Source: Synechococcus sp. UW140 (GTDB lineage Bacteria > Cyanobacteriota > Cyanobacteriia > PCC-6307 > Cyanobiaceae). From it: a DNA stretch of 64,000 nucleotides. A program made the translations under genes and the position numbers. Location of the stretch: NCBI RefSeq assembly GCF_900474295.1, contig NZ_UCOB01000007.1:1-64000 (forward strand), given 5' to 3'. Shown here one piece after another: positions 1 through 64,000 of this stretch. Positions within the stretch are counted from its first letter, which is position 1. Each line of letters opens with the position of its first letter. The notes below the pieces were generated by a model. It made no database searches. It was given only the letters and a program-made list of their open reading frames with translations, and had not been told where the DNA came from.

Positions 1-685
1 CATCGAATGAGACGACTTGCGCTGTTGCCGCTGTTGATCGCTTTGTCTGGCATCACGCCGGCGGCTGCCGATGTGGCGTCGTCGCGATCGGGGGGGCTAG
101 GCACCCGCATCAATGGAGCGCTGGGTGGGCGATGTAGCAGTGGTGTTTGCCGGATTGATGGGGGCAGTGCTGGCGGCGGCAACCGCTTTCATCGGTTGAG
201 TGAGTTCGACACCCGCGGAGCGATCCAAGGGGTGTCGATCGAGAGTGATGGCGTGCGCAATCTGGTGCTGGGGGTGACGGCAGCGGATGGGAGCTTTATC
301 GACAAGAGCGTGTCGCTGACATCGCCAGCCCATCTGTTTGTGCTCTCTCCCGGTGGCATTCAGTTGATGCCAGGGGCTTCGTTTCAGCAGATACCGCAGT
401 TGACCTTGAGCACAGCTTCGCAATTGCGTTTTGGCGGAGGGGTGTTCGATGTGTTCAGCACGCCGGCAACCGGCGTGGCTGTGTTGGGTGGTGATCCCCT
501 GCCTGGAGCGTTGGGATTGCTCCCTGGAGCCTTGGGGGAGAAACGTCCCTGGATCCGCATGGATGGGATCTCGATTGATGTGGATGAGGCGCTGTTGGTG
601 GATGCGCCCGGGGGCCGTATCGATGTGGAAGGAAGCCGGCTGTCGGTGAGCAATGCGTCTGGTGATGGCGGCACGCTCACGCTCA
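1..685 (+). repeat. Exact direct repeat, copy A (5' part of exoprotein gene 1)
   Basis: This block is base-for-base identical to 4401-5085, at an offset of 4400. It covers the six bases before the start codon and the first 226 codons of the first TPS exoprotein gene. Identity stops abruptly at base 686 (T here, C in the other copy). A second identical island at the same offset runs from about 751 to 803. The left edge of the window cuts the repeat, so it may extend further upstream. Confidence 0.97.
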
Positions 686-3600
686 TGGCAGACGATCTAG
701 TGATTGATGGAACATCGCAATTACTGGCCAAAGGATCTGAAGACGGCGGCCTGATTCAAGTGGGTGGCAGTTGGCAAAACAGTGATGCCTCGGTGCGCCA
801 GGCGACTACCACGCGTGTGGATGCTGGTGCCGTGATCGATGCATCAGCAACGGTGCATGGCGATGGTGGTGAGATTGTGGTTTGGAGTGATATTTCTGCC
901 CCTGATTCGATCACGGATGTGGCTGGTACGTTCCTTGCTAAAGCAGGACCCCAAGGTGGTGATGGTGGACGGATTGAGACATCGGGGGCGACATTGTCGC
1001 TCGCTCCGGACTTGAAGATTGATGCGTCTGCTTTGGATGGAGAAGCTGGTTTGTGGCTGCAAGATCCTTTTAATTATGTCATCGACTCACCTGAAGCAGG
1101 AACGATTGAGTCAAGCCTTAATGGGGGTACGAATGTAACGATTAGTACTGCAGTCAACGACCCTGCAGGTGGTTCGACAGGGAGTGGGGTTGGAAATATT
1201 AGTTTGAATCATCCGATCGAAAAGACATCAGGCTCTCCAGTGACCTTGACATTTTTGGCGGACAATGATGTTTATCTTTCGGGATCGATTGAATCGACCG
1301 GCGATGCTGATGCTCTGAATGTGGTGGCCAAGGCTGCGGGTCAAATTATCCTTGATGACGGTAAGGCGATTGAAACGAATGGTGGCGATATTGTGCTTTG
1401 GTCGAATACTGGCAATAAAGAGTCTGGATCGGGCCAGCACTTCATTCGTTTGAATCCAGGCTCCTCGTTGACTTCGGCGGGTGGCAAGATTGTTTTGGCA
1501 GGAGGGCTTGATACGAACTCTGATGGTGTTCCAGACGGATATGCGTATGTCGGTGATGTTGTCCGGACAGCAGGATCGACCTTTGCTGGAGACCCGCTGC
1601 AATCAGGTGTCAGTTTGGGCAGCGTGCGTAATCAAACTGGTGCACGGATCACAATCAGTTCCGGTGGCGGTGATGTGATCATGCGTGGTCGTTCGGGTGT
1701 GGCCCACACCCAGGCCGATGGTTTTGGCTCGCAGCGGGCTGTTGTAATTGATTCGGGTTCAGGCTCAATTCAGATTGAAGGTGATCAAGTAGCAACCGAC
1801 GGTGGAGTGGGGCTGAGATTTGGCAATATCGACTATCTCCCCGATGTTGCGATTACGAGTTCTAGTACATCATCCCCCGCGATCCAGATTATTGGTACGT
1901 CGGTGAGCGATCGAGGCGTTTGGTTGGGTGATGGATACGATGCAATAAATGTCGGGACTGTTTTATTGCAAAGTACGGCCAATAGTGGCGGTGGTATTAC
2001 ATTAGAAGGATCATCGTCGAAAACCACCGGGGATACCCCTGGAATAGATCTTGGCGGATCTGATTCGGGCAGTCAGAACTATCAATTTCTCTCTAATGCT
2101 GGCCCAATCATGTTGGTGAGTAAGCGCAACACGGCGAATTCTGCGATTAACATTAGTGCCAATAATATACAGTTAGCAAGCAGAACAACGGAGACGGCTG
2201 TTCAAGGTGTGAGTCCGATTGTTGGGTCCACATCGGTCGCCACAAGTTTTCAGGCAGATAAAAAGATTTCCTTCGGATCCGATGTGTCGGGGGCGGGAAC
2301 CGTGGAAATTCACCCCTACAGCTCAGGAAGAACGATTGGGGTGGAGTCGAGCTCTGATTTAACATTGGAAGGACTCGACAATCTGGCCAGTTCCTTTTCA
2401 AGTGTCACCGTCGGTGATTCAAATGTGAATGGGATTGTGTCCAATTCACCCATTGCTGTGAAGAGCGATGCGTTTTTTCACTCTGGTTCTGCAGGGCTGA
2501 ATTTCTCGGATACATTCACATCCAACGCTAATAATGTGTCCTTTCAGGTGGCGACGGATTCTTCTGTTGCTGCTCTCAGTCTCGGTAGTGGTTCATTGAC
2601 CAAGATTGGCTCTGGTCGCTTGAAGTTGACGGAAGCGAATACTTATTCGGGGGCAACCCATCTCAATGCTGGCAAGCTACAACTCTCCAATGCTTCAGCA
2701 CTTGGTTCCTCAAGTGAATTGAATATCGATGGAGGAACACTCCGCTTTTCTCAGGCTGCCTCAGTTCCCTCGGCGAGTCTCGCCAGTGGAGGTGGAACAT
2801 TTGAGGTTGATTCTGGGTTAACGATCAATTTCAGCTCTGTCGCGAGTGGCTCCGGTGCCTTCACGAAAACAGGTTTGGGAACACTGAATTTGAGCGGAAC
2901 GAATACCTATACAGGCGCAACGAATGTGAATGCAGGTAGCTTAAAAATCACTGGCAGTCTCGATGAAACTACTACTGTGACAGTCGGTTCTGGCGGGACG
3001 CTCAAGATGGGCATTGATGATGTTGTTGGTGCGATCGCTGGGGCCGGATCAATTGAATTAGGGGCTTATACCTTGGGAGTCGGTGCTAATGACTCATCAA
3101 CAACCTTTAGTGGTACGATTTCTGGCACTGGAGGGCTCACAAAATTCGGAACGGGAACTTTAACTCTTGCTGGTGATAATACTTATTCAGGCGCGAGTTT
3201 CGTTGAGGCGGGTACTTTGTCTGTTAGTGGGAGTTTGAGTGATGCGTCGGCGCTTACGATTGTTAGTGGCGCAACATATCAGTTGGCCAAGAGTGATACG
3301 GTGGGCTCTATTGCAGGCGAAGGCGCTATTGAATTAGGAGATAATACATTATCTGCAGGTGCAAATAATGCATCAACCTCTTTCGGTGGGGTCATTTCTG
3401 GTACTGGAAACTTCAGAAAAGTTGGTACAGGAACGCTTGTTCAGTCTGGTGATAATGATTTCACTGGATCAACATTTGTGGATGCGGGAACGTTAACCGT
3501 TACGGGTAAAGGTCCGACAACGGCAACCTGCGGTACCGGAGCGAGTTCGAATATCTGCTCTAAGTCAACAACAACTCCAACAACTCCAACAGACGTCGCA

Positions 3601-3897
3601 ACAGCAACAACCTCTACGACATCGAAATCCAAATCGAGATCGACGTCAAAAGTGACTGCCTTAGAGCCCTCATCGTCTTCCAGTCTTCTGATCGTTCTTC
3701 TGGATGCATACGAAGAGTTTGTTGATGTAGTTCTTGACGTGCCCAGTAAAATGATAGGTTCTCCGATCTTTTTTGTTGACGCGCCACAGGTCAACTCGAT
3801 CGAGGCATCGATTTCTGATTCGATTCGACTCTCTCCCGACTTGCAGGCCAGCCCTGCTCAAGGTGATCCTGAGGATTCGAAGCTGAAGCTTGAGTAG
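7..3897 (+). CDS. TPS-type filamentous haemagglutinin exoprotein with four autotransporter-type beta repeats
   Basis: A 1296-residue secreted protein. Residues 1-21 form a signal peptide (MRRLALLPLLIALSG then AAADV). Residues about 25-170 resemble the filamentous-haemagglutinin N-terminal (two-partner secretion) domain, with SPGGI in place of the usual NPNGI turn. The middle is a Ser/Thr/Gly-rich beta-helix passenger. Four autotransporter-associated beta-strand repeats (TK.G.GTL.LSG.NTY.G pattern) begin near residues 864, 952, 1044 and 1136, a period of 88-92. A Cys-containing linker (ATCGTGASSNIC) and a Thr/Lys/Ser-rich stretch lead to an unrecognised C-terminal segment of about 75 residues. 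Unlike its neighbour it has no CHAT domain. No TpsB transporter gene lies in the window; it could be upstream. Role in adhesion or surface display is inferred from family only. Confidence 0.85.
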   Translation: MRRLALLPLLIALSGITPAAADVASSRSGGLGTRINGALGGRCSSGVCRIDGGSAGGGNRFHRLSEFDTRGAIQGVSIESDGVRNLVLGVTAADGSFIDKSVSLTSPAHLFVLSPGGIQLMPGASFQQIPQLTLSTASQLRFGGGVFDVFSTPATGVAVLGGDPLPGALGLLPGALGEKRPWIRMDGISIDVDEALLVDAPGGRIDVEGSRLSVSNASGDGGTLTLMADDLVIDGTSQLLAKGSEDGGLIQVGGSWQNSDASVRQATTTRVDAGAVIDASATVHGDGGEIVVWSDISAPDSITDVAGTFLAKAGPQGGDGGRIETSGATLSLAPDLKIDASALDGEAGLWLQDPFNYVIDSPEAGTIESSLNGGTNVTISTAVNDPAGGSTGSGVGNISLNHPIEKTSGSPVTLTFLADNDVYLSGSIESTGDADALNVVAKAAGQIILDDGKAIETNGGDIVLWSNTGNKESGSGQHFIRLNPGSSLTSAGGKIVLAGGLDTNSDGVPDGYAYVGDVVRTAGSTFAGDPLQSGVSLGSVRNQTGARITISSGGGDVIMRGRSGVAHTQADGFGSQRAVVIDSGSGSIQIEGDQVATDGGVGLRFGNIDYLPDVAITSSSTSSPAIQIIGTSVSDRGVWLGDGYDAINVGTVLLQSTANSGGGITLEGSSSKTTGDTPGIDLGGSDSGSQNYQFLSNAGPIMLVSKRNTANSAINISANNIQLASRTTETAVQGVSPIVGSTSVATSFQADKKISFGSDVSGAGTVEIHPYSSGRTIGVESSSDLTLEGLDNLASSFSSVTVGDSNVNGIVSNSPIAVKSDAFFHSGSAGLNFSDTFTSNANNVSFQVATDSSVAALSLGSGSLTKIGSGRLKLTEANTYSGATHLNAGKLQLSNASALGSSSELNIDGGTLRFSQAASVPSASLASGGGTFEVDSGLTINFSSVASGSGAFTKTGLGTLNLSGTNTYTGATNVNAGSLKITGSLDETTTVTVGSGGTLKMGIDDVVGAIAGAGSIELGAYTLGVGANDSSTTFSGTISGTGGLTKFGTGTLTLAGDNTYSGASFVEAGTLSVSGSLSDASALTIVSGATYQLAKSDTVGSIAGEGAIELGDNTLSAGANNASTSFGGVISGTGNFRKVGTGTLVQSGDNDFTGSTFVDAGTLTVTGKGPTTATCGTGASSNICSKSTTTPTTPTDVATATTSTTSKSKSRSTSKVTALEPSSSSSLLIVLLDAYEEFVDVVLDVPSKMIGSPIFFVDAPQVNSIEASISDSIRLSPDLQASPAQGDPEDSKLKLE

Positions 3898-4275
3898 TCC
3901 TTCAAGATTTCTGCTTGGTTGTGGGCCTTTAATACCCCAATTTTATTGAAATTCTGTTGGCCTTGCTGAGTTGAAAATTTAGCCAAAAATGGCAGAACCT
4001 CTCGCGTGTCAGAGCTTGGTTGGTCGACCCAGGGACATTCTCTCGCAATAGCTGTTGCTCTGAGCTGGAACCTCTATTGGCTTGTTGATTCGCTCTCACT
4101 GCAATCGGTTGGCACCGTTTCTGCTTCCCATTCCTTGGTGCTGGGCCCAAAGGCCAGCCTGCTTTGCTTCATCACCACTGCCTCTCTCCGCTGAGCGCTG
4201 GTGTGGATAGTCGTTTGCTACCGGATTCGTCGGCCTGCGGTGACTGGCGAGTGGCGAGTGGGGACGGACCACCAG

Positions 4276-4322
4276 TTGCGCCAGCAGACGCAGCATTGAT
4301 CCGGCAGTTATCACTGGCGCAA
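4276..4322. promoter_or_regulatory. Inverted repeat upstream of the CHAT exoprotein gene
   Basis: TTGCGCCAG (4276-4284) and its exact reverse complement CTGGCGCAA (4314-4322) are separated by 29 bases and end 84 bases before the start codon of the CHAT exoprotein gene. The arms could be two half-sites for a dimeric regulator or a weak hairpin in the leader. No known operator is recognised. Confidence 0.35.
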
Positions 4323-4387
4323 ACTTTAAAGTTGACTGAGAAAAATTGACCTAGCGTTCCCAAGTAGCAATGCAACAGCTGGTTTGC

Positions 4388-4397
4388 AAGAGAGAGG
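4388..4397 (+). promoter_or_regulatory. Ribosome-binding site of the CHAT exoprotein gene
   Basis: AAGAGAGAGG lies 9 bases before the ATG at 4407 and is purine-rich with partial anti-SD complementarity. It supports this start, which is followed directly by a good signal peptide. Confidence 0.6.
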
Positions 4398-4400
4398 CGC

Positions 4401-5085
4401 CATCGAATGAGACGACTTGCGCTGTTGCCGCTGTTGATCGCTTTGTCTGGCATCACGCCGGCGGCTGCCGATGTGGCGTCGTCGCGATCGGGGGGGCTAG
4501 GCACCCGCATCAATGGAGCGCTGGGTGGGCGATGTAGCAGTGGTGTTTGCCGGATTGATGGGGGCAGTGCTGGCGGCGGCAACCGCTTTCATCGGTTGAG
4601 TGAGTTCGACACCCGCGGAGCGATCCAAGGGGTGTCGATCGAGAGTGATGGCGTGCGCAATCTGGTGCTGGGGGTGACGGCAGCGGATGGGAGCTTTATC
4701 GACAAGAGCGTGTCGCTGACATCGCCAGCCCATCTGTTTGTGCTCTCTCCCGGTGGCATTCAGTTGATGCCAGGGGCTTCGTTTCAGCAGATACCGCAGT
4801 TGACCTTGAGCACAGCTTCGCAATTGCGTTTTGGCGGAGGGGTGTTCGATGTGTTCAGCACGCCGGCAACCGGCGTGGCTGTGTTGGGTGGTGATCCCCT
4901 GCCTGGAGCGTTGGGATTGCTCCCTGGAGCCTTGGGGGAGAAACGTCCCTGGATCCGCATGGATGGGATCTCGATTGATGTGGATGAGGCGCTGTTGGTG
5001 GATGCGCCCGGGGGCCGTATCGATGTGGAAGGAAGCCGGCTGTCGGTGAGCAATGCGTCTGGTGATGGCGGCACGCTCACGCTCA
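4401..5085 (+). repeat. Exact direct repeat, copy B (5' part of CHAT exoprotein gene)
   Basis: Second copy of the 685-bp identical block found at 1-685. It contains the start codon, signal peptide and TPS secretion domain. Here the left boundary is visible and falls six bases before the ATG, as far as copy A can be compared. Synonymous positions are conserved too, so the match is recent or actively homogenised, not just protein-level selection. Confidence 0.97.
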
Positions 5086-8000
5086 CGGGTGAGCTGATCC
5101 GTGTGGGCGATGGATCGGAGCTGCTGGCGACGGGTGCTGAGAAGGGCGGACTGATTCAAGTGGGTGGCAGTTGGCAAAACAGTGATGCCTCGGTGCGCCA
5201 GGCCACGCAGACGTGGATTCAGAAGGGTGCTCTGGTGGATGCCTCATCGAGAGGAGATGGAGCCGGCGGCACGGTCGTGATCTGGAGTGATCTCAACAAC
5301 CTCGACGGTGGCACGGTGGTGGAAGGCTCACTGCTGGCCAGTGGAGGGCCCTTGGGCGGTGATGGCGGACGGATTGAAACCTCAGGTCCGTTCTTGTTGG
5401 CTAATCCCGAGAAGGTTGATGTGTCGTCGATGAACGGTCTTGCCGGCGAGTGGTTGCTTGACCCTTACAACATCACGATCGGTGCATCGAGTAGTGCTGA
5501 TATCTATCCCGATTATGAAGATGGTGGTCGTTTGTTTGAATCATCTCAAGGTTCTTCGACCGTCAGCGCTGCCTCTATTGAGCAGTATTTGGGGCAGGGT
5601 AATGTTCGCATTTTAACGGGATCTGGCAGTGCAAATAATGAAAATAATCTTATACTTGCACCTAATAGTGCTGAGGCAGAGGGCGGTAATATTGTTTGGC
5701 AATCTGGTTATGGCATTGATTATTCTGGTTATGATTCCAAGCTGACTTTGGATGCGGCTGGTTATATTCAACTGAATTCAAATATCACAACTGGCAGTGG
5801 AGGTCTGTCGCTTAAGGCGGCGTCTGGATATGTGCAGGGTGCTAAATCAGTCACGCTCAGGCTCGGGGGAGCGCTCGAGATTGAAACAGGTGATACAACG
5901 ATTGGCACCTCTGGTTTTACGTCCCCTTCGCTAGCGTCGACTTTTGTGGGTGCTGGCAACCTTGTTAAAACTGGGGCCGGGCGACTGATCCTGTCTGGGA
6001 ACAATTCAGGTTGGACTGGTGATGCTGAAGTGAAGGCTGGATCCTTGCGCATTATTGGTGCTAATGCCCTTGGCGATTCGAGTATGGCGACACGGGTTGA
6101 TTCTGGGGCCTCTTTGGAGATCAGCGGCGATATCAGCGTTGATGAGCCAATTACTCTTGCTGGAGGCACGTTAGTGAACTGGTCGGGTGATAATACTCTG
6201 GCCAATAAAGTTAAGCTGATTGGCAGTTCAACGATTGATCTGCGCCAAGACGGTCTTACTCTAAATCCCTCCAGTGGTAATGCATTGGCAGTAGATGTAG
6301 CGAATAGCGCATACAACTCAGATTTACTCATCATTGGTGATGGCAGTCTGGATGCGCGGGATCCGATCAATCTGAAAGATGGTCAAAGTTCAAAGACTTA
6401 TGGCGATCTTCGTCAAACAGGTAGCGGTGTTCTGCGTTTCCGCGATGCGATCTGGGCTGAAAAAGTGTCCTCCACGGGAGGAGGCACTCTTTGGATGGAT
6501 CAGGAGAGTGAATCGGAAGTGATTGAGGGATCAGGTAACTCGTCGATTTTTCTCGATAATGGATCAATCTTGCGTAGGGATGCTGATGAGACAATCCAGT
6601 CCGCAACTCTGGAACTTGGTTCTGGTGGTGGAGGGATCAGCGTTGGTGATGACTACACCTTGATTTGGGATGCAGAAATTACTGGCAGCGGCGATTTCAG
6701 TAAAGAGGGTGAAGGCACCCTGCGTTTTCCCGCCACAGCAGAGATCGATTACGAGGGAGACACGTTGGTCAAGGCCGGCAGGTTGGATGTGCTGTCCGCT
6801 TCGCCTGTGAAGGCCACTTGTAGTGGCACGGGTGCATCCAACCGCTGTCAGGCGACTGATACCGACAACGACGACAACGACAACGACAACGACGACAACG
6901 ACGACACGACGTCCGGAACAGAGACAGCACATGAGCCCACGCTTCAGGCTGTGCTGATCGAAGCTGTGGCTGATCTACCGGTGCTGCCACCTTCTCAGCA
7001 AACCGGGAGTCAAGCATCTGATCCACAGTCCGGCGAGGCAGGCGTGGCTGGTTCGTCTCTCGGCCAGCCACAGGGCAGCGACGCAAGCCTTGTCGTGGAT
7101 CTAGGTGGCACCAGCGATAGTTCCGACAGCAGTGTTGCAGCGACTGCGGCCCCATCTGCGAGAGGGGCCGTGCAGACCGTGACATCAGACCAGGCTGCGG
7201 ATCAGCTACTGACGACTGATCAGGCGGCCACGAGTCGGACTGCTGCACTGCTTGGGCTCGAGCAGGCGGAACAGGCCCTGCTTCCCCCTACACCGACTGT
7301 GAATGAACTGCAGACGGTGCTGCAGCAAGTGGAGAGTCAGCGCTTGGCTGCCAGCCCAGCCATATTGCAGGTGCGATTTACAACAGCGCCGGAGCAGCAG
7401 CAGGGGGCGGACGCTGGGTTTCTTGATCTCACTTTGATCAGTGCGAAAGCACCGGTTGAAGCACGTCGGGTGGAGGTCGATCGCAAACGCTTCGCTGGCT
7501 TGCTCAAGGCTCTTTACCGCCAACTGTCACGGCAGGAGCCGATGGCCGTGGATAACCCCGCATCGCCGACCCGCCAGCTGCATTCCCTGCTGGTCGCACC
7601 TCTTGATGAGGCTCTTCAGGCCCAGGGGATTCAGACGCTGCTCATCGCTGCCGATCAAGGCCTCCAAGCGGTGCCGTTCGCTGCTCTCAACGATGGCTCC
7701 GGCTATTTCGGTGATCGCTATGCCTTTGCGTTGACGCCGTCACTGGCGCTCACCCCCCTCTCCCCGGCAGGCGATGGTCCGCAAGGCCAGCTCGCTCTTG
7801 GAGCTTCGCAGTTTGATGGTCTTGCGCCGTTGCCGTTGGTGCCCCAGGAGCTGGAACGTATCGACGCCTCAACCGGTGCCGATCGTTATTTGAATAGCGA
7901 CTTCTCGCCCAAGGCTCTGCTGGATGGGGCCGCCGATCAGCGCTATGCCCGCGTTCATGTGGCCACCCATGCCGATTTCCGCTCGGGTGGTCCAGAGCGG

Positions 8001-8459
8001 TCCGTGCTCCACACTGGAACGGGTCCGATGTCGATGGCTCAGTTCGCGCGCCTACGCAAAGAGCGAAGCGATCAGCCCCTCGATTTGGTGGTGCTCAGCG
8101 CTTGCCGCACCCTCCTGGGCGACAAGGACAGTGAGCTTGGTTTCGCAGGACTGGCTTTGCAGGCTGGAGCACGGAGTGCCATCGGGACTCTTTGGTATGT
8201 CGATGATGTGGTGACTTCGGCATTCTTCGTGCAGTTCTATCGGCTGCTTGATCAGGGGGTGGCGAAGGCTGAAGCGTTGCAGCGCACGCGCCAATTGTTC
8301 TCGTCGGGTGTGGTCCGGCTCGTTGGTGATGAGGTGATCGGTGCTGGAGGTGCATCTCTCCTGAATGATCTCAGTACGTCTCAGCGTCGTCGTATTGCTT
8401 CCGGGGTGAGCAATCCCTTCTTTTGGGCTGGGATTGAATTAATTGGTTCACCGTGGTGA
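4407..8459 (+). CDS. TPS exoprotein with C-terminal CHAT (caspase-like) domain
   Basis: A 1350-residue secreted protein. The first 226 residues are identical to the neighbouring exoprotein: signal peptide plus haemagglutinin-type secretion domain. Autotransporter-type beta repeats occur near residues 519 and 764. A Cys-containing linker (ATCSGTGASNRC) is followed by an Asp/Asn tract (near 818-834) and a long Gln/Ser/Ala-rich linker. From about residue 1010 to the end is a CHAT domain with the catalytic pair visible: His1188 in RVHVATHADF and Cys1233 in LVVLSACRTLLGD, then GFAGLALQAGARSAIGTLW, typical of the family. CHAT domains are caspase-like proteases; haemagglutinin-CHAT fusions are known in cyanobacteria. 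Whether the CHAT part is exported or what it cleaves is not shown by the sequence. Confidence 0.88.
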   Translation: MRRLALLPLLIALSGITPAAADVASSRSGGLGTRINGALGGRCSSGVCRIDGGSAGGGNRFHRLSEFDTRGAIQGVSIESDGVRNLVLGVTAADGSFIDKSVSLTSPAHLFVLSPGGIQLMPGASFQQIPQLTLSTASQLRFGGGVFDVFSTPATGVAVLGGDPLPGALGLLPGALGEKRPWIRMDGISIDVDEALLVDAPGGRIDVEGSRLSVSNASGDGGTLTLTGELIRVGDGSELLATGAEKGGLIQVGGSWQNSDASVRQATQTWIQKGALVDASSRGDGAGGTVVIWSDLNNLDGGTVVEGSLLASGGPLGGDGGRIETSGPFLLANPEKVDVSSMNGLAGEWLLDPYNITIGASSSADIYPDYEDGGRLFESSQGSSTVSAASIEQYLGQGNVRILTGSGSANNENNLILAPNSAEAEGGNIVWQSGYGIDYSGYDSKLTLDAAGYIQLNSNITTGSGGLSLKAASGYVQGAKSVTLRLGGALEIETGDTTIGTSGFTSPSLASTFVGAGNLVKTGAGRLILSGNNSGWTGDAEVKAGSLRIIGANALGDSSMATRVDSGASLEISGDISVDEPITLAGGTLVNWSGDNTLANKVKLIGSSTIDLRQDGLTLNPSSGNALAVDVANSAYNSDLLIIGDGSLDARDPINLKDGQSSKTYGDLRQTGSGVLRFRDAIWAEKVSSTGGGTLWMDQESESEVIEGSGNSSIFLDNGSILRRDADETIQSATLELGSGGGGISVGDDYTLIWDAEITGSGDFSKEGEGTLRFPATAEIDYEGDTLVKAGRLDVLSASPVKATCSGTGASNRCQATDTDNDDNDNDNDDNDDTTSGTETAHEPTLQAVLIEAVADLPVLPPSQQTGSQASDPQSGEAGVAGSSLGQPQGSDASLVVDLGGTSDSSDSSVAATAAPSARGAVQTVTSDQAADQLLTTDQAATSRTAALLGLEQAEQALLPPTPTVNELQTVLQQVESQRLAASPAILQVRFTTAPEQQQGADAGFLDLTLISAKAPVEARRVEVDRKRFAGLLKALYRQLSRQEPMAVDNPASPTRQLHSLLVAPLDEALQAQGIQTLLIAADQGLQAVPFAALNDGSGYFGDRYAFALTPSLALTPLSPAGDGPQGQLALGASQFDGLAPLPLVPQELERIDASTGADRYLNSDFSPKALLDGAADQRYARVHVATHADFRSGGPERSVLHTGTGPMSMAQFARLRKERSDQPLDLVVLSACRTLLGDKDSELGFAGLALQAGARSAIGTLWYVDDVVTSAFFVQFYRLLDQGVAKAEALQRTRQLFSSGVVRLVGDEVIGAGGASLLNDLSTSQRRRIASGVSNPFFWAGIELIGSPW
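6858..6909 (+). repeat. Asp/Asn-coding simple repeat in the CHAT exoprotein
   Basis: Irregular tandem GACAAC/GACGAC units encode an Asp-Asn tract just after a Cys-containing linker. It separates the beta-helix passenger from the linker leading to the CHAT domain. The tract could bind divalent cations or act as a flexible spacer; slipped-strand length change is possible because the units are in-frame hexamers. Confidence 0.7.
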
Positions 8460-8493
8460 CACTTGGTTTCCGGCTGGTCTGCGGCCAGATTGC

Positions 8494-8509
8494 TGTGATC
8501 GAAATCACA
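8494..8509. promoter_or_regulatory. Consensus CRP-type (cAMP receptor protein) operator
   Basis: TGTGATCGAAATCACA matches the CRP consensus TGTGA-N6-TCACA exactly. It lies between the CHAT exoprotein gene and the DUF928-like gene, with its centre 96.5 bases before the preferred ATG at 8598. A second degenerate copy, TGTGA-N6-TCAAT, sits at 8516-8531, 22 bases (about two helical turns) further on. Cyanobacterial SYCRP1-type regulators are known to use this same consensus. Function here is inferred from sequence and position. Confidence 0.65.
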
Positions 8510-8597
8510 CCAATCTGTGACTGGTCTCAATCGCTTTGGTGTTGCAAGGCATCAAGCTGAATGCATTCATCCCCTCCGTGCAAAAGCACGGCGTTCG

Positions 8598-9242
8598 ATG
8601 GCACGCCCCCTTCCTTTCACCCTGCTGGCCACATCACTGATGAGTGTTGTGATGGTTGCTGCTTCCATGCCACAGCTGCATGCGGCTTCACGTAACGCCT
8701 TCCCTGGGCGACGCATCGGTGGAGGAACTCGGGGTGAGTGTGCCGCCCGGCCGCTTGTACATATGGTGCCTGCATCCAGTGTGTTTGCTCCTGGTGACTC
8801 GTCGTTGATTGCCTTACTGGAGGGTCCTTCTCCGGATCCACAGCCTCTGGAGGTGACCTTGCGTTCCGCAAGTGCAGATGGAAGCGTGGATCCAGCGGAG
8901 CCTCCGATGCTGCAACGGGAACTGCCTGCTGCTGTCAACCGCCTGGTGTTGATCACCATCCCTGCTGCCTCGAAGCCTTTGTTGTGGGAATCCTCTTATC
9001 GCTGTGGTGCTGAGAGTGGTGATGATGAATTTGGTTTCATTACTGCGTCGGCCCCGCCGGCCCTGAGCTTGTTGGTTCCAGAGGGGGGCGTGGAGGATCA
9101 GAGCATTCGCCAACAGCTCACTGCACTCAAGTCAGCCTGTGGAGGGACGACAGCGTTGTCGCGGTTGCAGGCAGCACTCAATCTTGGCGATGGGGTGATC
9201 GATGCCTCCTGGCCCCAAACCATCACGGTGCAGTGCTTCTGA
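8598..9242 (+). CDS. DUF928-like secreted protein
   Basis: About 214 residues from the preferred ATG at 8598, which gives a clean signal peptide (MARPLPFTLLATSLMSVVM.. ending near AASMPQLHAAS). An in-frame start 27 codons upstream at 8517 would spoil it and would overlap the degenerate CRP-like site. The mature N-terminus carries GRRIGGGTRGEC, the hallmark of cyanobacterial DUF928 proteins, followed by VHMVPASS. Four cysteines are visible. DUF928 genes often lie near CHAT, CHASE2 and TPS genes in cyanobacteria, as here. The molecular role is unknown. Its 3' end overlaps the convergent cyclase gene by 20 bases. Confidence 0.65.
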   Translation: MARPLPFTLLATSLMSVVMVAASMPQLHAASRNAFPGRRIGGGTRGECAARPLVHMVPASSVFAPGDSSLIALLEGPSPDPQPLEVTLRSASADGSVDPAEPPMLQRELPAAVNRLVLITIPAASKPLLWESSYRCGAESGDDEFGFITASAPPALSLLVPEGGVEDQSIRQQLTALKSACGGTTALSRLQAALNLGDGVIDASWPQTITVQCF

Positions 9243-11073
9243 GTTCAATCACTTCGAGCGGTTCTTGCCGACCCTTGACGCTGATGGCTCCCCAGGACTC
9301 GGCTTTGGTCTGATTCGGCAGATCATGGATGAGCGTCTGCGTTTCGGCCGAGAGCAGCACCCGCACAACGCCTTCGTGCCGTTCCTTCTGAACGCTTTCC
9401 AGGCGTGAGGCGCAGTTCACCGTGTCGCCGATCACGGCATATTCCAGTCGCTCACTGCTGCCCAGTGAGCCGGTCAGCACGGGCCCTGAATGGATGCCAA
9501 TCCGCATGCGCAGAGCTGGGCAACCTTCTTGTTTCAGTGTTGTGTTGAGGGCGGTGATCCTCTGCTGGATGTCGATCGCTGCGGCGACTGCTTGGGCAGC
9601 GTCCATCGCCTGACCGTTGGAAATCGGTGCCCCAAAGACGGCCAACATGCCGTCGCCGGTGAATTTATTCACCATGCCGTTTCTGCTGGTCACCGCATTA
9701 ACGCTGATGCTGATCCCGCGATTGAGCCAATGCATCAGAGCGGATGGTGTGAGCTGTTCGCTCACACCAGTGAAGTTGCAGGTATCGGTGAAGAGAACGG
9801 TGACGTATTGCTCACGTCCCGCAAAGCGTCCGTCTTTGATCAGATCTTCTCGGTGATCCCAAAGTTGTTGTGCCACTGCAGGTGAACTGGTCTGACCAAG
9901 CAGGCGTCGCATGTCCTGCTGATGGCGCTGACTCTGCACGCCACGTCGCAGGATGCCGCTACCGCCCATCAGCACCAAGCCCGTGAGGGGCATGGTCACT
10001 CCGATCCAGATGCCTTCCAACGACAACACGAACACGCTTCCTGAGAGCAGGGCCGCCGCGACTGACAGCAGTAGGACGCTGCGGCGGATCCGTTGCGGTC
10101 GCTCGGCAATTAGCACTCCCAGCAGCATCATGGCTAGCAGCACAAGCAGCCTTTGCCAGCCGGAGGCGGCGCTGATCTGCGGTGCTTGGCGCTGCAGCAG
10201 CCGCTGCAGTGCTTCGAGCCGCTGGCCATGCAGCTCCACACCGGGTACCTCAAAGAACTGCGAGCTGTGGTCGAAGCGGCTGTGGGGAATTTCGAATAGA
10301 TCGCGTAGGGAACGGGCCACGGTGCCAATCAACACAACCCTGCCGCGGATCATCTCCTCTGCCACGACGTTCTCCAGCACATCCCGTAGTTCCAGGCTGG
10401 GATAACGGCCGGGAGGATAGATCGGCAGCATGGTTTGGTAACCCGCGGCATCAAGGCCCTGATAGCCACCGGACTGTTCCCCTAGCCAGGTCTGATCAGC
10501 GAATTGCTCGAGTTGTTGATCGAGCTGTCGGTTGTTCTGCGCTGTTTCGAGTAAGCGGAGGGGAAGGGAGTGGAGCGCCTCGTCCTGCCCGCCAACATGC
10601 ATGAGATCGCGTCGAACCACGCGATCGGCATCCATGACAAGGTCATTGAACGCCTGTTGTTGCGGGGGTGTTCCCGGGATGGCGGCGATGCCATCCACCT
10701 CATTGCGGATCGAGATCAGTCGAGGATTGCGCTTGATCTCTGCCTGGAGGCAGGGCTTGGCCTGGTCGCGATAGAGGTCGAGGCCGATGGCAGCTGCTCC
10801 GAGCGCATCAAGCCGTTGCACCACGGTGCAGAGGAGGTTGTCATCGAGCGGCCAGTCATAGCTGCTGAGATCGGTTTCGCTGATTCCAACAAGGGTGATT
10901 GGCCATGGCAGGTCTTCGGCGCCGCTGGCGCTGCTTCGATGGCGCAGGCTTAGGGCGAGGTCATAGACCAGCAGGTTGGCTGTTTCCACTACGGGTGACT
11001 GGTGCAGTGCCAATAGCAGGGTTGAGGCCAACAGGTAGGGAAATCCCCGGCGTAAGGGTCGCAGCCAGTTCAT
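9223..11073 (-). CDS. CHASE2-domain class III adenylate/guanylate cyclase
   Basis: A 616-residue membrane cyclase. An N-terminal membrane segment is followed by a CHASE2 extracytoplasmic sensor domain (about residues 30-290; VGISETDLSSYDWP, GAAAIGLDLYRD), then three closely spaced membrane helices (about 305-375) and a cytoplasmic class III cyclase domain (about 420-600). Catalytic features are present: LFTDTCNFTG (metal Asp), NKFTGDGMLAVFG (metal Asp, purine-binding Lys) and YAVIGDTVNCASRLES (Asn and Arg). Thr in GDT suits a class IIIb, usually cAMP-forming, enzyme, but substrate is not proven. The ATG at 11073 overlaps the upstream channel stop as ATGA, so it is preferred to a GTG three codons earlier. 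Third gene of a likely speA-channel-cyclase operon. Confidence 0.9.
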   Translation of the reverse strand: MNWLRPLRRGFPYLLASTLLLALHQSPVVETANLLVYDLALSLRHRSSASGAEDLPWPITLVGISETDLSSYDWPLDDNLLCTVVQRLDALGAAAIGLDLYRDQAKPCLQAEIKRNPRLISIRNEVDGIAAIPGTPPQQQAFNDLVMDADRVVRRDLMHVGGQDEALHSLPLRLLETAQNNRQLDQQLEQFADQTWLGEQSGGYQGLDAAGYQTMLPIYPPGRYPSLELRDVLENVVAEEMIRGRVVLIGTVARSLRDLFEIPHSRFDHSSQFFEVPGVELHGQRLEALQRLLQRQAPQISAASGWQRLLVLLAMMLLGVLIAERPQRIRRSVLLLSVAAALLSGSVFVLSLEGIWIGVTMPLTGLVLMGGSGILRRGVQSQRHQQDMRRLLGQTSSPAVAQQLWDHREDLIKDGRFAGREQYVTVLFTDTCNFTGVSEQLTPSALMHWLNRGISISVNAVTSRNGMVNKFTGDGMLAVFGAPISNGQAMDAAQAVAAAIDIQQRITALNTTLKQEGCPALRMRIGIHSGPVLTGSLGSSERLEYAVIGDTVNCASRLESVQKERHEGVVRVLLSAETQTLIHDLPNQTKAESWGAISVKGRQEPLEVIELRSTAP

Positions 11074-12563
11074 TTCGGCCACAGATCCTGACCGGAGAGC
11101 CTGAAGAGGCGTTGCATGCGCGAGATCAGGGCAAGTCGCCTGCTTTCGGCTCGGTTTTCGCTGATGGCTTTGAGTTGCTCACGCCGGCTCGCGATGATCG
11201 TGCCCATCGTTTCGAGAATTTCCGGCTGTTCCTCCAACAGAGGCAGCAGGTGCTTGCGTTCAATTTCAATCAGCACACATTCGTCTTTGCACACCACGCT
11301 GGCGGCACGGGCTTCACCTGTGCACAGTGCCATCTCTCCAAAAATGTCTGCCGCTTCCAGACTGGCGATCCGTTGTCCAGGCAGGCCACTGGACGGGTTG
11401 CTCCCGGTGGCTTGGAACACCTCCAAAGTGCCGCTGACCACGATGTAAAGGCTGTCACCACGTTCTCTTTGGCGCACAACCGTTTCCCCAGGCGCGAAGC
11501 TTTGGCATGTGGCGCTTTCCGCCAGGGTGATCAGTTGGTTTTGACTCAAATGGCCGAAGATTTCCGTGGAGGCCAGCAGTCGCTGTTTCTCAATGAGGTT
11601 GACGTCGAGTGAAGGTAGACGTGCTGGGCTCGGTTGCGTGCGGATGTCGCGGATCGGATAGGGAATCGACTGATCGATGCGGTGGAGTGCGTACCAGATC
11701 TGTTCGAGCAGGTCGCTTTTGAGGGGTTGCAGTTCAAGGGCTGAGCTTTGCCAGGTGAGCAACCGATAGGTGATAGAGCTATCCGCGAAGGCTGAGACCC
11801 ATACTTTGGGGGTGGGATGACGCAGCACCTTGCGGTTGTGTTGCAGGGTGCGATGCAGCAATTGGATGGCCTGCCGTGGTGGTAGGCCGTAGTCGAGCCC
11901 CAGATCGATCATCTGTCCCACTGGCTCGTCTGGTTTAAAACGGCGCAGCCCCTCCATCATGATGCGGCTGTTCGGAACCACTGTGACGGAGCCGTCGAGC
12001 ACCCGGATCCGCGTGGTCATCAGCCGTAGGGAGGTGACGACCCCTCGGGTGAATCCCAAATCGATCCAGTCGCCCTCCTCGAATGGCGAGTCGACTTGAA
12101 GGGAAATACCTGCGAACAGATTCTTGAGGGTTTCCTGGGCTGCTAGGCCCAGCACGGCGGTGACGACTGCGGATGTGGCGGCCAGACCCACCAGATTGAC
12201 CCGGAAATCGCGGTGAATCACCACCAGGGTGACCGTGGTGATGATTGCCAGGGTGATCAGATCACGCAGGATCTTTGCTGTCGGTTTCCACCAGCCCAGT
12301 TCTGCGGGCAGTTGCAGGATCGCCCAGCTCAGGAGGCGAATGATGCTGAAAGCCCACAGCAGGGTGATGGCCGTGGCCAGTGATCCCACCAGCACGGGTA
12401 GGCCGCCATAGCTCACGATCCCTCCTAACAACGTCAGCAACGGGATGGCGACGGCCGCAATCAACGGCATTCGCAACGGAGGAGGCGAGAGCTGTTGGAG
12501 TTTGCAAATCCGATGCAGGCCAAGCAGCGCAAGAATGGCGAGGAGGCTGAGAACCAGGGTCAT
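11070..12563 (-). CDS. MscS-family channel with C-terminal cyclic-nucleotide-binding domain (bCNG type)
   Basis: A 497-residue inner-membrane channel. The first 170 or so residues form several transmembrane helices, the last being the pore-lining helix with an Ala/Gly-rich face (TSAVVTAVLGLAAQETLKN). The MscS beta domain follows (DWIDLGFTRGVV, VPNSRIM). A cyclic-nucleotide-binding domain spans about residues 335-450; its phosphate-binding cassette reads FGEMALCTGEARAASVV with the conserved Glu and Arg. This architecture matches the bacterial cyclic-nucleotide-gated (bCNG) branch of MscS proteins, in which the ligand gates a weakly or non-mechanosensitive channel. It starts 6 bases after speA and its stop overlaps the cyclase start by 4 bases, which suggests coupled synthesis of sensor and messenger enzyme. 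Confidence 0.9.
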   Translation of the reverse strand: MTLVLSLLAILALLGLHRICKLQQLSPPPLRMPLIAAVAIPLLTLLGGIVSYGGLPVLVGSLATAITLLWAFSIIRLLSWAILQLPAELGWWKPTAKILRDLITLAIITTVTLVVIHRDFRVNLVGLAATSAVVTAVLGLAAQETLKNLFAGISLQVDSPFEEGDWIDLGFTRGVVTSLRLMTTRIRVLDGSVTVVPNSRIMMEGLRRFKPDEPVGQMIDLGLDYGLPPRQAIQLLHRTLQHNRKVLRHPTPKVWVSAFADSSITYRLLTWQSSALELQPLKSDLLEQIWYALHRIDQSIPYPIRDIRTQPSPARLPSLDVNLIEKQRLLASTEIFGHLSQNQLITLAESATCQSFAPGETVVRQRERGDSLYIVVSGTLEVFQATGSNPSSGLPGQRIASLEAADIFGEMALCTGEARAASVVCKDECVLIEIERKHLLPLLEEQPEILETMGTIIASRREQLKAISENRAESRRLALISRMQRLFRLSGQDLWPK

Positions 12564-12569
12564 GGCGGA

Positions 12570-14549
12570 TCAGCTCTGCAGGTAGGTGCTCTGGCGCAGG
12601 CTGCTTTCGAGGTGATCCATCAGGCGTCGTGCCTCGGCAATCTTGAGCTGGTTGGAGCGGATCGACTGCTCACTGGCGACGCGTAGGCGCTCTAGTAACG
12701 ATTCCGGGTTGTGTTCCATAGCCGTGAGCACCTCCGCATTCGTGTCGCCGCGCACGACGTGGTCGACTTGGTAGTTCCCGCCGGGGGCTAGGCGGATGTG
12801 TACGGCATCGGTGGTGCCGAAGAGGTTGTGCAGGTTTCCCATCACTTCCTGATAGGCCCCTGCCAGAAACATTCCAATCAGGTACGGCTGCTCCGGTTGC
12901 AGAGGGTGGAGTTCCAGCAGTGGTTTGCTGCGGCCATCGCCGATAAAGCGGTTGAGGCGACCGTCCGAGTCGCAGGTGAGATCGGCGAAATGGCCGAGTT
13001 CAGTGGGCTTTTCCCCGAGCCGGTGGAGTGGCATCAGGGGGAAGAGCTGCTGGATCGCCCAGGTGTCTGGGGCGGAGCGGAAGATGGACAGATTGGCGTA
13101 GTAGGTCTGGGCGAGTACAGCCGGCAGCGACTGCAATTCCTCCGGCAGGGTGTTGATCGATGGCAACCGGTCCAGAAGAGCCCTGGCACAGGCCCAGGTG
13201 AGTTGTTCGGCGAGGCTGCGGTCAGTGAGGCTGAGGTAGCCGAGCCGGAAGGCGGCAAGGGCATCATCCTTGAATTTGCGTGCGTCATTCCAGGCTTCCT
13301 GGAGGCGCGAGACATCAGCGCTGCCGTCGTTGGCGAGGCCGTTGATGCCATCGAGTGTGTCGCGCAGATTGCGCACGATGAGTGGTTCCTCCTCCCTCTC
13401 AGCAGGGGTCTCCTGAGGCAGTCCACCGGTGCCGAGCACGTTGAAGACGAGCACTGAAAAATGACTGGCGATTGCTCGGCCGCTTTCGCTTACCAGGGTC
13501 GGTACGACCACTCCATGGGGCTCGCAACCCTCTTGCACCGTGGCCACCACATCGTTCGCGTAGTTCTGGAGTGAGTAATTGGTTGAGGCCGCAGTGGCTG
13601 TGCGGCTGCCGTCGTAGTCGATGCCCAGGCCTCCGCCTACGTCGAGGTAGCCCATCGGTGCCCCGAGCTTGTGCAGCTCCACATAGATACGCGACGCCTC
13701 CTGCAGGGCATCTTTGACGACGGCAATATCGTTGATCTGACTGCCCACGTGGAAGTGCAGCAGACGCAGTTCATTCAGCAGGCCTGCCTCCCGTAGTGCT
13801 TCCACGGTGGAAAGGATCTCTGGCACGGGCAGCCCAAACTTCGCCTTTTCTCCCACGGAGCTGCCCCAGCGACCCGTGCTGCGGCTGGAGAGCCGGGCGC
13901 GGATGCCGATCAGGGGTGCGGCCCCAAGCTCTCGGCTGGCATCGATGATCCGTTGCACCTCATCGGCCTGCTCGATCACCACCACCGGTCGCCTGCCAAG
14001 GCGCCTGGCCAGGATGGCCGTTTCGATATATCGCTGATCCTTGTAGCCATTGCAGATCAGCAGGGCTTCTGGATCGTCGATCAGGGAGAGAGCAATCAGC
14101 AGCTCTGCCTTGCTGCCGGCCTCAAGGCCGAAGTGCCAGCGTTTGCCACAGCTCACCAGCTCTTCCACCACGTGGCGTTGCTGGTTGCATTTCACTGGGA
14201 ATACACCTTGATAACGGCCGCAGTAGCCGTAACGGGTGATCGCCCGTTCGAAAGCGGCATGCAGGCTTTCAATTCGGTCTTCCAGGATGTCGTCGAAACG
14301 AATCAGCAACGGCAGGTTTAGGTTGCGTCCTTGCAGACCCTGTACCAACTCGATCAAGTCGAGGCTGCCGCCCCGTTCGCCTCGAGGCTGCACACTCACA
14401 TGGCCGCGCAGATTGATCGAAAAGTAGGGATCTCCCCAGCGCTCCAGGCCATAGAGCTCCGCACTGTCCTGCACGGTCCAGGCTGTGGTCATTGGCTCGA
14501 CGTTGGAGCTCGACTCACTGCCCGGTGGGTTGGGGTCGGCGAGCACCAT
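12570..14549 (-). CDS. speA: Biosynthetic arginine decarboxylase
   Basis: About 659 residues from the ATG at 14549. PLP-dependent enzyme converting arginine to agmatine, the first step of putrescine/spermidine synthesis. The PLP lysine motif FPVKCNQQRHVVEEL, LDVGGGLGIDYDGSRT and the substrate-site region SGRAIASHF are all present, and length fits the SpeA family (about 630-660). A further in-frame ATG at 14492 (MTTAWTVQDS) is an alternative start; the frame open upstream to 14639 has no family similarity. Divergent from ndk and first in a tight three-gene run with the channel and cyclase. Confidence 0.93.
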   Translation of the reverse strand: MVLADPNPPGSESSSNVEPMTTAWTVQDSAELYGLERWGDPYFSINLRGHVSVQPRGERGGSLDLIELVQGLQGRNLNLPLLIRFDDILEDRIESLHAAFERAITRYGYCGRYQGVFPVKCNQQRHVVEELVSCGKRWHFGLEAGSKAELLIALSLIDDPEALLICNGYKDQRYIETAILARRLGRRPVVVIEQADEVQRIIDASRELGAAPLIGIRARLSSRSTGRWGSSVGEKAKFGLPVPEILSTVEALREAGLLNELRLLHFHVGSQINDIAVVKDALQEASRIYVELHKLGAPMGYLDVGGGLGIDYDGSRTATAASTNYSLQNYANDVVATVQEGCEPHGVVVPTLVSESGRAIASHFSVLVFNVLGTGGLPQETPAEREEEPLIVRNLRDTLDGINGLANDGSADVSRLQEAWNDARKFKDDALAAFRLGYLSLTDRSLAEQLTWACARALLDRLPSINTLPEELQSLPAVLAQTYYANLSIFRSAPDTWAIQQLFPLMPLHRLGEKPTELGHFADLTCDSDGRLNRFIGDGRSKPLLELHPLQPEQPYLIGMFLAGAYQEVMGNLHNLFGTTDAVHIRLAPGGNYQVDHVVRGDTNAEVLTAMEHNPESLLERLRVASEQSIRSNQLKIAEARRLMDHLESSLRQSTYLQS

Positions 14550-14689
14550 GCGATTGGAAAGCACTGGGGATATTGAGGCAAATCTAAGGAGGGTGATTCC
14601 GTCAGGCAGAAATGCGTCGGTGCAGCAGTTGCTTGCCAAGGGGCAGCTTCAGAACGGAACATGGGCGGTTCTGTCTGACTGGTTTCTTC

Positions 14690-15148
14690 ATGGCCACCGA
14701 ACGCACGTTCATCGCCATCAAGCCCGATGGTGTCCAGCGCGGGCTGGTGGGCGAGATCCTTGGCCGCTTTGAGCGCAAGGGTTTCAAGCTGGTGGGCCTG
14801 AAGCAGATCACTCCCAGCCGGGCACTGGCTGAGCAGCACTACGGCGTTCACAAGGAGCGGCCTTTCTTTGCCGGTCTGGTCGACTTCATCACGTCCGGCC
14901 CTGTGGTGGCCATGGTGTGGGAAGGCGACGGTGTGATCGCCAGCGCCCGCAAGCTGATCGGTGCTACCAAGCCCCTAGAGGCTGAACCCGGCACCATTCG
15001 TGGTGATCTAGCCGTGAACATTGGTCGCAACGTGATCCATGGTTCTGATGCTGCCGAAACCGCTCAGTTCGAAATCGGCCTCTGGTTCCAGCCTTCTGAG
15101 TTGAACGAATGGACTCCCTCCGATCAGGGCTGGCGCGTCGAAGGCTGA
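14690..15148 (+). CDS. ndk: Nucleoside diphosphate kinase
   Basis: A 152-residue enzyme that equilibrates NTPs and dNDPs using ATP and a phospho-histidine intermediate. [18 protein letters not shown] begins the protein; the active-site histidine is in [12 protein letters not shown]. Length is normal. The start at 14690 is chosen because an upstream in-frame extension of 26 codons does not resemble the family. A hairpin terminator follows. Confidence 0.97.
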
Positions 15149-15177
15149 TCGCCTGACAGTTCGTTCTGCCCTGCATA

Positions 15178-15207
15178 CCCTCGGGACGCAGTCCCGGGGG
15201 TTTTGTT
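15178..15207 (+). terminator. Rho-independent terminator after ndk
   Basis: CCCTCGGGAC and GTCCCGGGGG form a 10-bp stem (one G-T pair) with loop GCA, followed by TTTTGTTTT. It directly abuts the proposed TTG start of the next gene. Confidence 0.85.
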
Positions 15208-16641
15208 TTGAATGCTGAATCGCTGCTGTTGTTGCAGGCCCTCGACGGAGCGGTAGATCAGGCATTTGTGGATGTCCAGCCCTGTACCTTTGCTCCCGGA
15301 GAATGCCTGGTACAGGAAGGCGAGGCAGTTGATGGCTTGCTGCTGATTTCGTCCGGTGTGGTGCAGGCCCAATGGGCCGATCTGGTGGATTTCCAGGGGC
15401 CGCTATTGGGCCCAGGCAGCGTGCTCGGTGACATCTCCTATCTGCTCGGCGGTGTGGCGCGGGCCAGTGTGATTGCCCTGGAGCCTGTCGATGCTCTGCG
15501 CTTGTCCTGCCAGGGTCTCGACACCTTGATGGAGAAAGATTCTGCCCAGGGGCAGAGGCTCTTTCGAGCTCTGGCGGCCATCAATGCCCAGCGTTTGTTG
15601 CTTCAGACCCACTCTCAAATGCGCGATGGGGTGGCGGGCCACGGGGCTGCCTCGTTGATGTCTGAACCTTTGGTGGCGGCCGTGCAGCGCTTCAAGCAAA
15701 GTGCAGCCGCGGTGGAGGTGGATCTACGCCGCAGTAGTCCCGATCCATTGATGAGAAGGGATTTGATGACGGCCTTCGACACCTTGGTGCGCCTGACCGG
15801 CAGCCTGTTCCCGCCAGTCTCGGGAGAGTCTCCGGCTCCTGATAGTCCTGCTCTTCAGGCGTTGCGCCTTGAACTGCTGCCCTATCTGCTGCTGACTCGC
15901 TCTGCAGAACGGATGTACCGCAAGCCGAGGGGGTATGCGGGGGATTTCCTCACGATTGCCTGGATGTATGCCGATGAGCCGGGTGGAGCAGGGGAACTGG
16001 GCACCCTGCTGGACCGATGCTTTCTCAATCAGCCTGCAGCGCGGGCTGTGCGCAACCGGCGCGGGTTGTTGCGTGAGGAGTTGCAGCGCGCTCTGACTCT
16101 CACCGATCAGAGGCCCCTACGGGTGACAAGCCTGGCCTGTGGACCGGCAGCTGAGGTGTTCGACATCCTCTTGCAAGATCCTGATTTGGCTGCCCAAGTG
16201 CGTTTCACCCTGGTGGATGTGGATCAGCAGGCCCTGGAGTACGTCCATGAGCGGCTGAGGCGTGAGGGGCTGGAGTCGGTGGTGCGCTTGGAACGCCGCA
16301 ACCTGCTGTATCTCTGTATTGGCCGTCAGCAGCTGGAGCTGGAACCCCAGCACCTGATCTATTCCATCGGCTTGATTGATTACTTCGATGATCGAATTGT
16401 CACGCGTTTGCAGACCTGGATGCGTGGCTGCCTGGCCCCAGGAGGGCGCTCGATCCTGGGCAATTTCCACACCAGCAATCCCACGCGCGGATTAATGGAT
16501 CATCTGCTCGATTGGCGACTCATCCATCGGGATGAAGGCGACATGGTGCGGCTGGCGGAGGCGGCTGGTTTCGCACCTGGGTCCACACGGTGTCGGTTTG
16601 AAGCGGCGGGAGTGAATTTGTTTTCGATTTCGACCCGGTAA
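15208..16641 (+). CDS. Cyclic-nucleotide-binding domain fused to class I SAM methyltransferase
   Basis: A 477-residue protein. Residues about 10-130 form a CNB/Crp-type jelly roll (FAPGECLVQEGEAVDGLLLI, GSVLGDISYLLGG), with a phosphate-binding cassette less canonical than in the channel. After an alpha-helical linker, residues about 275-460 form a Rossmann methyltransferase (RVTSLACGPAAEVFDIL for SAM binding, FTLVDVDQQAL acidic motif II). The methyltransferase part resembles proteins annotated as 3-hydroxypalmitate methyl ester (extracellular factor) biosynthesis enzymes. The substrate here is unknown. The TTG start at 15208 lies in the T-run of the ndk terminator, so the true start may be slightly downstream. 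It sits beside the cyclase/channel genes, which suggests regulation by cyclic nucleotide. Confidence 0.75.
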   Translation: MNAESLLLLQALDGAVDQAFVDVQPCTFAPGECLVQEGEAVDGLLLISSGVVQAQWADLVDFQGPLLGPGSVLGDISYLLGGVARASVIALEPVDALRLSCQGLDTLMEKDSAQGQRLFRALAAINAQRLLLQTHSQMRDGVAGHGAASLMSEPLVAAVQRFKQSAAAVEVDLRRSSPDPLMRRDLMTAFDTLVRLTGSLFPPVSGESPAPDSPALQALRLELLPYLLLTRSAERMYRKPRGYAGDFLTIAWMYADEPGGAGELGTLLDRCFLNQPAARAVRNRRGLLREELQRALTLTDQRPLRVTSLACGPAAEVFDILLQDPDLAAQVRFTLVDVDQQALEYVHERLRREGLESVVRLERRNLLYLCIGRQQLELEPQHLIYSIGLIDYFDDRIVTRLQTWMRGCLAPGGRSILGNFHTSNPTRGLMDHLLDWRLIHRDEGDMVRLAEAAGFAPGSTRCRFEAAGVNLFSISTR

Positions 16642-16991
16642 ACCATGGCAAGGATGTGAGGCGATCGATCTCGATCAGCTCCGACGCCAAGCGCAGGTCG
16701 TGCCTTTGCAGTGTCTCTAGGTCTGTGACGGACATTTCAAGAGCGCTGCTCTAGCCAGCGCATCTCGCCGACCAAGCTTCCAGGGGGCAGAGTTGCCAGT
16801 TGCTCCTGCCTCTGTTGGGGACCCGTGATGGTCGCTCTGAGGCTTCCCTCCAGGAGCAATAAGAGCCTTTGCGGCTGCTCTCCTTCCTGAATCAGTTGCG
16901 TGGAAGCTGTGATTGTGCGCGTCACTCCTGTGGACTTCAGCCAGTTCAGAAGTTCCGGACTGCTGCGTTCTAAGACGCTGAAGGGCGACAT
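16520..16991 (-). pseudogene. Truncated or frameshifted cyclic-nucleotide-binding (Crp-like) gene
   Basis: From the ATG at 16991 (MSPFSVLERSSPELL) a CNB domain reads normally through STQLIQEGEQPQRLLLLLEG and PPGSLVGEMRWLEQRS, then stops at 16737, exactly where the phosphate-binding arginine and last strand should follow. A one-base shift at the stop would continue as LEMSVTDLETLQRHDLRLASEL, which looks like the expected C-terminal strand and helix, and would run on to 16520 into the 3' end of the convergent methyltransferase gene. Either a frameshift has broken the gene or the product is an 84-residue partial domain. No DNA-binding helix-turn-helix is visible in either reading. Confidence 0.4.
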
Positions 16992-17103
16992 GGCTTGGAG
17001 TGATGGCTGCCTTGGACGGTTCAGTGCCAGGTTCTTTTCAGGATGGCTTTGGGCTGGCATTGATGCAGCCCTAGCGGTGGAAAGAAAACTCCAGCAATGC
17101 TTC

Positions 17104-18228
17104 TTAGGGGTCAGAGAGCCAGCGATCCCAGCGGAAACTGGGCAACAGAGCCGCGAGATCCTTGCGGGGTGCACTACCACTGGCCAGATCAGCGATCAGC
17201 TCCGCGGTTGCTCCTGCCATCAGCACACCATTGCGGTGGTGGCCGCAGGCCAGCCACAGTCCAGCGATCGGACTCTGACCCAGTAAGGGGCCTTCGTCGG
17301 GTGTGCAGGGACGAAAGCCCCACCAGCGTTCCATCGGCGGCCAGTTGATGGCCTCTGGCAGCAACGCGGCAATGCCCTGTTGGAGGGTGGTTTGGCCCTG
17401 GGGTGTGAGTCCTTCGTTGAAGCCTGCATTCCGTTCCGATGTGGCTCCCACCACCACCAGGCCATCTTCTCGCGGCACGAAATAGGTCCCCGGACCGAAG
17501 ATCACGCGCCGCAGAGCACCGCGAGGAGTCTGCAACGACAACATCTGCCCCTTCACCGGAAACACCTGAAGTTCCGGTAGCAGTTGGGCACTCCAGGCGC
17601 CGCTACAAAGCATGGCTTGGCTGCAAGAGAGGGTGGACAAGGTTCCTTCCGAGTCCCTCGTGCGGACACCTTTCAGTTGGCCGTGCTCTTGCAGTAGCTC
17701 CTGCACCTCCACTCCTTCTTGGAACTGCACACCTCGGTCGACACAGGCGCTCTCCAGAGCTCGCATCAGCTGGCGTCGGTTGTCGATTTGTCCGTCTTGG
17801 GAGAAGAGAAGCCCAGCGGACCACTCAGGGGCCAGCCCAGGCAGTTCCTGTTCCAGCTGTTTGCGATCCAGTGGTTCGCCAAAAGCGGCTGTGGGGTAAA
17901 GGTCTCGTTCCTTGTCGCTGCGGAACGGCACGACGATGCCCGTCGAGCGCAGACCGCAAGGCAGGCCACTGTCAGCCTCGATCTGGGCCACCCAGCTGGG
18001 CACCCGTCCCAGGCTGACTTGCCCCAGTTGCAGCAGAGGGCCGCTGAGACCTTCGGCATGGGGGGCGAGCATGCCTGCAGCAACAAACCCTGCGGCTTCA
18101 CTGCGTCGTCGGCTGAGCACGGTGACCGCAATCCCTTTGCGCGCTAGCTGATGGGCGATCGCCAGGCCCATGAGGCCACCGCCGAGCACCAGCACCGGTT
18201 CAGAAGAAGAGCTGCAAGCGGCGGTCAT
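17104..18228 (-). CDS. thiO: Glycine oxidase / FAD-dependent oxidoreductase (ThiO-like)
   Basis: A 374-residue flavoenzyme of the D-amino-acid-oxidase (DAO) family. The N-terminal dinucleotide-binding motif is VLVLGGGLMGLAIAHQLARKG, followed by AAGFVAAGMLAPHAEG; the C-terminal FAD contact WWGFRPCTPDEGPLLG and ACGHHRNGVL are typical of ThiO. ThiO oxidises glycine to iminoglycine for the thiazole ring of thiamin. Family assignment is firm; the exact substrate rests on similarity. Divergent from gatB. Confidence 0.85.
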   Translation of the reverse strand: MTAACSSSSEPVLVLGGGLMGLAIAHQLARKGIAVTVLSRRRSEAAGFVAAGMLAPHAEGLSGPLLQLGQVSLGRVPSWVAQIEADSGLPCGLRSTGIVVPFRSDKERDLYPTAAFGEPLDRKQLEQELPGLAPEWSAGLLFSQDGQIDNRRQLMRALESACVDRGVQFQEGVEVQELLQEHGQLKGVRTRDSEGTLSTLSCSQAMLCSGAWSAQLLPELQVFPVKGQMLSLQTPRGALRRVIFGPGTYFVPREDGLVVVGATSERNAGFNEGLTPQGQTTLQQGIAALLPEAINWPPMERWWGFRPCTPDEGPLLGQSPIAGLWLACGHHRNGVLMAGATAELIADLASGSAPRKDLAALLPSFRWDRWLSDP

Positions 18229-18327
18229 GGCGGGATCAAGGCCGGTGGATGCGTCTTGGCAGCCTCTCAGCTTGCCGTTTAGTCCTCTTCCATAAGATTG
18301 CGGTGCTCTGACAGACCCTCACAGCGG

Positions 18328-19812
18328 ATGCCGGCACCTGCAGCAAAAGACCAAGCCTGGGAAGCCGTGATCGGTCTGGAGACCCACGTGCAGCTGGGAA
18401 CCGACAGCAAGATCTTCACGGCTGCCTCCACCACCTTTGGTGATGAACCCAACACCCATATCGATCCAGTGGTATGCGGTTTGCCTGGCACCCTGCCGGT
18501 ACTGAATCAGAAGGTGCTCGAGTACGCCGTGAAGGCAGCGATGGCGCTGAATCTGAACATCGCCGAACACAGCAAATTTGACCGTAAGCAGTACTTCTAT
18601 CCGGATCTGCCCAAGAACTACCAGATCTCTCAGTACGACGAGCCGATCGCTGAAGAGGGATGGATCGAAGTGGAAGTGGCCGAAAAGGGCAAGGACAGCT
18701 ATTTGAAAACGATCGGCATCGAGCGTCTGCATATGGAGGAGGACGCCGGCAAACTTGTGCATGCCGGCAGTGACCGTTTGGCTGGATCCACCCACTCCCT
18801 GGTGGACTACAACCGCGCCGGTGTGGCTCTGGCAGAGATTGTGAGCAAACCGGACCTGCGTACCGGTCGTGAAGCGGCGGAATATGCCTCAGAGATCCGC
18901 AGGATTATGCGTTATCTCGGCGTTAGCGACGGAAATATGCAAGAGGGTTCTCTTCGTTGCGATGTGAATATCTCCGTTCGACGGGGCCCTGATGCTCCCT
19001 TTGGCACGAAGGTTGAGATCAAGAACATGAACTCCTTCTCGGCCATTCAGAAGGCGTGCGACTACGAGATTCAGCGCCAGATCAAGGCGTATGAGAGCGG
19101 TGAAGCCATCATTCAGGAGACCCGTCTTTGGGATGAAGGCAAGCAGCTCACCAAGAGCATGCGGAGCAAGGAAGGAGCGAGTGATTACCGCTATTTCCCT
19201 GATCCGGATTTGGGGCCCATTGAGGTGAGCGTTGATCAGCGGGAAGCATGGCGCGCTGAATTGCCAGAACTGCCTGCTGCCAAGAGACATCGCTACTCCG
19301 ACGATCTGGGCTTGTCCCAGTACGACGCTCGCGTGCTCACCGATGAGCGGCCGATGGCGGACTACTACGAGGCGGTCGTGGGTGCCGGTGCTGACGCCAA
19401 ACTTGCTGCCAACTGGATCTCCGGTGACATCGCTGCTCATGTGAACAGCAATCGGCTGAATTATTCGGAATTGCCGTTCCGTCCTGAGCAGTTGGCGGAG
19501 ATGGTGCAGCTGATCGATGGCGGCAAGATCAGCGGCAAGATCGCGAAAGAGATCCTGCCGGAACTGCTCGAGAAGGGCGGATCCCCTCAGGCGATCGTGG
19601 ATGAGCGTGGTCTTGGGATGATTAGCGATCCCGCGGCGATCACAGCAATCGTTGATGAGCTGCTGGAAGCCCATCCCGCCGAGGTGGAAGCCTTCCGCGG
19701 CGGGAAGAAGAAGCTCCAGGGGTTCTTTGTCGGTCAGCTGATGAAGAAGACCGGTGGAAAGGCTGATCCCAAGCTTGCTAACCAGATCCTCAGCCAGAAA
19801 CTCAAGGGCTGA
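18328..19812 (+). CDS. gatB: Aspartyl/glutamyl-tRNA(Asn/Gln) amidotransferase subunit B
   Basis: A 494-residue kinase/transferase subunit of GatCAB, which amidates Glu-tRNA(Gln) and, in many bacteria, Asp-tRNA(Asn). WEAVIGLETHVQL, YFYPDLPKNYQISQYD and the C-terminal YqeY-type tail (GKISGKIAKEILPELLEKG) are diagnostic. The ATG at 18328 is preferred to an upstream in-frame TTG at 18298. Length matches the family. Confidence 0.97.
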   Translation: MPAPAAKDQAWEAVIGLETHVQLGTDSKIFTAASTTFGDEPNTHIDPVVCGLPGTLPVLNQKVLEYAVKAAMALNLNIAEHSKFDRKQYFYPDLPKNYQISQYDEPIAEEGWIEVEVAEKGKDSYLKTIGIERLHMEEDAGKLVHAGSDRLAGSTHSLVDYNRAGVALAEIVSKPDLRTGREAAEYASEIRRIMRYLGVSDGNMQEGSLRCDVNISVRRGPDAPFGTKVEIKNMNSFSAIQKACDYEIQRQIKAYESGEAIIQETRLWDEGKQLTKSMRSKEGASDYRYFPDPDLGPIEVSVDQREAWRAELPELPAAKRHRYSDDLGLSQYDARVLTDERPMADYYEAVVGAGADAKLAANWISGDIAAHVNSNRLNYSELPFRPEQLAEMVQLIDGGKISGKIAKEILPELLEKGGSPQAIVDERGLGMISDPAAITAIVDELLEAHPAEVEAFRGGKKKLQGFFVGQLMKKTGGKADPKLANQILSQKLKG

Positions 19813-19839
19813 GGATCGGGGGCTTTTGCTTCAAGGGGC

Positions 19840-20514
19840 TCAGATCGCTGGCTGCTGCTGGGGTGGGTACATGCCTGGCTGCTGCTGGGGTGGGTACATG
19901 CCTGGCTGCTGCTGAGGTGGGTACATGCCGGGCTGCTGCTGGGGTGGGTACATGCCTGGCTGCTGCTGAGGTGGGTACATGCCGGGCTGCTGCTGCGGTT
20001 GTGTCTGCAGCGGACCATTGGAGATTGTCTGCAGCAAAGAGCGTCCATCGGCTGAGACCAGCAGCACGGTCATCAGGCTGGGGGCCTGGCCGGCTTCCTC
20101 CCAGCCTGGAGGGCCACCGGGGATCTGGAAAACGATCCCTTGTGCGTTCAGCTGCACGATGCATGGGTTGCGTTCGCTGCCTTTGAACATGCAGCGGGCT
20201 GGACGGTATTTGCTAAGACCTCCGTTCATCTTCACTGCCGCATTGCGTGCCAAGTTGACGCTGCGTTGGATCGAACGGGCATCGATCATTGCCGCACCAG
20301 GCTGAGGTCGTCCTGGTTGAATTCCCTGCGGTCCAGGACCTCCGCCCTGCTGCATTTGCATCTGCTGCTTGAGGCGGTTGATCTCCTGCTGGTTTTGTTG
20401 CATCTGAAGTTCCGCAGCGCTCTGCGCCTGCGCTGCAGGTCCGCCAGCGCTGATCAGGGTGATGCCAAGGGCAAGTGTGGTGGTGGTGCCGGTTAGGCCT
20501 TTGAGTGAGGTCAT
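19840..20514 (-). CDS. Secreted Gln/Pro-rich protein with tandem PGMYPPQQQ repeats
   Basis: About 224 residues. The ATG at 20514 gives a signal peptide (MTSLKGLTGTTTTLALGITL, ending near AAQAQS). A Gln-rich coiled region (QMQQNQQEINRLKQQMQMQQ) follows, then a Gly/Pro-rich stretch. A globular part of about 100 residues (IDARSIQRSVNLARNAAVKMNG, CMFKGSERNPC, IVFQIPGGPPGWEEAG) contains two cysteines. The C-terminus consists of five 9-residue repeats. Paralogous in layout to the next gene upstream (20696-21244), with which it also shares a CRP-like upstream element. No known function. Confidence 0.75.
   Translation of the reverse strand: MTSLKGLTGTTTTLALGITLISAGGPAAQAQSAAELQMQQNQQEINRLKQQMQMQQGGGPGPQGIQPGRPQPGAAMIDARSIQRSVNLARNAAVKMNGGLSKYRPARCMFKGSERNPCIVQLNAQGIVFQIPGGPPGWEEAGQAPSLMTVLLVSADGRSLLQTISNGPLQTQPQQQPGMYPPQQQPGMYPPQQQPGMYPPQQQPGMYPPQQQPGMYPPQQQPAI
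19861..19995 (-). repeat. Five 27-bp in-frame tandem repeats
   Basis: Five head-to-tail 27-bp units, differing at one wobble position, encode PGMYPPQQQ at the C-terminus of a secreted protein. Tracts of this kind change length readily, so copy number may differ between strains. Confidence 0.9.
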
Positions 20515-20596
20515 GGGAGCAGAGGGATCCCTGTCGGGTTTGATCACAAGATCGCGTGAATCGGCAGGCCACCTCATGATGCTGATAACTGCCAAT

Positions 20597-20612
20597 GGTG
20601 AGCTTGATCACC
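20597..20612. promoter_or_regulatory. CRP-like element upstream of the PGMYPPQQQ-repeat protein
   Basis: GGTGAGCTTGATCACC fits TGTGA-N6-TCACA at 8 of the 10 fixed positions and is symmetric in its arms. Its centre is about 90 bases before the start codon. GTGAGCTTGATCACCG is identical in the element before the paralogous gene at 20696-21244. Confidence 0.5.
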
Positions 20613-20695
20613 GGGCGCAGAAGCCAAGACAAAACCCTGCCAATGGCAGGGTTAGCCGTTTGTTGCGTTGGAGTCGTGGTTCAGAGCCTCGGTGA

Positions 20696-21244
20696 TCAAT
20701 AGACGTAACGGGGCTGCTGCACGTAACCGGAGTGCTGCTGGTAGCTGCTCTGCTGCTGATAGCCATAAGCAGGCTGGTGATACACCGGAGCCTGAGGCGC
20801 AGGGGCGTAGTTCACCGTCTGATAGCCGTAGCCAGGCTGCTGCTGCATTTGCAGCTGCATCTTGAGCAGCTCGATCTCTTGCTGCTGCCTGAGCAGAGCT
20901 AGTTCAGAGGACGAGACAGACGCAGCTTGCTGACGCTGCTGGCTGCCGTTGATGATTTGGCCCAGCAGTCCACCACCAAGACCAATCAGTTGGCTTTGGG
21001 TGTCGTGCTGGCGATTGCGGCGTGCTTCCCGTGAGGCCCAGTTGCGGTGGTCCTCGCAATCACGGCTGGCGAGGAAGCCACCTCCGTTCGGGCCGCGACC
21101 ACCAATGGCGACTGAATCACAGCCGCCGGCATCGCCAAAGCTGTTGTAAGGATTGGCTTGTGCAGCAGGGCCGGCAACAGACATCAAGGTGGCACCAGCG
21201 GCGAGGGAGGCAGCGGCGGCGGTGATGGTTTTGATCGTGGTCAT
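20696..21244 (-). CDS. Secreted Gln/Tyr-rich protein
   Basis: A 182-residue protein with a clear signal peptide (MTTIKTITAAAASLAAGATL, ending near AQANPYN). The mature part has GGCDSVAIGGRGPNGGGFLASRDC (described, not unique), a Gly-rich segment, a Gln-rich coiled stretch (ELALLRQQQEIELLKMQLQM) and a Tyr/Gln/Pro-rich tail ending QQPRYVY. The coiled segment and promoter resemble those of the neighbouring gene at 19840-20514. It could be a small surface or periplasmic component; no family assignment is made. Confidence 0.75.
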   Translation of the reverse strand: MTTIKTITAAAASLAAGATLMSVAGPAAQANPYNSFGDAGGCDSVAIGGRGPNGGGFLASRDCEDHRNWASREARRNRQHDTQSQLIGLGGGLLGQIINGSQQRQQAASVSSSELALLRQQQEIELLKMQLQMQQQPGYGYQTVNYAPAPQAPVYHQPAYGYQQQSSYQQHSGYVQQPRYVY

Positions 21245-21332
21245 CGTTGGAAGGGAGGCGTGCTCCCGGTTGTGGATGAACTCAAGATCGCCGCAATCAC
21301 TGCCGCAGCTGATGACCTGTGTTGGCGTGCGT

Positions 21333-21348
21333 TGTGAGCTTGATCACC
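21333..21348. promoter_or_regulatory. CRP-like element upstream of the Gln/Tyr-rich secreted protein
   Basis: TGTGAGCTTGATCACC fits the CRP consensus at 9 of 10 fixed positions. Its centre is 96.5 bases before the start codon at 21244, the same distance as for the exact site in front of the DUF928-like gene. Confidence 0.55.
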
Positions 21349-21404
21349 GCTGATGTCGAGCGGCTTGACATCGAAGTGATCGCAATCGTCTGAGTGCTGA
21401 GGGC

Positions 21405-22073
21405 TCAGTTGTTCCGGTGTAGTTGCTCGGCGATCTGTGCTTTCCAGTGCTCTGGCGCTCCGCTGTTGTCGAGCACCAGGTCAGCGTGCTGGCACTTCTC
21501 GCTGATTGGCCATTGCGCCCTGACCCTGGCCAGGGCAGCCTCGTGATCCAATCCATCTCTCTGCCGCAGACGCGTCAGTTGTTGTGTAGGCGTGCACCGC
21601 ACCACCCAGATTTCCGAACACAGCGCTTCGAGCCCCGCCTCGAACAGCAAAGGAATCATCAGCACAATGGCTGATGCCTGAGACTCTCGGGCGATCTCTT
21701 GGCTGAAGCGAGCCCGCACCACGGGGTGAATCAGTTGCTCCAGCCACTGACGTTCGGCGGGGTTGCTGAACACGAGCTGGCCGAGTGCTCGTCGGTCAAT
21801 CCGATGCATCTGGCTGGTGGCCCCATCACTGGTATGCAGAGCTGCTTCGACTTGGGGGCCATAGCGCTGGATCACGGCTGCAGCTCCTGGGCTGCCTGGG
21901 GCCAGAGCCTCGTGGGCGTAGGCGTCGGCATCCAGTACAGGCAGACCCTGCTGCTCTAGGTAATGGCCCACGCTGCTTTTGCCGCTGGCGATTCCTCCCG
22001 TCAGGCCGATACGACGTTGCAGACCTTGCCAGCGGTGAGCTGAGCTCAAGAGTTGGGGAGAAGCCTTCGACAC
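21405..22073 (-). CDS. coaE: Dephospho-CoA kinase
   Basis: About 222 residues from a GTG at 22073. Last step of coenzyme A synthesis, ATP-dependent phosphorylation of dephospho-CoA. The P-loop is RIGLTGGIASGKSSVGHYL; DADAYAHEAL and IPLLFEAGLE are typical. An open frame continues upstream to 22199 without family similarity and would overlap the divergent argJ, so the GTG is preferred. Confidence 0.92.
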   Translation of the reverse strand: MSKASPQLLSSAHRWQGLQRRIGLTGGIASGKSSVGHYLEQQGLPVLDADAYAHEALAPGSPGAAAVIQRYGPQVEAALHTSDGATSQMHRIDRRALGQLVFSNPAERQWLEQLIHPVVRARFSQEIARESQASAIVLMIPLLFEAGLEALCSEIWVVRCTPTQQLTRLRQRDGLDHEAALARVRAQWPISEKCQHADLVLDNSGAPEHWKAQIAEQLHRNN

Positions 22074-22155
22074 CAGTTTGTCGTTCTGGGTTCCTCTGGG
22101 CTGGGCGTCTGGCCGCTTAGAAAGACCAACGTGGTTCGCCTTGCCGTTGGTTTCG

Positions 22156-23391
22156 ATGGCGCAATCTGTCCGCTGGTCTCCCATCCCAGGAGGGATCACA
22201 GCACCCGATGGGTTTCAGGCTGCAGGGATCCGGGCGGGGTTGAAAGCCTCCGGCAAACGCGACCTTTCGCTTTTACTGGCGCCCGAGGATGCAGTCTGTG
22301 CCGGTACTTTCACGACTTCCGTTGTCAGGGCTGCCTGCGTCGATCTCTGTTCTGCACGCCTCCAGGACGGCGCTTCCAGGGCTCGTGCAGTGGTCACGAA
22401 TTCGGGCCAGGCCAATGCCTGTACGGGTGATCGTGGGCTGATCGACAGCTTGCGAGTCACCCAGGCCGTGGCTGATCGTCTGGGTCTAACGGCTGATCAG
22501 GTGCTGATCTGCTCAACCGGTGTGATCGGTGTGCCGATCGCGATGGACTCTTTGCTGACGGCCTTGGATCCCTTGGTCGCCGCTCTTACCGATGATGGTG
22601 GAGCCGCCGCCGCGGAAGCCATCCTCACCACGGATTTGGTGGACAAGCAGATCGCCCTTGAGGCGGAGTTGGGTGGGCGCAGGGTCCGTATCGGCGGGAT
22701 GGCCAAAGGCTCGGGAATGATTCATCCCGATATGGCCACGATGCTTGGCTATCTCAGCTGTGATGCCGGTGTTCCGGCGGATCTGTGGCAGGCGATGGTG
22801 CGTCGTGCCGTGGAGCGCTCCTTCAATGCGATCACCGTGGATGGTGACACCAGCACCAATGACACCTTGCTCGCCTTTGCGGCTGGTCAACCGCTTGGAG
22901 TGGACCAGTTCGAGGCCTTGGAGGAAGGAGTGACGTTGGTGGCTCAGCATCTGGCTAAGGCCATCGCTCGGGATGGGGAGGGTGCCACCTGCCTCATCGA
23001 GGTTCACGTCGAAGGTGCCACCAGCGAGGCAGATGCACTACGGATGGCACGCACGGTGTGCTCGTCTTCCCTCGTGAAAACAGCGGTGCATGGTCGTGAT
23101 CCGAACTGGGGTCGGATTATTGCGGCCGCTGGCCGTTCCGGGGTGTCCTTCGATCCAGGGGCTGTCGCCCTATGGCTGGGGCCACATCAATTGATGCGGG
23201 ATGGGGCTCCGATTGGCTTTGATCGACGGGCAGCGTCTGATTACCTTCAGGCGCGTGTGCAGGGTGCTTATCTCCAGGATGACTGTGTGCAGATTCGGCT
23301 TGGTCTTGGAGATGGTGTGAGTGAGGCAAGGTCCTGGGGTTGCGACCTGTCTGATCAGTACGTGCGCATCAACGCCGATTACACCACCTAG
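22156..23391 (+). CDS. argJ: Bifunctional glutamate N-acetyltransferase / amino-acid acetyltransferase
   Basis: A 411-residue enzyme of the arginine pathway; it moves acetyl from N-acetylornithine to glutamate and may also use acetyl-CoA. The self-cleavage site is GMIHPDMATMLGYL (cut before Thr). GGITAPDGFQAAGI near the start and the C-terminal YVRINADYTT are family-typical. The ATG at 22156 is chosen over an earlier in-frame ATG because the family homology begins here. Confidence 0.96.
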   Translation: MAQSVRWSPIPGGITAPDGFQAAGIRAGLKASGKRDLSLLLAPEDAVCAGTFTTSVVRAACVDLCSARLQDGASRARAVVTNSGQANACTGDRGLIDSLRVTQAVADRLGLTADQVLICSTGVIGVPIAMDSLLTALDPLVAALTDDGGAAAAEAILTTDLVDKQIALEAELGGRRVRIGGMAKGSGMIHPDMATMLGYLSCDAGVPADLWQAMVRRAVERSFNAITVDGDTSTNDTLLAFAAGQPLGVDQFEALEEGVTLVAQHLAKAIARDGEGATCLIEVHVEGATSEADALRMARTVCSSSLVKTAVHGRDPNWGRIIAAAGRSGVSFDPGAVALWLGPHQLMRDGAPIGFDRRAASDYLQARVQGAYLQDDCVQIRLGLGDGVSEARSWGCDLSDQYVRINADYTT

Positions 23392-23429
23392 GCATTCCTC
23401 CGCAGACAGGAGCAAAAAGGGCTGGCAGG

Positions 23430-24155
23430 ATGGCAGCGCTGTTCGATGCCCAAATTGTGTCTGCGGAGAATCAGCCAAAGCAGGAGAAGAAGCCACGGCG
23501 TCGCCCACGTTTCTGGGTTGGACCACTGGTGGCAGGTGCCTGTTTTGCCTTGGGTTATGGCATCACCCAGCGTGTTGGGCTCCTGCAGGCAGGCAACTCC
23601 AACGTCAAGCATCAGACCTTTACAGCGCAACGTTTTCCTGGCGAAAGCCTCGCGTCACTACGGGGCCGTAATGAGGGAGATTCCAGGCCCCTCAGTGCCG
23701 ATGTAGCGGCTCGCGAGGCTGAGCTCGCGAAAACGCGACCGCCAAAACCGAAAAAGGACGACAAAGCCTTATTGGTTGCTGAGCGCATCGCAGCTGAAGC
23801 CCGTCTGCGTCAGCAGCAGGCTGCGGCCACACCAGCTCCTGTTCTGCCTGCAGCCCTGGTGACGGTCGAGGATGGAATGGAGCTGATCCCTGCGCCGGAG
23901 CTCCCGGCTGAACCTGATGCTCAGCCCGAGTCTGAGTTGAAGGCCGTTGATGGATTGAGACCGGAGCCTGTCGGAGTTGATGTGCTCGAGTTGCCGAATC
24001 CGGAGCCCTCGGCTCCTTTGGCCGTGGAGCCCGCTGTGATCCCTGTGGGAGCACCTGCAGCCCCGACCGCGGCGCCCGTCGTTCCCTCCTTATCGACCCC
24101 ACTGCTGCAGCCAGTTCTGGAGATGCCCGTACCTGTGTCTCCCCCAGATCCCTAA
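23430..24155 (+). CDS. Single-pass membrane protein with Pro/Ala/Glu-rich tail
   Basis: A 241-residue protein of unknown function. A basic N-terminus (KKPRRRPRFW) precedes one membrane helix (about residues 29-50, GPLVAGACFALGYGITQRV). A short conserved-looking segment (FTAQRFPGESLASLRGRN) follows, then a charged helix and a long Pro/Ala/Glu/Val-rich low-complexity tail, expected outside the membrane. It starts 38 bases after argJ. No family recognised. Confidence 0.65.
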   Translation: MAALFDAQIVSAENQPKQEKKPRRRPRFWVGPLVAGACFALGYGITQRVGLLQAGNSNVKHQTFTAQRFPGESLASLRGRNEGDSRPLSADVAAREAELAKTRPPKPKKDDKALLVAERIAAEARLRQQQAAATPAPVLPAALVTVEDGMELIPAPELPAEPDAQPESELKAVDGLRPEPVGVDVLELPNPEPSAPLAVEPAVIPVGAPAAPTAAPVVPSLSTPLLQPVLEMPVPVSPPDP

Positions 24156-24226
24156 GCGGAGCTTGGGAGATTGCGGCAATCATCTCTATAAATTTGCCAC
24201 AGTCTGCTCATAGTGGTGATTAGCCC

Positions 24227-24535
24227 ATGCCTTCTCCCGATGCCCTCATGAAGGCCACTGTGAGTCGTCTGGCGGCGCGGTTGGGGCATGGTCTGGCTGA
24301 AGCTGCTGCTGAAGTGGCTGTTTTGGCGCAGGATGCTCCAGAGCGGATTCGACGCGAGTGGGATCTTTTTCAGGAGGAGGTTCAGGCTGAGGCTGAGCGG
24401 TTGGAGCGTGATGGCCAAGGCCCTCAGGAGTCTGTAACGCCACCCCCGGCCGAGCCTGGCAATCCGCAGGATCAGATCGACCGTTTGCGCGCCAAAGTGG
24501 CCGACCTCAACACCCGCATGGAAGGCAGCCTCTGA
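24227..24535 (+). CDS. Small acidic coiled protein, upstream of AarF-like kinase
   Basis: A 102-residue protein, mostly helical. It has an Ala-rich N-terminus (SRLAARLGHGLAEAAAEVAV), a charged helix (QEEVQAEAERLERDG), a Pro-rich linker and a final heptad-like helix (IDRLRAKVADLNTRME). The stop overlaps the start of the following kinase gene by one base, so the two are likely translated together and may work together. Function unknown. Confidence 0.75.
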   Translation: MPSPDALMKATVSRLAARLGHGLAEAAAEVAVLAQDAPERIRREWDLFQEEVQAEAERLERDGQGPQESVTPPPAEPGNPQDQIDRLRAKVADLNTRMEGSL

Positions 24536-26214
24536 TGGGTTGGAAACGGTTGCGATCGCCTCTGCGTGGTGCTTTCCGGGCCCTGCGCATCTGGCGCTCC
24601 GTTCTCACCCTGATCGCCTACCTCTGGTGGGATGCTCGTGAGTGGACCTATTCGGGCGGTTGCACTCCCGAGCGTCGAGCCAGACGTCAGCAGACCCGCG
24701 CCCGCTGGTTAACGGCTGAACTGCTGGCTTTGGGTTCTGCGTTTATCAAGCTTGGACAGTTGTTGTCGGCTAGGCCCGATGTGTTGCCAGCCGGTTGGGT
24801 TGCCGAACTCGCCGACCTGCAGGACAAGGTGCCTCCCTTCTCTTTTGATCGGGCTCAGTCGGTGTTGGAGGCAGAGCTTGGCCAGCGCTGCGCCGAGATC
24901 ATTGACCTGGATCAAATGCCCCTAGGGGCGGCCTCGCTCGCCCAGGTGCATCGTGCCAGCCTGCGCAGTGGTCGGCAGGTGGTGCTCAAGATTCAGCGCC
25001 CTGGCCTCGAGACTCTGTTCCGCCTCGATCTGGAGGTGATGCAGCAGGTGGCTGCCGTTATGCAGCGCCATCCGAGCTGGGGGCGAGGGCGTGACTGGGT
25101 GGCGATCGCCCAAGAATGTCGCCGGGTGCTCCTGCGCGAACTGGATTTCCGCATGGAAGCCCAATACGCCGCCCGCTTCCGTCAGCAGTTTTTGGATGAA
25201 CCTCGGATTCGCGTTCCGGGTGTGATCTGGGAACTCAGTACTCGCAGGGTGCTTTGTCTCGACTATCTACCTGGCATCAAGGTGAATGACCGTCCGGCCT
25301 TGCTCGCGGCAGGGATTGATCCGTCTGCCGTGGCGGAGATCGGCGCCGCAAGCTATTTGCAACAGCTGGTGCGCTTCGGTTTTTTCCACGCCGATCCCCA
25401 TCCCGGCAATCTTGCTGTCGCCAGTGATGGCGCCTTGATCTACTACGACTTCGGGATGATGGGGCTGCTCTCTGAAGCATTACGCCGTCGTTTGGGGTCG
25501 ATGGTGCGGGCAGCGGCCTCCAGGGATGCTTCTGCGCTCGTCGAGGAGATGCAGGCTGCTGGAGTGATCGCTGCTGACATTGACGTCGGTCCAGTGCGCC
25601 GCCTGGTGCGAGTGATGCTCAAGGAGGCCTTAACTCCCCCCTTCAGTGCCAACGTGATCGACCAGTTGTCTGGAGATCTCTACGAGTTGGTGTATGGCCA
25701 GCCGTTCCGTCTGCCGGTTGAGCTGATTTTTGTGATGCGTGCGCTGTCAACGTTTGAGGGAGTGGGGCGCAGCCTCGATCCCAGCTTTAGCCTTGTGGCG
25801 ATCGCCAAGCCCTACCTGCTGCCCCTCATGACTGCCAGTGGATCCGGCTCCAATGACCTGTTCAATGAGTTAGGCCGCCAGGTGGGCGCCATCAGTAGCA
25901 AGGCTGTTGCCTTCCCCAGGCGGCTCGATGAAAGTCTTGAGCGGCTTGAACAAGGGGATCTGCAGTTGCAGATTCGTATGGGCGAATCCGATCGTCAGTT
26001 CCGCCGGATGGTGACGGCGCAGCATGCGATTGGCCAGTCCCTGCTGCTCGGCGCCCTGGCGCTCTCGGCGGCTTTATTAGGAGCGAGCCCGCGCCCTCTG
26101 TGGGCCCTACTGCCGCTCGCGGCTGGGGTGCCTGTGGCGATGGGATGGTTGAAGTTGCAGCTCAAATTGCGCCGTGACGCCCGCGTCGAGGGGCTCTCAG
26201 GCTCAGGGCGCTGA
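24535..26214 (+). CDS. AarF/ABC1/UbiB family atypical kinase
   Basis: A 559-residue protein of the UbiB/ADCK family, linked to quinone/prenyl-lipid metabolism and, in plastids, to plastoglobules. The family KxGQ motif (FIKLGQLLSARPDVLP), the Ala-rich nucleotide loop (GAASLAQVHRASL), the VVLKIQRPG lysine, the catalytic FFHADPHPGNLAV and YYDFGMMG are all intact. Two C-terminal hydrophobic segments (about 500-545) probably anchor it. Coupled to the small gene in front. Confidence 0.92.
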   Translation: MGWKRLRSPLRGAFRALRIWRSVLTLIAYLWWDAREWTYSGGCTPERRARRQQTRARWLTAELLALGSAFIKLGQLLSARPDVLPAGWVAELADLQDKVPPFSFDRAQSVLEAELGQRCAEIIDLDQMPLGAASLAQVHRASLRSGRQVVLKIQRPGLETLFRLDLEVMQQVAAVMQRHPSWGRGRDWVAIAQECRRVLLRELDFRMEAQYAARFRQQFLDEPRIRVPGVIWELSTRRVLCLDYLPGIKVNDRPALLAAGIDPSAVAEIGAASYLQQLVRFGFFHADPHPGNLAVASDGALIYYDFGMMGLLSEALRRRLGSMVRAAASRDASALVEEMQAAGVIAADIDVGPVRRLVRVMLKEALTPPFSANVIDQLSGDLYELVYGQPFRLPVELIFVMRALSTFEGVGRSLDPSFSLVAIAKPYLLPLMTASGSGSNDLFNELGRQVGAISSKAVAFPRRLDESLERLEQGDLQLQIRMGESDRQFRRMVTAQHAIGQSLLLGALALSAALLGASPRPLWALLPLAAGVPVAMGWLKLQLKLRRDARVEGLSGSGR

Positions 26215-26973
26215 CGCAGGCATGGCTAATAGTTTGCTGCGCAGATCCTGCTGAAAAGCACGATTCCGTTCTGGTGAGATCCCAAGACTGGGCATGGCAG
26301 GAATCAGCCTGTTAAAGCTGTGCTCGAATCCTTTTGAAAAGTGGCTGCGGTTGGCTTTGGTGGGGATCACTCCGTTGTCGTCAGTCATCAGGATTGATGG
26401 GCTGTGGGCCATGGCAAGGTTCAGGTGGATCTCAATCCAGCGCTGATACACCAGCCAAACCGGCATCCAGAACCTCACCATGCTCCTGAGAGTGTTGAGT
26501 GACTCGGGCATCACCGCGTGCAGTTCCGGGTCGCTTTGATTGACAAACAGGCGATAGCTGTTTTCCCAGGCATGACGCAGTGGGTTGCTGGCGTTCTGAT
26601 AGCTCCAATTGCTGATGCTGCGTAACCAGGGCCGCAGCGAGCGATTGAGCAGGAATCGTTGATGCCCGTGGCGATCCAGTGCCTGATCGCTGAGCTCAGC
26701 CGTTAAGAGAAAGAGGCTGGTGCAGATGTCCACAGTGGGTGCCAGTTGCTGGCGACGTTGCTGGAGCCATTGCCAGCGCAGGTCATCAAAGCCTGGATGC
26801 CTGTGCTGCTGGATCAGTCGTGGTGCTGTATCCATGCCGAATTCGTGTACGGCATCGGGGAGGCTGCAACTCAGCGCTGTCGAGCCCATCTTGGGCAGGC
26901 ACTGAACGAACACATGGCGGCCTTGGTGGCGGCCGGTTGCAATGGCAGCAGAGAAGTCGCTGAATCGGATCAT
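26203..26973 (-). CDS. Sulfotransferase-like protein
   Basis: About 256 residues from the ATG at 26973, two bases after the stop of the dioxygenase gene. Near the start, VFVQCLPKMGSTALSCSL resembles the PAPS 5'-phosphosulfate loop of sulfotransferases (PKSGTT type). The rest (NRSLRPWLRSISNWSYQNASN, RFWMPVWLVYQRWIEIH) is compatible with such a fold but not diagnostic. An upstream extension in the same frame overlaps the dioxygenase and is not favoured. The 3' end overlaps the convergent kinase gene by 12 bases. Confidence 0.5.
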   Translation of the reverse strand: MIRFSDFSAAIATGRHQGRHVFVQCLPKMGSTALSCSLPDAVHEFGMDTAPRLIQQHRHPGFDDLRWQWLQQRRQQLAPTVDICTSLFLLTAELSDQALDRHGHQRFLLNRSLRPWLRSISNWSYQNASNPLRHAWENSYRLFVNQSDPELHAVMPESLNTLRSMVRFWMPVWLVYQRWIEIHLNLAMAHSPSILMTDDNGVIPTKANRSHFSKGFEHSFNRLIPAMPSLGISPERNRAFQQDLRSKLLAMPASAP

Positions 26974-26974
26974 T

Positions 26975-27700
26975 TCAGAGCACTGGATGTCGGCTCCCTC
27001 GCACCAGTGCACCCTCAGCCTCCGCGCCGAACAAGGTGCACAGAGTGGTGCTGCGCATACGAGCGCCAGCCGGCCCAGCAAACCCTGGCGGATTGGCACA
27101 GAGACGGGTCCCTTCCGCCACGAAGGCCACCCCTAGGGCGCGGCGCCAGTGGGGAGTGTTGTTGGCCGGCCCGTAATGCCAGACCTGCCCTTCATGGATG
27201 TCCACATCCCCAGGTTGCATCGCCGGCAGTTGGCGCATCGGTGCTCCATGCCGCACCAACAGCCGGCGCAGGCTGGCTTGGTCCGGCACATCGCTCTGCT
27301 CTGGCGGCAGCTTGGCTGTTCCCTCTGCATAGACCAAGGTGCAGTGCTCAGGGATTGGATCGAGGGGGATCCAGCAGGTGTAGGACTGACGATCGATGGG
27401 GAGGAAGTCGCGATCTCGGTGCCATGGGGTCCCTGGCCCCCCTGGGGCCTTGGTCAGCAGATCAAACTGCAGCGGCCGAATGGCGGCTAGCCCACTCACC
27501 TGTTTCACCGCGGCCACGAGGTCTGGCGTGGTTAGGAGGGCGAAAAGCTCCTGGTGGAAGCGGTCTGCTGTGATGTGGCTGCCGTCGGCCTGAATGCCCA
27601 GTAATGCTTCCCGGCCAGCTTGTTGGCCCTGGTCGACGGCGCGGGTTTTGAGGGTCTGGTTGATCGTCGCCAGCCATTGACAATCCAGCAGCTGGGGCAC
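26975..27700 (-). CDS. Phytanoyl-CoA dioxygenase (PhyH)-like Fe(II)/2-oxoglutarate oxygenase
   Basis: About 241 residues from a GTG at 27700. The iron ligands are visible as TPWHRDRDF (His and Asp) and the distal His in GQVWHYGPANNTPHWRRALGVAF, whose Arg would bind 2-oxoglutarate. Between them is a double-stranded beta-helix-like stretch (YTCWIPLDPIPEHCTLVYAEGT). The frame stays open up to the eno stop, where a CTG could serve as an earlier start. It is 50 bases behind eno and immediately ahead of the sulfotransferase-like gene. The substrate is unknown; the pairing suggests hydroxylation followed by sulfation of a small molecule. Confidence 0.75.
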   Translation of the reverse strand: MPQLLDCQWLATINQTLKTRAVDQGQQAGREALLGIQADGSHITADRFHQELFALLTTPDLVAAVKQVSGLAAIRPLQFDLLTKAPGGPGTPWHRDRDFLPIDRQSYTCWIPLDPIPEHCTLVYAEGTAKLPPEQSDVPDQASLRRLLVRHGAPMRQLPAMQPGDVDIHEGQVWHYGPANNTPHWRRALGVAFVAEGTRLCANPPGFAGPAGARMRSTTLCTLFGAEAEGALVRGSRHPVL

Positions 27701-27750
27701 CAGCCAGTGCCCTGCTGCTTTGTGGTCTGTGCCAGGACTAGGGGCCGTGA

Positions 27751-29070
<1,320 letters not shown>

Positions 29071-29142
29071 CTATGGAATGCCCCCTGCCGCATCCCTGTG
29101 CGCTTTGGCACCATGCGGTGAGAACGGGCGGAACCACAGCGC

Positions 29143-29544
29143 ATGCGCATGCTTCACACCATGCTCCGAGTGGGAGATCTGGAGCGATCCCTGAGCTTCT
29201 ACACCGATGTTTTGGGGATGCAGTTGCTGCGCCGTAAGGACTACCCATCTGGCCGTTTCACCCTGGCTTTTGTGGGCTATGGGCCAGAAAGCGACAACAC
29301 GGTGCTGGAGCTGACCCACAACTGGGACACCGATCAGTACGCCCTTGGCGAGGGCTACGGCCATATCGCTCTCGGTGTGGAGGACATTTATGGAACGTGC
29401 CGGATGATTGCTGATCGAGGCGGCCGTGTGGTGCGGGAACCAGGCCCGATGAAGCATGGCAGCACTGTGATCGCCTTTGTGGAAGACCCCGATGGCTACA
29501 AAGTGGAATTGATTCAGCTTTCGTCCCGTTCGGACGCTGCATAA
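29143..29544 (+). CDS. gloA: Lactoylglutathione lyase (glyoxalase I)
   Basis: A 133-residue enzyme detoxifying methylglyoxal to S-lactoylglutathione. The four metal ligands expected for the Ni/Co-type bacterial enzyme are visible: His in MLHTMLRV, Glu in TVLELTHNW, His in GYGHIALGV and Glu in YKVELIQ. Length is normal. Divergent from eno, so a methylglyoxal-producing pathway gene lies next door. Confidence 0.95.
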
Positions 29545-29561
29545 ACCAGGTTCAGCCCGCC

Positions 29562-32435
29562 ATGACCTCTTCGGCCCGCTCCAGCGTTGAACCTCCCGCC
29601 AGTCTCACGGCTGAGCCTGATCGCTTCAGTGATGACGCCTGGGAGCTTCTTCTGGCCGGGCAGGATCTCGCCCGCCGTTGGCGTCACGGTGAGCTTGATG
29701 TGGAGCATTTGCTCCAGGTGTTGTTCAGCGATCGCCAGTACAGCGAGCTGGTGGATGGCCTCAGCCTCGATTGCGAAGAACTGCTTGATCGGTTGGAGGG
29801 CTTTCTGGCTGAGCAGCCGATGGCCCGCGGCGATGAATTGTTCATCGGTGAGGATCTCGAGGAGTTGTTGGAAGAGGCCGATCGCTGTCGTGGTCTCTGG
29901 GGCTCCCGCCTGATTGAGGTGTCCCATCTGTTGATCGCGATGGGGCGTGATCCTCGTGTTGGTGCTGATCTGCTCGAACGACAGGGTCTGCCGGCAGACC
30001 GTCTTGAGGCCGAGGTGCGTCAATGGCGTCCGGCACAGCGCACCGCTGTTGCAGCGAAAGACGAGGCACTGACACCTTTCCCGTCACCTCCTCCCATGCA
30101 GTCCACTGCTGCAGAGAGCTCTGTGCGCCGTTCTCCTGCCCCCTCCTCAGGGTCCCAGTCCACTAGCCCGTCAGCAGCCGCCCCTGCCATGCCCCGTCGG
30201 CGCAGCAGTCGCAGCGCCCCTGTGAGCTCTGTGGCGCCGCTGGACTCAACACCGCCCGCCGATCCACTTTTGGCCGATCAGACGTCTGAGGCAGACGCCA
30301 CGGCGCTTGCCCTTTACGGCCGAGATCTCACCGCTGCCGCGTCTGAAGGCAAGCTCGATCCGGTGATCGGTCGTGACACCGAGATCCGTCGCCTGATCAA
30401 GGTCCTCTCCCGTCGCGGCAAGAACAATCCGGTGCTGATCGGTGCCCCTGGTGTCGGCAAAACAGCCATCGCTGAGTTGCTGGCCCAGCGGATGATTGCC
30501 GGCGAGGTGCCGGAGTCTTTACAGGGTCTTCGGCTGGTTGCTCTTGATGTGGGCGCTTTGATCGCCGGAGCCAAGTTTCGCGGTCAGTTCGAGGAACGCC
30601 TCCGCGCTGTGCTGGCCGAGGTGAGTGATCCCGATGCTGGGGTGGTGCTCTTCATCGATGAGCTGCACACAGTGGTGAGTAGCGACCGAACCAGTGCTGA
30701 TGCCGGCAGCTTGCTCAAGCCGGCTCTGGCGCGGGGGGATTTGCGTTGCATCGCCGCCACAACACCAGAGGACTACCGCCGCACGGTTGAGAAGGATCCC
30801 GCTCTGCATCGTCGCTTTCAGCAGGTTCCAATCCTGGAACCCTCCCTCGAGCTGAGCGTGGAGATCCTCCGCGGTCTTAAGGAACGCTATGAGCTGCACC
30901 ACGGGGTCACCATTACCGACGAGGCGGTGGTGGCATCCATCCGCTTGGCTGATCGCTACATCAGCGACCGTTGCCTTCCTGATAAAGCCATCGACCTCAT
31001 TGATGAAGCGGCTGCTCAGTTGAAAATGGATGTGACCTCCAAGCCCCAGGTTGTGGAGGATGCGGAAGCGGAGTTGCGACGCGTGGAGTTGTCGTTACTT
31101 GCCGCGGAGCAGGCGCCGGAATCGGAAAGGGTGCAGCTGCAGCGGTCCAGGCTTGAAGCATCCAGCCACTTGGAGAACCTGCGGGATCGTTGGCAGGCTG
31201 AACGGGACCAGCTTGCGGAACTGCGGCAGTTGTTGCAGGACGATGAAGACTTGCGGCATGCGATGGCGGAAGCCGAACGCATCAGTGACTTCGAGGAGGC
31301 TGCTCGACTGGAATATGACCAGTTGCATCGCGTGCAGCAGCGGCGCCACGATCTCGAGCAGGCTCTGGCCGAGGCCCAGGCGGCCGGTACGGCTCTGCTG
31401 CGTGAGCAGGTTGAGGCTGGCGATATCGCCGACGTGGTTGCCCGCTGGACCGGCATCCCGGTGCAAAGGTTGATGGCGGGTGAGCGCCAGAAGCTGCTCG
31501 ATCTTGATGTTCACCTCGGAGAACGGGTGATTGGTCAGCCAGAAGCTGTGCAGGCGGTCGCCGCTGCCATCCGCCGTGCCCGGGCTGGGATGAAGGATCC
31601 GCGTCGACCCGTGGGTTCTTTTCTGTTCCTGGGCCCCACAGGTGTGGGCAAGACGGAGTTGGCCAAGGCGTTGGGTGCTCTCTTGTTTGACGAGGACGAG
31701 GCTCTGGTTCGTTTGGACATGAGCGAATTCATGGAGCGCAATGCTGTGGCGCGCCTGCTAGGTGCTCCCCCTGGCTATGTGGGCTACGAGGAGGGTGGGC
31801 AGCTCACGGAGGCGGTGCGTCGCCGGCCCTATGCCCTTTTATTGCTGGATGAGGTGGAGAAGGCCCATCCGGATGTGTTCAATGTGTTGCTGCAGGTGCT
31901 GGATGATGGTCGCCTCACCGATTCCCAGGGCCGAACGGTTGATTTCCGCCACACCGTTGTGGTGATGACCAGCAACCTGGCCAGCCGCGCCATTCTCGAT
32001 ACGGCCCGCCAGGTGCAGCAGGAGGGCTCGGATGTGGAAGCCCTGGAGCGGGCCCTTGCTGGGCAGGTGGATGACGCTATCGGCCGTCAGTTCCGGCCGG
32101 AGTTTCTCAACCGTATTGATGAAGTGATCCGCTTCCGACCTTTGGGGGTCGATGATCTGGAGCGGATCGTGCGCCTCCAGTTGGAAGACCTCTCGCTGCT
32201 GATGGCGGAGCAGGGGCTGGCCCTGCAGGTTGATCCTCCGGTGGTGAGGGCTCTGGCGGAACTTGGACATGAGCCCGAATACGGAGCGCGTCCCCTGCGT
32301 CGCGTGCTGAGGCGCCATCTGGAGAACCCTCTGGCCACTGAACTGCTGGAGGAGCGTTTCACTGGAGCCAAGACGGTGCGTGTCAGTGCAGGGGAGACGT
32401 CGGCAGATCCCTTCCGATTCGCTGCGGACTCTTGA
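29562..32435 (+). CDS. clpB: ClpB-family AAA+ disaggregase (ClpB2-like)
   Basis: A 957-residue Hsp100 chaperone. It has a Clp N-domain repeat pair (about 20-160), then an unusual Ser/Pro/Ala-rich linker (about 165-240). The first AAA+ module has Walker A GAPGVGKT at 294 and [12 protein letters not shown]; a shortened coiled middle domain spans about 480-600; the second AAA+ module has GPTGVGKT at 691 and [29 protein letters not shown] is typical of ClpB. No IGF/L loop for ClpP binding was seen, favouring disaggregation over proteolysis. The linker and middle-domain differences suggest the ClpB2 paralogue of cyanobacteria rather than heat-shock ClpB1. Confidence 0.88.
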
Positions 32436-32511
32436 CGAGAAAGGCATCCGGTATGGTGTCTGTTTGCCGGCAGGTGCCTTTGGTACCGGCGTCAGCACCG
32501 GCCGAGGATCC

Positions 32512-32751
32512 GTGACCACCCCCACCTCCGAGGACACAGCAGCGACCAAGCCTCAGGCTCCCTCTGGCGATAGCCGGAAGGGAGGGTTTGTTGCCGCCAC
32601 TTTGGAAGAGCTCAAACTCGTGGTCTGGCCCACCCGTCAGCAGCTGTTCAGCGAATCGGTCGCTGTGATCTTGATGGTGAGTCTGTCGGCTGCTGCGATT
32701 GCATCAGTGAGTCGTTTCTTCGATTGGTCGGCCTCTCAGGTCTTTCGTTGA
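32512..32751 (+). CDS. secE: Preprotein translocase subunit SecE
   Basis: A 79-residue single-pass membrane protein of the SecYEG translocon. The family signature ATLEELKLVVWPTRQQL precedes the membrane helix (SVAVILMVSLSAAAIASVS). A GTG at 32512 gives a normal-length protein; the earlier in-frame ATG at 32380 lies inside clpB and has no family support. Located next to nusG as in most bacteria. Confidence 0.93.
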   Translation: MTTPTSEDTAATKPQAPSGDSRKGGFVAATLEELKLVVWPTRQQLFSESVAVILMVSLSAAAIASVSRFFDWSASQVFR

Positions 32752-32814
32752 TCAGCGGCAATTCCGGTCGTGATCTGTTGTTCTCGTCTTTCAGTTTTTA
32801 CTTCTCCTTCGCCC

Positions 32815-33474
32815 GTGTCTGACGTCGACCTCACTGATCAGAGCGCTGATGTGCTCGAACTACCAGCCCCCAACGAGGGTGAAGTCGGTACGGCTTCGGT
32901 TGCTCGCACAGCGATTGCCCGCTGGTATGCGGTGCAAGTGGCGTCCAGTTGTGAGAAGAAGGTGAAGGCCACCCTGGAGCAGCGGGCTGTCACTCTCGGC
33001 GTCAGCAACCGCATCCTTGAGATCGAGATTCCCGAAACGCCCGCGGTCAAGATCAAGAAAGACGGCAGCCGTCAGTCCACCGAGGAGAAGGTGTTCCCCG
33101 GTTACGTGCTGGTCCGCATGGTTCTGGATGAGGACACGATGATGGCGGTACGAAGCACCCCCAACGTGATCAATTTCGTCGGGGCGGAGGATCGTCGTGC
33201 CACCGGTAAGGCCCGTGGCCATATCAAGCCCAGACCTCTCAGTCGTTCGGAGGTGGATCGCATCTTCAAGCGGGCGGCTGAGAAGAAGACTGTGGTCAAG
33301 GTTGATCTCACCGAAGGTGACCAAATCCTCGTGACAGCCGGGCCCTTTAAGGATTTCCAAGGCGAAGTGATCGAGGTCTCTGGCGAGCGCAGCAAGCTCA
33401 AGGCCTTGCTTTCAATTTTTGGCCGGGAAACCCCGGTCGAACTCGAGTTTTCCCAGGTCAGCAAACAAGGCTGA
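32815..33474 (+). CDS. nusG: Transcription termination/antitermination protein NusG
   Basis: About 219 residues from a GTG at 32815. The NGN domain starts at ARWYAVQVASSCEKKVKATL, with the EEKVFPGYVLVRM core, and the C-terminal KOW motif is GDQILVTAGPFKDFQGEVIEV. An acidic N-terminal extension of about 40 residues precedes the NGN domain. Part of the secE-nusG-rplKAJL cluster. Confidence 0.94.
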   Translation: MSDVDLTDQSADVLELPAPNEGEVGTASVARTAIARWYAVQVASSCEKKVKATLEQRAVTLGVSNRILEIEIPETPAVKIKKDGSRQSTEEKVFPGYVLVRMVLDEDTMMAVRSTPNVINFVGAEDRRATGKARGHIKPRPLSRSEVDRIFKRAAEKKTVVKVDLTEGDQILVTAGPFKDFQGEVIEVSGERSKLKALLSIFGRETPVELEFSQVSKQG

Positions 33475-33483
33475 TCCAGCGGC

Positions 33484-33555
33484 GGCCGTCTCCCTGCGGA
33501 GGGCGGCCTCTGAGGTGGTTCACCACCTCGCCGCACCTGCCCCGAGGGTCAGGTG
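33484..33555 (+). promoter_or_regulatory. Structured leader of rplK (three hairpins)
   Basis: Three consecutive stem-loops lie in the 109-base gap between nusG and rplK. They are GGCCG/CGGCC with inner CTCC/GGAG (33484-33508), GAGGTGGT/ACCACCTC (33512-33529) and CACCTG/CAGGTG (33534-33555). In other bacteria the L11 operon leader is bound by free L1 for feedback control; this leader is a candidate for that, but no specific L1 site was verified. The first hairpin could also attenuate nusG read-through, though it lacks a T-run. Confidence 0.4.
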
Positions 33556-33583
33556 ATCCGCAGATGTCCAACCCCGCTAGCCG

Positions 33584-34009
33584 ATGGCCAAGAAAGTCGT
33601 AGCTGTGATCAAGCTGGCCCTTCAGGCCGGCAAAGCCAACCCTGCACCACCCGTGGGCCCTGCCCTCGGTCAGCACGGGGTCAACATCATGGCGTTCTGC
33701 AAGGAATACAACGCCCGCACGCAGGACAAGGCCGGGTTCGTGATTCCGGTGGAGATCTCGGTCTTTGAAGACCGCAGCTTCACCTTCATCACCAAGACGC
33801 CTCCGGCGTCGGTGCTGATCACCAAAGCCGCTGGAATCCCCAAAGGTTCCGGTGAGTCCGCCAAGGGAAGTGTTGGTTCCATCAACCGCGCCCAGCTCGA
33901 GGAAATCGCCAAGACCAAGCTGCCCGATCTCAACTGCACCAGCGTTGAGTCGGCCATGCGCATCATTGAAGGCACCGCCCGCAACATGGGCGTCGCCATC
34001 AGTGACTAA
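33584..34009 (+). CDS. rplK: 50S ribosomal protein L11
   Basis: A 141-residue protein of the GTPase-associated centre. [23 protein letters not shown] and the C-terminal RNA-binding [17 protein letters not shown] are characteristic. Full length, with L1 following. Confidence 0.98.
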
Positions 34010-34010
34010 C

Positions 34011-34040
34011 GCGTTCAGCGTTTCAGCGTTTCAGCGTTTT
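34011..34040 (+). repeat. Short tandem repeat between rplK and rplA
   Basis: The unit CGTTTCAG is repeated two and a half times with a shorter first copy (GCGTTCAG), immediately after the rplK stop. Function is not evident; it may be a simple slippage product. Confidence 0.6.
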
Positions 34041-34100
34041 CCGCATTCCGTTCACCTCATTGGGGGAGACCTTTCCGGTCGCCTGCACCCCGTACCTGTC

Positions 34101-34808
34101 ATGCCCAAACTCTCTAAGCGTCTGGCCAGCCTCGTCGGCAAGATCGAGGACCGTGCCTATGAACCTCTTGACGCGATCAAGATCGTCAAGGACAACGCCA
34201 ACGCCAAATTCGACGAAACGATCGAAGCGCATGCGCGCCTTGGCATTGATCCCAAGTACACCGATCAGCAGCTCCGCACCACCGTTGCTTTGCCTGAAGG
34301 CACGGGTCAGACCGTGCGCATTGCGGTGATTTCTCGTGGTGAGAAGGTGGCCGAGGCCAAGGCCGCTGGTGCCGAGCTCGCCGGCGATGATGATCTGGTG
34401 GAGACCATCGCCAAGGGCGAGATGGATTTCGACCTGCTGATTGCCACCCCCGACATGATGCCCAAGGTGGCCAAGTTGGGTCGTGTGCTTGGTCCCCGTG
34501 GCCTGATGCCGAACCCCAAGGCTGGCACCGTCACGACTGATCTGGCTTCGGCGATCAAGGAATTCAAGGCCGGCAAACTTGAATTCCGTGCCGATCGCAC
34601 TGGCATTGTTCACGTGCGTTTCGGCAAGGCAAGCTTCTCTGCCGAAGCCCTGCTGAATAATCTCAAGACCCTGCAGGAAACGATCGACCGCAACAAGCCC
34701 TCGGGCGCCAAAGGTCGTTACTGGAAGAGCCTTTACGTGACCTCGACCATGGGTCCCTCTGTGGAAGTGGATGTCACGGCCTTGCAGGACATCGCTCAGG
34801 ACGAGTGA
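34101..34808 (+). CDS. rplA: 50S ribosomal protein L1
   Basis: A 235-residue L1-stalk protein. [15 protein letters not shown] begins the protein, and [21 protein letters not shown] is the signature. The ATG at 34101 is chosen because the frame open upstream overlaps rplK and has no similarity. A hairpin follows the gene. Confidence 0.98.
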
Positions 34809-34834
34809 TCCCTGCGTCGCGTCGTTCAGAAGGC

Positions 34835-34864
34835 AAAGCCTCCACCTTGGTGGGGGCTTTGTTG
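34835..34864 (+). terminator. Hairpin terminator after rplA
   Basis: AAAGCCTCCACC and GGTGGGGGCTTT form a nearly perfect 12-bp stem, followed by GTTGT. The T-run is weak, so read-through into rplJL is likely partial. Confidence 0.6.
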
Positions 34865-34876
34865 TAGGTTAGGGAA

Positions 34877-35087
34877 CTGGCGAAAGCCAGACGGGCACGC
34901 GCCCGGCCAAAGACAGCAGGTAATTGTTTTGATTGAAGACCTGTCTTCAATCGATTGATATAAGCCCTGCCGAGGACAACGCAACGATTTTTCTCCCTCT
35001 GGGATTGGATCGGCACGCGGCCTCGATTCCTTCGTGAATTGCATCGGCTGCGTGCCCAGCTTGTTCCCCCGATCCGATCCAATTCCT
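34877..35087 (+). promoter_or_regulatory. Candidate L10 leader RNA of rplJ-rplL
   Basis: The 279-base gap before rplJ is rich in structure. CTGGC-GAAA-GCCAG (34877-34890) and CGGGC/GCCCG (34892-34905) are followed by AAAGACAGCAGGT, similar to the L10-leader core, and GATTGAAGAC-CT-GTCTTCAATC (34931-34952). A long-range pairing joins GGATTGGATCGG (35002-35013) with CCGATCCAATTCC (35074-35086), and GGCACGC with GCGTGCC inside it. The last stem ends two bases before the rplJ ATG and could mask it. L10(L12) binding to such leaders to repress rplJL is known; the assignment here is by position and core sequence. Confidence 0.5.
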
Positions 35088-35615
35088 ATGGGCCGCACGC
35101 TGGAGAGCAAGCAACAGATCGTCGAAGAGCTCAAGCAGCTCCTTGGCGAGGCCGAAATGGCACTGGTCCTGGATTACCAGGGTCTTTCCATCAAAGAGAT
35201 GTCTGATCTGCGGACCCGTCTGCAGGCCAGCAATGGTGTTTGCAAGGTGACCAAAAACACCTTGATGCGCCGGGCTATTGATGGTGACAGTGCTTGGTCG
35301 GATCTCACGTCCCTGCTGTCGGGCACCAACGCCTTCATTCTCGTTAAGGGCGATGTTGGTGGTGCCGTGAAGGCTGTTCAGTCCTTCCAGAAAGACACCA
35401 AGAAATCCGAGACGAAAGGCGGCCTTTTCGAAGGCAAACTCCTTTCTCAGGACGAGATCAAAGCCATTGGCGATCTTCCTTCCAAGGAAGTGCTTATGGC
35501 CCAGATTGCCGGTGCCGTCAACGCAGTGGCCACCAAGGTGGCTGTTGGTATCAACGAGGTTCCCTCCGGTCTCGCTCGGGCGCTCAAGCAGCACGCCGAA
35601 TCCGGCGACAGCTGA
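35088..35615 (+). CDS. rplJ: 50S ribosomal protein L10
   Basis: A 175-residue stalk-base protein that carries L7/L12 dimers. [19 protein letters not shown] starts it, [15 protein letters not shown] and [11 protein letters not shown] are typical. The start is set at 35088; an in-frame ATG at 35034 would fall inside the leader structure. Confidence 0.97.
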
Positions 35616-35662
35616 TCGTCTTCGACCCGACTGTTTTTTTGATCTGTTGCTGATTCCCAACC

Positions 35663-36055
35663 ATGTCTGCAAAAACCGACGAAATCCTCGAATCACTGAA
35701 GTCTCTTTCTCTGCTTGAAGCTTCCGAGCTGGTCAAGCAGATTGAAGAGGCCTTTGGTGTTTCCGCTGCCGCATCTGCCGGTGTGGTGATGGCAGCCCCT
35801 GGCGCCGCTGGTGGTGCTGGTGGCGAAGCCGCCGAAGAGAAGACCGAATTTGATGTTGTGCTGGAAAGCTTTGATGCTTCGGCCAAGATCAAGGTCCTCA
35901 AGGCTGTGCGCGAAGCCACCGGACTGGGCCTGGGCGATGCCAAGGCCATGGTCGAGGCTGCTCCAAAGGCCATCAAGGAAGGCGTGTCCAAGGACGACGC
36001 CGAAGCCGTCAAGAAGGCCATCGAAGAAGCAGGTGGCAAGGTCACCCTCAAGTGA
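35663..36055 (+). CDS. rplL: 50S ribosomal protein L7/L12
   Basis: A 130-residue stalk protein that recruits translation factors. It has an N-terminal dimerisation helix ([20 protein letters not shown]), an Ala/Gly hinge and a C-terminal domain ([39 protein letters not shown]). A strong terminator follows. Confidence 0.98.
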
Positions 36056-36098
36056 TCATTCGGTCGGAGTTCGCTCCGGCTGCACCATTTGCTGTCTG

Positions 36099-36133
36099 AA
36101 CCGGTTCTCCCTCAGGGGGGAGCCGGTTTTTTG
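36099..36133 (+). terminator. Rho-independent terminator after rplL
   Basis: AACCGGTTCTCCC pairs with GGGGAGCCGGTT around a short loop and is followed by a T6 run. This is the strong end of the secE-nusG-rplKAJL cluster. Confidence 0.9.
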
Positions 36134-36153
36134 ATGTTTGCTCCGCGACGGCG

Positions 36154-36181
36154 CATAAAAAACTCCGCCGAAGGCGGAGTC
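36154..36181 (-). terminator. Rho-independent terminator, reverse strand
   Basis: Read on the minus strand, ACTCCGCC-TTC-GGCGGAGT forms a very stable hairpin with a C(TTCG)G cap, followed by TTTTTTA. It lies about 150 bases past the stop of the DUF3747 gene and is its most likely terminator. Confidence 0.85.
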
Positions 36182-36333
36182 CATCAGGGAGGCGCATGGC
36201 AGGCGTCTGGCCTTGTTTCGACCCTGCAGAGGCGCTCAACACTCCTCACACATCTGTTTTGTAGATGCTGGGCCCTGATCTGCGTCGCCTGGGGTGGCGC
36301 TCTTGCAACTGTCCAGTTGGTCCTGTTCTGGAC

Positions 36334-37065
36334 TCAGGGGCTGAAGGGAATCACCTGTAATCGGATCGGCCCCTTCCCGAGCCGGTTGGTGTTGTGAGAG
36401 GCCAGCTGTGGCGGGAGTGGTGCCCTAATCCCCATGGTGTTGGCTCGGCTGCTGGATGGCCGTTGTCCAGCCTTGGCCAGCAGCGTGGCAGTCGGTTCGG
36501 CGTGGGCGAAATACACATGGCTGAGGGTGCGCCCTTTGTAGGCCCGGCGTTCCAGGCTCCAGCCCGGTTCGAGCTTCAGCTCGACGAAGGCATCCCGCTT
36601 CCGTTGCCCTTGTTCGGAGCGGGCCACCACGATCGGCACCGCGCGATTGGGATCGAAGGCGGTGAGCACAAGCCCCCGCCGGTTAGTTTCGACCCGTAGG
36701 CGGAAGCCTGAATCCATGTCGCTGCCGCCCGTGCGCAGCGAATAGCCGTTGCTATCGAGGTATCGGCTGCAGATGCCGGTGAAATCAAATCCGTTGAGCG
36801 CAGGGTTCACCAGTCCATCGCTGCGTTTTTCCCAACACAGCGGCCGGGTTTTAATTTGCTCCAGAACCAGCAGTTTCCAGCGGTCCTGACCCACAGCCCT
36901 GGCCAAGACCGCGAACCGTTGTTCATCGAGCGGTTGGCTGTCAAACAAGCTGGCGGCTGCAAGCGGGATGCCAGCCGACGTCAGGCCGACGGCGGCCACA
37001 ACAGCTGCAGCTCTCCCTGCTCCAAGGGGCTGCCGGCTCCGCTTGTCGGGGTAGGTTCGCGGCAT
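36334..37065 (-). CDS. DUF3747 secreted cyanobacterial protein
   Basis: A 243-residue protein with a signal-type hydrophobic stretch ([20 protein letters not shown]). The mature part follows the DUF3747 pattern: [55 protein letters not shown], and [23 protein letters not shown]. Two conserved cysteines probably form a disulfide. The family is cell-surface associated in some cyanobacteria but has no defined activity. Divergent from rnhA. Confidence 0.85.
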
Positions 37066-37124
37066 TGCGTTGGGCCCGCGGGGGAAGGAATCTGTGTTCT
37101 ACCGAATTTGGCGCGGAGAAACCA

Positions 37125-37895
37125 ATGGTTGAGGGCCGCGGACGGGTGATTGCGGCAGCCACCGATGGGGCTTGCAGTGGCAACCCTGGGCCTGGAGGCT
37201 GGGGCGCACTGCTGCGCTTTGAAGACGGCAGCGTTGAAGAGTTTGGTGGCTTTGCTCCGGCGACCACCAACAACAGGATGGAGCTACAGGCGGCGTTAGC
37301 TGTGCTGGAGCGTCTGCAGGAGCTGCCCCGCCATCCCGACCTCAGACTGCGCACGGACAGTAAGTATTTGATTGATGGACTGAGCTCCTGGATGAAGGGC
37401 TGGAAACGGAAGGGATGGAAAACTGCAGCGGGTAAGCCCGTGCTCAATCAGGACCTCTGGAAGGCTCTCGATGCAGCCCGCCTGGATGATGTGCCTCTGG
37501 CTTATGTGAAGGGGCATAGCGGTGATCCCGACAATGAGAGGGTTGACCAGATTGCGGTTGCTTTTTCGCGCGGTCAGTCGCCGGTGTCCACGAAGGCTGG
37601 AGTGGTGAAGCCAGCGGCTGAGACCGCTGTGTCTCCAGCCGATGTCAATGAGCAGGACCCTGCCCCCCCAGCCCTTGTCAGGCTTCTGAGCCGGATGGAA
37701 CTGGCCGACCGTTTAGCGGCCGGTGGCTATTCGCTCACGCCGATTGAACTGGCCCAGCTTGTGGAACAGCCGCTGGCCAGGCTCGAACAGAAGAAGGAGG
37801 CTTGGCGTTGGCGTGATTGGGAGCTGCAGCCAGTCGAGGAGGGAATGCGATGGCGGCTGCACCGTGGCGCGGCAGGATCAAAGCAGTCGGGATGA
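37125..37895 (+). CDS. rnhA: Ribonuclease HI with C-terminal extension
   Basis: About 256 residues. It cleaves RNA in RNA-DNA hybrids. The catalytic acids are seen in [17 protein letters not shown] (Asp), [11 protein letters not shown] (Glu), [11 protein letters not shown] (Asp) and [17 protein letters not shown] (His and Asp). After residue 150 comes a Pro/Ala linker and an extra helical domain of about 70 residues ([37 protein letters not shown]) absent from the E. coli enzyme. The ATG at 37125 is preferred since family similarity begins there. Confidence 0.94.
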
Positions 37896-37902
37896 GGACG
37901 GG

Positions 37903-39096
37903 ATGGTTCAACCGTCGCCAATGGCCAGCGGAGTAGCAGCCCCGATGTCGGCCGGAGGCTTTTATCAACGTTGGTTGGGCCCAGTGTTGGCCAACGATGA
38001 GGGCTTGGATGCTGAGCAGCTCAGCCGAACGGCGCTGACCGCTTTGGGTCAGGCCAGCCTGCGCCGGAACTGGCCCGGCATCTCCACGCTGCTTGATGGC
38101 GTCTCCTCCGAGCTGCAACGTCGGGATCTACGCCTGGAGCAGGTGTTGTTTGGCTGTCGTTTCTGCAATCCAGTCGGTCTGGCAGCTGGATTCGATAAGA
38201 ACGGAGTCGCAGCAGGAATCTGGGATCGTTTTGGCTTCGGTTTTGCCGAGGTGGGCACCGTGACCTGGCATGCCCAGCCTGGAAATCCCCGCCCTCGCTT
38301 GTTCCGGTTGGCGCAGGAACAGGCAGCCCTGAATCGCATGGGCTTCAACAACGATGGTGCTGCAGCGATGCTGCGGACCCTGGAACGCCAAGCTCTGCCG
38401 CCTCCGGGGCAGCGTCCCGCAGTGTTGGGAATCAATCTGGGCAAGTCGAAGATCACCAGCCTTGAGCTCGCTCCCGACGACTACGCCTCCTCTCTCGAGT
38501 TGCTGGCGCCGATGGCTGATTACGCCGTAATCAACGTCAGCTCCCCGAATACTCCCGGGCTCCGAGACCTGCAGGACTCTGCTCAGTTGCGACGGCTGGT
38601 GGAGCGGTTACGGCGTCTTCAGGCTTGCCCGCCCCTGTTGGTGAAGATTGCGCCAGACCTGGAGGATGACGCCATCGATGCCATTGCGCGACTGGCCTAT
38701 GAGGAAGGGCTGGCGGGGATCATTGCCGTGAATACCAGCCTTGACCGCCTTGGCCTGGAGGATCGGATCATGCCCCAGACCGGACAAACTTTGGCCGCAG
38801 AGGCCGGTGGTTTGAGTGGGGCGCCTCTGCGCTATCGCGCTCTGGAGGTGATGCGTCGCCTCAGGGCCAGTGCCGGTCCTTCGCTGCCGTTGATCGGAGT
38901 GGGTGGCATTGATTCGCCCGAGGTGGCCTGGGAACGAATCACAGCTGGCGCCTCTCTGATTCAGCTTTATACAGGCTGGATTTTTCAGGGGCCTGATCTG
39001 GTCTCGCGGATTTTGGAGGGCTTGAGCCTTCAGTTGGATCGCCATGGCTTCCGCAATCTCAGTGATGCGGTGGGCAGCGGCGTGCCCTGGCAATGA
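37903..39096 (+). CDS. pyrD: Dihydroorotate dehydrogenase (quinone), class 2
   Basis: About 397 residues; membrane-associated flavoenzyme oxidising dihydroorotate to orotate in pyrimidine synthesis. [52 protein letters not shown] (catalytic Ser region of class 2), and [10 protein letters not shown] are diagnostic. GAGGACGGG just before 37903 serves as the ribosome-binding site; two further in-frame ATGs follow within 15 codons. Seven bases after rnhA, so probably co-transcribed. Confidence 0.95.
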
Positions 39097-39129
39097 TCGA
39101 TACCCTTCACGTAGGGCTGAATCCCGTGC

Positions 39130-40764
39130 TTGGAGCTGGCTGACCTTCTGGATCGTGTACCAGCGCTCAGGCGTGTGGATGTGCTTTCCCATGCTTTGAC
39201 GCCACGCCAAAGGGTGGTGATGGCGGTGGAGGGCGACAGTCTCACCCTCTCGTGGGTGAAAGATGGCCAGCGTCAATGGCGTTGTGAGCAGTTGCCGGCA
39301 GATCTCTGCCGTGATGGCCTGCCGATGCAGCGTCAGGCCTTAGGCGAACTGTGTGCCGATTTACTGCTGGATAGTGGCCTGTCCATGCCTGGGGTGGATC
39401 TGGAATTGCTGCTGCCGCTTCAGGCCTGTCAGTGGCGTTTGCTGCAGGGTGATGGTGATGCAGATCTGACGCTGCTGGATGCATCCACACTGCGCCGTTT
39501 GCAGCCCAGGCTGGATTGGCCCTTCAGTTTGGATGATGCCTATTTGGCGCTGTTGACGCCTGTTGGCGCGCCAGCGATGCGATTGCTGGTGGGAACCCAG
39601 CGCTTGATGCTGCAGGCCTGGGTGGATGTGGCCGAAGCAGCCGATCTGCGCCTGCATCGGGTCGACTGGTTGCTGGCCTCCGCCTGGAGTGGCCTGGTCG
39701 ACTCCTGTGATCAGCTGCCTGACGAACTGATTTGGCTGATCCGCAGCCGTGGTGGCTGGAGGGTGTTGCTGCTGCGCCATGGGGTCCCGGAGTTGGACCG
39801 CTGGCTTGGCGACGTTGCGCTTGCGCCAGACTTGCCCAAGGCTGAGGCGCTTGAGGCTGAACTGAAGGCCATGCTTTTGGCCTGGGATGGTGATCATCGC
39901 CCTGCGCAAGCTCAGGCGCAGTCGGAGCGCACCTGGTGGATTACGGCTCTCCCCCAGGACCGGGAGCAGTGGTTGGCTTGGCTGGAGGCGATGGCGGCAG
40001 GGCCGGTGTTGGGCTTCCCCCAGGGAGTGAATGCTGGTGTTGTTCCTACAGAAAACCCGCTGATGGCTCTGGCTCTAGAGGGGAGAGACAGGCTGGATCT
40101 GCTGGCGGAGCGACGGCCTGAGTTGGGTTTGCCACCGGCCACTCCGCTGGTCCGGGAAAGCCGCAGTTTGCTTCTCCAGGGTGCTTCGTGGGGTGGTGGC
40201 GTGCTGCTGCTCGCATTCCTCGGACTGGGGTTGATGGGTTGGTGGGAGAGCTATCAGGGCCAACAGCTGGAAGCCTTGCTGCCTGTGGAGCAGACGGTGA
40301 TGGCCACCGAGGCAAAGCTGCGCCGGCTGAAGGCACGGTCGACCAGCCTTGCGAAGGACAACAGGCAGATTGCCCAGCAACTGGTGGCGGTGCGTTCCGG
40401 GTCAGCGCTGCTGGAGCAGTTGCGCCGGATCACCCCTCAGGGGATCCAGCTTCAGGATCTGAGCGTGAACGGTGATGCGATCAGTGTCAGTGGTGTCGTG
40501 CAGGCAGGGGGGGAACCCGGCCCGCTGGAGCGGGTGAACTCCCTGATATTGGCCATGGCCGCCCTGCCTGCCACGAAGGATGACGGAGTGAAGGTGGTGA
40601 AGATCACACGGGCTGACAACGGGGATGGCTCGGATGTGAGCTTCAGCCTCAGATGGGGGCTTGATCTCACTGTTCAGCCAACCTTGGCCGAGTTAGAGGC
40701 GCTTGGTGCGAAGGGGATGGCCGCGCGTTTGCGGTTGCTGGAGCTGGAAGGAGTAGCACTGTGA
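39130..40764 (+). CDS. GspL-like PilM-PilN fusion of the type IV pilus alignment complex
   Basis: A 544-residue protein. About residues 30-370 form a divergent actin-like PilM/GspL cytoplasmic domain (VVMAVEGDSLTLSWVKDG, VDLELLLPLQACQWRL, WLIRSRGGWRVLLLRHG). One membrane helix follows (about 355-376, SWGGGVLLLAFLGLGLMGWW), then a coiled coil and a PilN-like periplasmic ferredoxin-fold domain (LLEQLRRITPQGIQLQDLSVNG, VSGVV). This order equals GspL of type II secretion. The proposed start is a TTG at 39130 and is uncertain. The GTG start of the PilO-like gene overlaps its stop by 4 bases. Confidence 0.75.
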   Translation: MELADLLDRVPALRRVDVLSHALTPRQRVVMAVEGDSLTLSWVKDGQRQWRCEQLPADLCRDGLPMQRQALGELCADLLLDSGLSMPGVDLELLLPLQACQWRLLQGDGDADLTLLDASTLRRLQPRLDWPFSLDDAYLALLTPVGAPAMRLLVGTQRLMLQAWVDVAEAADLRLHRVDWLLASAWSGLVDSCDQLPDELIWLIRSRGGWRVLLLRHGVPELDRWLGDVALAPDLPKAEALEAELKAMLLAWDGDHRPAQAQAQSERTWWITALPQDREQWLAWLEAMAAGPVLGFPQGVNAGVVPTENPLMALALEGRDRLDLLAERRPELGLPPATPLVRESRSLLLQGASWGGGVLLLAFLGLGLMGWWESYQGQQLEALLPVEQTVMATEAKLRRLKARSTSLAKDNRQIAQQLVAVRSGSALLEQLRRITPQGIQLQDLSVNGDAISVSGVVQAGGEPGPLERVNSLILAMAALPATKDDGVKVVKITRADNGDGSDVSFSLRWGLDLTVQPTLAELEALGAKGMAARLRLLELEGVAL

Positions 40765-41486
40765 CCAACCTCAGCCCCGAACGGCCGGCTTGGCAGCGGC
40801 GTTTCACCCGTGAGCGCGTGCTGGTGGGATCCCCGTTACTGGTTGTGCTGGTGGTGATCCTGGTGCTGGTGGGCGTGGATGGTTGGCCTCGCTTCGGACG
40901 CCTGCAGCAGCAGCAGCAGCGACTTGAGGAGCTGCGCCGGAAGCAGGGAGCCTTGCCCGGCTTGCAGCGGCAACTTGTGAAGGCTCAGACCCATACCCGG
41001 GAGGAGGAGGAGCAACAGGCCCTGCTCGTGGACCTGATCGCTGGGCGGGAACGGATTCAGACCTTCTTGGCCCAGCTCAGCCGGGAGGCGTCTTCCACGG
41101 GAGTGGTGATCGAGCTATACGAACCCACATTGGCGACTCCGTCGTCGGGGTCTGGCAATCGCACGCCTCGAACTCGCTCCAGTGGAGCGAACCAGGTGGC
41201 GGCCTCTGACGACCCACTCACCTCTCTCGGCTATAGAAAAACGAGTGTGTTGCTCAAGGTCAAGGGTGCATACGGCTCCCTCCAGGCGTTTCTGCGCCGC
41301 ATGGAGGCTATGACGTTGCTTGTGCATCCCAGTGATCTGTCGCTTCAGGCGCTCGATACTCCTACGGATGCCAATGCTGAGGCGGCAACGGTGCTTGCCC
41401 TAACCCAGTTGAAGTTGCGGCTCAGTTTCTTTGATCACAGCTCAGAGGAGTCGAAGCTTCCAGCTGCACATGCTGGTCAGTCCTGA
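40761..41486 (+). CDS. pilO: PilO-like inner-membrane alignment protein (set 1)
   Basis: A 241-residue bitopic protein. The N-terminal helix is about residues 22-42 (GSPLLVVLVVILVLVGV), followed by a Gln/Glu-rich coiled coil and a periplasmic domain. The typical PilO strand FLAQLSREASSTGVVIELYEP and the repeat-like GSLQAFLRRMEAMTLLVHPSDLSLQ are visible. It starts with GTG, coupled to the PilM-PilN fusion, and is followed by the secretin gene. Confidence 0.8.
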   Translation: MTNLSPERPAWQRRFTRERVLVGSPLLVVLVVILVLVGVDGWPRFGRLQQQQQRLEELRRKQGALPGLQRQLVKAQTHTREEEEQQALLVDLIAGRERIQTFLAQLSREASSTGVVIELYEPTLATPSSGSGNRTPRTRSSGANQVAASDDPLTSLGYRKTSVLLKVKGAYGSLQAFLRRMEAMTLLVHPSDLSLQALDTPTDANAEAATVLALTQLKLRLSFFDHSSEESKLPAAHAGQS

Positions 41487-41572
41487 TTGATTGTCATTCG
41501 GCGAACGTTCGGCTGGCCCAGGTCGGATGCAATCGATACGATCCGCCCATCTGTTGATGCTGGCGGCTGCCC

Positions 41573-43870
41573 ATGTCTTCTTCCCGGCGACTGACGCCTG
41601 TGTTATTGGCGTTGGCCCTGGGAGCGACCTGCTTGGACGTCGTCGCTCTTGGTTTTGTGGGCGGTGGCGTTGCTGAGGCGCAAACTCAGCGCCAAGGCAG
41701 TTTGCAGCTCAAGCTTCGCCGCAAACCCAAGGCGTTGGAGGTGGTGTTGGCAGGTGTGGGTGCCAAACCATTGCTGCAGCAGCGCCTTGCGAATGGCATT
41801 TGGGAAGGGCAACTGCGCACCCAGGGAAGCCCAGGACTGATGCGTGGTCCGCAGACCTTGAGTCTGCCTGAGTTGGGCATTGAGGCTGTTTCCCTAAGCG
41901 GTGGTGGCGACTCTTATCGCATTACGGTTCGGCAGGCCTTGGGCCAGAGCCTCAAAGATCCGATTGTGAGTGCCGATGGCCGCAATCTGATCCTCACATT
42001 CACTGGCCTGGGCACCCCCAAGTTGCAGGCCGGCCAGCTTGATCTGACGACGCCTGGCCGGGTGCCACAGTCTCGCTATGCCCCCCCCCTGAGGCCTCGG
42101 GCTGTAGCGCCGCCGTTAGGCGACATGGCTGTGGGAACGATGGTGCTTCAGAACCGCAGTTATTTAAAACTGAGTGGGCCCATTGTTCCCGGCCTGAACT
42201 TTGTCGATGCGGATGCAAAGCTCGCATTGAAAGAGTTGGCGAAACAAGGTGGATATGGATTCGTTTTTTCCAATGGTGGAAGTTCATCAGCGGCCTCGGA
42301 GGGTGAGTTTGCTGCTGGTGAAAATAAGATCAGTGTTTATTTAAATGAGGTTCCATTCGCTGTTGCCTTTAATACGGTTCTACTTGCATCTGGATATCAG
42401 GCTCGGCTTCAAGGCAGAACCTTGATCGTTGGGCCCAGCGTTATGGGCCTGAATATGGGGCCAACGATGTCGAAGGTCTTTCGGCTGAATCAAGTTGATG
42501 CAGCGTCCGCTAAGACTTATTTGGGTAACCTGGGGGCTAAGATTCAGGTCGCAAGTACATCGACAACAACCTCGTCAGAAAACGATCAGGATGGAGGTGG
42601 TGGAGAATCTTCTTCTGGGCAGATGACGACCTCAATGGCTGAAGAGTCAATGGCTTTTGGGGCTGATGTAGGGCCATTGGTTGGGCTTCGAGGTACAACA
42701 GATGCACGCTTGAATACAATCACATTGATTGGCGAATCTGAATTGATTTCCATCGCTGAGGGTTATTTGCGCCAAATCGATCTGCGCAAGCGCCAGGTTG
42801 CCGTTCGAGTGCAGATCTTAAATGTTGATCTTAATAATGATCGTGGTATCGACTCAAGTTTCTCCGCACGGCTTGGCAATACTTTCATCGTTAGTGAGAG
42901 TGGTAAGGCATTTATGAATTTTGGAGATCATCTGCCTGGAAGTAGTGATGGGGTTGGTTTGCTAGGCGATGGCACTCCCTATACGCGTCCTGGTGTTTAC
43001 GATGCTGGTATCCCGAAAGTGCAGGGCCAGCAGGTCTTTGATCCTCCATATGTGGAAGCTCAAAAAGAAGTGACGACCACGACAACGAACTCTGGGGGTA
43101 CGGTTAGAACGACGGAGCTGGTTCCTTTGTTGGACAAATTTGGTCGGCCTAAATGGGTTGAGTCGACTGATCCGGCTGCCAATCCCACGCTTGTACCAAA
43201 AGTGGATGGTCAGGGCCGTCCTATTTATGTTCCGGGCAAAGATCCGGATCAGTTTGCTTACCCTCAAAACTCTGTCTATGGCTATTTAGAGGCTGCGATT
43301 GTGAGCTCGAGTGCCAAGACGTTGGCTCAGCCCACCCTTTTAGTGCAAGAGGGTGAGACGGCTTCCGTTGAGACGGGTACCAGTGTGATTACGAGTGTGA
43401 CGACCACAGATACATCCAATGGATCGTCGCAGTTCACCTATCAGCGCTCCAACGCGGGCCTTACTTTGGAAGTGGAAGTGGACAAGATTGATGACAATGG
43501 CTTTGTGACTTTGGATCTGACCCCAGAGGTCTCTGTGCCCGTACCTGCTGGCAGAAATCAGGGTGTTGCAATCTTCAATATTAGTGGACGCAAGTTGAGC
43601 TCTGGAAAGATTCGGCTTCGCGACCGTCAAACACTGGTGTTGACAGGAGTGATTCAGGATCAGGATAAGGAGGAAGTGCGGAAGTGGCCGGTGCTGGGTG
43701 ATTTGCCCTTCCTTGGTCAACTGTTTAGAAGTAGTGTTTCGAATCGCCAAAAAAGTGAGCTTGTGATTTTGGTCACCCCAGCAATTGTTGATGATGAAGC
43801 TGGTGGCTCTTATGGCTATGGCTACCGCCCATCGACTCGTGAGGCACGTCAGCTGATGAGCCCCCGTTGA
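41573..43870 (+). CDS. pilQ: Type IV pilus outer-membrane secretin
   Basis: A 765-residue protein with a signal peptide (LTPVLLALALGATC..). It has an AMIN-like N-terminal domain (about 40-145), an STN-type domain (GLNFVDADAKLALKELAKQGGY), an N1-type domain (MSKVFRLNQVDAASAKTYLG, ARLNTITLIGE) and the secretin core (QVAVRVQILNVDLN; LAQPTLLVQEGETASVETG; WPVLGDLPFLGQLFRSS; LVILVTPAIVDDE). Oligomerises as the outer-membrane gate for pilus fibres. The central part has a poly-Thr stretch and a Pro/Lys-rich insert. Confidence 0.92.
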   Translation: MSSSRRLTPVLLALALGATCLDVVALGFVGGGVAEAQTQRQGSLQLKLRRKPKALEVVLAGVGAKPLLQQRLANGIWEGQLRTQGSPGLMRGPQTLSLPELGIEAVSLSGGGDSYRITVRQALGQSLKDPIVSADGRNLILTFTGLGTPKLQAGQLDLTTPGRVPQSRYAPPLRPRAVAPPLGDMAVGTMVLQNRSYLKLSGPIVPGLNFVDADAKLALKELAKQGGYGFVFSNGGSSSAASEGEFAAGENKISVYLNEVPFAVAFNTVLLASGYQARLQGRTLIVGPSVMGLNMGPTMSKVFRLNQVDAASAKTYLGNLGAKIQVASTSTTTSSENDQDGGGGESSSGQMTTSMAEESMAFGADVGPLVGLRGTTDARLNTITLIGESELISIAEGYLRQIDLRKRQVAVRVQILNVDLNNDRGIDSSFSARLGNTFIVSESGKAFMNFGDHLPGSSDGVGLLGDGTPYTRPGVYDAGIPKVQGQQVFDPPYVEAQKEVTTTTTNSGGTVRTTELVPLLDKFGRPKWVESTDPAANPTLVPKVDGQGRPIYVPGKDPDQFAYPQNSVYGYLEAAIVSSSAKTLAQPTLLVQEGETASVETGTSVITSVTTTDTSNGSSQFTYQRSNAGLTLEVEVDKIDDNGFVTLDLTPEVSVPVPAGRNQGVAIFNISGRKLSSGKIRLRDRQTLVLTGVIQDQDKEEVRKWPVLGDLPFLGQLFRSSVSNRQKSELVILVTPAIVDDEAGGSYGYGYRPSTREARQLMSPR

Positions 43871-43889
43871 ACAGTCTTATGGCTTCTCT

Positions 43890-44702
43890 TTAGAGGCCGA
43901 TGGCTGGTGCAAATAGCTTCATGGCCAGCGGAAAGAGAGCTTTTGAGGTTGAAAGTAGGCCCCCTAGTAGGGCTGAGCCAACACCATTCCCCGTCTGCTG
44001 TTTTTGCACCTTGTCTTGTAGTGAGTTGGCAGCGCCTTCGAGCTGCGTCGCCTGATCACTAGCCCCATTGGCTGCATAGAGGTGGCCGGCATATCTCAAA
44101 TCCTGAATGGCCAGCTGCCGCTTGCCAAGTTTCTCTCGGGTGATCGCCCTTGCGACCCAGCTTTCTGCAATGTGAGGTTGTTTTTGGATCGCTAGGCCAA
44201 ATAGTTCTTCAGCCTGTGTCCATCGATTGGTTTCAGTCGCACCTACCCCGGCATTGTGCAGCGCCGCATGGCTCTGTGCCTGGGGTGGGAGTCCAGTGGC
44301 GCCGCTCCAATGGGCTTCTTCCAGGGCATTGGGATCGAGGAGGGCTCCGCTGAGATCCACATCACGCAGATCCGTCCCCACCAATCGGCTTCCACGTAGG
44401 TCGGCACCGCGCAGGGAGGCGCCCTGGAGGCTTGTGAAGCTGAGGTCGGCATTGCGCAAATTGGCACCATCGAGCTGAGCCTTGCTCAGGTTCGACCGTT
44501 GCAACCTGGCACCTTCCAGATCAGCATCACGCAGCTGAGCATGGACGAGATCCACATCCGCCAGCCGGCAGTTCTTGCAGGTTTGGGTTTGGAGTAGCTG
44601 AATCAATGCTGCGTCAGCTTGTGGCGCTGCTTCAGCGGCTGCAATCGATGTTGTCAGCGCCAGAGCTGTTAGGAAGGCAAGGCGCTGAGCCATGGCTTGC
44701 AT
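43890..44702 (-). CDS. Secreted pentapeptide-repeat protein with TPR-like region
   Basis: A 270-residue protein with a signal peptide (QRLAFLTALALTTSIAAAEA); the ATG at 44693 three codons inside is an equally good start. Residues about 42-140 are pentapeptide repeats of the A(D/N)LXX kind (CRLADVDLVHAQLRDADLEG, ..), preceded by CKNC. A tetratricopeptide-like helical part (AEELFGLAIQKQPHIAESWVARAITREKLG) follows, then a hydrophobic C-terminus. Convergent with pilQ. Such proteins are common in cyanobacterial periplasms or thylakoid lumens; function unknown. Confidence 0.8.
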   Translation of the reverse strand: MQAMAQRLAFLTALALTTSIAAAEAAPQADAALIQLLQTQTCKNCRLADVDLVHAQLRDADLEGARLQRSNLSKAQLDGANLRNADLSFTSLQGASLRGADLRGSRLVGTDLRDVDLSGALLDPNALEEAHWSGATGLPPQAQSHAALHNAGVGATETNRWTQAEELFGLAIQKQPHIAESWVARAITREKLGKRQLAIQDLRYAGHLYAANGASDQATQLEGAANSLQDKVQKQQTGNGVGSALLGGLLSTSKALFPLAMKLFAPAIGL

Positions 44703-44752
44703 TGCCGTAATGGTCCGTTCTAGCGACCTTGCTCGTGCCTGTCGAACCCTCT

Positions 44753-45178
44753 TCAGGCTGCGATTTCGTCCTCTGATTCGGATGGTGTGTTGACGTCTTT
44801 GTTGGTTTCGTCTCCAGGGCTGTCCGATTGGTTCGGTTCGCTTTGGCCTAGCAGTTCGGCCGCCACCGCTTCCATCAGTTCTTGCTTCGCGGCCTGCCGA
44901 TGATCTTTACTGCGCAGGGCCGGTGTGCGTAGTCGTAGCCGAGCACAAGGAGCTGATTCAGCCTGGCCCGCACTGGAGCCGAGCAGTTGCATCAGGTCGA
45001 CAACCGCTACCCAGCTAAGGGGAGCGCTGGCTTTGCTGAAGCTGGGGCGGAAGGCGGGTGGCTCGTCCCCTTGCTTCTGAAGCGGTGCGAATTCGCCCGA
45101 AGCAGATTTGCGGAAGCGCACGATCGCCGTTGGATGTCGCTGGAACCAGAGGCGGTCTTCGCGAACGACGTGATGCAT
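44753..45178 (-). CDS. Conserved-looking hypothetical protein
   Basis: A 141-residue protein with no recognised family. The N-terminal half (MHHVVREDRLWFQRHPTAIV, FRPSFSKASAPLSWVAVVDLMQLLG) looks globular and basic; the C-terminal 50 residues are acidic and disordered (SESEDEIAA end). No signal peptide or membrane helix. Same strand as, and 54 bases behind, the DsbA-like gene. Confidence 0.6.
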   Translation of the reverse strand: MHHVVREDRLWFQRHPTAIVRFRKSASGEFAPLQKQGDEPPAFRPSFSKASAPLSWVAVVDLMQLLGSSAGQAESAPCARLRLRTPALRSKDHRQAAKQELMEAVAAELLGQSEPNQSDSPGDETNKDVNTPSESEDEIAA

Positions 45179-45232
45179 GACGAGACGTTGCTGGATGGAT
45201 TATGCCGCTGCCTGCAAGTCTGGTTTCGCCAA

Positions 45233-45955
45233 TCAAGGCTTGTTCACTGCTTTCAGCTGTGCATCGACTAACGCCTTGAATTGTGGCCAGGGCATGGCCC
45301 CTTCGATGATTTCGCCGCTGTGTTTGTTGCCCGCTTGGGTCGGGCCGATCACAAAGGTGGGTGTGGCGCGGATGTTGTGCAGTTCGGCTTCCGAGAGGTT
45401 GGCGTTCACAAGGGCCTGGGTGGCTTCCCGCTTCATGCACGCCTCCAGTGCGTCGGTATCCAGTTTCTGTTCTTTGGCGATGCCAGTGACCCCTTTGCAT
45501 TCCAGACAGCTTTGTTGGTCGAAGATCGCCTCGTACATCTCCCAGTAGCGGTTCTGTTCTCCAGCGCAGCGGGCCGCAGTTGCCGTTGGCCTGGCGTGCT
45601 GATGAAAAGGCAGGGGCAGGTCTTTGTGCACAAAGCGCACCAGCCCCCTATCGACGTACTGCTGCTTCAGTTGGGGCAGCACCTGTTCATGGAAGCGCTG
45701 GCAGTAGACGCATTCGAAATCGCTGAATTCCACGATTGTCAGTGGGGCATTGGCGGCGCCCATGGCTGGCTCCCCCTCCAGCAACAGGTCGGTCGTCAGC
45801 TTTGGTGCCGGTGGGGGCTCAGGCTTGGGTCGCACCGGGGCCGGCGGGGGTGTGGTCCATTTCTGCACCAGCAGCGTGCCGCTGCAGCCAATCCCCAGCC
45901 CCAGCAGTAACAGGGCTGCTGAGTAGAGCAATGTGGTGCGCTTAGGACGCAACAT
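45233..45955 (-). CDS. Membrane-anchored DsbA-like thiol oxidoreductase
   Basis: About 240 residues from the ATG at 45955. An N-terminal signal anchor (LLYSAALLLLGLGIGCSG, possibly a lipoprotein-like cysteine) and a Pro-rich linker are followed by a thioredoxin fold. The active site is FSDFECVYCQRFHEQ (CVYC) and the cis-Pro loop is IRATPTFVIG. An extra CLEC pair occurs in the helical insertion. It should oxidise or isomerise exported cysteines. Its place inside a pilus island that includes a 22-cysteine pilin suggests a dedicated substrate; this is inference. Confidence 0.85.
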   Translation of the reverse strand: MLRPKRTTLLYSAALLLLGLGIGCSGTLLVQKWTTPPPAPVRPKPEPPPAPKLTTDLLLEGEPAMGAANAPLTIVEFSDFECVYCQRFHEQVLPQLKQQYVDRGLVRFVHKDLPLPFHQHARPTATAARCAGEQNRYWEMYEAIFDQQSCLECKGVTGIAKEQKLDTDALEACMKREATQALVNANLSEAELHNIRATPTFVIGPTQAGNKHSGEIIEGAMPWPQFKALVDAQLKAVNKP

Positions 45956-46040
45956 CGCCAACGATTTAACGCGTGTTGTGCATGATCATGGCGCCACTCG
46001 GCTTGAATCGATTGAATAGGCAAGACGTACGCAGTGAATC

Positions 46041-46742
46041 GTGAGTTCGGGCGCCTGGCTTGACATTGATCTGTTGCGCCAACGGCGTGAGCAGTTCGGC
46101 CATCAGCGTCCGCAGGTGGTGCCGGTGCGCACCCTGTTGCTGCGGGGAGCCTTGCTGGGAGCAGCGCTGCCGCTGGGGTTGCTGTTGATGTGTGGTTGGT
46201 TTTGGTTCAGTGAACGGCGTCTGATCCAGATGGAAGAAGAGCTCACCCCGCGGGCTCAAAAGCACGACCGTTTGCAGGGGGAGATTGCAACGGAGAAGGC
46301 CGCATTGCAGGGTTTGGTGAACACCAACAAGGCCATGGCGAAGGCGATGGCCGATGTGCGTTCCAGTTCAGCCCTGCTGGCGGAGTTGCGGCGTTTGGTG
46401 CCATCGGCCGTGAGCATTGGTCAGGCCAAGATCAATGGCAATGTTTTGGAGCTGGATGGAGATGCTCTGCAGCCCAATGGCTTGCGCATCGTCAATGCCT
46501 TGATGTTGTCGTTGGGCGAATCGGGTCTGTTTCAACAGGATGCCGTCGTGCTGAAGAAAGCGCAGGTGCAGCAGGCGGGGGGCGGTGATCAGGCCTCAGC
46601 GCAACGGCTGACCTATGCCCTCACTGCCTCGTTTGCGCCCGATGCACCCCAGGCGATTCGCTCGCAACTGGCGTCCCTCGGAGCCGTGGGGCTGGAGCAG
46701 CGCCTGCAACGCCTACAGCAGGAGGAGGATCTGCTGCCATGA
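46041..46742 (+). CDS. pilN: PilN-like alignment protein (set 2)
   Basis: A 233-residue bitopic protein from a GTG. The short cytoplasmic tail contains IDLLRQRREQ, a degenerate form of the INLLPxR motif by which PilN docks on PilM. The membrane helix is about 31-56, followed by a coiled coil and a ferredoxin-fold domain (LLAELRRLVPSAVSIGQAKI NG..). The following PilO-like gene overlaps its stop by 4 bases. A separate PilM lies at the end of this run. Confidence 0.8.
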   Translation: MSSGAWLDIDLLRQRREQFGHQRPQVVPVRTLLLRGALLGAALPLGLLLMCGWFWFSERRLIQMEEELTPRAQKHDRLQGEIATEKAALQGLVNTNKAMAKAMADVRSSSALLAELRRLVPSAVSIGQAKINGNVLELDGDALQPNGLRIVNALMLSLGESGLFQQDAVVLKKAQVQQAGGGDQASAQRLTYALTASFAPDAPQAIRSQLASLGAVGLEQRLQRLQQEEDLLP

Positions 46743-47458
46743 CGAACTTCTCAGGGGCTGGCCGCACGGGCCTGTGGAGTTGGCTTTCCCCAGAGCGGGC
46801 GGTGTTGGTGCTGCCGGTGATTGCAGGGCTTGGTTTGTCGGTGTTGGTGTTCAGCGCTGGGATTACCCCGTTGAAACTGCGGGTCGATGAGCAGCAGAAG
46901 CTGGTTGACGACCTCAGCTTCAAGAGCGAGATGCTGCCGTTGCTGGAGCAGGAGCTCAGTGAGTTGAGGCTGAAACAAGCTCAGCGGGAACGGCAACTCG
47001 ATCGTTTGCTGGCCCTCGTGGCTGGCAGCTCAGAGCTCAACACGTTTCTGGCGGAGCTCAATGATCTCGGCAATACCCACCGCGTTGCCATCACCACCAC
47101 GGAGCCCGGCGAGGTGCAGCGTTTCACGGCGCCGGCGGCGCCCACTGGGCAGGAAGCGCCGCCAGCCGCAGGCGGTGGCCAGCCGGCCGCTGCATCGGGG
47201 GATGCCTTGCTGAACAGGGGGCTGGAAAAACGCTCGGCTGGTCTCACTGTGCAAGGTGCATTCCCTCAGGTGTTGGTGTTCCTTCAGGCGCTGGAGCGCC
47301 TACAGGTGTTTGTGGTGATCAGTGAGATGGATGTGAAGGCAGTGGCCTCTAGCGGGCAGGCCGCGGATCAATCGCCTGAGCCGGAGGTGACCATGGCGCT
47401 CAAACTCACGGCCTATGGCCAACAGCCTGCACCGGACGTTCCCAAGGAGGACTCCTGA
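46739..47458 (+). CDS. pilO: PilO-like alignment protein (set 2)
   Basis: A 239-residue bitopic protein. Membrane helix about 19-40 (AVLVLPVIAGLGLSVLVFSAG), coiled coil (LLEQELSELRLKQAQRERQL), PilO-type FLAELNDLGNTHRVAITTTEPG, and GAFPQVLVFLQALERLQVFV. An Ala/Pro/Gly-rich loop splits the periplasmic domain. ATGA-coupled at both ends: to PilN in front and to the next membrane protein behind. Only distantly similar to the set-1 PilO at 40761-41486. Confidence 0.8.
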   Translation: MTNFSGAGRTGLWSWLSPERAVLVLPVIAGLGLSVLVFSAGITPLKLRVDEQQKLVDDLSFKSEMLPLLEQELSELRLKQAQRERQLDRLLALVAGSSELNTFLAELNDLGNTHRVAITTTEPGEVQRFTAPAAPTGQEAPPAAGGGQPAAASGDALLNRGLEKRSAGLTVQGAFPQVLVFLQALERLQVFVVISEMDVKAVASSGQAADQSPEPEVTMALKLTAYGQQPAPDVPKEDS

Positions 47459-47910
47459 TGGTGTACCTCTACGCCGGTCTTGGGGTGGCAATGCTGGCCG
47501 GGATCATGGCGATCTTTGAAATGGGCCTGGCGCTCAGTGGGCGTTCGCTGTTGCCATCACCGCCTGATGCCTATCTCTCTGATGAGGGGGTGAAGATGAT
47601 GGATCAGAAACTGCTCACCTTGTTGGCTGATCGCAGTGCTGTGCCAGCGGGGCTATCAGGGACGTCTCTCTGTACTGCTTTGTCGACGGCCTACGAGAGC
47701 AATGATGTGCCCATTGGTGGAGTGAATCCCTTGATGGAAGATCCCGATATGCCCGTCAATAGTGGCCGTTGGGCCGGAAGTTGTCTGCTCAATGATGGTG
47801 CCCATCATGTGGTGGTGCTTCCTGATTTAGGCAATGCAACAACTCCTTATCAGCTGTATTCCTGTGTGCTTCCAAGCGGTGATGAGCGTTGCTCGTTCGA
47901 GCAGGAGTAA
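47458..47910 (+). CDS. Small membrane-anchored protein of the pilus operon
   Basis: A 150-residue protein with an N-terminal membrane helix (VYLYAGLGVAMLAGIMAIFEMG) and a periplasmic-side domain with four cysteines (SLCTALS, GSCLLND, LYSCVLP, ERCSFEQE). The hydrophobic start is reminiscent of a pilin helix without a recognisable prepilin-peptidase site. Its start overlaps the PilO stop by one base. No family recognised; the context points to the pilus. Confidence 0.7.
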   Translation: MVYLYAGLGVAMLAGIMAIFEMGLALSGRSLLPSPPDAYLSDEGVKMMDQKLLTLLADRSAVPAGLSGTSLCTALSTAYESNDVPIGGVNPLMEDPDMPVNSGRWAGSCLLNDGAHHVVVLPDLGNATTPYQLYSCVLPSGDERCSFEQE

Positions 47911-47919
47911 GCGCAGCTG

Positions 47920-48144
47920 ATGGTCGATGCCGTTGTTGGTGCAGTGATCATGGTGGTGGCGACCACGTCGTTGTTGTTCGCTATCGAGGTGGCAGAACAG
48001 GCGTTTGACCAGACCGGCCGTTACCCCCTCAATGACGAGGAGCGAACCGTGTTGGAGCAGGCTGGCCTGTCCGCAGACGACGCGGAGAACTTTTGGCAAC
48101 AGAATGTGCTCAAGGCACCCCGAGAGGTGGGCACCGTTGAGTAG
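47920..48144 (+). CDS. Very small pilin-like membrane protein
   Basis: A 74-residue protein, MVDAVVGAVIMVVATTSLLF then IEVAEQAFDQTGRYPLNDEE. One hydrophobic helix begins almost at the first residue, followed by an amphipathic stretch as in a pilin stem, but the globular head is missing and no Gly-Phe/Met cleavage site is present. It could be a leaderless pilin-like or a coupling peptide. Nine bases after the previous gene and overlapping the next. Confidence 0.6.
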   Translation: MVDAVVGAVIMVVATTSLLFAIEVAEQAFDQTGRYPLNDEERTVLEQAGLSADDAENFWQQNVLKAPREVGTVE

Positions 48145-48733
48145 GTGGTTATCACAGTGCGGTCCTTTACGCCTGCGGCGTCTGCAGGATCAGCGTGGCA
48201 TGACCCTGGTGGAGATGCTGGTGGCTGTGTTGATGTTGGTGGTGTTCACCGGTGTGGTGGCGATGGTGATGGAGTTCACGTTTCGCTTTCTTGGTGCCGC
48301 TGAATCCGGAGAACGCAATGAATTTGAAGTTTCGAATGGTGTGTTGATTGATCACCAGGAGATTCAGCTGGCGATGGATCAGTTGGTGGAGGTGCTCGCC
48401 CAGCCTGGTTTGAGCAAAGAACGACTGGATGGCCAGGGGGCTGATCATCCGCAGATTGCCTTTGATCCTGATTCGACCGATCCTCAGGTGGCTTGTCCAA
48501 TAGCGGATCCAGTTGCTCAGTGGGGATTGCCGATGCCAACGATCACGTTGCCGCCTGGCTACAGGCTCTGTCTGTGGACAACCACGGCGCGCGAGTCACT
48601 AATGGCATCGCTGTTGGCTGATGCCGAGGGTGCCAAGCCCGGGATTTATTTGCTTCAGGCCTTGCCCGAACGCCTGAGTGCTTCCACGCTTCCCACGAGG
48701 CGCCTGTTCTGTCGTCCGCGCCCGTTCTGCTGA
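48137..48733 (+). CDS. Type IV prepilin-like (minor pilin) protein
   Basis: About 198 residues from a TTG at 48137. A basic leader (SRWLSQCGPLRLRRLQDQRG) ends in a prepilin-peptidase site, G|MTLVEM, followed by the hydrophobic stem LVAVLMLVVFTGVVAMVM. Glu at position +5 of the mature protein is present. The head is about 150 residues with three cysteines near the middle and end. This suggests a minor (PilJ/PilW-like) pilin. The frame is open further upstream but overlaps the previous gene; the start is not certain. Confidence 0.75.
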   Translation: MSRWLSQCGPLRLRRLQDQRGMTLVEMLVAVLMLVVFTGVVAMVMEFTFRFLGAAESGERNEFEVSNGVLIDHQEIQLAMDQLVEVLAQPGLSKERLDGQGADHPQIAFDPDSTDPQVACPIADPVAQWGLPMPTITLPPGYRLCLWTTTARESLMASLLADAEGAKPGIYLLQALPERLSASTLPTRRLFCRPRPFC

Positions 48734-48737
48734 GCCC

Positions 48738-50033
48738 ATGACTGCCACCCCCCTCGTTGGCTCCACCTTTTTCGGCATCGACATCAGTCAGCTCGGCGAG
48801 CAGCTGAGCTCGATGCGGCGGCGCGTCTCCAAACGGGTGTTGGTGTTGGAATTCGGCACGGATCTCCTTCATCTGGCCGAGGCGTGTTTGACGCAGCAGG
48901 GGGTGCAGCTCAATCACATCAGCAGTGTGGCGCTCCCGCCTGAAGCACTGGATCGGGGTGTTCCTGCGGAGCCGGCCAAGATGGCCAGCCTGATCCAGCA
49001 GATTTGCACCGAGAAGAAGATCCCAGCTCACCGGGTGGCGGTCGTTCTGCCTCCGGAAGTGGCGTTTCAGCGCCTGGTGGATCTTCCCGGTGAGCTGACC
49101 ACGGAGGAGGCCCGCGAGTATGTGCTCGATCCCGCTAAGGGTGTGCAGCTTCCGTTCCCCTTGGCTCAGACCGATTTCGACCTGGTGCCGATGTCAACGC
49201 CGTCGATCGCGCAGCGGGCGCCTGGGATGCGGTTGTATATGTTGTCGGCGGTTCCCCAGGTGCTGGTGGATCGGGTGATTGAGATGTTGCAGGCCGCTGA
49301 TCTGGAGCTGCAGTTACTCGAACTCGGCAGCCTCAGTCAGCTGCGCTCGTTGGCACTGGATTTGGTGATGTTGGCGCCACACCAAGTGGAACTGGTGTTG
49401 GAACTACACCCCGACTGCAGCAATTTGATGTTGGTGACGTGCTCTGGATTGTTGGGCTCAGAGCGCTTGGCGGCGATCAGGGATTTCCCGGAGCCTGACT
49501 TGGATGAGGAGCAAACGAGGGCAGCTCTCGAGGCAGGCCTGTCGGCGGAGTCGTTCACGGTGCAAGACGAGAGCTATCTGCCCATCTCTGATCTTGATCT
49601 GCGCGTGTTGATCGCCGATCTCAAAGCAGCCTTGGCGCGCTTTAACGGCATGTTTCCGGGTGCTGAGATCCGTTGCTTGCAACTCACAGGTCTCAACAGT
49701 GCCCACCCCATGCTGGTGGATTTGCTGCAGCAGGCTTTGGGGCTCAACGTGTTGGCTCACCGGCCTCTGTTGGCACCGGGTGTCGCAGGATTTGCAGCGG
49801 ATGAGGTGTTGGTACAGAAGGGATTGGGCCGGTTGGTGGGCCTGGCCCTTGGTCTGCTGAATCGAGATCAGCTGGTCACGTTTCCAGTCGATAGTTTGGA
49901 CGATGGTGTGTCCCGCCCCCATCGCCCAGGGGTGGCGATTGAAGAGTTGCTGGATCTGGATGTGCAGAGTTCGAGCCTTGATCAGCTGCCTGTGGTGGCT
50001 GATCAGTCAGTGTCTGTAAGGGTGCAGGGATAA
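48738..50033 (+). CDS. pilM: PilM, actin-like alignment ATPase (set 2)
   Basis: A 431-residue cytoplasmic protein. It carries the PilM pattern: KRVLVLEFGTDLLHLAEACL, VAVVLPPEVAFQRLVDLP, EAREYVLDPAKGVQLPFP, LYMLSAVPQVLVDRVIEML, ELVLELHPDCSNLMLV and a final GLGRLVGLALGLLNRD. It should bind the cytoplasmic tail of PilN (46041). Starts four bases after the prepilin-like gene and ends in TAA immediately before the next GTG start. About 40 extra N-terminal residues precede the fold. Confidence 0.88.
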   Translation: MTATPLVGSTFFGIDISQLGEQLSSMRRRVSKRVLVLEFGTDLLHLAEACLTQQGVQLNHISSVALPPEALDRGVPAEPAKMASLIQQICTEKKIPAHRVAVVLPPEVAFQRLVDLPGELTTEEAREYVLDPAKGVQLPFPLAQTDFDLVPMSTPSIAQRAPGMRLYMLSAVPQVLVDRVIEMLQAADLELQLLELGSLSQLRSLALDLVMLAPHQVELVLELHPDCSNLMLVTCSGLLGSERLAAIRDFPEPDLDEEQTRAALEAGLSAESFTVQDESYLPISDLDLRVLIADLKAALARFNGMFPGAEIRCLQLTGLNSAHPMLVDLLQQALGLNVLAHRPLLAPGVAGFAADEVLVQKGLGRLVGLALGLLNRDQLVTFPVDSLDDGVSRPHRPGVAIEELLDLDVQSSSLDQLPVVADQSVSVRVQG

Positions 50034-50825
50034 GTGCTGGAGGACGCCGCTGTGGTGCCTGTAGCCGCATCGGTACTGGATGCTTCAACGATGCCGATCG
50101 CATCACCTGATGTGGGGTCTTCGATCACGCTTGAGTCCGACGAGGAACCCACCACATCGCCTCCAGATGATGATGATCAGCCTGTGGGTGCGGGGAGCTT
50201 GGATCGACTGGATGAGCCTGATCATTCCACGATTGGTTTTGCTGTTGAGGAGTGGCCGCCGATTGGTGTTGGTGTTGTTTCCGAGCCGGTCGAGGAGTTA
50301 ACGGAAGAGGAGAGTGAAGCAGAGGAGCAATGGCCAACTATTGGAGGTGTCGCTGAGGTCGTAGTTGATCAAGAGGAGCAGGAGCGATTGAGCTCTGCTG
50401 ATGAGGAATGGCCGTCCATTGCTGGTGCGGTGGAGAAGGCTGTTGAAGAGGAGACGAAGGATGGCTTGAGCACACAGGTTGAGGAATGGCCGTCGATTAA
50501 CACGGGCAGTACGGGTGCGGTTGATGCCGAGGAATGGCAGGACGATGTGAGTGAGGAGGAGGTGCCATGGCCAACGATCGCTGCGGTGCCCTCTGAAGGC
50601 CCAATGACCTCCTCGTCAGTAGCAAGGAATCAGCACGTGCCGTTGCAGCAAGAGCCGGTTATTGATTCCGCTGATGAAGATGTTCTGTTGGTGATTCCAG
50701 GTTTGGAGCTTGGTTCTGAGGCGGCAGATGATCAGATCCCCACAAGTAAGGCACCTGTGATGGAAGAGAAGGGTGAGGCCGAATTGGACTCGCTCGGGGA
50801 CTTGCGCTTTGCTGATCCTGAGTGA
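50034..50825 (+). CDS. Acidic disordered protein with five 26-residue WP-I repeats
   Basis: A 263-residue, strongly acidic protein starting with a GTG directly after the pilM stop codon. No signal peptide, membrane helix or known domain. The motif E-x-W-P-x-I occurs five times with tryptophans at residues 74, 100, 126, 152 and 179, spacing 26, 26, 26 and 27. Stretches between are Glu/Asp/Val-rich. The C-terminal part has a hydrophobic patch (EDVLLVIPGLELGSE). The layout resembles a scaffold with evenly spaced short linear motifs. Its tight link to pilM suggests a cytoplasmic role in pilus assembly; this is inference. Confidence 0.75.
   Translation: MLEDAAVVPVAASVLDASTMPIASPDVGSSITLESDEEPTTSPPDDDDQPVGAGSLDRLDEPDHSTIGFAVEEWPPIGVGVVSEPVEELTEEESEAEEQWPTIGGVAEVVVDQEEQERLSSADEEWPSIAGAVEKAVEEETKDGLSTQVEEWPSINTGSTGAVDAEEWQDDVSEEEVPWPTIAAVPSEGPMTSSSVARNQHVPLQQEPVIDSADEDVLLVIPGLELGSEAADDQIPTSKAPVMEEKGEAELDSLGDLRFADPE
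50247..50583 (+). repeat. Five 78-bp-period coding repeats (WP-I motif)
   Basis: Codons for the E-x-W-P-x-I motif recur every 78 bases (last interval 81). The intervening bases are diverged, so the motif is conserved within an otherwise drifting repeat. Confidence 0.75.
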
Positions 50826-50826
50826 G

Positions 50827-51990
50827 TTATTTACCCATCTCTGTGATCAAGCTGAACATGGGTAGATACAGAGCGATTACGATCGTTCCGACGATGCCTG
50901 CAACCACAAACACAACGGCTGGCTCCATCGCTTTGGTGAGTGCCGACACTGCCGATTCCACTTCACGCTTGTAGAATAGAGCCAATTTTTCCAACATGAA
51001 ACTGAGTTGTCCGGTTTCTTCGCCGATCTTGGTCATCGAGATCACGAGTTTGGGTAACACCCCCGGGCGTCCCATGGCGTAGTTGAGTTCTTGGCCCTGA
51101 CGCACCATCAGGATGGATTGTCGCAATGTGCGCCGGATCAGTTCGTTTGAGCTGGAGGAAATACAGCGCTCTAGGCCATCCACGATGGGGATTCCCGAGT
51201 TCACGAGGGTGGCCAGGGTGTCGCACATGCTGGCCATTTCCGACTTCAACAAGAGATCACCAAAGAGAGGCACTTTGATAATGTTTTTATCTACATTGAG
51301 GCGACCGCTGGCGCTGCTGTAGTAACCACGGAAGAGGTACATCACCAGCAGAATCGCCAATGGAGCCCCAGCAGCAAAGTAGGGCGAGGTGACGATTTTC
51401 GAGAGCTCGAGCAGGAAGTTGGTGAGAGCTGGTAGGGAGGCGCCCATGCCATCGAACATCGTTTTGAACCGCGGCACGATGAAAATGAGCAGCCCGAGGC
51501 TGACACCAACTGCCAGCAGCAACACAATCACTGGGTAGATCATCGCTCCGATAATCTGACCACGGATTTTGGCGCGTTCTTCTAAAAGAAGTGCGATGCG
51601 GTCGAGCACGTCTTCAAGAATGCCGCCTGCTTCACCTGCTTCAATCAGACCAATGGTGAGGGATTCGAACACTTTGGGATATTGACGCAAGCTGACCGAG
51701 AGTTCTTCCCCAGCGCTGAGGCGGGCGGAGATGCGTTTGACGCAATGGCTGAGTTTTTCATTGGTCATGTTCTCTGCGATCAGCACCATTCCCTGGGCCA
51801 GTGGTACACCGCTCTGAAGAATCACCGCCAATTGGCGGAAAAACATCAGCAGATCTTTTTGGGGAATCTTCAGCCGTGCTGGGGAAGGTTGGCCTCCCAT
51901 CAGTTCAGCGAAGAGCCCTCCCGACGCAGTCGGTGTGCTTGCCTCAGTGCCAGGTCGGGCCGAGAGGGTTTGACCGCCGTAGGTTGCCAT
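50827..51990 (-). CDS. pilC: Type IV pilus inner-membrane platform protein
   Basis: A 387-residue GspF-family protein. Two repeated T2SF domains, about 45-170 and 250-375, each start with a cytoplasmic helical bundle (LLMFFRQLAVILQSGVPLAQG; MASMCDTLATLVNSGIPIVDG). Three membrane helices are visible (IYPVIVLLLAVGVSLGLLIF; AAGAPLAILLVMYLF; VVFVVAGIVGTIVIALYLPMF). Its start overlaps the pilT stop by one base. Couples the PilB/PilT motors to pilin movement. Confidence 0.95.
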   Translation of the reverse strand: MATYGGQTLSARPGTEASTPTASGGLFAELMGGQPSPARLKIPQKDLLMFFRQLAVILQSGVPLAQGMVLIAENMTNEKLSHCVKRISARLSAGEELSVSLRQYPKVFESLTIGLIEAGEAGGILEDVLDRIALLLEERAKIRGQIIGAMIYPVIVLLLAVGVSLGLLIFIVPRFKTMFDGMGASLPALTNFLLELSKIVTSPYFAAGAPLAILLVMYLFRGYYSSASGRLNVDKNIIKVPLFGDLLLKSEMASMCDTLATLVNSGIPIVDGLERCISSSSNELIRRTLRQSILMVRQGQELNYAMGRPGVLPKLVISMTKIGEETGQLSFMLEKLALFYKREVESAVSALTKAMEPAVVFVVAGIVGTIVIALYLPMFSLITEMGK

Positions 51991-53042
51991 CAGGACTCAA
52001 CGTGCAGAAGCGCTTTGGGGTTAGAGGCCTTGCCAAGTGCTTCCTGTTGACTGATCTCTCCACTGTCCACCAGTTTCAGCAGGCACTGCTCCAGGGTGTT
52101 CATCCCTTCTTTGCTTCCTGTTTGCAGCTGAGAATAGATCTGGCTGATCTTGCGTTCGCGGATCAGGTTGGCAATGGCTGGGGTATTGATCATTAATTCA
52201 TAGGCCAGTGATCGTTTTCCTTTCGTGTTTTTGCACAGGGTTTGGGTCATCACCCCGAGTAGGGATGTCGACACCTGCAGGCGTGCTTGTTCCTGTTGAT
52301 CACCTGGGAACACATCCACGATGCGCTCCACCGTTTTTGCCGCCGACGAGGTGTGCAGAGTGCCGAGCACGAGGTGACCTGTTTCGGCGGCTGTAATCGC
52401 GAGTTGAATGGTTTCAAGATCGCGCATCTCACCGATGTAGATCACGTCAGGATCTTCCCGCAGGGCAGCCCTGAGGGCAGAGGCAAAGGTTTGGGTGTCG
52501 CGTTTGACTTCCCGTTGATGAATGATCGATGTTTGCGAATGATTGAACTCAAATTCGATCGGATCTTCAATCGTGAGGATGTGGCGCTTTTGCGTCTCAA
52601 GAATGCAGTTAATAAAGGCCGCCAAAGTGGTCGACTTGCCAGAGCCGGTTGGTCCCGTGCAAAGCACCAAGCCCCGGTGCTTGTGGGTGAGATCAATGAA
52701 GGGTTGGGGGAGGCCGAGGTCCTGCCATTTCGGCAAGTTGTCGGGCAGGATCCGGAGCGTGAGACACCGCTTTTCATTGGCCATGTAGGCATTAATCCTG
52801 ATTCTGGACAGTCCATCAAGGCCGACCGATGTATCGAGGTCTCCTGTGGCTTGATATTGATTTAGCTTCTGCTCGCCGACGATTTCCACCAACAGTTTCG
52901 TCATGTCGTCTCTACGAAGAATGTTCTCCAGTATGCGAATATCTGAGTTGACTCGGATGGCAATCGGGGAGCCTTCCTCTAGATGGATATCGGAGGACCC
53001 CGCCTTAATCGCAAAATCAACAATCTGACGTGCAATGCTCAT
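51990..53042 (-). CDS. pilT: Type IV pilus retraction ATPase
   Basis: A 350-residue hexameric ATPase. Walker A GPTGSGKSTTLAAF, Asp box (ILTIEDPIEFEF), Walker B with DVIYIGEMRDLETIQ, His box (VLGTLHTSSAAKTVERIVD) and the PilT-specific AIANLIRERK motif are intact. It powers fibre disassembly. Sits between pilB and pilC. Confidence 0.96.
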   Translation of the reverse strand: MSIARQIVDFAIKAGSSDIHLEEGSPIAIRVNSDIRILENILRRDDMTKLLVEIVGEQKLNQYQATGDLDTSVGLDGLSRIRINAYMANEKRCLTLRILPDNLPKWQDLGLPQPFIDLTHKHRGLVLCTGPTGSGKSTTLAAFINCILETQKRHILTIEDPIEFEFNHSQTSIIHQREVKRDTQTFASALRAALREDPDVIYIGEMRDLETIQLAITAAETGHLVLGTLHTSSAAKTVERIVDVFPGDQQEQARLQVSTSLLGVMTQTLCKNTKGKRSLAYELMINTPAIANLIRERKISQIYSQLQTGSKEGMNTLEQCLLKLVDSGEISQQEALGKASNPKALLHVES

Positions 53043-53069
53043 GGGGTTGCTCCAGACGACAGAGAGGAA

Positions 53070-54722
53070 TTAATCCTCAGTATTGCAGATTTTTTGTAGT
53101 TCCGAAATGGTGGTGAGCTGCTTTGCGATCAGATCAACAGCATAGGTTTTGAGTGTCAGCATACCTGTCTGTACCGCGACTGATTCAATGTCGTGAGTGG
53201 ACTTCTGCTGCTTGATGGCGTCACGGATCTTGCGGTTGACCTTCATCAGTTCATAGGTGCCAATCCGACCTTGGTAGCCGGTACCATTGCAGCGAGTGCA
53301 GAGTGTGCCTTCTAGTTTTCTTTGCTGTTTTTCTTCAGCATTGAGGGCGCTTGCAAAACGAACGGTGGTGCCACGTCGGAGACCGGTAAAGCGGCTTTCC
53401 GCATCATTAATCGGTCGCTCGACGCTACATTCTGGGCAGACTTTTCTGAGTAACCGTTGGGCCAGGACGCCTCGCAAGGACGCATTCAGCTTGTAACTCG
53501 GCACCTCCATATCCATCAGTCGTGTTAGGGAGCTGGATGCACTGTTGGCGTGAAGGGTGGTGAATACAAGGTGGCCAGTTTCAGCAGCATCCATCGAGGA
53601 TTCAGCCGTTTCCGGGTCGCGGGTTTCTCCAATCAGGATGACGTCGGGATCCTGACGCAAGAAGGTTCGTAGCAGATTGGAGAAGGTTTGTCCCTTGGCT
53701 CGGATGACAGGAAATTGCTGAATATTGCCGCCGAGGTCGTATTCGATTGGATCTTCTGCCGTGACGATATTCAGTTCTCCGCTGTCTTTCTCGCGAAGTG
53801 CCGAGGCTAGCGTTGTCGATTTTCCCGATCCTGTTGGCCCAGAAACGATGATGATTCCATTGGCTTCGTTGATGATGGAGCGGAACTCTTCACGTACTTC
53901 CTCGTTGGAAATTAAGACGTCAAGGCTGAGCATATCGGCATTGCTATTGAGAAAGCGCATCACCATCTTTTCGCCGAACTTTCCGGGTGCCGTGGCGCAG
54001 CGGAATTCCATGATTTGACCTTCAAACCGTCTACGGATTTTTCCGTCTTGAGAAGCACGGCGTTCGGCAATATCCATCTGCGCCATGTTTTTGAGGCAGG
54101 CGGTGAGTTTGATCCCAGCTGAACGCGGCATGCTCACATAGTTCTGCATCACACCATCGCGGCGAACCCGCACTTTGTATTCGTCTTGTCTGGGTTCGAC
54201 GTGAATATCAGAAACCCCTGACCGAGCAGAGTTGATCAGAATTTTGGCTGCAGCCTGTTGGATTTTCGTCCCCATCATTTCTGTGGAGAGATCAAGCGCT
54301 TCCTCCTCGATGATTTGCTCATCACTGTCGTCAAAGTCAAAATCAAACCCTTGAGCGCTCCCTTCGTTCTCTGCGCCTTGAAGGGCCTCGAGGACTGCAT
54401 CATCACTGAATTCAAAGCCGTCAAGATTGTTGCTGTCACCACTGATGAGCCTCTCTTGGCTTGCTTGATCGAGCAGCGCCTGAATTTCGTGTGCAGGCTT
54501 TTCAATGAATTGGCATTCCAGGCCAGCATTGGCAGCACGTTGCTTGATGAAATCACCAATCGTGGCGAGGTAGCTGAAGTTGCCAATAGCAACAGTGAGG
54601 CGTTGGCTGCCTGTTGACTGGTTGTTTTCGATCCCAATCGGCACGACAATATTTTCCCTGCACCATTGAAGGGAAAAATGTGTGTCAATTAGCTGACGAA
54701 TCAAAATGGAGGGGCTTGGCAT
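53070..54722 (-). CDS. pilB: Type IV pilus extension ATPase
   Basis: About 550 residues from the ATG at 54722; an earlier in-frame ATG at 54761 is possible. N-terminal GSPII_E-type region with an acidic insert (FDFDFDDSDEQIIEEEALD), then the ATPase core: GPTGSGKSTTLASAL, VTAEDPIEYDL, PDVILIGETRDPETAESS, VFTTLHANSASSSLTRL. The zinc site is the pair CPEC and CTRC. The gene start overlaps the end of the giant pilin gene by 22 bases, so the two are coupled. Confidence 0.96.
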   Translation of the reverse strand: MPSPSILIRQLIDTHFSLQWCRENIVVPIGIENNQSTGSQRLTVAIGNFSYLATIGDFIKQRAANAGLECQFIEKPAHEIQALLDQASQERLISGDSNNLDGFEFSDDAVLEALQGAENEGSAQGFDFDFDDSDEQIIEEEALDLSTEMMGTKIQQAAAKILINSARSGVSDIHVEPRQDEYKVRVRRDGVMQNYVSMPRSAGIKLTACLKNMAQMDIAERRASQDGKIRRRFEGQIMEFRCATAPGKFGEKMVMRFLNSNADMLSLDVLISNEEVREEFRSIINEANGIIIVSGPTGSGKSTTLASALREKDSGELNIVTAEDPIEYDLGGNIQQFPVIRAKGQTFSNLLRTFLRQDPDVILIGETRDPETAESSMDAAETGHLVFTTLHANSASSSLTRLMDMEVPSYKLNASLRGVLAQRLLRKVCPECSVERPINDAESRFTGLRRGTTVRFASALNAEEKQQRKLEGTLCTRCNGTGYQGRIGTYELMKVNRKIRDAIKQQKSTHDIESVAVQTGMLTLKTYAVDLIAKQLTTISELQKICNTED

Positions 54723-56020
54723 TGCAGGCCTTGGTAGAGGTATCCCATGCATTGAGCCCATTCACTGCATTTTGGGCTGTTGAGCCATCCGCCTAATTTG
54801 TTTGGGGGTTTGCCTCCTCCTGGTTTTCTGCATTGCGTTGTTTCATAACCTTGATCAGGACGGGGGCCACATTTTTGCATCATATATTCAGATGTTTCAT
54901 GTATGGAACATTGTTCATTCGGTTCGTCTTGGGGCAAGTAGCAGCTGCAGAATTGTGGCGCCTTCCCACACCCAGGGGTTTGATAGTAAACAGATTCACT
55001 GACAATACTCTTGTTGCACACATGTATCTCTTTCCCGCAATCTCCAGGCCCTCCTACTGGTGAATACCTCTTGTTCACGCCTTGGGTTCGCCATTCTTCG
55101 TGGGTAGACTTGCATTTCGCTTCTTGGTACGCGAGTTTGCTTCCGGTGTCCAATCCATTAACAAACCAAAACTCCTGGTCGCCGCACTCGGGGGATTTGG
55201 TAATCGCTTGTTCGGAGGGGTTGGTGTAATTAGTTTCGGCTTTTTGGGCTCTCCATTCTTTGCACTGCTGTCCGTATTTATCGTCTAGCGCCTTGTCGTA
55301 TTGGGCTTGTGTTGTGCCCACAAATTCGCCGTCGAGGCCATAGACGGTTTGATTGCAGCCGTTGGTCGTGCAGGTGTTGCTGGTTTTGTAGTCGGTGGAG
55401 CCATCCTTGGGTGGCCTTGTCGGACAGCCCCTGTCAGCGTTGGAATTCCAGTTTTGGAAGACGGTGGGTTTTGTGCCGTTGGTCAGCCATGTGCTGTAGG
55501 CATCTCTGCAGGTGCGTTCTGCGGCGGCGATTGTTTGCTTGTGGGCGATCAGTTCCTTCAGGCTTTCGTCTTGTCTGCAGTTCACGCCTGCCCAGTTCTC
55601 ACATGAGCTGATGCTTCCCCCATCACTCGAGGTGGGCTCAGCGAATTTACTCAGTTTTCCGTCGGAAACTGAAAAGCCAATGGGGTAGCGAATTTCGTCG
55701 TTGTCGTTGGTTGGAGTGAGCTGAAGATATGAGCACTTATCAGCATCTGGGTCAATTTGATAGCCAATGGTGTTGAGACGTTTGTCTGAAAGGATTTCTT
55801 CGTCGATCGTGTCCTTTTCGTCGAGATCGTTGAGACGACTTTTTTGCAGGCAGTCAGCGGCTGCTGTGTTCAAAAGTGCTTTGGCTTCGTCAATATTGTT
55901 GAAATCGAGAAGTCGCATGAAATTGGGAATGGCCAGGCTCGACAAAATGCCGAGCCCAGCTAAAACGACTATTAGTTCTAAAAGTGAGAAGCCGTGATTT
56001 TTCGCGCTAAGAGATTGCAC
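54701..56020 (-). CDS. Giant cysteine-rich type IV prepilin
   Basis: A 439-residue prepilin. A short leader (MQSLSAKNHG) ends in a cleavage site G|FSLLELIVVLAGLGILSSLA with Glu at +5, followed by the pilin stem. The head is about 380 residues, two to three times the usual pilin, and I count 22 cysteines, most in the last 250 residues (for example SSCENWAGVNC, CTTNGC, QFCSC). It is polar and Asn/Thr/Gln-rich, with repeated CxEW-like elements. An even cysteine count suggests full disulfide pairing. It lies between the major pilin and pilB, fitting a tip or adhesive pilin, but no adhesin family is recognised. Confidence 0.85.
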   Translation of the reverse strand: MQSLSAKNHGFSLLELIVVLAGLGILSSLAIPNFMRLLDFNNIDEAKALLNTAAADCLQKSRLNDLDEKDTIDEEILSDKRLNTIGYQIDPDADKCSYLQLTPTNDNDEIRYPIGFSVSDGKLSKFAEPTSSDGGSISSCENWAGVNCRQDESLKELIAHKQTIAAAERTCRDAYSTWLTNGTKPTVFQNWNSNADRGCPTRPPKDGSTDYKTSNTCTTNGCNQTVYGLDGEFVGTTQAQYDKALDDKYGQQCKEWRAQKAETNYTNPSEQAITKSPECGDQEFWFVNGLDTGSKLAYQEAKCKSTHEEWRTQGVNKRYSPVGGPGDCGKEIHVCNKSIVSESVYYQTPGCGKAPQFCSCYLPQDEPNEQCSIHETSEYMMQKCGPRPDQGYETTQCRKPGGGKPPNKLGGWLNSPKCSEWAQCMGYLYQGLQCQAPPF

Positions 56021-56035
56021 TGTTGGCGTAATTGA

Positions 56036-56614
56036 TTACTGCCAGTCGCCAGCGCTTGATGCTCCTGCTGAATCGCAACCAATATTGTAGGTGCTATCGT
56101 TCGATCCCTCGTCGAGATCTCCGCTTAGACACGATCTTTTGCCGCTTGATGAGACTTTGAAAATTGGGAACTTTTCTTCGACTTTTGGTGCGGCGAAAAT
56201 GTCTCTCATCGCTCCATTGTCCTCGAAGCAATCGACGGAAACATCGCTTTGCGCTTCAAACGACCCACTTGAGTAATCTCCAGTAGGTCCGCTGAAGCCG
56301 CTGTCCGAATCCACGGCAACAACTACGTAGTCGTTTAGTGAGGGCCTTTCAAAGTCAGAGGCATCATTGGTTGCCTGGCCTCGGGCTTTAAAAACTTGGC
56401 ATTCCTTGAAAGCTGTAATTGCCGCTTGTTGAGCTGTACGTGCTGATGCGTCGTCACTCACTCCAAGGAAATTAGGCAGTGCAATCGCCGTGAGCACCGC
56501 CAGCACGGCAATCACCACGACCAGTTCGATCAAGGAGAAGCCCTTCTGGCCTGGCTTGCGCGAGAGCGCCTTGCGGGTGCGTGGATTCTGCAAATAGGCC
56601 TGGAGAAGGCTCAT
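56036..56614 (-). CDS. pilA: Major type IV prepilin (PilA-like)
   Basis: A 192-residue prepilin from the ATG at 56614. A 25-residue basic leader (PRTRKALSRKPGQKG) is cleaved before FSLIELVVVIAVLAVLTAIA. The head of about 140 residues has four cysteines and is acidic. It heads the operon pilA - giant pilin (15 bases on) - pilB - pilT - pilC. Likely the main fibre subunit. An upstream in-frame extension to 56698 has no family support. Confidence 0.9.
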   Translation of the reverse strand: MSLLQAYLQNPRTRKALSRKPGQKGFSLIELVVVIAVLAVLTAIALPNFLGVSDDASARTAQQAAITAFKECQVFKARGQATNDASDFERPSLNDYVVVAVDSDSGFSGPTGDYSSGSFEAQSDVSVDCFEDNGAMRDIFAAPKVEEKFPIFKVSSSGKRSCLSGDLDEGSNDSTYNIGCDSAGASSAGDWQ

Positions 56615-56700
56615 GGGAATTAAAAAGCTTCCTGAATCATTCTGAGCTCTCCAAGCTTTGTCAAGCAAGCCGTACCGGCACACTTGCAAAACGTGCATTG

Positions 56701-57780
56701 ATGTCTATGCCTTCTGCCCATGGCGGCGAGGTGGAAGCCGCAGCCAGGCGCTTGGGAATTCGCGAGGCTCGGCTCTTGGATGCCAGTGCATCTCTCGTGC
56801 CTTGGACGCCTCGGCTGCCGCTGTTGTTGGGTCAAGCGGTGCTTCGCGACTATCCAGATCGCAGTCACAGCAGCTTGCGTGGTCGTTTGGCGGCGGTGCA
56901 CGGCATTGCTTCCTCTTCGCTGCTGCCTGGGAACGGCGCCGCCGAACTGTTCACTTGGGCGGCCCGTGATGCCTCTGAGGCTGGCGTCAGCATGCTGCCT
57001 GCGCCGCGGTTCGACGATTACTCCCGTGCCTTGGCCTGCTGGGCTGGTTCATCCCGCTCGATTCCCCTGGCTACGAACTGGTCAGCGACGATGCCCCAGG
57101 CCTATCCGGTTGGTGACCGCGGCGAGGTGCTGTGGATCTGCAACCCCCACAACCCCACCGGCCAGCTCTGGAGCCGTAAATCGCTCGAATCTTTGCTGCA
57201 TCGCTATCGCTTGGTGATCTGCGACGAAGCGTTTCTCTCCTTGGTGCCCGATGGCGAACAGCAATCGCTGATCCCCCTTGTTGCCGATCACGCCAATCTG
57301 GTGGTGATCCGTAGCCTCACCAAGCTGTATGGCATTGCCGGTCTGCGGCTTGGTTATGCCGTTGCGCAGGCGGAACGTTTGCAGCGCTGGGCCGAGTGGC
57401 GGGATCCCTGGCCGGTGAATGGCATCGCTGCGGCGATGGCGGAACAGTTGCTGTCGTCGCCCCGTCGCTATCAGTGCTGGTGCCAGAAGGCCCAGGCCTG
57501 GGTGGCGCGGGAAGGGGCTTGGATGCAGCAGCAGCTGGCGCAGTTGCCTGGCATCACACCGATGCCCTCGGCGGTGAATTTCGTGTTGATCCGGGCTGAA
57601 CACAGCCTGGTGCCCCTACGGAAGGCTTTGGAGCAACGTCATTTCATCCTGCTGCGCGACTGCCGTTCGTTTGAAGGCCTGGGGGAGAACTGGTTGCGGA
57701 TTGGTTTGCAGAGTTGGCGCGGCAATCGCCGCATCATCCGGGCGTTGCGTCAGGAGCTCGTCCGCGCGCCTCTGGGTTGA
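56701..57780 (+). CDS. PLP-dependent aminotransferase, CobD/HisC-like
   Basis: About 359 residues. Class I/II aminotransferase fold with the PLP lysine in VVIRSLTKLYGIAGLRLGYA, ICNPHNPTGQLW and LVICDEAFLSLVPDG. Short length and pattern resemble L-threonine-O-3-phosphate decarboxylase (CobD), which makes the aminopropanol arm of cobamides; HisC is the alternative. The ATG at 56701 gives a start just before the fold; an ATG two codons later is equivalent. Divergent from pilA. Confidence 0.75.
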   Translation: MSMPSAHGGEVEAAARRLGIREARLLDASASLVPWTPRLPLLLGQAVLRDYPDRSHSSLRGRLAAVHGIASSSLLPGNGAAELFTWAARDASEAGVSMLPAPRFDDYSRALACWAGSSRSIPLATNWSATMPQAYPVGDRGEVLWICNPHNPTGQLWSRKSLESLLHRYRLVICDEAFLSLVPDGEQQSLIPLVADHANLVVIRSLTKLYGIAGLRLGYAVAQAERLQRWAEWRDPWPVNGIAAAMAEQLLSSPRRYQCWCQKAQAWVAREGAWMQQQLAQLPGITPMPSAVNFVLIRAEHSLVPLRKALEQRHFILLRDCRSFEGLGENWLRIGLQSWRGNRRIIRALRQELVRAPLG

Positions 57781-57864
57781 CCCCCGTCTGGAGCTTTTGT
57801 CGTGATGATTGTGCAGATTGAATGGCCGTACAGGCCCACCTGCTGCAGGCCGGATTGCAGGCCT

Positions 57865-58941
57865 TCAGCGCGTCAACGCCCCCAGCACTTGCGCCAATCG
57901 CTTATCGGCATCGCGCACCGCTAAGCGTTCCATGCCATCAGCCAGGGTCACCAGAGGATCGGCGGCGTCATCGCAGCCGCGCAGGCGTGGGCCCAGAAGG
58001 CGCCAAAGGCAGTTGTGCAGGGCCCTGTGTTCAGGGTCATGCTGATGCACGATCACGGCGGCCCCGAGGGCCGCGGCGCAGGCGGCATTGGCCTCCTGAT
58101 GTTGGTCGGCCGCCTGTGGGAACGGCACCAGCACGCTGGGGGTAGTGGTCACCGCCAGTTCGCTGAGGCTGCCGGCGCCGGCGCGGCTGATCGCCAGATC
58201 AGCGTGTTGCAACAGCCCTGGCACCTCATCGCTGAAGGGGCGTTCCACCAGGTTGGGGTGATGGAGCGTGCCGGCTTCGGGGTCGTTGCTGCCGCTGAGG
58301 TGCACTACCCGGCAACCGGCGCTGAGCAGATCGGGCAGCACCGCACGCACCATGCGGTTGAGCCCCACGGCCCCCTGACTGCCTCCCATCACCAGCACCA
58401 GAGGCCCTGCGCCAGCTGGCACCCAGGCCGGTAGGGGTTGGGGCGTGAGAAAGCTCTCGCGCACCGGCGTGCCGGTGACCACGGCCGTGCAGCCGGGGAT
58501 GCGCTCGACGGCGGCGGGGAGGCCCACGGCCACCTGGCTGCAGAAGCGTCCCAGCAGGCGGGTGACCCGGCCAGGGATTGCATTGGATTCATGCAGCACC
58601 ACGGGGATGCGGCACCAGCGGGCCGCCAGGATCGCCGGGGCGGCGATGTAGCCGCCGGTGGTGAACACCACTTGGCTGCCTTCGCGCCGGATCAGCCGTC
58701 GCACGTCACGGCTGGCGGCAATCAGTTGGATCAGTTGGATCAGTTTGCGCAGACCCCTGCCCTGGAGACCACCGGCTTTGACGGTCACCAGCCCGTAGCG
58801 CTCGGGTACCAAGGTGGTTTCCAACCGATCGGGGACCCCGAGCCAGCGTGTCTGCCAATGGGTTGGCAGAGCTTCGGCGACGGCCAGGGCGGGGAACAGG
58901 TGGCCGCCGGTGCCGCTCGCAGCGATGAGAAGCCGAGGCAT
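57865..58941 (-). CDS. murG: UDP-N-acetylglucosamine-lipid II transferase
   Basis: A 358-residue GT28 enzyme that adds GlcNAc to lipid I on the inner face of the membrane. [59 protein letters not shown]-like [13 protein letters not shown] and [12 protein letters not shown] are diagnostic. Length is normal. Confidence 0.96.
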
Positions 58942-59001
58942 AGCGGCGAGCGTGGCACAAACAAGCGCTCTAACTTAAAGGCGTAGCCCGGGTCTGTTGG
59001 C

Positions 59002-59793
59002 GTGCGCCATCTCTTTTCAGTGATCACCCTGCGGTCTGCCCGCCCACTTTGTTCCCCGCCGCTGAGGGGTCTGTTGATTGGGGCGCTTGTTTCATTGTCT
59101 GTGCCCTCTTTGGCCCCCTTGCCGAGTAGGGCTGCCAGTGCGTCCCAGGGTCTGGTGGCCCGTCTAGAGCAGGCCCTCAATGCTCCCGATCACGCTGGCT
59201 TGGAGGCCCTTTTGGCGCCGGCGCAGCGTGAGCAGTTGGCACCACGCTTGCGCCGGTTTGCGCAACGCTTTGCCAATGCCCGTTGGAGGCTCAGTGTTGG
59301 AGATCGGCTCCCGGATGGCCGCTTGCCAGTGGCTGTGAGTGTCAGCGGCACCACTGAAAAAGATGGCCTGCTGTTCAGCTTGGAGGCGAGCCAGCAACTG
59401 GCAATAAGCACAGAGGCTGGTCTGATTAGCGGTCAGGAACTCCTGCAGGATCAGTCGTTACTGGTGAATGCACGTGGTTCTCTGCCGGTGACCCTGTTGA
59501 TTCCGGATGCGGTACTCACCGGCAGCCGCTATGACGTCGATGTGGTGCTGGATGAACCCCTCGGCCAGGCGATGGTGGCCGGTGGACTCACCTCCCTGAC
59601 CTCGGATCAGGTGCACGAACAACGCAGCCCGGATATTCAGCTGGAGCCCATGGGCGGTGGTGGTTTGTTCAAGTCGGTCCAGGCTCCGTTTCAACCAGGT
59701 GTGCAGACCTGGGCCGCGATGCTTGTTCACCCGGATGGGGTGATCACTGTCACTAAGCAGGTACGGGTGGTGAACGATCGCAGTCAGCTCTGA
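59002..59793 (+). CDS. Secreted protein of unknown function
   Basis: A 263-residue protein from a GTG. A long signal peptide (PLRGLLIGALVSLSVPSLAP, ending near SRAAS) is followed by an NTF2-like or helical start (LVARLEQALNAPDHAGLEALL), then beta-rich sequence (ARWRLSVGDRLPDGRLPVAV). The C-terminus has repeated Val/Pro strands (SRYDVDVVLDEPLGQAMVAG). No cysteines in the mature part. Divergent from murG; its likely terminator lies inside the convergent gene. Confidence 0.7.
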   Translation: MRHLFSVITLRSARPLCSPPLRGLLIGALVSLSVPSLAPLPSRAASASQGLVARLEQALNAPDHAGLEALLAPAQREQLAPRLRRFAQRFANARWRLSVGDRLPDGRLPVAVSVSGTTEKDGLLFSLEASQQLAISTEAGLISGQELLQDQSLLVNARGSLPVTLLIPDAVLTGSRYDVDVVLDEPLGQAMVAGGLTSLTSDQVHEQRSPDIQLEPMGGGGLFKSVQAPFQPGVQTWAAMLVHPDGVITVTKQVRVVNDRSQL

Positions 59794-59809
59794 GCTTGAG
59801 TCGCGGATT

Positions 59810-61282
59810 TCATCGACCGACCGGTTTGAATGAGGTCGTCTCATCTGGAAGAAGCTGATAGCGCTTAATCCCTTTCGGGATTTTTTCCTTTAGATGAGGG
59901 CTAATGAATCCCATCATGCAGCTCTGACGAGCGGGCTGCCCCTGAATGAAAGGATCCATCTTTGCGGCAACGAAGAATGCAGTCACCAAGCCCAGGCCGA
60001 TCAGGGCTATCGATCGAGATAATTCGATAGTTGTTGCTTTTTGGGCGACGGACTCTGTCGCAAGCGGACAAGCGATGGCGATCACGATGCTGAGTAACAC
60101 CAATGAAGGTGCGAAACCCCAGATTTCATCAATGAGTTGGTAAATCAAAAGAGCGCTAAAAAGCCCTGGCGCCAACACGCGAATCGGTAGCGCTGCCTTA
60201 GGTGTTGACCAACGCATGGAACTCGCCCAAAGGGCGCTGAGGCCAAGGCCGGGCAAACCGAGGGAATAGGTCAGCGAGACCAAAATATTGTGCGGGCCGC
60301 AGAGGCCTGACCCCGTGGGAATGGCCCGATATCCGGCTCCGAGCCAAAGCTGGTAGGTCACCATTGAGTTGGCATGGGCAAGCCAGGAGCGCAGGCGTCC
60401 GCGGCTGGGGTCGAGCTCTTGGGCGCTCCGAGCGGACAGATCTCCAAACAGATCACCGCTGCCGATGCTGAGGTTGAGAATGAGGAAGGCGGCTGTGCCG
60501 AGCCCAAGAGCTAAGCCAAACCACGCCAGTGCTTGAGAGTGCTTATGGCGCAGCAGGAGCCAGCTGGTGATGCTTCCAGCCAGCACGGCCAGTAGGGCAC
60601 CGTCCCCTTTGCTAGCCAGGATCAGGAACATCCCCTCTGCCGGAATCAACAGCCCTACCGACAAAAGTGCTCGCTTGATCCACCCGTTAGGAGTTTGCAG
60701 CCCTTTGATGAGGCAAGGAAGACTGCTCCAGATCAATAGGATTTGGAACTGATTGGCGTCGCGTGAGTTGTAGAAGAGATAGGGGCGTATGGGATTGACC
60801 GTTGGCATCCGGTAAGGGATCTCACTCGTCAACCAACTGCTGATGATGTGAAGACTGTCGAGGCTGAAAAGGCAGAGTGCTGCAGCAGCCAGGCTGAACC
60901 CGCTAGCCCAGGGGTGGTGATGCCAACTGTCAGCAAGAATGGGGATCGCCAGAAAGAAGAGTGGTGGTAGCAGTGCAAAGAGCAGTGCTTGATCTGGTGA
61001 GTTCGACCACAGGGCGCAGACCATCCCCCAAACACTCAGCAAAGCTGCACTCAGCGCGTAGCGCTTCGACACTCGAATGGATGGCGCCCGCTTGAGGTAA
61101 TAACCAGCCATCAACAGGGTGAAGCAGATCAGGCTCACGCTGCGGTAGGCGTCATGCTTGAGCAGGCCAGGCTGAATAGGTGCCGTCAACAGCAGAAGGC
61201 CTGTCAGTAGTGCGGTCACGCCAGACACACTGCTGACGATGGACCAGGGCCGTGATGGAGTGTCGTCGGTCGAAAGCAGCAT
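59810..61282 (-). CDS. O-antigen ligase/polymerase-like membrane protein
   Basis: A 490-residue protein with about 11-12 membrane helices. The periplasmic loop signature of the Wzy_C/WaaL superfamily is visible: LDPSRGRLRSWLAHANSMV, QLWLGAGYRAIP, CGPHNILVSLTYSLGLPGL. It probably joins or polymerises surface glycans. The reductase gene (61322-62248) is upstream on the same strand, 39 bases away. Ligase versus polymerase cannot be decided from sequence. Confidence 0.75.
   Translation of the reverse strand: MLLSTDDTPSRPWSIVSSVSGVTALLTGLLLLTAPIQPGLLKHDAYRSVSLICFTLLMAGYYLKRAPSIRVSKRYALSAALLSVWGMVCALWSNSPDQALLFALLPPLFFLAIPILADSWHHHPWASGFSLAAAALCLFSLDSLHIISSWLTSEIPYRMPTVNPIRPYLFYNSRDANQFQILLIWSSLPCLIKGLQTPNGWIKRALLSVGLLIPAEGMFLILASKGDGALLAVLAGSITSWLLLRHKHSQALAWFGLALGLGTAAFLILNLSIGSGDLFGDLSARSAQELDPSRGRLRSWLAHANSMVTYQLWLGAGYRAIPTGSGLCGPHNILVSLTYSLGLPGLGLSALWASSMRWSTPKAALPIRVLAPGLFSALLIYQLIDEIWGFAPSLVLLSIVIAIACPLATESVAQKATTIELSRSIALIGLGLVTAFFVAAKMDPFIQGQPARQSCMMGFISPHLKEKIPKGIKRYQLLPDETTSFKPVGR
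59867..59889 (+). terminator. Rho-independent terminator for the secreted-protein gene
   Basis: AATCCC-TTTC-GGGATT followed by TTTTCCTTT, 73 bases after the stop at 59793. It lies inside the 3' end of the convergent membrane-protein gene, so it also constrains that coding sequence. Confidence 0.7.
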
Positions 61283-61321
61283 GTGACTAGAGCATTCCGG
61301 GGGGCGCAGGTAACCGTCTCT

Positions 61322-62248
61322 TCAGCTCATCGTGTTGGCCTTGGGCACTTCGGCCCCTGCTTTTCGCACCCCTCTGCGCAGCACCGACACATCAGAAGTC
61401 CCGAATCCCTGCTGCATTAAGGCCTCTTCCTGCGCTCGCACCGCTGCGGTGATCGGCAGGTTGAGACCTGTCGCTGCGGCGGCGTCGAGGGCGATGCCGA
61501 GATCTTTGTGGTGAAGCGCCAGCTTGAAGCCGAGGGGATAGTGATCGGTGAGCATCGCGGCTGAGCGGTGCTGAAGCGCCCACGACCCCGCCGCCCCATG
61601 TTTCAGTGCCTGCACCACCTGCTCCATCGGCAGTTGTAGATGCTGCCCCAAGGCGATCGCCTCGGCCACGGCGGCGTAGCTGCCTGCCACTAGCACCTGA
61701 TTGATCGCTTTCACCTGCTGGCCAGCCCCTATAGGCCCGAAGTGGTGGATGGATCCGCCGATGGTTTCCAGGACAGGTCGGGCTCGATCCAAGTTCACGG
61801 CCTCTCCGCCACAGAGCACGGTGAGCGTGCCGGCTTTGGCACCTTCCGTTCCGCCTGTGACGGGGGCATCCAGATACTGCACGCCCCTTGCGCTCAACCG
61901 CTTGGCCATGGCCTGGGAGGTTGCCGGTGCGATTGTTGAGCAGTCGATCACCAGACTCCCTTCTGCCAGCGCGGGGCCTGCTCCGTCTGCTCCCCAGAGC
62001 ACCGTCTCCACGGCGGCGTCATCACTGACGCAGAGCACCAGCGCCTGGCATCCAGCCACGGCCGCGGCTGGGCTGGCACAGGCAAGGGCGCCGTCTAGGG
62101 CGGGGTCGGTTTCAGCCGTTCGGCTTCGCGTATGCACCCGGAGGCTGTAGCCGGCCTGTTGCAGATTGATCGCCATCGGAAGCCCTAGGGCGCCGAGGCC
62201 CACGCAGGCCAAGGGGGCAGCGGGGAGCAGGTCAGATCCTGTCATCAC
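61322..62248 (-). CDS. NAD(P)-binding beta-hydroxyacid dehydrogenase (GarR/tartronate-semialdehyde reductase-like)
   Basis: A 308-residue enzyme of the 3-hydroxyisobutyrate dehydrogenase family. CVGLGALGLPMAINLQQAG binds the cofactor, DAPVTGGTEGAKAGTLTVL is the substrate loop, and KAINQVLVAGSYAAVAEAIALG holds the catalytic lysine. Tartronate semialdehyde reductase, which would suit photorespiratory glycerate metabolism, is the most likely activity, but glyoxylate/succinic semialdehyde reductases share these motifs. Confidence 0.85.
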   Translation of the reverse strand: MMTGSDLLPAAPLACVGLGALGLPMAINLQQAGYSLRVHTRSRTAETDPALDGALACASPAAAVAGCQALVLCVSDDAAVETVLWGADGAGPALAEGSLVIDCSTIAPATSQAMAKRLSARGVQYLDAPVTGGTEGAKAGTLTVLCGGEAVNLDRARPVLETIGGSIHHFGPIGAGQQVKAINQVLVAGSYAAVAEAIALGQHLQLPMEQVVQALKHGAAGSWALQHRSAAMLTDHYPLGFKLALHHKDLGIALDAAAATGLNLPITAAVRAQEEALMQQGFGTSDVSVLRRGVRKAGAEVPKANTMS

Positions 62249-62320
62249 TGGCGGATGTTCTGGTTAGATCCTCGCGGGTCGTTCCCCACAGCATGGAACG
62301 GTGATTCGACTTTCCATGTC

Positions 62321-62770
62321 ATGACCGCATCCACGGGTTGGCAGCGTTTCTGGTTGATCTCTTGTGCAGCTTTGACTGCTTCGTCCCTGCAGGCCTGGAG
62401 CGGCCAGGTGGAGGCCCGTGATGTCCGCAGTGAGCGCCTGACGCTCACGCAGGCCCAGAAGCAGGCGCTGTTCCAGGCCCGTCGGGACTGGGAGCTGAGC
62501 AGCTATCCCCAGCGCTTGGCCCTGCTCAAGAATCAGCAGCGTTGCGTCAAAGATGCTTCCAGCCTGGAGGCCTACCGCAGCTGCAAACATCGGCAGCATC
62601 AGGCCCGTAAGGCGTTGCTCAAGCAGAGGCGGGAGCAGATCAATCGCGAACGCGAGCGCTTGGGGCTGGTGCCGATGCCCGAGCGTTCTGTGCGCCATCG
62701 CCGCCGTGGGTCCGTTGAGTCGAACCAGCCAAAAGGCCGTTCCTGGTGGAACGGCCCGGCAACGAACTGA
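62321..62770 (+). CDS. Small secreted basic protein
   Basis: About 149 residues from the ATG at 62321, which puts the hydrophobic stretch (RFWLISCAALTASSLQAW) near the N-terminus. The mature part is Arg/Lys/Gln-rich and helical (LTLTQAQKQALFQARRDWEL, ARKALLKQRREQINRERERL) with two cysteines (QQRCVKD, YRSCKHR). Function unknown. The frame extends upstream to 62255, but without benefit to the signal peptide. Convergent with pgk, with no space between stops. Confidence 0.65.
   Translation: MTASTGWQRFWLISCAALTASSLQAWSGQVEARDVRSERLTLTQAQKQALFQARRDWELSSYPQRLALLKNQQRCVKDASSLEAYRSCKHRQHQARKALLKQRREQINRERERLGLVPMPERSVRHRRRGSVESNQPKGRSWWNGPATN
62731..62757 (-). terminator. Rho-independent terminator of pgk
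   Basis: On the minus strand GGCCGTTCC-ACCA-GGAACGGCC forms a perfect 9-bp stem followed by TTTT. It lies 15-40 bases past the pgk stop, within the last codons of the convergent secreted-protein gene. Confidence 0.8.
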
Positions 62771-63976
62771 TCAGGCTGCGTCGAGAGCGGACACACCAGG
62801 CAGAACTTTGCCTTCCAGCAGCTCGAGGCTGGCGCCACCGCCAGTGGAGATGTGCGACATCTTCTCGGCGAGGCCAGCCTTTTCCACGGCAGCCACAGAG
62901 TCACCACCGCCGATGATCGTGCAGCAGCCCTTGCCACTGAGGTCGGCCAGGGTGGTGGCAATGGCGTTGGTACCACCAGCGAATTTGTCGAACTCGAACA
63001 CGCCCATGGGGCCGTTCCAGATCACGGTCTGGCAATCAGCCAGGGCGTCCTGGAACACCTGCACAGAGTCAGGGCCGATGTCCAGCCCCATCCAGCCGTC
63101 GGGGATGGCATCCACCTTCACGGTCTGGCTGTTGGCATCTGGGGCGAAGTTGTCAGCCAGGATCACATCCGTGGGCAGCAGGAACTGCACGCCTTTGGCT
63201 TTTGCCTTGGCTTCCAGCTCCTTGGCCAGTTCCAGCTTGTCTTCTTCCACCAGGCTCTTGCCCACCGAGAGGCCACGGGCCTTGTAGAAGGTGAAGATCA
63301 TGCCGCCGCCGACAAGGATCTTGTCGCACTTGTCGAGCAGAGCCTCGAGCACGCCGATCTTGGAGCTCACCTTGGAGCCACCCACGATCGCGGCCAGAGG
63401 ACGCTTGGGAGCGTCGATCGCCCCCTGCAGATACTGAAGCTCTTTCTCCATCAGGAAGCCGCCGACACTGGGCTTCAGGAACTTGGTCACGCCCTCTGTG
63501 GAGGCGTGAGCACGGTGGGCTGCACCGAAGGCATCGTTGACATACACATCGGCGAGGCCGGCGAGCTTCTCGGCGAAAGCTGGATCGTTCTTTTCTTCCT
63601 CAGCGAAGAAGCGAACGTTCTCGAGCAGCACCACATCACCTTTGGCCATGGCGCCCACCTTGGCTTCCGCATCCGGGCCGATGCAGCTGTCGGTTTTGGT
63701 CACGGGCTTGCCCAGCAGCTCGCTGAGGCGGGCTGCCACGGGGGTGAGGCGCATGCCCTCATTCACTTGGCCCTTGGGACGGCCGAAGTGGGCGGAAAGG
63801 ATCACCTTGGCGCCTTTGCCAATCAGATCCTTGATCGTGGGGAGGGCGGCGCGGATGCGGGTGTCATCGGTGATGGCGCCTGAATCGTTCAGGGGCACGT
63901 TGAAGTCAACCCGCACGAGAACGCGTTGGCCGTCGAGATCGGCGCCGGTGAGGCTGGCCAGGGAACGCTTCGCCAT
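62771..63976 (-). CDS. pgk: Phosphoglycerate kinase
   Basis: A 401-residue enzyme of glycolysis and the Calvin cycle (1,3-bisphosphoglycerate + ADP). [63 protein letters not shown] and the C-terminal [13 protein letters not shown] are present. Full length; the start is 24 bases from the window edge. Confidence 0.98.
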
Positions 63977-64000
63977 GGGGTTGTGTCGTGCGGTAAGAAA

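Follow-up and report, generated by a model that had tools for sequence, protein, structure and literature searches.

A CHASE2 cyclase gene linked to an MscS-type channel gene with a cyclic-nucleotide-binding domain in picocyanobacteria: a candidate signalling locus in a genomic island

bCNG channels join an MscS pore to a cyclic-nucleotide domain, as in Ss-bCNGa of Synechocystis. To our knowledge, no natural source of the messenger has been established for MscS channels carrying such domains. Among CHASE2 cyclases, Cya2 of Synechocystis PCC 6803 is a guanylate cyclase with a Glu at the base-recognition position, whose E488K variant was an ATP-specific adenylate cyclase, according to the part of the article consulted (PMC5995499). 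The CHASE2 cyclases CyaD1, CyaD2 and CyaK of S. meliloti respond to a protein via NsrA, an outer-membrane barrel, and have the Crp-family regulator Clr as their effector, as described in the accessible sections of the source (PMC13001267). The neighbourhood considered here has itself been published as the genomic-island module Syn_GI122 of marine Synechococcus and Cyanobium (Dore et al. 2020, PMC7522525). In the consulted portion of that text, supplements aside, there was no mention of CHASE2, of the neighbouring protein termed X8517 below, of a two-partner secretion (TPS) pairing, of a CRP-type site, or of coupling, partner swap or block deletion. The set of genes is already on record; no description of the specific circuit turned up in the parts of the literature searched, supplements aside.

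The DNA analysed here is a stretch of 64,000 nucleotides from Synechococcus sp. UW140 (hereafter, the window). The original prediction described a CHASE2 cyclase gene directly following a gene for an MscS channel with a cyclic-nucleotide-binding domain, the two sharing an ATGA junction behind speA, and open reading frames and Pfam matches bore out its coordinates and gene content (Table 1). Both cyclase matches were above the Pfam cut-off (CHASE2, E 1.5e-43; Guanylate_cyc, E 1.1e-22), and the PF05226 region at 10111..11019 was the sole match to this family in the genome at E ≤ 0.001. Hydrophobic segments were found in the cyclase at 300–375, after CHASE2, with a weak one at 80–98 and an N-terminal segment below the threshold used. 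The channel likewise matched three Pfam families above cut-off (MS_channel_2nd, E 1.2e-14; MS_channel_3rd, E 7.7e-9; cNMP_binding, E 4.3e-18) and, among PDB sequences, MscS chains (E 5.4e-23) and a PKA regulatory subunit (E 3.9e-17). Its phosphate cassette, FGEM...RAAS, contains Glu410 and Arg419 and is intact, as had been claimed. The end of speA (12570) and the channel ATG (12563) are separated by a gap of 6 nt, and a sigma-70 promoter scan over 8400–14700 found none.

Table 1. Features of the locus, with positions counted in the window
Feature	Position	Strand	Remarks
Tandem exoprotein paralogue without CHAT match	7..3897	+	N-terminus 78% identical; Pfam PATR only
TpsB (ShlB/FhaC-like) gene remnant between the two exoprotein genes	4159..4350	-	45% identity to TpsB residues 1-62
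TPS exoprotein with C-terminal CHAT domain	4407..8459	+	Pfam CHAT E 6.2e-50, N-terminal profile, fold
CRP-type palindrome TGTGATCGAAATCACA	8494..8509		88 nt upstream of X8517 ATG; sole perfect match in 64 kb
X8517, predicted secreted protein of no described family	8598..9242	+	Convergent with cyclase, 3' ends overlap by 20 nt
CHASE2 class III nucleotide cyclase	9223..11073	-	616 aa from ATG; 619 aa from GTG 11082
Cyclase ORF with GTG start	9223-11082	-	Alternative start, 9 nt upstream of ATG
Cyclase catalytic domain	9262..9816	-	PF00211
CHASE2 extracytoplasmic sensor region of cyclase	10111..11019	-	PF05226
ATGA overlap	11070..11073	-	Channel stop TGA 11072-11070, cyclase ATG 11073-11071; seen in sequence
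MscS-type channel with C-terminal cyclic-nucleotide-binding domain	11070..12563	-	497 aa; Pfam and PDB matches
Channel cyclic-nucleotide-binding domain	11229..11504	-	PF00027; Glu410, Arg419
speA, arginine decarboxylase	12570..14639	-	Directly upstream of channel; Pfam

The window channel thus combines an MscS pore/beta domain with a Glu/Arg cassette in its C-terminal domain, the sequence features of a bCNG channel, in the same domain order. It differs in that the channel gene here often adjoins the gene of a cyclase, and the nucleotide made by that cyclase may gate the channel. The cyclase shares CHASE2, probable membrane segments and a class III catalytic domain with Cya2, as the latter is described in the consulted part of PMC5995499, but has Lys in place of Glu and is therefore predicted to use ATP. 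By analogy with the S. meliloti pathway, insofar as PMC13001267 was available, CHASE2 cyclases would again be combined with a Crp-family output. Signals are fed in through the outer membrane in that pathway, whereas here a TPS system and X8517 would stand outside, and an ion channel would be a possible extra output.

We read the locus as the part of a picocyanobacterial surface-sensing island that handles cAMP signalling, with a probability of roughly 0.55. The proposed steps are as follows. A cue from outside the cytoplasm would act on CHASE2 and switch the cyclase on; it is probably presented by envelope proteins that the locus also encodes (X8517 and/or TpsA-CHAT/TpsB). The cAMP produced would bind the C-terminal domain of the adjoining MscS-type channel and change its gating. 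It would also activate a Crp-family regulator with a site before X8517, giving feedback on the envelope side.

To follow the pair across the family, 300 evenly drawn Cyanobiaceae genomes were searched with both proteins. Loci around cyclase matches of at least 38% identity over most of the protein, together with partial ones, were fetched and annotated with profiles, and the cyclase orthologue set comprised 71 loci in 69 genomes. Loci L005–L009 were omitted from the counts (L005 repeats L010), the second cyclase of genome G005 was taken from L087 rather than L018, and genus labels were transferred manually from the match lists. The channel gene lay within 8 kb of the cyclase at 49 of the 71 loci, upstream on the same strand at 27, convergent at 12 and downstream on the same strand at 10, and the two genes were linked in 14 of the 18 Cyanobiaceae genera, indicating that the predicted pair is conserved across picocyanobacteria. 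No channel was present within 8 kb at the other 22 loci; the contig reached 8 kb or further to either side at eight of these and ended sooner at the rest. Of the 32 loci with full 8 kb flanks, 24 had the channel near the cyclase.

Channel-side counts were made by coordinate over 98 channel rows at 33% identity or more. A cyclase orthologue lay within 2.5 kb of 34 of the 98 channel genes, compared with 0.18 expected for random placement in 2.9 Mb, kinship ignored. At least 61 of the 98 were within 12 kb of a CHASE2-type cyclase versus 1.3 expected on the same rows; this is a lower bound, as the 61 rows of other CHASE2-type cyclases were taken from a truncated match list and some listed rows were left out. 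All eight of the other cyclases scanned carried CHASE2. The remaining 37 channel genes had no cyclase within 12 kb among the rows used.

Start and stop overlapped in 19 of the 22 close same-strand pairs, with ATGA at 7 junctions (one reading ATGATG), TGATG at 12 and no overlap at 3. The junctions of L019 and L088, which had no listed starts, were counted from the junction bases, the L088 cyclase being fragmentary. The occurrence of two overlap types in different genera suggests that selection has kept the genes close, as opposed to a single junction sequence having been frozen. Translational coupling, proposed for the pair from the window, is consistent with these overlaps in close same-strand pairs; it is not a general rule, however, since the channel is convergent or downstream at other loci.

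A second line of evidence comes from the trees. The 12 channels in convergent order formed one side of a well-supported, deep branch far from the others. In the cyclase tree, the cyclases of these 12 loci, with one relative, nested in a clade of 19 rows (SH-aLRT 100), which also included four cyclases with ordinary channels and two without a channel nearby. Forcing those four ordinary channels together with the 12 convergent-order ones was rejected (AU test, p = 7.5e-5). In view of a deeply divergent channel beside a single cyclase lineage, the simplest reading seems to be that this lineage replaced its channel with a distantly related one. The trees were of a quick type with long branches flagged, and the groups for the AU test were named after the trees had been seen. 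Three short cyclases were excluded from the cyclase tree, and the over-long open frame of L019 produced a false long branch. Because the channel tree is unrooted and its groups meet at one node, the conflict with the cyclase tree is what is demonstrated; we make no claim for an independent origin of linkage in the two channel clades.

The functional residues of both proteins were near-invariant across the 72 cyclase and 62 channel frames surveyed. The cyclase frames represent 71 genes, one being seen via two overlapping loci. The first metal-binding Asp was present in 71 of 72 (one gap), and the second metal-binding Asp, the base-recognition Lys and the transition-state Asn and Arg were each present in all 72. 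The second base-recognition position, which we take to be set by its spacing to the Asn as in mammalian cyclase, was Ala in 63 frames, Gly in 7, Thr in 1 and Ser in 1. As this is not the usual Asp or Thr, substrate choice would rest on the Lys. The channel frames, from fetched loci picked around cyclases or channels and with one gene doubly counted (L066), had the cassette Glu in 61 of 62 and the Arg in all 62. The R-A-A-S of this cassette presumably resembles PKA sites.

The invariant Lys favours cAMP over cGMP, and the cyclase is likely an adenylate cyclase, though this is not certain. In the alignment to solved cyclases, the Lys corresponds to Glu in Cya2, and the second position is Thr in P. 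aeruginosa CyaB and Gly in Cya2. The E488K variant of Cya2, with Gly at that position, uses ATP (alignment and the consulted part of PMC5995499). A guanylate cyclase like Cya2, with cGMP as the messenger, would fit the presence of Cya2 among the closest solved relatives and the Ala in place of Asp or Thr. We nevertheless consider it highly improbable, given that every frame has Lys rather than Glu, the very change that makes Cya2 ATP-specific in the portion of PMC5995499 consulted, that a CRP-type site stands before X8517, and that the channel cassette is PKA-like. The cAMP reaching the channel need not be local, since the window's genome has two more cyclase-domain matches and 11 more cyclic-nucleotide-domain matches.

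The most constant neighbour of the cyclase was X8517, found within 8 kb at 68 of 71 loci and in all 18 genera. At 64 of those 68 loci the two genes converged, and at 54 of the 64 their 3' ends overlapped. Consequently, and contrary to the original prediction, the cyclase and channel do not by themselves form a complete module: the gene that most constantly accompanies the cyclase is not that of the channel. Of 64 X8517 sequences prepared, 54 were aligned, and the alignment contained four conserved Cys. The protein is probably secreted, judging by a signal-like N-terminal segment read without a signal-peptide program. Pfam matches among the 54 members were limited to five families with one member each (E 0.016 or worse) and none for the window member, which had no match in NCBIfam either. 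DUF928, a candidate considered for X8517, had no Pfam support. The structure model was a predicted beta-sandwich (pLDDT 85), confident yet uninformative: searches of PDB and viral fold libraries returned nothing at E ≤ 0.001, and VIA-align placed residues 43–165 with Ig/FnIII-like sandwiches at Z of at most 6.8, which may reflect a common arrangement.

The other envelope partners encoded near the cyclase appear to form a TPS system. An N-terminal profile (A2) built from 14 exoprotein sequences matched EtpA (E 1.3e-39) and HMW1 (E 6.2e-12), and the modelled N-terminus of the window exoprotein matched the fold of a TPS secretion domain. Profile and predicted fold both identify this region as a TPS secretion domain, even though Pfam recognised TPS in 4 of the 14 members only and not in that of the window. 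The motifs HVATH and LSACRT begin at residues 1184 and 1230 of the window CHAT exoprotein. Both the His and the Cys motif were found in 35 of 43 CHAT frames, and eight missed one, the patterns being perhaps too narrow. Within 8 kb of the cyclase, TpsB was present at 50 of 71 loci and a CHAT exoprotein at 45 of 71. The TpsB of a relative (L010) matched ShlB at E 1.1e-15, with POTRA_2 slightly below cut-off. An intact TpsB gene, 92% identical to that of L010, lies on another contig of the window's genome (C1:82457-84211). This gene and that of a Crp-like regulator are at the end of C1, the last bases of which run into the beginning of the exoprotein gene that opens the window's contig (C17), so the gene order fits that of the relatives.

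Two genomes of the window's genus, G265 and G277, lack the block of cyclase, X8517, CHAT and TpsB genes between channel and regulator. The channel–regulator gap is 30 nt in G265 and 20 nt in G277, and a different CHASE2 cyclase lies about 1 kb further on. This deletion marks the block as a cassette; channel and regulator can persist without this cyclase, which argues against exclusive coupling.

The CRP-type palindrome was observed once in the window, against 0.07 perfect matches expected, and recurred at the same place in relatives. Its motif is in line with the CRP sites published for cyanobacteria, as given in the parts of those sources consulted. Across the orthologue set, a perfect site near X8517 or CHAT was found at 9 of 71 loci versus 0.07 expected under uniform bases. 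All nine were in genomes with a homologue of the Crp-like regulator (E 1e-40 or better), compared with 30 more loci with a regulator and no perfect site and 32 with neither (Fisher's one-sided test, p = 0.003, kinship ignored). The regulator gene was within the fetched stretch at only five of the nine. Furthermore, the regulator was found in 37 of the 69 cyclase genomes versus 23 of the 231 others. In the window's genome as a whole, the palindrome occurred at 14 places versus 2 for a reversed control; several of the 14 were one repeated sequence near contig starts and are probably not Crp sites. The Crp-like protein of L010, to which the copy in the window's genome is 96% identical, scored 68.5 bits against the NCBIfam CRP cut-off of 266. 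On this score, the regulator is a member of the Crp family and not CRP proper.

Several of these observations would also fit a cyclase that forms part of the surface apparatus (X8517, TpsA-CHAT, TpsB and the Crp-like regulator) and works via transcription, the channel being an optional passenger on a general cAMP pool. X8517 is found in more genera than the channel, G265 and G277 keep the channel without the block and close to a different CHASE2 cyclase, and over a third of the channel genes have no cyclase nearby among the rows used. However, a passenger would hardly account for the recurrent start/stop overlaps or for the association of one cyclase lineage with a divergent channel, and we regard this alternative as possible though unlikely. 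Linkage without function is improbable. It would require a genomic-island hot spot beside speA or ndk that gathers surface and signalling genes, in keeping with the listing of the neighbourhood as an island module (Dore et al., PMC7522525, in the portion consulted), the presence of speA or ndk at the flanks of many cyclase loci and the lack of a nearby channel at 22 of them. Against such a hot spot, chance expectation is far exceeded, overlaps recur in two junction types, and proximity is maintained while gene order shifts.

The original prediction favoured an osmotic or envelope-stress response tied to polyamine synthesis. The MscS pore and the position of speA just upstream of the channel would suit this, as would eight loci with no channel between, where speA overlaps the cyclase start by 4 nt. 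We found no polyamine or osmotic-stress link: speA was within 8 kb of only 37 of the 71 cyclase orthologues, and no recurrent osmolyte gene appeared among the clusters examined, not every one of which was identified. Most tested bCNG channels, as far as we know, show little or no response to tension. Such a module is thus a poor candidate for the locus. The cAMP surface-sensing island accounts for linkage in most genera and three gene orders, the overlaps, the apparent partner swap, the near-invariant residues, the constancy of X8517 and the CRP-type sites, and it has a precedent in the S. meliloti pathway. Weighing against it are the cyclases without a channel within 8 kb, the absence of a perfect site at 30 of the 39 loci in regulator genomes, the Ala at the second recognition position, the further cyclases in the genome and the persistence of the channel in G265 and G277.

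What the locus offers is a candidate for the natural cyclase of a bCNG-type channel, together with a near-constant and previously undescribed partner that is predicted to be secreted. The overlaps, and the apparent replacement of the channel next to one and the same line of cyclases, point on evolutionary grounds to this cyclase as a source of the messenger, so that the physiological gating of such channels could be tested in a single strain. Two more direct predictions follow from X8517, as the near-constant neighbour, and from the CRP-type site. In a speculative extension of the island reading, X8517 would be a secreted CHASE2 ligand or co-receptor reporting the state of TpsA-CHAT, and cAMP would open the coupled channel and reset X8517 via the regulator. 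It is equally tentative that TpsA-CHAT would be a surface protease or adhesin whose state corresponds to cell contact, attack or damage. If true, this closed loop would constitute a bacterial surface-sensing circuit with a dedicated cyclase and an ion-channel output, that is, a fast ion or solute flux.

Beyond the family, a phylum sample of 244 genomes was counted manually, with match thresholds of E 1e-25 for the channel and E 1e-60 for the cyclase. Channel matches occurred in 38 genomes outside Cyanobiaceae and cyclase matches in 29, with 15 having both; some channel matches covered the pore only, and the number is therefore not a tally of true bCNG genes. None of the 15 genomes with both had a close pair, the genes being on different contigs in 12 and at least 0.5 Mb apart on the same contig in 3. 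The cyclase–channel link is a picocyanobacterial trait in this sampling. Plasmid-borne channel genes were seen in three distant Azospirillum records.

The CHASE2 class III cyclase gene directly follows the arginine decarboxylase gene speA in eight loci from Cyanobiaceae relatives (L027, L030, L031, L036, L069, L070, L073 and L074). In these loci, no channel gene separates the two, and the cyclase start shares 4 nt with speA (gap −3).

Other cyclic-nucleotide-domain genes adjoin cyclases in relatives. According to Pfam, a cyclic-nucleotide domain is fused to an MGS-like domain in L015 (17080-17973), adjoining a CHASE2 cyclase; a member of the same sequence cluster likewise adjoins a CHASE2 cyclase in L028 (from 10009). 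In L026 and L034, a small cyclic-nucleotide-domain relative precedes the cyclase, accompanied on the cyclase upstream side by ABC-transporter genes resembling type I secretion (one ABC gene with Pfam support). The gene in between appears HlyD-like, a name drawn from sequence alone.

A second CHASE2 cyclase type was observed in L045-L049, L015 and L018, paired with secreted proteins and often adjoining the channel gene. These partners look FecR-like; a Pfam scan of one such candidate (L047:7309-8022) returned no match.

Relatives of the window's methyltransferase fusion (15208-16641) were found near ndk in L010, L011 and L027. The short cyclic-nucleotide-domain frame at 16728-17180 is perhaps a decayed gene.

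Additional features of the window
Feature	Position	Remark
Exoprotein gene, first	7-3897	Four PATR stretches; CHAT match absent (Pfam)
TpsB remnant	4159-4350	Between the two exoprotein genes
Exoprotein gene, second	4407-8459	
Cyclic-nucleotide-binding domain + Methyltransf_20-type methyltransferase fusion	15208-16641	Adjoins ndk
Short cyclic-nucleotide-domain frame	16728-17180	Internal TGA in domain search

The exoprotein genes are arranged in tandem, with N-termini 78% identical. Since contig C1 of the same genome ends in the same exoprotein gene start, the assembly was probably broken by this repeat. The palindrome TGTGAGCTTGCTCACA occurs at near-equal distances from the starts of other contigs of this genome (G000:C3:240, C13:240, C23:240 and, with one base different, C14:297); these copies probably belong to a repeat element.
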